From: a virus
Length of the DNA: 29,205 nt
Virus record (IMG/VR): IMGVR_UViG_3300036800_000529
Location: 1 to 29,205 of that record
Reading direction: 5' to 3' (one strand)
A program made the translations under genes and the position numbers. Numbering within the stretch: the stretch's first letter is position 1; each line of letters opens with the position of its first letter. Positions 1-29,205 of this stretch are shown here, piece by piece. The notes beneath the pieces are model-generated. The model had not been told where the DNA came from and did no database searches. It saw nothing but the letters and a program-made list of their open reading frames with translations.

Positions 1-2379
1 TCAGCTGGTGCCACGGACGAAAGCGAAGGGATCCGGCTTGGCCCAAGGCACAAATTTCGTAAGCGAAAACCAGGAGCCAGCAGAATTGGTTCCAAATTGA
101 TATGAGACACGCTCGGCTAGCACATTAGTGAACTGCTCCTTATCCTGCGGGGCTGGCGAGCCAAGCGTCCAGAACCCGAGCGAAGCAGATGTTGCATTGC
201 CGGGGTATAGCGCAGTTACCGCGAGCGAACCGGATCCCTGTACGTATCCGGTAAGATAGCCGAAAAGATTTCTTCCACTCAGACCCGCGGCCGATAGAAA
301 TGCGGTGGTGTAATAGGAATTGATTGCGGATCCGTCATCGGAATACGCGCCAGGAGTAAGTGCGTAGATTTTTCCGGTGGAATTATTAGAGCCGAAAAAA
401 AGTTCTGCCAAGCCAGTGGACCGTTCGATCAATCCGCACGAATTTGCAGCGATTGTCCACGGTGACCATTTGCGGGAACGCTCGGGAGAGCCAGCCAGAG
501 GATCTGCGAAGCTTTCCGTGTAATCGAGCATAAGGATTTGATTCGGCTGAGTGGCCGTGCCCATTGGAACACCGATAAGGATTCGCTTGTGTTGGGTGTC
601 AATTTGAACCCAAAGGTGCTGGGCTGCTTGCCAGTTGATGGCATCCCAGGTGGGTTGGATTTCCTGCGAAAGCTTTATAGGAATACCACCGTCGAACAGA
701 TAGAGACCGGAGCGTCCCGCAATAACGACCCATTCTTCCCCAATCCCTACGCCATGCGCCGAGGGTGTGCCCACTTGATTTGAAACTTCCTCGATTGACC
801 AAAGTGCAGGTTCGTCCACGCCATCGTCGGCAGTTACGTAGAGGCTTCGCTCTTTTACAAAATACAAGTTGTTGCGGAGTATAAACGCGGCGCGAAGCCC
901 TTGCCCATTGTTTTCGGCAATGCTCATAATGCCTGTAACGCCATCGTAGGCCTCGGGAGTTTCCGTTCCAGAGCCCCGGATAAGAGAAGAATTTTGGGCG
1001 GCATTGGTAAGAAAAACCTCGATATTGTCTACAAGGAAAGATTCCCCATTGGGAGCGGGTACGCCATCTACATACACGCGCAACGTTAGGTCAGAAGGCA
1101 GCGAGACTTGCGGCGAAAGCAGATCAGCCGTGAACTCCTGATATGTAGTGGTCGTTTGATTGAAGCTGACGGCAAGCCCGGTAGCAAGCTGCCCGGCCGT
1201 CGGGCTGTATGCGTTAATGCGTAAAGTTCCAGCCGCGAGCCCGGAGCTGCGCTTGATACGGGCACGCACGGAATAATCTGTGTTGTTCGCTAATAGCGGG
1301 TTCCCAGCGGCATCGGTAATGGCATTTTGCGCAATCATACCTCGCGCCGCCGTAACGCCATCCGCCGTTATTCGATAGGCGTCGGCCCAAACCACATCGC
1401 TCGCCTCTCGGCTCCCGCCGACGCCGAAAGATGGATCGAGTTGCCATCCCAGCGGGCGGCCACTACCCGAGACATCCCATCCGCCATCGAACGTGAGATT
1501 GCGCCAGTTGTCCATGTTAGCGCGCTCGCCCCACCAGAAAAGCCGCTGTGCGTAGGCGATTACACCGAGCTGTTCCGGAAGTTCAATCTGGCTGAACAGA
1601 TAGTCCGTGCTGGTCCCAGACAACAGAATGGTATCGCTGAAATCCACAGTGAGAGAAGTCGTGGTGTTGTCATTGATCGTCATGGTCGAAGGGACATTGT
1701 AGAAATTCACCCCGCCGGAAGCTGTGAATGCGAGAAGGCGTTGAACCACATTCGATGGTCCAGTAGGGATGTTTGTGACGCTGGCCTGTTTGCCGCCAAC
1801 GGCGCTCCACGATGCTGGCGGAGAGGGAGCGGTCCAATAGCCCTGTCGAGTGACAAAAATTACTGCACACTGGTGCACACCCGGTGAAATGTTGCCGATA
1901 GTAGTTGAGTCGGCAACAGCCGGTCCCTCGCCAGGACCGTTCTGGCTGACTCGATCAAAATGAGTGTCGTCGAATTGTCGCGGCATGTCCTGACCAGTTA
2001 TGCCGTCTCCGAAAGCCATGTACTCGCGCCCGAATAGCGTAGTGGAATCGAGATAGAGATTGGACGCCACACCTCCCGGAGTGATCAGCGAAAGCGTGCC
2101 GGGTGAGGTTTCTTTATAAAGATTGCCATTGGAGTCGAGAACGATCAGACGCTGAACCAAATTTGTGGTGACATAGGTTTTCAGGCCATTTATCAGCGGG
2201 GCTCCGCCAACAACCGGAAATTGCGAGACCAGCCCCGGTCGCGTGCGAACTCCGCCAGGGAAGAAATCGATGTTACCAACATTTGGCGACATCCCCGCCG
2301 GCACGTCAGATGGATCCAGAAGAGTGATCCAGCCACCAAAGATGCTCAGCGGCAAAGGCGAAAACGACTCAACACTCAT
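1..2379 (-). CDS. Podovirus-type tail nozzle / DNA-stabilisation protein with inserted carbohydrate-binding-like domain
   Basis: A complete 792-residue protein (ATG to TGA), with GAGAG about 7 bases before the ATG. The N-terminus (about residues 15-50: FGGWITLLDPSD, FFPGGVRTRPGL) matches the pattern of phage proteins that close the portal channel below the head, such as P22 gp10 and the T7 gp12 nozzle; this comes from family memory, not a search. The rest is rich in short beta segments (LIVLDSNGNLYKE, WVVIAGRSGLYLFDGG) as in a propeller-like platform. Residues about 295-458 look like a separate jelly-roll of the CBM4/9 type (WDVSG...GWQLDPSF, a YSVRARIKRSSG strand, ending SFLVDNIEVFLT), inserted after LFWWGERANMDNW. 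It is the last gene of the module in this window, following the 117-residue gene. Alternative: a receptor-binding or baseplate-like protein. Confidence 0.65.
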   Translation of the reverse strand: MSVESFSPLPLSIFGGWITLLDPSDVPAGMSPNVGNIDFFPGGVRTRPGLVSQFPVVGGAPLINGLKTYVTTNLVQRLIVLDSNGNLYKETSPGTLSLITPGGVASNLYLDSTTLFGREYMAFGDGITGQDMPRQFDDTHFDRVSQNGPGEGPAVADSTTIGNISPGVHQCAVIFVTRQGYWTAPSPPASWSAVGGKQASVTNIPTGPSNVVQRLLAFTASGGVNFYNVPSTMTINDNTTTSLTVDFSDTILLSGTSTDYLFSQIELPEQLGVIAYAQRLFWWGERANMDNWRNLTFDGGWDVSGSGRPLGWQLDPSFGVGGSREASDVVWADAYRITADGVTAARGMIAQNAITDAAGNPLLANNTDYSVRARIKRSSGLAAGTLRINAYSPTAGQLATGLAVSFNQTTTTYQEFTADLLSPQVSLPSDLTLRVYVDGVPAPNGESFLVDNIEVFLTNAAQNSSLIRGSGTETPEAYDGVTGIMSIAENNGQGLRAAFILRNNLYFVKERSLYVTADDGVDEPALWSIEEVSNQVGTPSAHGVGIGEEWVVIAGRSGLYLFDGGIPIKLSQEIQPTWDAINWQAAQHLWVQIDTQHKRILIGVPMGTATQPNQILMLDYTESFADPLAGSPERSRKWSPWTIAANSCGLIERSTGLAELFFGSNNSTGKIYALTPGAYSDDGSAINSYYTTAFLSAAGLSGRNLFGYLTGYVQGSGSLAVTALYPGNATSASLGFWTLGSPAPQDKEQFTNVLAERVSYQFGTNSAGSWFSLTKFVPWAKPDPFAFVRGTS

Positions 2380-2437
2380 TGGCGTCTCTCGATCTTGGTG
2401 AAGAAACGTGCTCGCTTCGATTGATTAAAAGCTGGGA

Positions 2438-2791
2438 CTACTGAAGCTTCTTGAAAATTCCATAGAATGTGACCGTGTCAGATGTGATTGCCCCGGGATA
2501 CGCACTAGCAGCAAGTTCCGCAAACGCGCCGGCGCTTCCTCCTTGCTGAAAAACCTTAACTTTCCCACTGTCCATTGCCGAGCCTGGAGAGAAGACAAAA
2601 TCATAGCCGGAAAGTCCGTCCATCCAAGCCGTGCCCTGAATGGGTGCTTGTGTCGAGGCCACTTGCAGAGACTGCGAAAGGTCCAGAGTATCGCCGCCAG
2701 TGGAATAACTTCCAGATGGCGAAATTGTGCCTGCGACATGGATGCGTTTCCCATCATCCCAGCTATCAACCAAAGTGAACGCGAGTGCCAT
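2438..2791 (-). CDS. Small phage structural-type protein of unknown function
   Basis: 117 residues starting MALAFTLVDSWDDGKR, preceded by a near-ideal ribosome binding site (CGGAGGAAATAAATG). The protein is compact and beta-rich, with repeated Gly/Ser turns and no signal peptide, membrane segment or Cys. The opening (FTLVDSWDDGKRIHVAGTI, then GSYSTGGDTLDLS) reminds me of small proteins found beside tail or head genes in phages, where they may be decoration or minor structural proteins. I cannot name a function. It lies about 60 bases upstream of the nozzle gene on the same strand, so the two are probably co-transcribed, and it is separated from the adaptor gene by the inverted NHL gene. A longer ORF in another frame across this region is a shadow. 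Confidence 0.7.
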   Translation of the reverse strand: MALAFTLVDSWDDGKRIHVAGTISPSGSYSTGGDTLDLSQSLQVASTQAPIQGTAWMDGLSGYDFVFSPGSAMDSGKVKVFQQGGSAGAFAELAASAYPGAITSDTVTFYGIFKKLQ

Positions 2792-2970
2792 TTATTTCCT
2801 CCGATCGAACCGCGTTGAGCGCGGTGATATGAGTTTTCGATTAAATATTGGCTAGCCTGGGCCGAACTTCGCTGGTCACTCATTGCCCTTCGCTGCTATG
2901 ATGACCATTCTCGCGACGCACAACCCGAACACCTGCACCTGGATCCAAAAGCGTCGGCCATTCTTATTCG

Positions 2971-2980
2971 AAAGGGAGAG
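2971..2980 (+). promoter_or_regulatory. Ribosome binding site deciding the start of the NHL gene
   Basis: AAAGGGAGAG lies 4 bases before a TTG at 2985. Starting there gives a textbook signal peptide (MRRLPVVCAVLLVAS...). The reading frame is open back to 2883, but the earlier TTG (2883) and ATGs (2898, 2901) have no recognisable Shine-Dalgarno and would put 34 non-hydrophobic residues before the signal peptide. Confidence 0.55.
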
Positions 2981-2984
2981 CTTC

Positions 2985-4883
2985 TTGCGGCGATTGCCGG
3001 TTGTCTGTGCAGTGCTCTTGGTTGCTTCCGCAGGGTTCGTGGCAGTTCAAAAGTATTCGGGTATTGCCTTCGCTGCAACGCAATCGGCTACCGATACATC
3101 GGGAATTTCTTCAACGGCCAAGGCAACGGTGATTGCAACGAGTATTCCTGTGCGAGCGATTGCGCTCGATCCGGTGGATTCGAATTTTATTTATCTGACA
3201 AGGGCCGACGCCCCAACTCAGATTTTCGAGATCCAGTCTGCGAACGTGGGCAACGCCACAGTCAATAGTCACTTGGCCGCCATTGCGGGAACAACCGCCA
3301 AGGGCTCACTTGGCGACGGTGGCCCGGCAACCTCGGCACAGTTGGACCTGAGTGCATCTTCGCTCATTGAGCGCAGCGGCATCGCCGTTACCCATGAGGG
3401 CGCGCTTTACCTTGCTGATTCCGGCAATTCCACGATTCGAAAAGTTGCCGCCCCAAATAGCACCGAGCCCGGGATTATTCGTAGTGTCGCCGGGCGCTGG
3501 GCAACTGGGCAAAGCTCTGCACTCGCCGAGCCGATGGGACTTGCGCTCGATCAAGCCGGAAATCTTTTTATTGCGGATCACGCGACGAGTATAGTGGCCA
3601 CGCTGTCCCCAACGGGCGAGATCAGGCTGCTCGCGCATTTTGCGTCACCAGCAAGCATTGCAGTAACACCAGACGGGAAAACCGCATTCGTTGCATCGCC
3701 AGAAACTGGGGCGATACTGGCAATAGATCCGCAAACGAGCGTTATCAGTTCAGTGAAAGGATTTGCAGCCGTCTCAAATCCGCCTCCATGCGTGTCCCCG
3801 GCGCCGGCCAGCGCGACCGTTTGCCCCGCGGGATTGGCCGTGGACGCGTCAGGCAATCTTTTCGTATCAGATTCGAATAGCGGACGTATTCTGCGCGTCG
3901 ATGCGCAAAACGGTCAGATCACCACGTTTGCCAGCGGCCTGAAAGCTCCGGGGGCGCTCGCCATGGACTTGCACGGGAACCTTTATGCTGCCGAGCAAGG
4001 AGCGGATCGCATCCTGGCCTTCGCGCAGGTGGGCACATCGCAAGGAAGCCTCTCGCTTACGCCCACTTCCGCTTCGTTTGGTAACGAGCCATCTGGTGGC
4101 GTCACCGCGACGCAATCGTTTACCCTCTCCGCCTCGAACCTGGTGACTGGATTAAATATCCCCAAGGCCACAACGCCTGGCGATTTCACCGTCCAGTCCA
4201 ATAGCTGCACTGCAACGCTTGCCGCGAACTCCAGTTGCATCCTGAACGTTGCCTTCACGCCGACGACTGCCGGAGCGCGCTCCGCCACACTCGCGGTTAC
4301 CGACTCGAACTCCGCCGATTCCGCGTCCACGGTCCTCAGCGGCACCGGCGACGACTATCAATTGCAGCTCGCCAACGGGCAGCTCACCTCTATCTCCATA
4401 CAAGCGGGTGCGGCCGCAACCTTCAATCTCCAGGTAGTGCCCGACGCGGTCTTCAGCGGCGCGGTTGCGTTTGTCTGTCCCAACAATTTGCCGACCAATA
4501 CGACTTGTGCTTTCTCCTCACCCACAGTCAACGTCACTCCGGGAACCCCTGCAACATTTAGCGTGACGTTTCAGACAACCGGAATCGTCAATCCTCTAAC
4601 CACTTGGCTGCCATTTCGAGGAGCACCGCCTAATTTGTCTTCTACCTTGCTAATCCTCGCAATTGGCACGTCACTGTTCTGGTTAATCCGCAAACGGGCT
4701 TTATCGATCGGAACTGTGGTTGTAATCGTTGGCTCCATTGTGTTGTTTGCGGGCTGCAGCAAAGGGACCTCTCCCGCCAGTATCGGCGCGACTCCGGCTG
4801 GCACCTACACAATGGCGGTCACCGGAAATTCCCAGAATGCATCGAGAGCGCTCACCATCACCCTCAACGTAGTCCAGAAATAG
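2985..4883 (+). CDS. Secreted NHL-repeat protein with choice-of-anchor D (Ig-like) domain, inverted cargo gene
   Basis: 632 residues from the chosen TTG; an upstream start at 2883 would give 666. Residues 1-30 form a Sec signal peptide (RR, hydrophobic core, AFA cleavage site). Residues about 75-350 carry NHL/beta-propeller repeats, each with GIAV/GLALD...GNLF(I/V)AD patterns and a GDGGPATSAQL segment. About 355-455 is an Ig-like choice-of-anchor D domain (LSLTPTSASFGN, SCTATLAANSSCILNVAFTP, ending LSGTGDD). A further beta domain follows, then a hydrophobic segment (LLILAIGTSLFWLI) with RKR, a second hydrophobic segment ending AGC, and a Ser/Thr tail (TPAGTYTMAVTGNS). This layout is common in Acidobacteriota surface proteins. 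It is probably exported and scaffold-like or ligand-binding; no catalytic residues are visible. It faces against the phage genes on both sides and ends 3 bases from the convergent adaptor gene. Confidence 0.8.
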   Translation: MRRLPVVCAVLLVASAGFVAVQKYSGIAFAATQSATDTSGISSTAKATVIATSIPVRAIALDPVDSNFIYLTRADAPTQIFEIQSANVGNATVNSHLAAIAGTTAKGSLGDGGPATSAQLDLSASSLIERSGIAVTHEGALYLADSGNSTIRKVAAPNSTEPGIIRSVAGRWATGQSSALAEPMGLALDQAGNLFIADHATSIVATLSPTGEIRLLAHFASPASIAVTPDGKTAFVASPETGAILAIDPQTSVISSVKGFAAVSNPPPCVSPAPASATVCPAGLAVDASGNLFVSDSNSGRILRVDAQNGQITTFASGLKAPGALAMDLHGNLYAAEQGADRILAFAQVGTSQGSLSLTPTSASFGNEPSGGVTATQSFTLSASNLVTGLNIPKATTPGDFTVQSNSCTATLAANSSCILNVAFTPTTAGARSATLAVTDSNSADSASTVLSGTGDDYQLQLANGQLTSISIQAGAAATFNLQVVPDAVFSGAVAFVCPNNLPTNTTCAFSSPTVNVTPGTPATFSVTFQTTGIVNPLTTWLPFRGAPPNLSSTLLILAIGTSLFWLIRKRALSIGTVVVIVGSIVLFAGCSKGTSPASIGATPAGTYTMAVTGNSQNASRALTITLNVVQK

Positions 4884-4886
4884 CTC

Positions 4887-5603
4887 TTATAGATAAATCG
4901 TTCTCCGCCGGAAACTGTACGGCATCCGACGTCGGGCCTTCGTCTGTTCCGGTCGCACGTATCGCTCGATCAGGTTCTCCGTGGCCATCTGTGCATCCGC
5001 CAGCAGATCTTGCGCGAGCGCTCGAGCGCCACGTGATCGGGCTGCCAATGCCGCCGTAGCGAACGCCAACGGGTCTGTAGCGGAGCGAATTTGTACTGGA
5101 TCGGTACCCAAAATGATTAGCGGAAGAATTTTTTCGTAGCGCAACCGCACTGTGATCGATTGAGAGGCGCCAATCAAATTGATTTTGTCTTCGCGCCATT
5201 CCCAGAGTCGCAGGTAGGTGCTTGGCTGAAGATTCAGCATCCCGCCGCCGCTCATAAACTTTTCCATCGGCACGAATACATCACCGGTGTTTGCTGCCGC
5301 GCGTTCCCACAACTGATGGGGGACCAGGCAATCGGTAGGAAGTTGTGGCTCTGAGACATCGCTGAGTTCCGTGTTAGTCGTGCCGGTTCCAGGATCCGCA
5401 TCCATTTCGATGTCTTGCTGCTCCGCCAACACGCTCACTCCGTTTTCCGCAAGCTCTCGTTGCAGGCCCCGGTAAGCGGAGTTCAGCAGAGGCATCAGGA
5501 GAGAATCTGTGAACACAGCGCCAGACGAATCGTTTAGCAATGCACGCGCCAAGCCCAGCGCGTCTTCCGCTTGCGAATAGGCTGACGTAGGCACGACAGG
5601 CAT
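4887..5603 (-). CDS. Phage head-tail adaptor protein (P22 gp4-like role)
   Basis: 238 residues, ATG preceded by GGAGGATTTC, a strong ribosome binding site. The N-terminal half is helical (ALGLARALLNDSSG, then FTDSLLMPLLNSAYRGLQRE), a pattern I associate with phage adaptor proteins (DUF6682-type) that bind under the portal. The middle has an acidic linker and LPTDCLVPHQLWERA. A later segment (RLRYEKILPLI) is followed by an Ala-rich helix and a basic C-terminus (KARRRMPYSFRRRTIYL). Its length is close to that of adaptor proteins such as P22 gp4. The downstream minus-strand neighbours, past the inverted NHL gene, are the 117-residue protein and the nozzle, which fits a short-tailed particle. The assignment rests on remembered family pattern and position. 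Confidence 0.62.
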   Translation of the reverse strand: MPVVPTSAYSQAEDALGLARALLNDSSGAVFTDSLLMPLLNSAYRGLQRELAENGVSVLAEQQDIEMDADPGTGTTNTELSDVSEPQLPTDCLVPHQLWERAAANTGDVFVPMEKFMSGGGMLNLQPSTYLRLWEWREDKINLIGASQSITVRLRYEKILPLIILGTDPVQIRSATDPLAFATAALAARSRGARALAQDLLADAQMATENLIERYVRPEQTKARRRMPYSFRRRTIYL

Positions 5604-5652
5604 GAAATCCTCCGGGAAGTTGTACTCAATTCCAGTAACGGAAAAATCCTTG

Positions 5653-6024
5653 CTACTGTTGTACTGAGGGGATTTCCTTTTGCAGGAAAGGCACTTTAGC
5701 AGCGGCCCAGTCGATCAGGCTGTCGCCCGAAAGACCGAACATTGCTGCCGTTGCATGGCCCGGCTCAACAGTAAAGTTGAGCGGGACCCCGAGACTCGCC
5801 AGCCCGTGCGTAGCTGCGTCGGGATGCGTTATCCAATACGAAAATGCGATTGCGTTAACGAAGAAGCGGATTGCCAAAGTCAGTAGGTTCGTACGAAGCC
5901 ACTCGACTCGAGAAGTCGTCCCCGAAATGTGCGATTGCGCGGACAGGCTTGCGCGCTTCAACACGTGCAGAGCGTGCCCCGCCCCGAACAGACACCACAA
6001 GTGAATTGGCTCCAGGGATTGCAT
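5653..6024 (-). CDS. Phage-module protein of unknown function, possible single membrane segment
   Basis: 123 residues with an excellent ribosome binding site (AAGGAGAAGTAAATG), so the gene is very likely real. I do not recognise the family. The N-terminus is His- and Leu-rich (HLWCLFGAGHALHVLKRASL). Residues about 45-65 (TNLLTLAIRFFVNAIAFSYW) are hydrophobic or amphipathic and could be one membrane helix. The C-terminal half is mildly acidic with GHATAAMFGLSGDSLIDWAA. It lies about 50 bases upstream of the adaptor gene on the same strand and is probably co-transcribed with it. Holin, lysis accessory or minor structural roles are all possible, with no decisive evidence. Confidence 0.6.
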   Translation of the reverse strand: MQSLEPIHLWCLFGAGHALHVLKRASLSAQSHISGTTSRVEWLRTNLLTLAIRFFVNAIAFSYWITHPDAATHGLASLGVPLNFTVEPGHATAAMFGLSGDSLIDWAAAKVPFLQKEIPSVQQ

Positions 6025-6143
6025 TTACTTCTCCTTGAGAGGGTAAACGCCACCGCTAAAAGTTAGCTCCAAGCTTTCGATGGCTTCGGTACAGGAGGCT
6101 GACTGCCTACGCTAAAGGAAATAGCTTCGCGAAGGTTTGCGAA

Positions 6144-6530
6144 CTAGGATTCTTTGTTAAGGAGATTCGAGAGCGTGCTTTCTATCAATTCTAGAGGAGC
6201 GCTTTTCACCAGATAGGCATCGGCGCCAGCGCGTTTAGCCTCTTCAGCAATACGTGCTGATTCGTGCATCGTGAAAATCACGATTTTCGTTTGGGGAGAT
6301 CGCCTGCGGATTTCGCTCGCAGCTTGAAATCCGTTCATCACCGGCATTGTCACATCCAGGAGAACCAGATCGGGCGACAATCTAGCGACTTTGTCAACCG
6401 CCTCGCGGCCATCTTCTGCCTCCCCGCATATTTCCCACGAATCATTCGCGCCGAGGAGGTTTCTGAGGCCCTTCCTGACTACCTCGAAATCATCGACCAA
6501 CAATAGCTTAGCTTTTTGCGCTACACCCAT
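6144..6530 (-). CDS. Single-domain (CheY-like) response regulator, NarL-family receiver without output domain
   Basis: 128 residues forming one receiver domain and nothing else. The acidic pair is D13/D14 (LLLVDDF), the phospho-acceptor is D59 (LVLLDVTMPVMNG), the conserved hydroxyl is T87 (VIFTMHE) and the conserved lysine is K109 (YLVKSAP). All catalytic positions are intact, so it should accept phosphate. Sequence flavour (EVVRKGLRNLL, CGEAEDGREAV) is that of NarL/FixJ regulators, but the protein stops where a helix-turn-helix would begin. Without an output domain it would act by protein-protein contact or as a phosphate sink. It sits between the tailspike-like gene and the 123-residue gene, on the phage strand, with no kinase adjacent. 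Confidence 0.9.
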   Translation of the reverse strand: MGVAQKAKLLLVDDFEVVRKGLRNLLGANDSWEICGEAEDGREAVDKVARLSPDLVLLDVTMPVMNGFQAASEIRRRSPQTKIVIFTMHESARIAEEAKRAGADAYLVKSAPLELIESTLSNLLNKES

Positions 6531-6563
6531 GACCTTTCAGCATAGGCACCGCCAGTCGCCCAC

Positions 6564-6591
6564 GGTATACCCGATTCGATGTATTTGTCTC
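6564..6591 (-). promoter_or_regulatory. Possible sigma70 promoter of the response regulator gene
   Basis: On the minus strand GAGACA (6591-6586) and TATACC (6569-6564) are 16 bases apart, each 4 of 6 to consensus, and end 34 bases before the ATG. This lies in the 140-base gap after the tailspike-like gene, so the regulator could be transcribed alone. The match is weak. Confidence 0.25.
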
Positions 6592-6672
6592 GCACTTTCA
6601 AAACTTTCGCTGATATTCCTTTAGCCTACCGATCGAGGATTAAATCTTCATCGTCCCCCAAAGAAGCCAAGC

Positions 6673-9600
6673 CTAATTGATCGTGTAGGTTACCGACACG
6701 CTCAGGCGTTTCGATGTTCCGTCGGCTACGCCCCCGATTGTTTCCAGAAAGTCACCCAAAGTGAGCGCCGTGTTTGATAACGTGGAGCAGGTGACGCTGT
6801 TCCCCTCAATGGTCGTTGCCGTTCCAGACCCATTTGCACAAGCAACATGATCGGTGATTCCGCTCACACTAGCCGGCGTTAACGTCGGCGTTATCGCCGT
6901 CGTTATTCCGTTGTGCCTGTATCCTATTTGCACTGTCGAGGCGCCGGCATCCACCATCACTGCCACCTGTGTGACCGTTGATGCCGCATCAATGTAGCAG
7001 AGCGATCCCTGGGGCTGGATATTGCCGGTTGTCAGTGCGGTTCCGCTTTGATCGCCGCGGACGATATTGCATGTTCTCGTTTTATTGGCCGCGGCGAGCG
7101 AAGCTGATGTAATCGGACTCGCGAACGTCTGCGGCCTTGCCCACGTATTTGCCTGGTTGAAGATCGATTGCGCTCCGTTCCCGGGCGTCAATGATCCTCC
7201 AATCCAGCTCGACACACTGTCGTTTGCCCATAACCAAAGCCCTGGTTGTCCGCTCGCTATGCTCGAGTCCGTTGTCGTGAGCACCACGGTTCCGTTGATC
7301 AAAGCGGTGAGGGTTGTACCAACCACGTCCAACTCGATCGCGTTTCCAACCGCACAGCTCGGACCGCCGCCGACGATCGTGCTCTGCACACTCGCAATGC
7401 GCTTGTAGATCCCGGACCCTCCATTGACGCAAACAAACCCGTATTCCGTGTCCGTCGATGTTCCTGTGCCCCTCACTGTTACTGCGGCAAGGTCGTTGGG
7501 CCCGTTCGTAAGCGCCGTAATGGTCGCCCGAGAGAATTGATCCGCGAGAAAGTTCTGCGCGATCCACGACTCAATACCGGGCGCTCCGCCAGTTTGCGTG
7601 GTGACGGTGTTACCGCTGATTCTGAAATTTCCCCATCCACTGTTTACGACGCTGTTGCTCCAGTTCGCGCCTAGGGTGGATGAATCCGCGCGAGCAAACG
7701 AATCGGCGGTAAAAGGACTTTCCGGGATGAAACCGAGACACGTAACGCTTGCTAAGCAAGGTGGGGTATAGGGCGGGTTCCCGGCCGCGGGTGTCGAAAT
7801 ATTGTTAAAGAGCGCCGATGTTGGCGTGAAGTGATGCTGTGCAACCATCTGGTAAGCGATCGGATAAGCGCCAGGAGTGTTCGGCAGAGAAGTAACCGTC
7901 GCGCTCGAAGTGCTCGCGCCCGAAATAAAAGCGCTCGCGGCGTTGCTCGGGTTGTACTGCGGAGCACTGCCCATGAAGACGCAATATCCGGCAATCGCGG
8001 TTACGCCTGCTGCCGATGGTGTCCAGCTAACATTAAATTCCGCCGTGCTGATGCCGGCACCTACGGTGTACGGCCCAGCAATAGGCGACGGTGCCGAAAA
8101 CGTACTTGCACTTGCGCAGATGCTACCGGTCGTCGAAACCATGTAGATGTAATACGTCCCAGTCGGCAAAGATCCGCCTGTATTGGCCTCTGTGGCTGAA
8201 ACTCCTGTCGGCGGGTAATTCGCAGCAAACGCAATATCGATGTTTGGGGCTGTCGATTGATATAACTGCGCATTCCACCCCGCTTGCGTATTGCTCCCGA
8301 ACGTCAATCCGTTCGTCGCGTCCACCCCGTACGACGCGTAGTTGCTTCCCGACTGCGTAACGCGAATTGCCGGGCCGTCTCCTCTAGGATTCAAATTCCC
8401 GCTTGGCGAACTAATGGAGTGTCCGGCGGAGGAGTCCTTGGTGATATCGGTTATGAAGTCGCTTCCCTGCGCGTTTTGGACCACACCGCTGCCCACTGGA
8501 CTGCCCGAGGAATTCCAGACGACGTAGCTGCAATTCGCGTCGCAGCCAGTCACAAAATAATGATCCAGTGCGCCGGCTGTCATCCTGATCGCGGGCGCGT
8601 TTACGCCCTGTCCGCCAGAGGCCGAATTGTTGATGTATACACCGCTGAGCGTCGTTCCGGCGGAGTTGAAATTGATCAGCGCCGACGAATTGTTCAGGTT
8701 ATCGGATTGCGCCACATCATCGAGCGTAATGGGGCCGACACTCTGAAGTGCGTGCGCGCCTGGGTTTGTGATCTGGATTAGATCGCCATTGCCGCTCTCT
8801 TGGGTGATGTTCCGGAACACCCAGTGTCCAGGCGGCGCGCCGCTTAGATCGCCTCGTTGGATATAAGAAATTGGTCCGCCAGAAATGAGCGTTCCCGCCA
8901 TGTATATATTCCCTACCCCCGAGTAGCATCCGGAACAAGTGTCCCCAGTCATAAGCATCGTCGGTATTGCCGTCGTGCCTACGGTGTTCAAACCCCCACC
9001 ATCGAAGAAAATCCAGAAGGTGTCCCAAAGATGCAGCGGGGTGTTGTCGGTCAGCCCTGAAACACCCACGGTTAAGAACGTATTCTTGAAATGAATCACA
9101 TTTCCCTGAGCCTCTACTGCTTCATTGCACCCGACGATTACCAGATTTTCGAAAGTCGTGTTGCCGTTCGGATAATCCGTGACGAATGCTGCTTTCGCGT
9201 TTGGACTGGGTCCGCAATGCGGCAGCAGCGTCGATGTAGGCGGCTGGACGAAATCGGTTCCGTTGTGCACCGAAGAGTTGCCGCCGAGGAAATGAATTCC
9301 GCCGCAATTGGTATTGAAAGGAATGCCATTCGCATTTGACGATTGCGGCTGCGAAAAAACATAGTTCCCGGGTGGAAAGTAAATCGACCCGCCGCTGCTT
9401 TGATTCGTACCACTCGCACAAAAGGTGCTCATTGCCGCGCGGATAGCAAGTGTGTCGTCATCACCCACACTTGCGCCAGTCGCCGTTGTCGACGCCGCAA
9501 CCGAAAGGTTCAAGGTGTTTCCGGCAATTGAGCTAACCGTTGCCAGCAGTACGTCACCGGACGCTCCTGCTCCGTCCACATGCACGCCCATGCCAACTGT

Positions 9601-10281
9601 GAAACCGGCCGCATTGGCGACGTTGAGCGCTTTCGATCCCGCCGTAATAGATCCCGTTGTACTCTCCGCACCTCCGTCACCAACGGCGCCGTACGCCGGA
9701 GCTGTGATGTCGATGTACGGCCGCGGACCTTGCCACGAAGTATTGCCGTTCACCGTCAACGAGGCGAGCGGTCCAGGATTAAACGTCGAAGCAGTCAGTG
9801 TGCCGGTGACAGTTGCGTTCCCAGCCACGCTCAGGTTTCCGCCCAGGGACAATCCGAAGGCCGATATGTTATTGCCCGCCCCCGAAGAGGAGAGGTCAGC
9901 AGGCAGAATCACATCGGGTTGTGTAATCGTCCCGTTGATCTGCGCGCTCGAAATCTGCACCTCATACCGCCCGGCAGCAGCGTAAAAGTGATAATTTCCC
10001 AATCCGTCTGTCTGAAAAGGATTCGCCGCCCCTACCGTTAGTGTCGCATCGGTATAAACGGTTGCCAGCGGAGTGCATGGTGTCCCGCTTGCCGTGGGTT
10101 GGCACACACGAACAGTCGCGCCCGCTACCGGCCGGCCGCTAGGGCCAAAAACGATGTCGTCTTTCCGTGATCCTTGCGCACGGGCGCCCGAAACGCTCAA
10201 AAAGAAAAGTCCTGCCATCACCAGTAGTGCGACTGGCCTCCCTCGAAAAATGCCCTCGCTATTTTTTGCGACCCTTTTCAT
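6673..10281 (-). CDS. Giant tailspike-like pectate-lyase-fold protein with Sec signal peptide
   Basis: 1202 residues from ATG 10281, which has GGAAGGGAAG upstream and overlaps the previous gene by ATGA. The frame stays open further upstream, but that part overlaps the 241-residue gene and is low-complexity Arg-rich, so it is not used. Residues 1-36 are a clear signal peptide (LLVMAGLFFLSVSGARAQ). Then comes a carboxypeptidase-regulatory/Ig-like domain (about 40-125, FGPSGRPVAGATVRVC), then a Gly/Asn-rich beta linker. A right-handed beta-helix of the Pectate_lyase_3 type follows (about 200-600; AYGAVGDGGAE, DDTLAIRAAM, GGSIYFPPGNYVF). Next are an Fn3-like segment, a LamG/concanavalin-like domain (ADSFARADSSTLGANW...LWLWANDSVSSW) and a beta C-terminus. 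Phage tailspikes use this helix to bind or cleave polysaccharide. The export signal is odd for a virion protein; it may instead be a secreted surface enzyme. Confidence 0.75.
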   Translation of the reverse strand: MKRVAKNSEGIFRGRPVALLVMAGLFFLSVSGARAQGSRKDDIVFGPSGRPVAGATVRVCQPTASGTPCTPLATVYTDATLTVGAANPFQTDGLGNYHFYAAAGRYEVQISSAQINGTITQPDVILPADLSSSGAGNNISAFGLSLGGNLSVAGNATVTGTLTASTFNPGPLASLTVNGNTSWQGPRPYIDITAPAYGAVGDGGAESTTGSITAGSKALNVANAAGFTVGMGVHVDGAGASGDVLLATVSSIAGNTLNLSVAASTTATGASVGDDDTLAIRAAMSTFCASGTNQSSGGSIYFPPGNYVFSQPQSSNANGIPFNTNCGGIHFLGGNSSVHNGTDFVQPPTSTLLPHCGPSPNAKAAFVTDYPNGNTTFENLVIVGCNEAVEAQGNVIHFKNTFLTVGVSGLTDNTPLHLWDTFWIFFDGGGLNTVGTTAIPTMLMTGDTCSGCYSGVGNIYMAGTLISGGPISYIQRGDLSGAPPGHWVFRNITQESGNGDLIQITNPGAHALQSVGPITLDDVAQSDNLNNSSALINFNSAGTTLSGVYINNSASGGQGVNAPAIRMTAGALDHYFVTGCDANCSYVVWNSSGSPVGSGVVQNAQGSDFITDITKDSSAGHSISSPSGNLNPRGDGPAIRVTQSGSNYASYGVDATNGLTFGSNTQAGWNAQLYQSTAPNIDIAFAANYPPTGVSATEANTGGSLPTGTYYIYMVSTTGSICASASTFSAPSPIAGPYTVGAGISTAEFNVSWTPSAAGVTAIAGYCVFMGSAPQYNPSNAASAFISGASTSSATVTSLPNTPGAYPIAYQMVAQHHFTPTSALFNNISTPAAGNPPYTPPCLASVTCLGFIPESPFTADSFARADSSTLGANWSNSVVNSGWGNFRISGNTVTTQTGGAPGIESWIAQNFLADQFSRATITALTNGPNDLAAVTVRGTGTSTDTEYGFVCVNGGSGIYKRIASVQSTIVGGGPSCAVGNAIELDVVGTTLTALINGTVVLTTTDSSIASGQPGLWLWANDSVSSWIGGSLTPGNGAQSIFNQANTWARPQTFASPITSASLAAANKTRTCNIVRGDQSGTALTTGNIQPQGSLCYIDAASTVTQVAVMVDAGASTVQIGYRHNGITTAITPTLTPASVSGITDHVACANGSGTATTIEGNSVTCSTLSNTALTLGDFLETIGGVADGTSKRLSVSVTYTIN

Positions 10282-11003
10282 TGCGCTTCCCTTCCACTCT
10301 TGATCTGCCGCTGCGATATTGCTGGCTCCGTTGCAGCCTTTAAGCTCACGTTCTGTACCGCTGGGCCAAGTCCGTGTTTTGCGGCCTTGTCTGCATCCAA
10401 AATCGCGTGGCAATGTTTGCAGACGGCGACTCCCGTCTTCACTTTTTCGCCGCACGCTGGGCATTCGCTCATCCTCATGGGTACATATGCCCACTCGCGT
10501 TCGATGCCCATCGCAATCGCCGCTCGCCGGTGCAAATCGGATATTTCGCGATACGAATGGCCTCGAGCCCACATGGTATCGCCTTCTCCAATAAGCCGAT
10601 GGTAGTAGGAATCTCGCCGCTCCGTGGCTGCCGTCAATTCTTCGTCGGAGGGTCTTGGGCCGGAACACACGAACATTCCGTGATCTTGCAGGTCCTGTAA
10701 CAGATCATCAGCGATCTCGCGTGCCGTTATCAAAAATGGAAACCGGCGATTGTCTCCCAAGTCGATTACGTCCCCTCTCGAACTCAGTAACAGTAGTGCG
10801 TACGCCTTATCTTTGGGGCATGCTGGAATATGATAGACGCCGTGCGTTCGCGATACATACCAGTCCTGATCGGATATGGATGCTATCGTCGCGGTCGTGG
10901 ACTTATCGGACTCGCCTGCCGTCTCCGCTCGCAAAACGTTCGCTTCAGCGAATCTGTTCTGTGGCGCTGCTGGTATCGCTGCCGCTTTGGTCGTGTCGCT
11001 CAC
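10278..11003 (-). CDS. Phage-module protein of unknown function with C-terminal zinc ribbon
   Basis: 241 residues from GTG 11003, chosen because AGGAG lies 9 bases upstream; an earlier in-frame GTG at 11057 would give 259 residues but has a weak site. The N-terminal 40 residues are Ala-rich and disordered-looking. A compact central part (DWYVSRTHGVYHIPACP, then ITAREIADDLLQDLQDHGMFVC) is followed by a helical charged stretch. A zinc ribbon is formed by C181-x2-C184 and C195-x2-C198 (CPACGEK...CKHC). No family recognised. Its stop overlaps the tailspike-like start (ATGA), which implies translational coupling. A role in tailspike assembly or regulation would be speculation. Confidence 0.72.
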   Translation of the reverse strand: MSDTTKAAAIPAAPQNRFAEANVLRAETAGESDKSTTATIASISDQDWYVSRTHGVYHIPACPKDKAYALLLLSSRGDVIDLGDNRRFPFLITAREIADDLLQDLQDHGMFVCSGPRPSDEELTAATERRDSYYHRLIGEGDTMWARGHSYREISDLHRRAAIAMGIEREWAYVPMRMSECPACGEKVKTGVAVCKHCHAILDADKAAKHGLGPAVQNVSLKAATEPAISQRQIKSGREAQ

Positions 11004-11063
11004 GTGCTCGTTCTCCTGGATTGACTGCCTGGTTCGTCTCTCTTGACCCGCGTTCACTGATTC

Positions 11064-11654
11064 TCAAACAAACGGCTGCCCATGAAACGCGGGCATTGCG
11101 CCGTCGAGAACGTCATCTGCGGTGCGTTCCCATTCGCGCTCGCGGGCCGCTTCGCGACGTGTTATCGCCGCTCTTGCAGTTCCGCGCGGCGACTTCCGCG
11201 TCCACTCGATCGCCCGCACGACCCAGTCACAGACCGTGGGGCTAAGTTGCATGAATCCACCATCCGCCTGTTCGAGCGTGAAGCAGTGCTCCCAATCGCC
11301 TCGGGATGGATACGGCCCCAGCGCGGGGATTCGTATTCCATCTTCGATTTCCGTCGTTCGCGCGTACCACTCTTCGCGCGAACCGTATGCATCGGGTGGC
11401 ATCCATCGTTCGATGTGCCACCGATTCACCGGAATATACTTCGGCTCCTGGCGCAGCTCGATTCTTTCGCGAATCACGTTCCCGTGCGCATCGCGGTCTG
11501 TCCATCGCCCGCCAATCCATCCCAGTCGCGCTCCGCCCCAAACCGCTCGAAAGTTGGGCTCCCCAAATCGGTTCATGCCGCCGGCGCGAGCAATGCGTTC
11601 GCACAGGGCGGCTTCCGCTTCATGCGTTTCTCGTGTTACACGAATCATAAGCAT
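11064..11654 (-). CDS. Phage-module protein of unknown function
   Basis: 196 residues from ATG 11654 (a second ATG two codons later is possible), with GAGAAG 5 bases upstream. The sequence is Trp-, Arg- and Glu-rich (FRAVWGGARLGWIGGRW, YIPVNRWHIERWMPP, WEHCFTLE) and ends in a basic helical region (AAITRREAAREREWERTADD). There is no signal peptide, membrane segment or recognisable catalytic motif. It lies just after the capsid gene and its hairpin, and 60 bases before the 241-residue gene. This position suits a head-completion or minor head protein, but nothing in the sequence proves it. The long plus-strand frame over this gene is a shadow. Confidence 0.68.
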   Translation of the reverse strand: MLMIRVTRETHEAEAALCERIARAGGMNRFGEPNFRAVWGGARLGWIGGRWTDRDAHGNVIRERIELRQEPKYIPVNRWHIERWMPPDAYGSREEWYARTTEIEDGIRIPALGPYPSRGDWEHCFTLEQADGGFMQLSPTVCDWVVRAIEWTRKSPRGTARAAITRREAAREREWERTADDVLDGAMPAFHGQPFV

Positions 11655-11722
11655 TCATGCTTCTCGATCTTCGATTCCGATGGATGTCTATTCACATCCT
11701 TGAATAACAAATCGAAAGGATT

Positions 11723-11750
11723 GAAGGGACGATCTTGCGATCGTCCCTTC
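11723..11750 (-). terminator. Perfect 12-bp hairpin after the capsid gene
   Basis: GAAGGGACGATC, loop TTGC, GATCGTCCCTTC: a perfect 12-bp stem with a four-base loop, 25 bases beyond the capsid stop. On the minus strand the downstream side is AATCCTTTCGATTTGTTATT, T-rich but without a clean T run. It could be a partial terminator, or it could protect the abundant capsid mRNA from 3' decay. It separates the head genes from the following genes. Confidence 0.6.
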
Positions 11751-11774
11751 GCGGTTATGAGGAGGACAACGGGG

Positions 11775-13025
11775 CTAGTAGCCGGTGGGAATGGCGAGAT
11801 TACTGATGTACGCGCCACTTCGAGGAGACTCGTTCCATACCTGGAAGCCCGTCACGAAATAAAAGATATACGCGCTGGCCAATCCGCCGCTCGCCCCGTA
11901 GATTGGGAAAACCGTTTGGCCGCCGACATCGTAGAAATCGATGTCCTGCATCACCGCACGGCCCCAATGAGAAAGGTCGAGAAAATCGACGCGCGACGCG
12001 TTTGCGTTGATGCTCGCCTTGATCGGAACTCCCGCCATCGTTTTGTCGCCCGTGAACAGCAGGTCCAGATCGCTCGCCCGCCCGCCCGCTCCTTCCTTGA
12101 TGATTTGCGAAATGGTCACGCCGAGTTGCTCCCACTGGTGCTCCTGCTCGAGCGAGGTATAAGCCACCAGTTTGGTCACCTGGTTTGTACCGAGGGCCTT
12201 GCGCACCTTGTTGATCGCCAGCCGCACCGCGCCAGGCGTAAGTGCCGAATTACTCGCGTTCACGTTTGGTGTGGCCAGCTCCACCGGGTATGTCGATCGA
12301 TTCAAGTTGAGCCACGTGCCTGTCGTCGCGTTCGTCTGGTGATACAAAATCCCGAACAGTGACACTGGCTGCGCGCCCGTGAGCCCGTCGTGTACGATCA
12401 CATCATTCGCTGACGTTCCTGACGGCACCGAATCGACTGTAATCGTTGCTCCAAATGGATCCACCGCGGTCACGTTGCACGATCCGCGATTTGTAGTCAG
12501 GGTCGGGTCATACACTTGAATTGTCTGGTTGTAATAGACGAGTTGTGCGCCGGGCGGCTTGGCCATTGTGAACGTGCTCGACGAAATGGAGCTGATCGTT
12601 CCCAACACGCCGTTGCCGTTGGTCTGCATCACCTTGTCCAGGAAGGATCGAAATTGTGCCATCGCATTTTTAACCTCGCGTTTGGCGGCGTTTTCGATCG
12701 CCTTCTCCGGTGCATTCGAGGCGTATTCCACCAGCTTCGTGATTTCCACTGCGTGCCGGAAGAACACCGGGGTAACCTGAGCCACGTCATAAACCGTTCC
12801 CGAACCGCGTCCCAGGTCGCCGCCATCCATGTTGGCTAGACCGGCCTTGCCCCCTGGACGAATTTGCAGCGGCAAGCGCATGTTGCGCGAGCTGACGCGT
12901 TCCACATCGCCCCGTTGCTGAATCATCGTGAGTAAAATGTCATTGCGCTCGTAAAGCAGCGGGAGTTTGTCCCGCACTTTCTCCAGTTGCAGCGCAACCG
13001 ATTGCGAGTTCTGCATTTGTGCCAT
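11775..13025 (-). CDS. Probable major capsid protein (HK97 fold, P22-like size)
   Basis: 416 residues from ATG 13025, with AAGGGA 10 bases upstream; the frame opens at a TTG at 13076, which would add 17 residues without a good site. The protein starts with a helical, Gln-rich segment (MAQMQNSQSVALQLEKVRDKLPLLYE). A GGKAGLANMDGGDLGRG loop, a helix (NAPEKAIENAAKREVKNAMA), many beta strands with Gly/Thr turns and a C-terminal YIFYFVTGFQVW strand follow. No short signature motif proves the fold. The call rests on position directly after portal and scaffold, on size near the 430 residues of P22 coat, on domain texture and on the downstream hairpin. Confidence 0.75.
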   Translation of the reverse strand: MAQMQNSQSVALQLEKVRDKLPLLYERNDILLTMIQQRGDVERVSSRNMRLPLQIRPGGKAGLANMDGGDLGRGSGTVYDVAQVTPVFFRHAVEITKLVEYASNAPEKAIENAAKREVKNAMAQFRSFLDKVMQTNGNGVLGTISSISSSTFTMAKPPGAQLVYYNQTIQVYDPTLTTNRGSCNVTAVDPFGATITVDSVPSGTSANDVIVHDGLTGAQPVSLFGILYHQTNATTGTWLNLNRSTYPVELATPNVNASNSALTPGAVRLAINKVRKALGTNQVTKLVAYTSLEQEHQWEQLGVTISQIIKEGAGGRASDLDLLFTGDKTMAGVPIKASINANASRVDFLDLSHWGRAVMQDIDFYDVGGQTVFPIYGASGGLASAYIFYFVTGFQVWNESPRSGAYISNLAIPTGY

Positions 13026-13159
13026 CTTGTATTGGTCCCTTTGAAATGGATTCTCGACTGCGCTCGCGCGCAGCAAGTGTGTTGCGGGTGTCCTTCACGG
13101 ACTGGCTGTTGAGAAAGTCGTTTGTAAAAGAAATTCGAAGCTTAACTTCGCGGAGGGAA

Positions 13160-14311
13160 TCAGAGATTCAGAATGTCGCTATCAGACAATCGCGCGTAAT
13201 CGATATCGCGCGCTGTTTTCCCACCATGCCCATCACGCGCTGCTCCGCCCGAACCGACGATGTCCACCCGTTGCTCGGCCGTACGTTGTCTTGCCCGCCG
13301 TCCGCGATCCGCCGCCATGATCGTCGACGTCCACTCCTCCATCACTTTCTTCGCTACGTTGGGCAGCGCCTGTCTCGCCCGTCCGGTAATCAGCGAAACG
13401 ATCGCGCGCTGGTGGCTCCCATCGAGCGTCCCTGCTCGCAATGCATCGCGTACCTGCTGCGCCAATTGCCGGTTCTCTCCGAGCGTTCTATCTAATTCGC
13501 GATAGATCTCGCCAACCACGCGGTTCCGCGTCGTCTTCGACGCTCCCTCCGGCAACAACCTCTCCACCTGCGTCTGGATTTGATCGACTACGCCTTGTAC
13601 CACTGCCGCATTGGTGCTTTGAAAAAACTCTTGCGTTGCGCCCGAAGTCGTCGATGACCCTGCGCGTCGATCATTTTCTTCGCGCTGTGCGGTCTCAGAG
13701 AGCTCGTCTTCTCCTCTTCTTGCTTGGCTGTTCGCCGCGGCCGGCGCTTTCAACTCGGCATCCTCTGTGCGGCTTCGCTTGCCAAGTTCAGCGCTGATCG
13801 CCTTCGCGAATGACGCAAAAGCTCTCGGATCGAGCGACGCGATTGTTTTAGCTAATTCGGCCTGATCTTCGACTCGCGGCGAAAAGAACAGTGCATCCAG
13901 CCGGTTCAAATCTCCTATCAGCTCCGTCGCCTTGCGTGCTTCGGCTGGCGTCGCAAATACCTCTCGATATTCGCGGGCGTCTTGCCATGCCTGACGCAAC
14001 TCCGGCTTCGCATCGAAAATCTCTCCCAGCGCTTCTGGCTCTCTGTTCTCGTTCAGCTTCTCTTGCGTACTGCCTGCTGTCTCGTCAGCGCTGTCGCCGT
14101 CCACGGCTGAAGATTGGTCTTCGCCATGATCGCCGGATAATCCATCCGCGGCATCGCTTCCCTTGTGTCGCCGTTCATCGAGAAGCCCAAGGATTTCGTC
14201 GTCGCTTCGGTCCTCCACAACACTCCGGTTCGGCTCAACCCGCGATCGCTCGGGTATACGTGCACGGTGTGTTGTTTCTGTCTCGCTTGTTCTGGCAGCA
14301 GATATCGTCAC
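13160..14311 (-). CDS. Probable phage scaffolding protein
   Basis: 383 residues from GTG 14311, preceded by GGAGGAATT. The frame is open further upstream to 14494, but that part overlaps the divergent PilZ gene and is Arg/Cys-rich without sense. The protein is very charged and mostly helical: an acidic N-terminus (VVEDRSDDEILGLLDERR), a Glu/Ala-rich middle (PELRQAWQDAREYREVF, AELAKTIASL), a disordered Ser/Glu linker, and a C-terminal helical domain (VVQGVVDQIQTQVERLLPEG, YRELDRTLGENRQLAQQVRD). The placement between portal and capsid, and this acidic coiled-coil nature, are typical of scaffolds. No protease motif is visible. Confidence 0.68.
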   Translation of the reverse strand: MTISAARTSETETTHRARIPERSRVEPNRSVVEDRSDDEILGLLDERRHKGSDAADGLSGDHGEDQSSAVDGDSADETAGSTQEKLNENREPEALGEIFDAKPELRQAWQDAREYREVFATPAEARKATELIGDLNRLDALFFSPRVEDQAELAKTIASLDPRAFASFAKAISAELGKRSRTEDAELKAPAAANSQARRGEDELSETAQREENDRRAGSSTTSGATQEFFQSTNAAVVQGVVDQIQTQVERLLPEGASKTTRNRVVGEIYRELDRTLGENRQLAQQVRDALRAGTLDGSHQRAIVSLITGRARQALPNVAKKVMEEWTSTIMAADRGRRARQRTAEQRVDIVGSGGAARDGHGGKTARDIDYARLSDSDILNL

Positions 14312-14481
14312 AATTCCTCCGCCATGGCTATCCACGAATTGCCTGGAATAAAGTGCTTTAAACCGTACGAACGTACTATTTTCCTGTTCTTCGCCGCATG
14401 CGACGCTACTCCTATAGCGCGGTTCAAGTGACCAGCCCCGTACGCACGCATCATCGCGCCTGAAGTTTTTAGGAGCTATAC

Positions 14482-15330
14482 ATGGGGACCACAACCATCG
14501 CTTCTACGTCGCAAGGTCCAAGACCTGCCGGACAACCGGCTGCCGCTCAAAGTGACGCGGACCGCCGCCGGCGCAGGCGTGCAAAAATCTCAGCTCAGGT
14601 TTACGTGAAGCTCCTCGATTCAGAACAGCCCTTCGAAGAAATTTGCTTGAGTGTCGACGTATCTCGCGACGGACTACTCTTCGCCAGCGATTCGCCGAAC
14701 TACTCCAAGGGACAGCGCCTCGAAATCATCTTCCCGTATTCCAACATGCCCGGTGCCATCAATCAGGGACAGGTCGCTGAGGTTGTGAGGCTGGTGCCTC
14801 AGCCCGGTGGCAAACACGGCATTGCAGTCCACTTCAGCGCCGCGAAAACCGAGTCGAAGAGCGACAAGAAATCGTCCCTATCCAGGCCCGCGACACTCCC
14901 ATCTGTCGCGTCGTCCGAGAAACAACCGCAATCAGTCGTCCTGGCAATCGAACCCGATCCTCGCGGCGCCGAGTCGATGCGTAACATGCTCGAACAGGAC
15001 GGCTACACAGTAATCGTTGTTCCCAATGGCCAGGCGGCTCTCGAAATCCTGCGCTCCAGCATCCCGTCCGTCTTCATCGCCGAAGTCGAATCGGACGATA
15101 TCTCAGGTCATGACCTTTGCGTCATCGTCAAACAGAACGAACGACTCCAAAACGTCCCGGTGATTCTAATGACCCGCTCCGCGCAGCCCGCCGACTACGC
15201 CACCAGTCATCAACTCGGTGCCGTCGTTTGCATGGCCAAACCCTTTAAGCCGGAGCGCCTGCAGCAAGTGGTCCGGTTGGTTGCCCCGCCGCCCGCTCTG
15301 AAGAACGCTCCCGCCGTTCGTGTCGTCTGA
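14482..15330 (+). CDS. PilZ domain fused to a degenerate receiver domain, inverted cargo gene
   Basis: 282 residues, ATG with AGGAG 6 bases upstream. An N-terminal disordered segment leads to a PilZ domain (about 28-120) with the arginine cluster R28-R33 and the D59-x-S61-x-x-G64 motif (DVSRDG), the two elements that bind cyclic di-GMP. A Ser/Lys linker (120-150) joins a receiver-like domain (151-270). There the acidic pair is E157/D159, the phospho-acceptor position is E201 (FIAEVESDD) rather than Asp, T231 and K253 (MAKPFKP) are kept. It therefore probably cannot be phosphorylated in the usual way. Likely a c-di-GMP-responsive regulator of motility, attachment or exopolysaccharide. It lies between portal and scaffold genes, opposite to both. 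Confidence 0.9.
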   Translation: MGTTTIASTSQGPRPAGQPAAAQSDADRRRRRRAKISAQVYVKLLDSEQPFEEICLSVDVSRDGLLFASDSPNYSKGQRLEIIFPYSNMPGAINQGQVAEVVRLVPQPGGKHGIAVHFSAAKTESKSDKKSSLSRPATLPSVASSEKQPQSVVLAIEPDPRGAESMRNMLEQDGYTVIVVPNGQAALEILRSSIPSVFIAEVESDDISGHDLCVIVKQNERLQNVPVILMTRSAQPADYATSHQLGAVVCMAKPFKPERLQQVVRLVAPPPALKNAPAVRVV

Positions 15331-15349
15331 ACTTCCGGATTCCAGCCCG

Positions 15350-15386
15350 CAGGCTTGGGCGTTACCCAGCAAAACGCCTAAGCCTG
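15350..15386. terminator. Long hairpin between convergent PilZ and portal genes
   Basis: CAGGCTTGGGCGTT, a 9-base loop, AACGCCTAAGCCTG: a 14-bp stem with one mismatch that is a G-U pair in plus-strand RNA. It starts 19 bases after the PilZ stop and overlaps the last codons and stop of the portal gene (stop at 15378-15380). It could end transcription in either direction, although neither side has a long T run. Confidence 0.45.
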
Positions 15387-17795
15387 TGCCCGGCCCGTGT
15401 TTTGCGCTGCTCCCCCCATTCCCTGTTGCGCCATCCTCTGCTGCTTCAGCAAATACTCCCGGTGGAACATCGCATGAGCTCGCACGTTTGCGTACCCTGC
15501 GGGTGCATCGATCTTTGCCACCTGCCCCGCATCCGCCGAAAACCACCGCATGCAGATTTCCAGCTCCACTGCGTGATTGTCGGCGAACTCATCCGGCATG
15601 ATACTCGGCAGTAACAGTTCCACTCCGCTTGGCTCATCTCGCCTTACCACCGGCGCCTCTCCAACAAGCTGTGCGATCTCGCGGTACTGCTTCGTCCGCG
15701 ACTCCTCATCCGGAATCACGAACTCCTCCAATCCGATCATCCTCTTGATCAGCGCCATATTCTCAGGATGCGCAAGCACCCCCTGCAGTTGCGGGTCGGG
15801 ATTCGTAAGCAGTTGCATCAGCACGGCCCGTTGCTGCGACCACAGCGTCGGATATTGCTCGTCCGTTTCGGGGTAACTGAACAAATTCCCTTTCAGATCC
15901 GCCAGCCGGATCCATTTCGACTCGAACGCGGATCCCGCGCCAAGAAGCGTCACTTCCACGTCGCGCGGACGGTTTCTCCGGAAACAATCCACCGCCAGCA
16001 GCATCACGTCCGCATGGAAAAATTTCATTCGCCGCCACACCAGCCCGATTCTGCCCATCGCCTGGTCCCGTGCCATCGAATATCCGGCCGCTGTATCATT
16101 CCCGGACATGGCCCCGCCAAACAGCGCCGGAAACGCGCCCGTGAGGAATTGCGCCACGGGCCCCATCAGATTCGCCGCGTGTTGTGCAAGGTCGGGAGGC
16201 ACCTCTGCCGGCGCTGGCTGAAAGAATCCCGAAGCCAACGACTGCCCCGGTTTCGCCCGTGCAGGATAATGTGCTCCTGGCTCCGCCGTCTGATTCTGCA
16301 ATGAATCGAAATCTAGCACCTCGCTATCCGCGTAAATCGGCGGGATTCCGTACTCGTACGTCTCGATCTGCAGGTTCGATAGCGTATTGAAACGCTCCTG
16401 CACGCTGATCATCACATCGCCCAACGCCGGCCGGCCGCTCGACCCGTCTCCGGGCAGCGCATGTAGCACGCGCCAGTGATCGTCCATAGTCTCGCTGCGC
16501 GCTTCGCAATAAGTGTCCGCGGCAAACGCGACATATGCTCCGTCCGGAAAAAGCTCCAGCAGTTCATCTCGCAGTTCCTTGTCCTCGAGCGCAAAGAATG
16601 CCCAGGGCCGCAGCCAGGTCCTCTGGAAGGTGATGAGGTTCATGTTGAAGTCGCCGCCCTCCGTCAGCGGACCTCCTTGCGACTGCGAAAGCCGTGCCAG
16701 CCGCTCGTATTCCTGCGCTCCAGATGCAACCGGCGCTCCGATCTTATCCGCCGCATGAGGATATGCCGCGCGCAGTCGCGCCTGATGCACCTCCATGTTC
16801 CATTGCAGGTAGGGATACTCATGCATCTCGTTGGCCCAGGGAGGAGTCTTCAGTTCCAACCCTCCGACAATCGTGATCACCTCTTGTCCATTCGGCACTC
16901 GCAGCCGCGTCTGTCCCGCCGGCACCGTAATCATTTCCACGGCCACAAAATCTTCCTCTGTCAGCAGCGCGCCGCATTCTGCGCAAGTCACCTCGGCCTC
17001 AGAAGACGCGCTCTCTTTCTGCTTTGCTGGTTGTCCATTCCCTGGTTTCGGCGTTTCCGTGCCGCATTCCGGACAAACATAGCAATTGCCTCCGACCCGC
17101 ACCTCTCGGCTTTCAATCTCCGTCTCGGGATGAAACCCAAATCTCTGTCCATCCACTACGTAACGCACGTAAGCGCCAACCTTTCCATCCGTCCACAGGT
17201 TGAACGCTTCATCCGCCACCAGATTTCCAATCCGATTGTTTCTCTCCACCAGCGCGGCCACTTCGGTCGCTGCTTTGGCCGCCGCCACGTCCTCTTCCGC
17301 CTGTGCCGATGTCGGGAAAAATCTCACGCGCGGCACGTCTTGCGACAGCACCGCCACCAACGACAATCCAAACGCTTGGTAAATATTCGTCACGAACTCA
17401 TAGCGCGGCAGGTCCTCCAGCGAACTCGCGCTCGTCAGCTTCTGCTCAAAGGGTAAATGCCAGTTCTGGTCTCGTTCGTCCCACCACAAATACTGCAACC
17501 CTCTCCAGAATTGGTGCGCCTGCTTGATGCGCCGGATCTCCTGCCGTCTCGACAATTCTGATTCCGTCGAAAACTGCAGCACCAGTCTGTGCAACGCGTC
17601 CCGAAGCTTTTCTGGCAGCGTTTCATTGTTCGGGCCATACGGCTGTGACGCGGACTCTGCATCTTCTCCGCCCGAAGCGCTCTTCCCGCGTGACCCGGCC
17701 GTTGCCCGGGCAGTTTCTGTCCCTGCCGATTCGACCGGACCTTCCACGGGTACGATGCCCGCATCAACCTTCGAACGTTCTGCTTGTTTGGTCAT
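15378..17795 (-). CDS. Phage portal protein, large P22-like type, with zinc-ribbon insertion
   Basis: 805 residues from ATG 17795 (GAGAG upstream), close to the ~725 residues of the P22 portal. After a disordered 60-residue N-terminus, a helical region (LRDALHRLVLQFSTESELSRR, then AHQFWRGLQYLWWDE) and YEFVTNIYQAFGLSLVAVL are typical of this portal type. C238/C241-x2-C244 and C271-x2-C274 (CPECG...CAECG) form what looks like a zinc ribbon at about 235-280, separated by a Lys/Ser-rich loop. The long C-terminal half (IQVERFNTLSNLQIETYEYG-like helix, AAGYSMARDQAMGRIGLVWRR) fits the stem and barrel. The portal forms the DNA gate and binds TerL and the scaffold. The call relies on size, texture and position between terminase and scaffold. 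Confidence 0.75.
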   Translation of the reverse strand: MTKQAERSKVDAGIVPVEGPVESAGTETARATAGSRGKSASGGEDAESASQPYGPNNETLPEKLRDALHRLVLQFSTESELSRRQEIRRIKQAHQFWRGLQYLWWDERDQNWHLPFEQKLTSASSLEDLPRYEFVTNIYQAFGLSLVAVLSQDVPRVRFFPTSAQAEEDVAAAKAATEVAALVERNNRIGNLVADEAFNLWTDGKVGAYVRYVVDGQRFGFHPETEIESREVRVGGNCYVCPECGTETPKPGNGQPAKQKESASSEAEVTCAECGALLTEEDFVAVEMITVPAGQTRLRVPNGQEVITIVGGLELKTPPWANEMHEYPYLQWNMEVHQARLRAAYPHAADKIGAPVASGAQEYERLARLSQSQGGPLTEGGDFNMNLITFQRTWLRPWAFFALEDKELRDELLELFPDGAYVAFAADTYCEARSETMDDHWRVLHALPGDGSSGRPALGDVMISVQERFNTLSNLQIETYEYGIPPIYADSEVLDFDSLQNQTAEPGAHYPARAKPGQSLASGFFQPAPAEVPPDLAQHAANLMGPVAQFLTGAFPALFGGAMSGNDTAAGYSMARDQAMGRIGLVWRRMKFFHADVMLLAVDCFRRNRPRDVEVTLLGAGSAFESKWIRLADLKGNLFSYPETDEQYPTLWSQQRAVLMQLLTNPDPQLQGVLAHPENMALIKRMIGLEEFVIPDEESRTKQYREIAQLVGEAPVVRRDEPSGVELLLPSIMPDEFADNHAVELEICMRWFSADAGQVAKIDAPAGYANVRAHAMFHREYLLKQQRMAQQGMGGAAQNTGRAQA

Positions 17796-17998
17796 TCGTC
17801 TCTCGCTGACCTGAATTTTTCTCTACCTTGCGAAACGTCTTGGCGCCTTCCAAATGCCCCGCTGCGCTACCACGCGCTTTGCTCACCCAGCAGACTCCCG
17901 CGGTTTTCTCCAGTACTTACCGTATGGCTCAGCTCTTTCATTGAGCTTGAGAATGACTTCAGCTCGGCGCTCAAACGCGTTCAGGAGCTGGAGGAACA

Positions 17999-18373
17999 AT
18001 GTCGCTACGAAAAGTCGGAAGGGCGCTATTTGGCGGTTACTTCATCTACAGTGGAATTAATCATTTTCTTCACGAAAAAGATCTTGTGCAATATGCGAAA
18101 GCAAAACACGTCCCTGCTCCCGATGCGGCAGTCATAGCCAGCGGAATCGCATTGGTGGCTGGTGGAACGAGCTTGGCCCTGGGGCTGAAGCCTAAGTTCG
18201 GGGCAGCCTCTGTAGTGGGTTTCCTTGCCGCGGTCACACCCAGCATTCACAATTTCTGGGCCGATGCCGACCCGAATCAGCGCCAAAACAATATGGCGCA
18301 CTTTGGCAAGAATTTGGCTCTCTTGAGCGGCGCCTTGGCATTTGCCGGTGGCGAATCTCGCCACTCGGATTAA
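17999..18373 (+). CDS. DoxX-like small membrane protein, inverted cargo gene
   Basis: 124 residues; ATG with GGAGGAACA directly upstream. Four hydrophobic segments are seen (about 8-23, 43-62, 67-83, 102-117) separated by short loops. The N-terminal pattern GRALFGGYFIYSGINHF and the C-terminal NFWADADPNQ...HFGKNLALLSGALAF are those of the DoxX family, membrane proteins linked to respiratory or thiol-redox functions in some bacteria; the exact role here is unknown. It lies between the portal gene and the 121-residue gene and is read against them. Its 3' end takes part in an inverted repeat that continues past the stop. Confidence 0.88.
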   Translation: MSLRKVGRALFGGYFIYSGINHFLHEKDLVQYAKAKHVPAPDAAVIASGIALVAGGTSLALGLKPKFGAASVVGFLAAVTPSIHNFWADADPNQRQNNMAHFGKNLALLSGALAFAGGESRHSD

Positions 18374-18409
18374 AAGTCGATCTCATATTGCAATTCCGCC
18401 ACCGGCAAA
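18341..18409. repeat. Inverted repeat across the 3' end of the DoxX-like gene
   Basis: TTTGCCGGTGGC (18341-18352) and GCCACCGGCAAA (18398-18409) are perfect 12-bp inverted arms, 45 bases apart, extendable by four pairs with a one-base bulge. The left arm is inside the gene and the right arm is 25 bases after its stop. It can form a stem in RNA, or mark a rearrangement or insertion boundary. Confidence 0.6.
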
Positions 18410-18438
18410 CCCACCCGCTACGTGCGCCCCAATCCAGA

Positions 18439-18480
18439 GCCGTCATTCTGAGCGCCGCACTCGCGCGAAGAATCCCTTTT
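18439..18480. repeat. Dispersed intergenic repeat, copy 1
   Basis: GCCGTCATTCTGAGCGCCGC followed by ACTCGCGCGAAGAATCC and TTTT. A second copy at 22202-22243 differs at 2 of 42 positions. The core 'GTCATTCTGAGCG...GAAGAATCC' is a recurrent intergenic element in this group of bacteria, to my knowledge. Confidence 0.75.
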
Positions 18481-18515
18481 CGGTTTTTCCGTTTTTTTCG
18501 ACGCTTTTTTCGTCA

Positions 18516-18697
18516 GGCACGGCTTCAGCCGTGCCATGAAGCGTTACGATCTGGCTGCGGCTTTGGCCGCCGAGGAACCGAATTTATGCTTCTCACACAG
18601 ATTCTTCAGCCACAGAGGATGTTTGTAGGTCGCGGCTTTAGCCGCGACGAAAGAACGGGCGCGAAGCGCCTACCGCTCGCGGTGCAGTTCCCGCGAG
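18516..18697. repeat. Cluster of REP-like hairpins
   Basis: Four short perfect palindromes in 180 bases: GGCACGGC-TTCA-GCCGTGCC (18516-18535), GTCGCGGC-TTTA-GCCGCGAC (18629-18648), GGCGC-GAA-GCGCC (18658-18670) and CTCGCGG-8 bases-CCGCGAG (18676-18697). The first two share the GGC-TTYA-GCC tip, which suggests one element family. No transposase lies nearby in the window. Confidence 0.65.
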
Positions 18698-18753
18698 CTT
18701 TCGGTTTCAATGCTCTGCCGCTTCTGCCAACGCTCCCGCCGTAAAGCTCCGCC

Positions 18754-19119
18754 CTATTCCTTTCGCGCAGTCGGTAATGCAACTCCATCGCCTTGCTCAT
18801 TTTTCTTAGCTGACTCAAATTCCAGTGCCCGGTTGATCTGCAGCCACGACCGTCTCCGCATCGGCGCCCCCGCTTGAATTCCTTGCGGGCCCTGTTTTAT
18901 CGCAGGCTTCCGAAGCGCCCGATATGAATCGTTTCCCTCACCAGAATGTCCCACCGGCTTGCTTTCACCATCCATCGCCACAGAAATCGGCGGAACTCCC
19001 GCGATTCCGAGGATTGAGTTGAGCAGCGCTCGATTCTCGGCCCGCAACCGCGCCACTTCCGCTTCAAGGGTCGTCTCATATCGTCTTGACGTCAGCTTCG
19101 CCCAGAACTCTCGCATCAT
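18754..19119 (-). CDS. Small phage-module protein with N-terminal coiled coil
   Basis: 121 residues from ATG 19119 (another ATG follows immediately), with GGAGAG 5 bases upstream. Residues about 14-40 form a leucine-spaced helix (YETTLEAEVARLRAENRALL) likely to be a coiled coil; the remainder is polar, Gly/Lys/Arg-rich and probably disordered. It starts 22 bases after the TerL stop, so both are in one transcript, and it precedes the portal gene on that strand after the REP-rich gap and the inverted DoxX gene. A packaging accessory role is possible; no family recognised. Confidence 0.6.
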   Translation of the reverse strand: MMREFWAKLTSRRYETTLEAEVARLRAENRALLNSILGIAGVPPISVAMDGESKPVGHSGEGNDSYRALRKPAIKQGPQGIQAGAPMRRRSWLQINRALEFESAKKNEQGDGVALPTARKE

Positions 19120-19141
19120 CGCCGCTCTCCAAGTTCAACGT

Positions 19142-20797
19142 CTACCATCTTCGTCGGTGCACGAACGATACCGGTCCCCTTCCCCGCGTTTCCTCGACCT
19201 GTGCCTTCCGCGCCTGAATCGCCCGAATTGTCGGATCGTCCGACACGACGCGCGCCGCCAACCGTTGCTCAAGCGGCATCTGTGCCTGTCGGCCACGCCC
19301 TAGTCCATAGCGCGACTTCAGCCCGTACCGCGCCGCATCTGCCGCGTCGTCTCCGTCCATCTTCTCGATGTCTTCCACCCGCACACTGTCGCGCACCAGG
19401 TTAGGCAGCGACCGAATCAGCTCCTCGCAATTCTCGGTCAGCAGCCACTCGTCTGCCTCAAGCATTTGATACATCAGCATCCAGCCGCCTACGCGATCGT
19501 CATCGGCTGGCACAGGCCGCGGCAATCCGGCCGCCGCGAAAACATCTCCCATTTGCTCCGCAATCGATGCTTCATCGGTTCGCCGCGCAAACGCGTCTGG
19601 CGAAAGATAGATCGCATCAACCTTCTCCCGCGACTCGCTGCTTTCCTTCCAACAGCGTTTCTCGTTGTCCCATGTTGCTCCAGGCTTCCCTACGTGTTCG
19701 CCGCCAGAAAAACATCTCGCCACGATTTCTCGCGCCAGTTCTCTCGGCGGCGTGCGATGCGTCACGTATTCCCGGTATGTCACCACTCCCGGCTGCAGGT
19801 CTACTCGATCCTCGCCCGTTGTCGAACCTGGAACCCGCTCGTCTGCCGCGCCCTCAGCGAATGCGCCTTTCCATTCTCCTTGCGCGTGCCAGTACACCGC
19901 CGCCGGATGCTCGAATCCCCAATCGATCGAGATCCACCGTGGCCACCACGGTTTCCACTCGATTTCCTCTGCCCGAATCACATGCCGTGCCCATTGAAAA
20001 CGGTCGAAGTACTGCCCAGCCAGCACGTCCCAATCGCCGTCCAGAAACGCTCGCCTCAAATTCGAGGGCAGCGCTTTCAACGTTTTCAGGTAATTCGTAT
20101 CCTTCGCATAAATCGGATTGTCCGAGACGCGCGCCGCTGTAAATCCATAGTCGTTGGGATCGTATTCATCCGCGGAGTCCATTCCCGGCGCTGGTTCGCG
20201 ATCGATCCAGAGCGCCTTCACCCAGGCGTGCCCTATATTCCCAGGATTGGTCGCCGCAGCCATGCAGGGAAAACTTCCCGGCACCGGACACCGGTTGCGG
20301 CTCGTTAGAAACTGCCACTGCCGCAACGTAAACATCGTCAGCTCATCGATGCCAATGAACAGAAATTCCGCTCCCTGGTATTGATAAACATCATTTTCGT
20401 TCTGGCAGTATCCGAATCTCGTGGTCGACCCGTTCAGCCACGTGACAACATGTTTCGATTCGTTGAAACTGATGTATTTGTCGCGCTCAATATCCCTCCT
20501 GAAATACATCAGAAGTGACTGTTCGAGCTCACGGAACGTGCGCCTCAGCAGAAGCGTATCCACGCCCGAAAACTTGTTTGCTTGAAGAACCGCCTCCATC
20601 AGCAGCGCTTTTGACTTTCCCGGCCCTGCTGCGCCGCCGAAGAGTCGATACTTCGCATCGCAGCCATGAAATTCGTTCTGCTTTGGAAAGGGTTGGTAGC
20701 GAAGCTTCAGTTTCAATATCTCGCCGTCGAAGTCTACGGGTCGCTTTTGTAGGCTTTTAGCGATCCCGCTCTCCGTTTTTGGTATAACGATTGCCAT
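19142..20797 (-). CDS. terL: Phage terminase large subunit (packaging ATPase and nuclease)
   Basis: 551 residues from ATG 20797; a TTG 18 bases earlier is also in frame. The ATPase part has Walker A at residues 54-62 (GGAAGPGKS), an adenine-binding-like QNEFH upstream, Walker B at about 145-152 (FLFIGIDE with D151/E152) and a coupling motif at 182-187 (ATNPGN). The nuclease part starts WISIDWGFEHP (D292) and has a C-terminal DGDDAADAARYGL (D481, D484, D487) for metal binding. The enzyme pumps DNA through the portal and cuts concatemers. All key residues are present, so it looks intact. Length is normal for the family. It follows the 54-residue gene by 26 bases and heads the packaging/head cluster. 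Confidence 0.95.
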   Translation of the reverse strand: MAIVIPKTESGIAKSLQKRPVDFDGEILKLKLRYQPFPKQNEFHGCDAKYRLFGGAAGPGKSKALLMEAVLQANKFSGVDTLLLRRTFRELEQSLLMYFRRDIERDKYISFNESKHVVTWLNGSTTRFGYCQNENDVYQYQGAEFLFIGIDELTMFTLRQWQFLTSRNRCPVPGSFPCMAAATNPGNIGHAWVKALWIDREPAPGMDSADEYDPNDYGFTAARVSDNPIYAKDTNYLKTLKALPSNLRRAFLDGDWDVLAGQYFDRFQWARHVIRAEEIEWKPWWPRWISIDWGFEHPAAVYWHAQGEWKGAFAEGAADERVPGSTTGEDRVDLQPGVVTYREYVTHRTPPRELAREIVARCFSGGEHVGKPGATWDNEKRCWKESSESREKVDAIYLSPDAFARRTDEASIAEQMGDVFAAAGLPRPVPADDDRVGGWMLMYQMLEADEWLLTENCEELIRSLPNLVRDSVRVEDIEKMDGDDAADAARYGLKSRYGLGRGRQAQMPLEQRLAARVVSDDPTIRAIQARKAQVEETRGRGPVSFVHRRRW

Positions 20798-20823
20798 CGA
20801 CGCACCGCCCCCCAATCGTTTGC

Positions 20824-20988
20824 TTACGCTATCGTCCGGATCTTTTCTCCCACATAAAACGCCGCTGCTCCTCCAAGAAATGCCGCCCCGATCGCCACAT
20901 GATGCATGCTCAATACCACCCCGAGAATCAGCGCTACAATCCCTCCCAACTGAACTGCGTATCCAACTTCCGTTTTATTTACCGACAT
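20824..20988 (-). CDS. 54-residue membrane protein, holin-like candidate
   Basis: A small gene with a near-perfect ribosome binding site (AAGGAGAAGAGACTATG). The protein starts MSVNKTEVGYAVQLGG and has two hydrophobic stretches, about 11-27 (AVQLGGIVALILGVVL) and 31-46 (VAIGAAFLGGAAAFYV), joined by SMHH, ending in a basic tail (GEKIRTIA). It ends 26 bases before TerL and is probably translated from the same message. Two-helix proteins of this size include class II holins and small phage membrane proteins, but the sequence itself does not prove lysis. Checked codon by codon from the minus strand. Confidence 0.72.
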   Translation of the reverse strand: MSVNKTEVGYAVQLGGIVALILGVVLSMHHVAIGAAFLGGAAAFYVGEKIRTIA

Positions 20989-21146
20989 AGTCTCTTCTCC
21001 TTGTTAAATTGTAGGTGGAATCTCGTTTGCTTCCCTGGTGAGTTGCCTCTTCCGTCCTCTGCCGCCCCAAATTGACCACACCGGCAAATGCTGGGGTGGT
21101 AGCATTGCTGCGTTCCTTGGCATCGCGATTTCTGAGGAGACGTAAA

Positions 21147-21308
21147 ATGAAGAATTACCGCTCGACGTTTTCTGCCATTTTGCTGGCCCTGTTTATGCTT
21201 TCAGTCTCTGCTACTCCAGCCAGCGCCAAATCGAAGCATCAGCGAAAGCACGTCAAGCATGCCGCCGCTCATCACGTCAAGCAGCACAAGGCACCCAAGC
21301 ACGCTTAG
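21147..21308 (+). CDS. Secreted Lys/His-rich mini-protein
   Basis: 53 residues from ATG 21147, preceded by GAGGAGACGTAAA; the frame is open upstream to 21072 but without a ribosome site. Residues 1-27 are a classic Sec signal peptide (SAILLALFMLSVSATPASA). The mature part of 26 residues contains 7 Lys and 7 His (KSKHQRKHVKHAAAHH...), with no Cys and almost no hydrophobic residue. Short Lys/His-rich secreted proteins occur in soil bacteria and may bind metals or the cell surface; function here is unknown. It faces the packaging operon, and its TAG overlaps the TAA of the convergent gene. Confidence 0.7.
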   Translation: MKNYRSTFSAILLALFMLSVSATPASAKSKHQRKHVKHAAAHHVKQHKAPKHA

Positions 21309-21691
21309 GCCGGCCCACCCTGATCAGAGTTTTCCTCTGTTCCCGGCAAATTCCGCACCGGTCGTGAAACTTCATGATGAAGTTCCACGATCGTTGGCGT
21401 TTCGATCGACCCCGTCCCGGCACCTCGCGGCGGCTCCAGAATTCGGCTGCACTCTTTTAAAACATCCACTAACAGCTTTTGCGCGGTTTCCGTTTTAATC
21501 CCACTCGTTTCTCTCAGCGTCTCCACCACGCCCACGTACCCCTCTGCCACTGTTTGCTCGTCCAGTCCTACCTTGCGAAAGGCCTCGCCCAGTCGGATCC
21601 GCCTCCGCCTCCGGCGCTTGATTGGCTTCCATGCTCTGCTCGGCAACTCGTTGGAACTCTCTGCCGAATTTTCCTCTCCGCTCCGTTTCAC
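21305..21691 (-). CDS. Putative small terminase subunit
   Basis: 128 residues from GTG 21691, four bases after the stop of the 85-residue gene; a longer frame from ATG 21838 overlaps that gene by 143 bases and is less likely. A basic patch (KPIKRRRRRRIRLGEAF) leads to a helical domain (FRKVGLDEQTVAEGYVGVVE, then ETAQKLLVDVLKECSRIL), and a polar tail follows. The layout, a helix-turn-helix-like segment (GLDEQTVAEGYVGVV) plus an oligomerising helix upstream of TerL, fits a small terminase. No match was checked. The role is inferred mainly from position at the head of the packaging cluster. Confidence 0.5.
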   Translation of the reverse strand: MKRSGEENSAESSNELPSRAWKPIKRRRRRRIRLGEAFRKVGLDEQTVAEGYVGVVETLRETSGIKTETAQKLLVDVLKECSRILEPPRGAGTGSIETPTIVELHHEVSRPVRNLPGTEENSDQGGPA

Positions 21692-21695
21692 TTGC

Positions 21696-21953
21696 TTACC
21701 TGTGCGTTGTCCGCCTTCTCTTCCGCTCCGCCGCTTCCCGCAGCGATTCCAATCTTTCCGACCGTCGCGTCGCTTCGCGTTTTGCTTTCCGCTCATCGAT
21801 AGGCTCCAGTGACTGAAAAAGTCCGAATACCGCGCCATCTAGTGAATCACGGTGTTCTCTGCACAGCTTGTCTCCTTCGATCCGCTCTCGCCGGCAGGGC
21901 TTCCAGCCCTGTGCGCGATCGCCCGAACGGACGAATCCAGCACACAATTTCAT
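21696..21953 (-). CDS. Small Cys/His protein, possible zinc binder
   Basis: 85 residues from ATG 21953, with AAGGA 7 bases upstream. C4, C20, C31 and H34 (LCAGF, KPCRRERI, LCREH) are spaced as a possible C3H zinc site. The middle is hydrophobic (LDGAVFGLFQSLEP) and the C-terminus is an Arg/Glu-rich helix (ERLESLREAAERKRRR). It is followed directly by the putative small terminase, with which it is probably coupled. A short palindrome (CAGGGC-TTCCA-GCCCTG) lies inside the coding sequence near C20. Family not recognised; a regulatory or DNA-binding role is a guess. Confidence 0.58.
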   Translation of the reverse strand: MKLCAGFVRSGDRAQGWKPCRRERIEGDKLCREHRDSLDGAVFGLFQSLEPIDERKAKREATRRSERLESLREAAERKRRRTTHR

Positions 21954-22020
21954 CAATGGTTCCTTGCGGAAAGATGCTGCGACACTACGAAGTTATCGGA
22001 AGGCAGGCTTACTTCAGTTT

Positions 22021-22209
22021 CTACAACAGATCCTCAGCGGAAACCGGCTCGAAGTCGTCCAAGAAAGACAGTTCAGGAGGTCGGAACTTCAGTGTGCGCG
22101 TGAGAGTAGCCTTGTAGCTTGGCCCATCAATGCGAGGGATCTCTCTTCGTGTCTCAACTCCGCCGTGCTGCAAAACCACCTGCTGCGCACACCAACGCGA
22201 CGCCGTCAT
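22021..22209 (-). CDS. Doubtful small gene upstream of the packaging genes
   Basis: 62 codons, of which the last half (RIDGPSYKATLTRTLKFRPP, then ELSFLDDFEPVSAEDLL) reads like a real acidic-tailed protein. The ATG at 22209 falls inside the dispersed repeat and has no ribosome site, so the true start may be GTG 22179 or later, or the frame may be noncoding. It ends 67 bases before the 85-residue gene on the same strand. Confidence 0.3.
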   Translation of the reverse strand: MTASRWCAQQVVLQHGGVETRREIPRIDGPSYKATLTRTLKFRPPELSFLDDFEPVSAEDLL

Positions 22210-22243
22210 TCTGAGCGCCGCACTTGCGCGAAGAATCCCTCTT
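22202..22243. repeat. Dispersed intergenic repeat, copy 2
   Basis: 40 of 42 bases identical to 18439-18480, in the same orientation. The two copies lie 3.76 kb apart and bracket terL and the packaging genes. Confidence 0.75.
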
Positions 22244-22290
22244 CGATTTGTCTTTGCGACGTTTTTCCCCTCGCGCGGTCGCTACGCCAT

Positions 22291-22306
22291 CGGAGCTTGA
22301 GCTCCG
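22291..22306. repeat. Small hairpin after the lipoprotein gene
   Basis: CGGAGC-TTGA-GCTCCG, 6-bp stem, 6 bases beyond the minus-strand lipoprotein stop. No T run follows, so it is a weak terminator at best; it may be another REP-like element. Confidence 0.4.
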
Positions 22307-22312
22307 GCATAT

Positions 22313-22753
22313 TTATTTCTTTTCGCTGGATCCGTTTTCTCCGGGCTTGGCCGTGATCTCGACTTTCACCCGCGCTGCGCTTGTTTCCGATTCGGCTCCC
22401 TGCGCATCCTCAGCCGTCACCGAGATGTAATGTACGCCCGGAAGGAAGGAGCGCGACGGACTGGTGCCCGTAATCCCCTTGACGAATCCCTTCGCATCCT
22501 TTGGCACAGGGATTGAGAAGAGCCGGAACCTCTCGCCCGACACGTCGTACACATTGAATTGCTTTATGCAATTTTTTACCGCGGATTTTTCCACGCACGC
22601 GGGATGCTTCCCAAAGTCATAGTCGAACTGCACGCTCACCTTGTGCATATTCGCTTCTTCGTTTTGAGGAACTGGCCTCGAATCCGCGCTGGAACTTCGC
22701 GCGCAGCCCATGGCGGCCAAAGCCAGCGCAATCGCTGACGCCTTCACCGCCAT
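22313..22753 (-). CDS. Putative lipoprotein of unknown function
   Basis: 146 residues from ATG 22753; a TTG at 22792 would add 13 residues before the signal peptide. Residues 1-17 are a lipoprotein signal (SAIALALAAMGC) with C17 as the lipidated Cys; the -2 Met is unusual. After a polar linker comes a beta-rich domain (about 35-135; KVSVQFDYDFGKHPAC, NVYDVSGERFRLFSIPVP, LPGVHYISVTAEDAQGAES, ARVKVEIT) with two internal Cys (HPACVEK, KNCIKQF) that could form a disulfide, resembling an Fn3/Ig-like fold. Probably membrane-anchored in the periplasm or on the surface. It lies between two small phage-like regions, and no partner is evident. Confidence 0.72.
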   Translation of the reverse strand: MAVKASAIALALAAMGCARSSSADSRPVPQNEEANMHKVSVQFDYDFGKHPACVEKSAVKNCIKQFNVYDVSGERFRLFSIPVPKDAKGFVKGITGTSPSRSFLPGVHYISVTAEDAQGAESETSAARVKVEITAKPGENGSSEKK

Positions 22754-22804
22754 TCCCAGTCCGCCCCGCTGTGCCACCCTATCCACACCCAAATTGTAGC
22801 TTAA

Positions 22805-23173
22805 TTACCCGAGCACCTGTACTGTCACTCCGGAGCCGCCTGTTATCGACGACACCTTCGCCCGGATGAAATTCGCCCTCACGTTGTTGACCGTCCGTGT
22901 TTCCCCGCCTGTCGCCGTCGATGTGTCCAGCGTCGAATACTGCGCATCCACATCGTTCATCGCCGTTTGTAACGCCACGCTGATCGCCGACGGTGCGCTT
23001 CCATACACGGTCTGCCACGTGATCGTGCGCCCGTTGTTTGGTTGTCCCGCATAGCTCGGCAGCGCAAATTGCTGACTGGCTTGTCCCGCCGTCGGAGCTT
23101 CGCTGTTGAAGGCCAGCGCAACGTCTCCCGGAAAGACAGAGTAAGGTGGTGTCTGCGTATTGTAGTTCGGCAT
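22805..23173 (-). CDS. Small beta-rich protein, possibly phage structural
   Basis: 122 residues from ATG 23173, with AGGAGGAGCA immediately upstream; the frame extends to 23239 but without a site. It starts MPNYNTQTPPYSVFPGDVAL and is Gly/Thr/Val-rich to the end (VNNVRANFIRAKVSSITGGSG), with no Cys, signal or membrane segment. The texture resembles small phage tail or decoration proteins and contrasts with the lipoprotein next to it. It would mark the right edge of the phage-like region, but this is an inference. Confidence 0.6.
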   Translation of the reverse strand: MPNYNTQTPPYSVFPGDVALAFNSEAPTAGQASQQFALPSYAGQPNNGRTITWQTVYGSAPSAISVALQTAMNDVDAQYSTLDTSTATGGETRTVNNVRANFIRAKVSSITGGSGVTVQVLG

Positions 23174-23298
23174 TGCTCCTCCTGCTGATTTGCAATTTGT
23201 CCTGCCACCGGTGCGGAGACGCACTCCGTCTGACGGCAAATGGATGCGCCAATCTCTCTGTGTTGGAATAAATACTTGCAGGTTACGGAACTCTTAAG

Positions 23299-23456
23299 TA
23301 CACAATTCGAGGATAATGAAAAGATTTGTACGCTTCTTCGGATTCCCTGTCAAGTACTTTTTGTTGTAGCGAAAAATCATCCAAGGTGCCGATGCGACCA
23401 ACATCGGCATCCTGAGCGGAGCAGCGCGAGCGAACGATCCCTCTTTTCGCGCCTCA
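23299..23456. repeat. Diverged direct repeat, copy A
   Basis: Begins TACACAATTCGAGGATAATG and continues with CGGATTCCCTGTCAAGT, AATCATCCAAGGT, then GCGGAGCAGCGCGAGCGAA. Copy B (23616-23774) has the same blocks in the same order and spacing with scattered substitutions and indels. Confidence 0.7.
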
Positions 23457-23615
23457 TCCTGCGACACCCAATTCTGTCTTCGGGACGGTCAACCTCTTGC
23501 GAATGTACAACCGTTACCGCGCAGTCGCGCCTCCCTGGCTTGCAGTCCACGAACCATGACACATTTTGCCGGAACTTGAAACTCGGGTCGGCTCTCTAGG
23601 ATGTACTGATTGATT

Positions 23616-23774
23616 TACACACTTCGAGGATATTAAAAAAACTTTTACGCTCTTCGGAAATTCCTGTCAAGTCGTTTTTTCTGTACTGGAAAATAATCCA
23701 AGGTCAAACCAAGTCGATGCTGCGGCCAGCATCGGTACCTGCGCGGAGCAACGCGAGCGAAGGTTCTCTTTCTT
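23616..23774. repeat. Diverged direct repeat, copy B
   Basis: Begins TACACACTTCGAGGATATTA and continues with CGGAAATTCCTGTCAAGT, AATAATCCAAGGT, then GCGGAGCAACGCGAGCGAA. It starts 317 bases after copy A. Confidence 0.7.
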
Positions 23775-23820
23775 ACTCCCGCACTTTCGCCGCATTTCGT
23801 ACCAGTAGCTCTAGCAGTCC

Positions 23821-25068
23821 TCATCGCTGCGGCGGTCTAGCTGGCTGAGCCGGAGCCTCCGGTGGCGCCGCCACTCCTTCCCCACCTTGCGTGTTCGTTC
23901 CCGAATCGGGATGATCCTTCAGATACTGCTCAATCGGCTCATTGCGCAGCACAAACTTGAACCCGCGCGCCGTGTTCGCATCGATCGTCTTCTGCAAATC
24001 CAGCTCGTCAAAATTGAACACGTGCTCCACCCTACTCGCGCCTTCCACTGTCGTGCAGTGCAATTGATCGTTCACCAGCCAGTAGTCCGTCACGTTGTAG
24101 ACTGTGCCATCTTTTAAATACAACTGCACCAGCTCCCGTCCCTCTTCCCCGTAGACGAAAATCGGCGACGTGGCCGTTGGATACTCGTACATTTCAGGTC
24201 CACTCTGGTTCTCCATTTGTCCTTCGAGACCATTCGTGTCGTAGCCTGGCTCATATCCAGCCCCGTATCCGGGCGCATAGTCGTAGTAGGCCAGCCCGTT
24301 GCATCCGTATCCCCATCCCCAGTACGGGCCGCAGCTTGGCCACCATTGCGAGTTGAATCCGAATCCGAGCCCGAGTCCAAAAAATGGAGATCCGTAAAAT
24401 CCGAATCCAGGCGGACCAAAGATTGGAAATATCGGCCGCCCGGGAAACCTTGGCCCCACAGGAAACGGCGGCGTGTGTGGTCCTCTGGGTCTGCGCCCTG
24501 CAAAAACGCTCGGCTCGTTAGGCCTGCTTGGATTCTGTCCCGTGACTCCGGCGCGCGGCTGATTCACAGCCGAGTCCTGCCAGATATCGTGTCCCTCACC
24601 CGAAAAGCCCATAACCGGAGAAAAACGCAGGGGAATTCCATTGCCCTCGTTCGGGTCCGCCGGATATCCGATGACCGTGTGTGGTCCCACTCCCACCGTC
24701 CGATGCCCACTTTGCAGAGGCAATACCGGAGGCATCATCACGTGTGAACCTACCACCGGGCGATTTATCCCAGGTCTCGGTATCAGATGCACAACCGGCG
24801 GGGTTGCCACGAAGCGGCGCGCTCCAGCCGGGGGTCCGACGATCACAGGGCGCGTTATGACCACATGCGGGCTTGACGCTGCAGGAGTAGAAACGTGCGG
24901 AGTCGCCACATGTCCACCGCCCCCGACGTGGCCGCCAGCTGCATGTCCACCGCCTCCGTGTTGTCCAAACGCAGGGACAGGAATCCACGCCAAGAACGCC
25001 AAAATCGCCAGGGATGCGATCACGACAGAAATTTTGCGGGGAAACAACTTGAGCGCCAGCAGTTTCAT
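23821..25068 (-). CDS. Secreted Gly/His/Pro- and aromatic-rich protein
   Basis: 415 residues, ATG with AAGGAGGGTGTT upstream. A signal peptide (VVIASLAILAFLAWIPVPAFG) is followed by a His/Gly-rich stretch (about 36-60, HGGGGHAAGGHVGGGGH), a Pro/Val-rich region, and a low-complexity Gly/Phe/Tyr/Trp segment (about 205-265; PFFGLGLGFGFNSQWW). The C-terminal part is a folded domain (about 300-385; ELVQLYLKDGTVYNVTDYW, then QLHCTTVEG, ELDLQKTIDANTARGF), and a Pro/Ala tail ends it. I know similar proteins from Acidobacteriota but not their function. Probably exported and cell-wall associated. It is divergent from lgt. Confidence 0.78.
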   Translation of the reverse strand: MKLLALKLFPRKISVVIASLAILAFLAWIPVPAFGQHGGGGHAAGGHVGGGGHVATPHVSTPAASSPHVVITRPVIVGPPAGARRFVATPPVVHLIPRPGINRPVVGSHVMMPPVLPLQSGHRTVGVGPHTVIGYPADPNEGNGIPLRFSPVMGFSGEGHDIWQDSAVNQPRAGVTGQNPSRPNEPSVFAGRRPRGPHTPPFPVGPRFPGRPIFPIFGPPGFGFYGSPFFGLGLGFGFNSQWWPSCGPYWGWGYGCNGLAYYDYAPGYGAGYEPGYDTNGLEGQMENQSGPEMYEYPTATSPIFVYGEEGRELVQLYLKDGTVYNVTDYWLVNDQLHCTTVEGASRVEHVFNFDELDLQKTIDANTARGFKFVLRNEPIEQYLKDHPDSGTNTQGGEGVAAPPEAPAQPARPPQR

Positions 25069-25210
25069 AACACCCTCCTTGCAGCACCACCGGACGCCGC
25101 GAGGGCCACGCGAGCCTTATACCTTCATTCTAGTCCTTTTGACGCTCCCAGGCGTACGGAAGTTGCGGCCGCTCCGAATCGTCGGCGCAATTTGTAAGTC
25201 CTTCGCCGTG

Positions 25211-25216
25211 TATACT
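25211..25216 (+). promoter_or_regulatory. -10 box of a possibly leaderless lgt transcript
   Basis: TATACT ends 8 bases before the GTG start of lgt, and no Shine-Dalgarno lies between. Transcription would start at about 25223-25225, at or next to the GTG. No good -35 is seen at 16-18 bases. Confidence 0.4.
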
Positions 25217-25224
25217 CATTTCCT

Positions 25225-26064
25225 GTGATCCCGTTTCTGCACCTCGGTCCTCTTACAATTCCTACCTTTGGCTTGATGGTTGCCTCAGCCATGGTGTGCG
25301 CGTATTTCGTCCTACGCGCCGATATCGCTCGCCGCAGCCTTGCTCCCGATCCTGCCTCAGCCTCCGCCATGGCCGAAACTTTCATCGCCCTCCCCTGCCT
25401 GGCTGGCATCGTCGGCGCGAAGCTCTATCACGAACTCCAGTCTCCCGCCGAATTTTTCGCCCATCCCCTGCAGCACATTTTCAGTCAGTACGGTTTCGCC
25501 TGGTTCGGCGGATTGATCGCTGGCTTCGCCGCTTACGCTTGGTTGGCTCGGATGCGCAAGATTCCGTTGCTTACCATGCTCGATGCAGGTTCTCCCGCCG
25601 CCGCCCTGGGCTACGGAATTGGACGCATCGGCTGTCTTCTCTCCGGCGATGGCGACTACGGCACTCCCACTTCTCTACCTTGGGGCATGAGCTTTCCGAA
25701 CGGACTTGTTCCCACAACAGCCAAGGTTCATCCCACGCCTATCTATGAATTCCTCGCCGCTTGCGTCATTGCCTGGTGGCTCTGGCGTTACGGTGCGAAA
25801 CAGATTTCAGCTCGTGCCCTCAATACACTCACGCCCGCCGCGCAAGCCGGGCTGGTTTTCGCCGCTTACCTGGCACTTACCGGTCTCGAGCGCTTTCTTG
25901 TCGAGTTTATTCGTATCAATCCGCGTTCGTTTCTCGGGATGTCCAACGCGCAGGCCGCGGGCCTTCTTTCTCTAATCGTAGGAATTGCCCTGTGGTGGCG
26001 TCTGCTGCATTCGGGAAAACCGGCGCCGCAGCCCGCCGGAAAGAAGCGGCGGCGCCACGGTTAG
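25225..26064 (+). CDS. lgt: Prolipoprotein diacylglyceryl transferase
   Basis: 279 residues, GTG start. Lgt moves a diacylglyceryl group from phosphatidylglycerol to the lipobox Cys of prolipoproteins, at the inner membrane. Several membrane segments are seen (about 10-30, 50-65, 92-108, 175-190, 207-222, 243-260). The signature region is GYGIGRIGCLLSGDGDYG (130-146, R134), followed by HPTPIYE (H169-E175) and R223-x3-E227-x2-R230 (ERFLVEFIR), which I align with Arg239/Glu243 of E. coli. Cys137 stands where E. coli has the important Asn146, and GDGDYG replaces the usual segment, so this is a divergent Lgt or a paralogue. The basic C-terminus (KKRRRHG) is cytosolic. It is monocistronic as far as seen. 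Confidence 0.9.
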   Translation: MIPFLHLGPLTIPTFGLMVASAMVCAYFVLRADIARRSLAPDPASASAMAETFIALPCLAGIVGAKLYHELQSPAEFFAHPLQHIFSQYGFAWFGGLIAGFAAYAWLARMRKIPLLTMLDAGSPAAALGYGIGRIGCLLSGDGDYGTPTSLPWGMSFPNGLVPTTAKVHPTPIYEFLAACVIAWWLWRYGAKQISARALNTLTPAAQAGLVFAAYLALTGLERFLVEFIRINPRSFLGMSNAQAAGLLSLIVGIALWWRLLHSGKPAPQPAGKKRRRHG

Positions 26065-26135
26065 TCAGGGCAGCGCAACTCAGTCCGACCTAGCTATCTC
26101 GCGCGAATCTGAAATCTCGGACGCTTTCGGTCCTT

Positions 26136-26729
26136 TTACTTTTGGTTGGGTAAAAGGCGCTCTGCGGCGGGAAATGCGGCGTCAAGCTTGACCAATGGTA
26201 GAGGCCGTATCGCAAGCAGCGGGACCCCAGTAGCGATGGATCTTCGTAGTAGTTCTTCCGGCGGTCCGATGGTAATCGCCGGCGGCTCGGTCTCCTCTCG
26301 CGAAACTTCTGATGGTGCCGCCGGAACCCAGCCTGAGTTCAGCGTTCCACACCTCGAACGGTGACTCAGTAAGTCTTCCAACTCGGCTTCCAACTGGCTG
26401 TAGTCCATCGCGCTCGCGCCCAGCACCTTTTGTCCATGATCTACCACCGTCAGCCACAAGTATCCGCTGGAACATTGAAGTCCTACTACCAGAGAGCCTG
26501 CATAATCGGCTACCAACGGCATCAAATCGTAGGCCGAACCGTCCTCGACTCTCTCCAATGAAATCAGCAGTTCGAACTTGTAACCTGTAATCAGTTCCTT
26601 TGCCCGTCCCATGCTCTCAATCGCGTAGGCTCCCACGCCCCTTTGCCCCAACCGGGTAAGAATTGCTGTCGATCGAGAGCACGGCCTGCCAATAAAAAGC
26701 ATCCGCATTGCAATCGACATCACAGTCAT
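26136..26729 (-). CDS. Protein of unknown function, possible degenerate receiver-like domain
   Basis: 197 residues from ATG 26729 (internal ATGs at residues 4, 8 and 10 are also possible starts), no strong ribosome site. Residues 8-60 (MRMLFIGRPCSRSTAIL, AIESMGRAKELITGYKFELLI) have the alternating strand-helix rhythm of a receiver domain, but acidic pair and phospho-acceptor are absent. The middle (GSLVVGLQCSSGYLWLTVV) is hydrophobic, then an acidic helix (YSQLEAELEDLL), a disordered linker and a C-terminal strand-rich part follow. It converges with lgt, 71 bases apart, and is divergent from the PAS kinase. Function unknown. Confidence 0.65.
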   Translation of the reverse strand: MTVMSIAMRMLFIGRPCSRSTAILTRLGQRGVGAYAIESMGRAKELITGYKFELLISLERVEDGSAYDLMPLVADYAGSLVVGLQCSSGYLWLTVVDHGQKVLGASAMDYSQLEAELEDLLSHRSRCGTLNSGWVPAAPSEVSREETEPPAITIGPPEELLRRSIATGVPLLAIRPLPLVKLDAAFPAAERLLPNQK

Positions 26730-27147
26730 CTCATATTTGACAAGATATCAACTCGTCCGTGAAGCAGTGAACGATCCGTTCCGAAACGGGAGAGATCCCC
26801 GCTTTGCTCTCATAATCGCTGCACTTTCAGTCCGGAAGCATTCTTCACGCAAGCTGTTTCCGGACCCTCCGAATTTCAGAAGGCCCGGAATGCTTGCATA
26901 CATCTTCCCTTCCAGCTTGGCCGCGAAGCTTAGTGGCCTTCAAACCCAATTTCAATTCGCAAGACTACGGCCTCTCCGTGCGGCTTCTGCGGATTCCTAA
27001 ATCGTAAACATGTTTTTACTAATCTCTTATTTGGGGATTGACAGACCTGTACCGCAGCGCTACTGTCCGATCAATCAACATCGCGATAGGGACTGTTTTG
27101 GCGGCGCGAGTTTGTAGTCAATCGCGGATGCCGGGAGATGTCCGGCT
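26730..27147. other. 418-base intergenic stretch upstream of the PAS kinase
   Basis: A plus-strand frame at 26737-27000 has no ribosome site and no sense in its translation, so it is not called. The only clear signal is the promoter at 27038-27066. Nothing else was recognised. Confidence 0.45.
27038..27066 (+). promoter_or_regulatory. Sigma70-type promoter of the PAS histidine kinase gene
   Basis: A perfect -35 TTGACA (27038-27043), a 17-base spacer and TACTGT (27061-27066, 3 of 6 matches) lie 82 bases before the kinase start. Confidence 0.5.
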
Positions 27148-29205
27148 ATGGGCTTGAAGCGGCGTAAGGAAGAGGGGAAGCAGGCCCCCAGAAAACGCGG
27201 AGTTACGAACGATAAAACGCGATTGAGTCACCGCAGCGCGCAGGCTCCTCATCATATCGACAAAAATTCTGCTCTCCGGCACCTCTCAGCAATTCTTGGT
27301 GAGTTTACCCTTATTCTCGATGCCAACGGTACCATTCGTGGCGCGTGGATATATAACCCGAAGCTCGCTGGACAATTCCATTCCAAACTTTTAGGCGAAG
27401 CCATCAGCGATCTGATCGGTGGGAGCCATTACCCGATTTTGGAGGCTACCTGTTCCCGAGTGCTGACTTCTGGTCAGAGGGAATATAGCGAATATACCGT
27501 CGAGCATTCTGATCGAGTCCGTCGGTATCAGTCCGTGGTGATTCCTCTGACTCTTCGAGACGAGCGGTTTAGGCGAATTGGATTGTTGTCTCGAGATGTC
27601 ACCGATCGCAAACAAGCAACCGAGAGGCTCCTGAAAAGCGATGCACTCTTGCTTCAGGCCGAAGAGCTCGCCCGAATGGGCAGCTTCGAATTGGACCTGC
27701 GAACCGGTGCGGGAACCTGGTCAAGGCAACTTTACCGCAACTTCCAGATCGATCCCGAACAGCCTATAACAGGCAAAATGTTTCTGGATATGGTCCATCC
27801 CGACGACCGTGATCGGCTGATTCGGGAGATGGAGGAGTGCATCGCAAGCAAGGAAATCCTTGATAGCGAGTTTCGCTGCATTTTACCCAACGGCGAAACG
27901 CGTATCTTGCACCGGCGCGCGGCGCCCGTTTACGACGACGCTGGTAATCCGGTCTCCGTTATGGGCATGTCGCAGGATGTCACCGAACGCAAGCTCGTTG
28001 AGGACGAGCTACGCAACCGCGAGGCACTCCTCGCCCAGGCGGAGGAACTCGCCAATCTCGGCAGCTGGGACCTAAATGTGGAAACTTCCGAGATCACTTG
28101 GTCCGATCATCGCTACCGGCTTCTTGGCCTTGATCCCGGAACCCGCCCTCCCACGATTGATCGTTTTTGGAATATGGTCCATCCCGAAGACCGTGGGTGG
28201 GCCCGGCGTGAGCATCAACGGGCAATCGACGAAGCGCGTCCTCTCGACTACGAAGCTCGTTTCCTTCTCCCAGACGGTCGTACTTGTATCCTGCACCTTC
28301 GCGGTATCCCAATCCGGAATCCTCAGGGACGGGTCGTCCATCTTCGCGGCATGGCCCAGGACGTCACCGACCGCCGTCGCGAAGAAGAGCGCTTGCGCGA
28401 CAGCGAAGCACTGCTGGCTCATGCCGAAGAAATAGCCAACGTGGGCAGTTGGGAATATGACGTCGCTACCGGCCATGCCACTCTGTCACGCCAGCTCTTG
28501 CGCATGTATGGGTTGCAAAGTGAACAGGACTGGGATTTGGAGCGCCACTGGAAGCGCATACAGGCTCCCGATGTGGACGCCATCCGCAATACCGTCATGG
28601 GCGCCGTCGCCGAATGCCGTCCCTTCGAATTCACCGCCGCCTACCGCATGCCCGACGGTACCGAACGCGTCTACCACACTGTCGGCAAGCCTATTGCTGG
28701 AAAGGACGGTTCTGCCGGGAAAATCCACGGTGTGGTGCACGACATTACTGCGCACACCCGCACCGCGGAAAATCTTCGCAAACTGTCTCAGGAGTTGATT
28801 CGCATCCGTGACAATGAACGCCGCCAGCTCGCTCGGGGCCTGCACGAAACGGCTGGCCAAACCCTGGCTGCCCTGAAAATGACTCTCGGCAATCTCGCCG
28901 AATTTTTGCCGGAAGATAACGTCGACGCTCGCGAACAACTAACGGCGGCTCGCGGTTTCGCCGAAGACGCTGTCCGGGAAGTCCGTCTGGTTTCCTACTT
29001 GATGTATCCCCCTCTCCTCGATGATGCCGGCCTCACTCCAGCCGTAAGCTGGTATGTCCGCGGTTTCTCCGAACGCAGCGGCATCCACACCACCGTCGAC
29101 ATCTCTGAAGACTTGGGCCGCTACTCCCAGGACATCGAGACAGCCCTTTTTTCTGTCGTTCAGGAAGCGCTCACCAATGTTCACCGCTACTCGGGTAGCC
29201 CCACC
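27148..29205 (+). CDS. Multi-PAS sensor histidine kinase, cut by the window end
   Basis: An open frame of 686 codons without a stop, ATG at 27148 with GGGAG 10 bases upstream. Four PAS domains lie at about 45-155, 175-280, 300-408 and 430-535; the last three are followed or preceded by repeated linkers (EALLAQAEELANLGSW type) and PAC motifs (DVTERK, DVTDRR). A HisKA_3 dimerisation domain follows (about 545-615) with the phospho-accepting H566 in RGLHETAG. The HATPase part begins with SYLMYPPLLDDAG and reaches the N-box (QEALTNVHRYSG), where the window ends. No membrane segment or signal is visible, so it is a cytosolic sensor of the NarX/NreB/DegS kind. A NarL-type partner is expected outside the window. 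Confidence 0.93.
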   Translation, partial: MGLKRRKEEGKQAPRKRGVTNDKTRLSHRSAQAPHHIDKNSALRHLSAILGEFTLILDANGTIRGAWIYNPKLAGQFHSKLLGEAISDLIGGSHYPILEATCSRVLTSGQREYSEYTVEHSDRVRRYQSVVIPLTLRDERFRRIGLLSRDVTDRKQATERLLKSDALLLQAEELARMGSFELDLRTGAGTWSRQLYRNFQIDPEQPITGKMFLDMVHPDDRDRLIREMEECIASKEILDSEFRCILPNGETRILHRRAAPVYDDAGNPVSVMGMSQDVTERKLVEDELRNREALLAQAEELANLGSWDLNVETSEITWSDHRYRLLGLDPGTRPPTIDRFWNMVHPEDRGWARREHQRAIDEARPLDYEARFLLPDGRTCILHLRGIPIRNPQGRVVHLRGMAQDVTDRRREEERLRDSEALLAHAEEIANVGSWEYDVATGHATLSRQLLRMYGLQSEQDWDLERHWKRIQAPDVDAIRNTVMGAVAECRPFEFTAAYRMPDGTERVYHTVGKPIAGKDGSAGKIHGVVHDITAHTRTAENLRKLSQELIRIRDNERRQLARGLHETAGQTLAALKMTLGNLAEFLPEDNVDAREQLTAARGFAEDAVREVRLVSYLMYPPLLDDAGLTPAVSWYVRGFSERSGIHTTVDISEDLGRYSQDIETALFSVVQEALTNVHRYSGSPT

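Follow-up and report, generated by a model that had tools for sequence, protein, structure and literature searches.

The gene P0001 (6673..10281, minus strand, of the window, by which we mean the whole analysed stretch of 29,205 nucleotides) encodes a tailspike-like protein of 1202 residues, which, judging from its leader and its relatives, is very probably exported from the cytoplasm. We read it as the Sec-exported, disulfide-bonded tailspike of an inherited cluster resembling a gene transfer agent (GTA), which would dock on particles at lysis or act free in their neighbourhood, and assign this reading a probability of roughly 45%. Within it, we infer Sec translocation and cleavage of the leader, as well as docking, trimer formation, activity on polysaccharide, timing at lysis and the disulfides; the leader and its conservation, the conserved domain, the cysteine pattern, synteny, selection and inheritance are directly observed.

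The spike gene and its export leader

The frame of P0001 is open throughout from 10281 to 6673 (-). Its start codon, ATG at 10281, shares the sequence ATGA with the TGA stop of the gene upstream (10278-11057) and is preceded immediately 5' by the purine-rich ribosome site GGAAGGGA, which upholds the start chosen in the initial annotation; an alternative in-frame GTG at 10668 would give 1331 residues and an overlap of about 390 nt with the upstream gene. A right-handed beta-helix region (8212..9714 (-), approximate limits) was assigned on the basis of a sub-threshold match to PF12708 and of profile matches in the PDB to glucanases, lyases and epimerases whose solved structures are beta-helices, and the region 7255..7710 (-) matches phrog_2804 (virion structural protein) with E=1.1e-10. 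Searches with the whole protein yielded no match among cultured phages and three close relatives in viral contigs. A profile built on the N-terminal module recruited 25 viral and 27 genome loci; among the matches listed, the record titles of the latter all name Acidobacteria or a group of them. Once near-identical entries had been discarded, the set comprised 58 signal-bearing members.

Residues 1-35 (10177..10281 (-)) have the motif, conservation and hydropathy of a Sec-type signal peptide. The leader, MKRVAKNSEGIFRGRPVALLVMAGLFFLSVSGARA, has a basic start, a hydrophobic core of 11 residues with a mean hydropathy peak of 2.77, and an ARA end, followed by Gln36 after the predicted cut (ARA|Q). 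A hydrophobic leader with a terminal [AG]-Q at or adjoining the start of the conserved domain was found in all 58 non-redundant relatives, so that a chance leader or a wrongly placed start was rejected. The signal peptide prediction called for in the initial annotation was run as a crude scorer, which 53/58 spikes passed, the other five missing its thresholds, and together with the full conservation this supports the N-terminal signal with an ARA-Q site proposed there. As controls, the scorer was positive for 5/5 host DsbA-like proteins and for 0/49 capsid, terminase, nozzle, scaffold, P0003 and P0004 genes of the clusters; in a scan over multiple starts, it was also positive for 3/9 adaptor genes and 1/9 portal-sized genes, which we took as false calls. 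No twin-arginine motif was present in any of the 58 signal-bearing members, and Tat export of P0001 was rejected on this ground. Tailspikes are usually cytoplasmic and carry no export signal, a usual rather than a strictly defining trait, from which the present spike group departs in 58 of 58 cases.

When close relatives are compared, the leader sequence drifts (omega 0.20-1.07) but its hydrophobicity is retained; together with the constrained domain behind it, this is the typical evolution of a signal peptide.

The N-terminal domain and the cysteines

The predicted mature protein begins with a carboxypeptidase-regulatory-like domain (residues 36-127; 9901..10176 (-)). The domain type proposed in the initial annotation was confirmed through relatives, as PF13620 matches the domain below the Pfam cut-off in L152, L027 and L013; for the domain of P0001 itself the Pfam scan gave no PF13620 match, and in most spikes scanned, that of the window among them, neither PHROG nor Pfam named the domain. 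The further proposal that it stands in place of a virion-binding head domain was not supported. The same domain starts at residue 1, without a leader, in distant members (L022, L023, L027, L154/L155, L166, L168), and likewise opens gp20 of Marinomonas phage P12026 (annotated as tail protein) and ORF26 of Idiomarinaceae phage 1N2-2 (annotated as tail spike). In a joint alignment, the signal-bearing group has its mature N-terminus where the signal-less group has its initiator methionine. A profile search of solved structures returned weak matches to tailspike head-binding or N-terminal domains (7eeq, E=0.05; 9vyg, E=0.23) and to generic beta-sandwich domains; PDB searches with single N-terminal domains returned nothing useful. 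Because the domain opens signal-less phage spikes and weakly matches 7eeq and 9vyg, it is more likely the anchor itself than a replacement for one. Its omega between close relatives is 0.02-0.15, a constraint as strong as that on the capsid protein, and the body is looser; such a tight domain joined to a loose body would be expected of a protein that combines a docking domain with a receptor part. As in P0001, the domain in gp20 and ORF26 is followed by a tail or spike body and the gene lies near lysis genes; unlike P0001, both proteins lack the signal peptide and the cysteine pair and have the domain at residue 1. Since leaderless spikes also occur in phages with related structural genes (L022), export is not required for a spike as such.

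According to the joint alignment, a loop carrying a cysteine pair (Cys60...Cys69; 10075..10104 (-)) is found in the signal-bearing group only, the signal-less L022 retaining one of the two cysteines. Behind the leader, the complete signal-bearing spikes, 51 in all, contain between 9 and 32 cysteines; the number is even in 46 of them (binomial p 2e-9, for members that are not phylogenetically independent) and in 25 of 29 clusters formed at 50% identity (p 1e-4). For comparison, even numbers were counted in 1/9 terminases, 4/9 portal-sized proteins and 4/10 nozzles, and in 5/5 NadE sequences, which illustrates that small samples can mislead. Mean cysteine content is 1.77% in the signal-bearing spikes versus 0.05-0.55% in the capsid, scaffold, adaptor and nozzle genes; in signal-less spikes it varies between 0.2 and 1.9%. 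The coincidence of the pair with the signal and the even counts are good evidence for folding outside the cytoplasm, with disulfide pairing as the natural reading of the pattern.

That the hydrophobic N-terminus instead stays uncleaved, and serves the particle in membrane contact or anchoring, would account for the presence of a hydrophobic leader; we consider it very improbable, given that a conserved cleavage-site motif lies right before the domain, that the sequence of the leader drifts, that the cut site aligns with the start of the signal-less spikes, and that the cysteine pair and even counts point outside the cytoplasm.

The capsid cluster and its inheritance

Upstream of P0001 lie P0004, a zinc-ribbon protein whose stop overlaps the spike start (10278..11057 (-)), and the conserved gene P0003 (11064..11654 (-)), both kept in synteny. 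Further genes of the cluster, all on the minus strand, are the major capsid protein (11775..13076; phrog_14242, E=6e-10), a scaffold-like gene (13160..14494), a portal-sized gene (15378..17795; omega 0.07), the terminase large subunit (19142..20815; PF04466, phrog_979), a head-tail adaptor-like gene (4887..5603) and a virion structural protein resembling a tail nozzle (1..2379; phrog_3287, E=1.7e-5). The putative adaptor, nozzle, portal and scaffold roles were assigned from gene order and size, and the cluster was termed podovirus-like as it gave no tape-measure match. Its lysis genes comprise an SLT (lytic) transglycosylase and a weak holin match, and two further families, F25/F27, are possible receptor-binding genes that carry no signal.

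Several additional genes were observed in the window. An exported NHL-repeat beta-propeller gene (2883-4883 (+)) occupies, in antisense, the gap between the adaptor-like and nozzle-like genes, with a relative in this place in about 10 related loci, and a gene with PilZ and response-regulator receiver domains (14482-15330 (+)) lies antisense between the portal-sized and scaffold genes and is common to three other genomes. A CheY-like response regulator (6144-6530 (-)) between spike and adaptor was not detected there in related loci. Upstream of the terminase, a small protein of family F19 (22313-22792 (-)) has a signal-like leader in 4/4 copies, and a PAS-domain histidine kinase at the upstream window end (27148-29205 (+)) is probably host flank.

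The capsid protein was found, mostly in single copy, in 45/95 genomes of one Acidobacteriota order; in a phylum-wide sample of 396 genomes, it occurred, besides the member of the order used as centre, in one other genome only, at 26% identity. Nine genomes were read over 43 to 60 kb, with terminase, capsid, tail-type and lytic transglycosylase genes in the cluster and, where its end was covered, a DsbA-like gene, nadE, an IscA-like gene and an isocitrate-type dehydrogenase (icd) thereafter. The immediate host neighbour in the genomes read to that end is thus a DsbA/DsbC-like thiol-disulfide gene (L072, 14110-15027 (+)), possibly by coincidence. In 14 of the 15 genomes with both full-length genes on one contig, capsid gene and nadE are convergent and spaced by 16.2-28.0 kb; in the exception, G060, they are 127 kb apart. 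Genomes devoid of the element have the same flanks joined, several of them with pieces of the element (e.g. G043, G087, G045), and element fragments occupy the same chromosomal site in genomes that have no capsid gene (L134-L135, L144-L145, L149-L150). Identities of the capsid protein correlate with those of NadE (Mantel r=0.78, 0/2000 permutations), capsid and host trees share 17/27 splits (random mean 0.16), and a capsid omega of 0.04-0.11 indicates strong purifying selection. No tyrosine integrase was found in the cluster of seven genomes searched or in the window.

On the grounds of the fixed site, the host-congruent tree, the missing integrase and the purifying selection, the cluster is, by its sequence, a phage-derived, vertically inherited element that we call GTA-like and not a GTA. 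Seen against the criteria for gene transfer agents in PMC9662315, it is fully endogenised and mostly vertically inherited, with co-diversification with its host; putative Caudoviricete-derived particle proteins are represented by the sequence matches of terminase and capsid. A decaying prophage was rejected for the intact copies in view of the capsid omega, while some genomes do hold remnants. Classification of the source record as viral by IMG/VR and the existence of related phage-like contigs would agree with an ordinary temperate phage of narrow host range; this context was rejected as well, and we regard it as highly improbable, since the site near the dsb-like gene, nadE and icd is the same in many species, with remnants where the element was lost, and since the capsid tree follows the host and the cluster carried no tyrosine integrase in the seven genomes. 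Of the earlier view that P0001 is exported from within a phage operon, export thus agrees with the conserved leader, the cleavage-site motif, the cysteine pair and the even cysteine number, while the setting of a plain phage operon gives way to a vertically inherited chromosomal element. The open-access literature, to which our search was limited apart from a minority of subscription journals, yielded no description of a gene transfer agent from Acidobacteriota.

Spread, known systems and proposed maturation

Signal-bearing spikes extend beyond the element. They were found in phage-like contigs (L004, L014, L015, L019-L021, L024, L025), further down the structural region; in L004 the spike adjoins an ORF read as a peptidase-like endolysin. 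L017 is a siphovirus-type prophage with a terminal integrase; it also has a capsid-protease fusion together with tape measure, Dit and J-type tail genes, and its signal-bearing spike (9929-12628) is placed between the tape measure, whose stop it overlaps as ATGA, and Dit. The spike generally lies inside structural gene clusters, with the ATGA overlap occurring in the window, L113, L116, L015 and L017.

Among the closest known systems is TspA of the Rhodobacter capsulatus RcGTA, which is likewise the tailspike of a phage-derived, host-inherited cluster; it is loosely attached, has an N-terminal beta-sandwich domain, acts on biofilm polysaccharide and can act free of the particle (PMC13420450), the two last properties being predicted for P0001. 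It differs in that the text of the paper makes no mention of a signal peptide, periplasm or disulfide, in that RcGTA is a long-tailed particle with a baseplate, and in that the authors found no TspA-like homologs in phages (PMC13420450), whereas the module of P0001 occurs in true phages. From Pantoea stewartii, WceF is known as a tailspike-like beta-helix protein that is exported and begins with a domain of phage type, as predicted for P0001; in contrast to P0001, it has a Tat signal, a P22-type head domain and a role in exopolysaccharide biosynthesis, and no capsid gene cluster (PMC7949094). The Bdellovibrio MAT fibre proteins share with P0001 the signal peptide, a beta-rich domain and a phage-fibre-like body, but are host-encoded, serve predation and are not known in a capsid gene cluster (PMC10769870). 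An exported phage tailspike of the P0001 kind was not found in the literature searched, which comprised open-access papers and a minority of subscription journals.

These precedents bear on a possible, though in our view less probable, explanation in line with the initial annotation, by which P0001 would be a free polysaccharide-modifying enzyme or adhesin: a protein of phage-derived fold that living cells secrete and that never joins a particle. The host-encoded, tailspike-like trimer WceF carries a Tat signal and cleaves biofilm polysaccharide (PMC7949094); in the fibre-like proteins exported by Bdellovibrio, a beta-rich domain adjoins the signal peptide directly (PMC10769870); and the leader, the cysteine pattern and the further exported genes within the cluster are in line with such a function. 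It is at odds with the embedding of the spike among structural genes, with start-stop overlap, in two unrelated phage types, and with an N-terminal domain that is constrained like the capsid protein and common to signal-less phage spikes. Co-orientation with, and embedding among, structural genes in most loci also make it unlikely that P0001 is a surface protein of the lysogen or host (a moron) that modifies the cell surface and prevents superinfection, even if its export and a body that varies as under an arms race would suit this role.

For the reading of P0001 as a Sec-exported tailspike, we propose the following sequence of events. The protein would be made together with the late structural genes, exported via Sec, cut at ARA|Q and folded oxidatively outside the cytoplasm, and would thus be separated from the particles, which would assemble in the cytoplasm. 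The lysis genes of the cluster would then open the cell, upon which the spike may meet the particles and dock, as a candidate mode, via the conserved N-terminal beta-sandwich-like domain, or else act free nearby; the variable beta-helix would bind or cut surface polysaccharide. We tentatively extend this to acidobacterial tailed phages and the GTA-like element derived from them: in both, the tailspike may mature outside the cytoplasm, being exported and disulfide-bonded first and attached to particles no earlier than lysis.

Inherited capsid clusters can be filed as viruses in viral databases, of which the present record is a warning. The cluster, long inherited in an order of soil Acidobacteriota, qualifies as a candidate gene transfer agent, and for this phylum none is reported in the literature searched. 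Tailspikes are generally regarded as cytoplasmic. Here, in many viruses of one phylum, spanning podovirus-like clusters and a siphovirus-type prophage, a cysteine pair and even cysteine counts accompany an export signal, and this combination offers a clear, testable case for spikes that are finished outside the cytoplasm; if true, a tailed particle would be built from two compartments.
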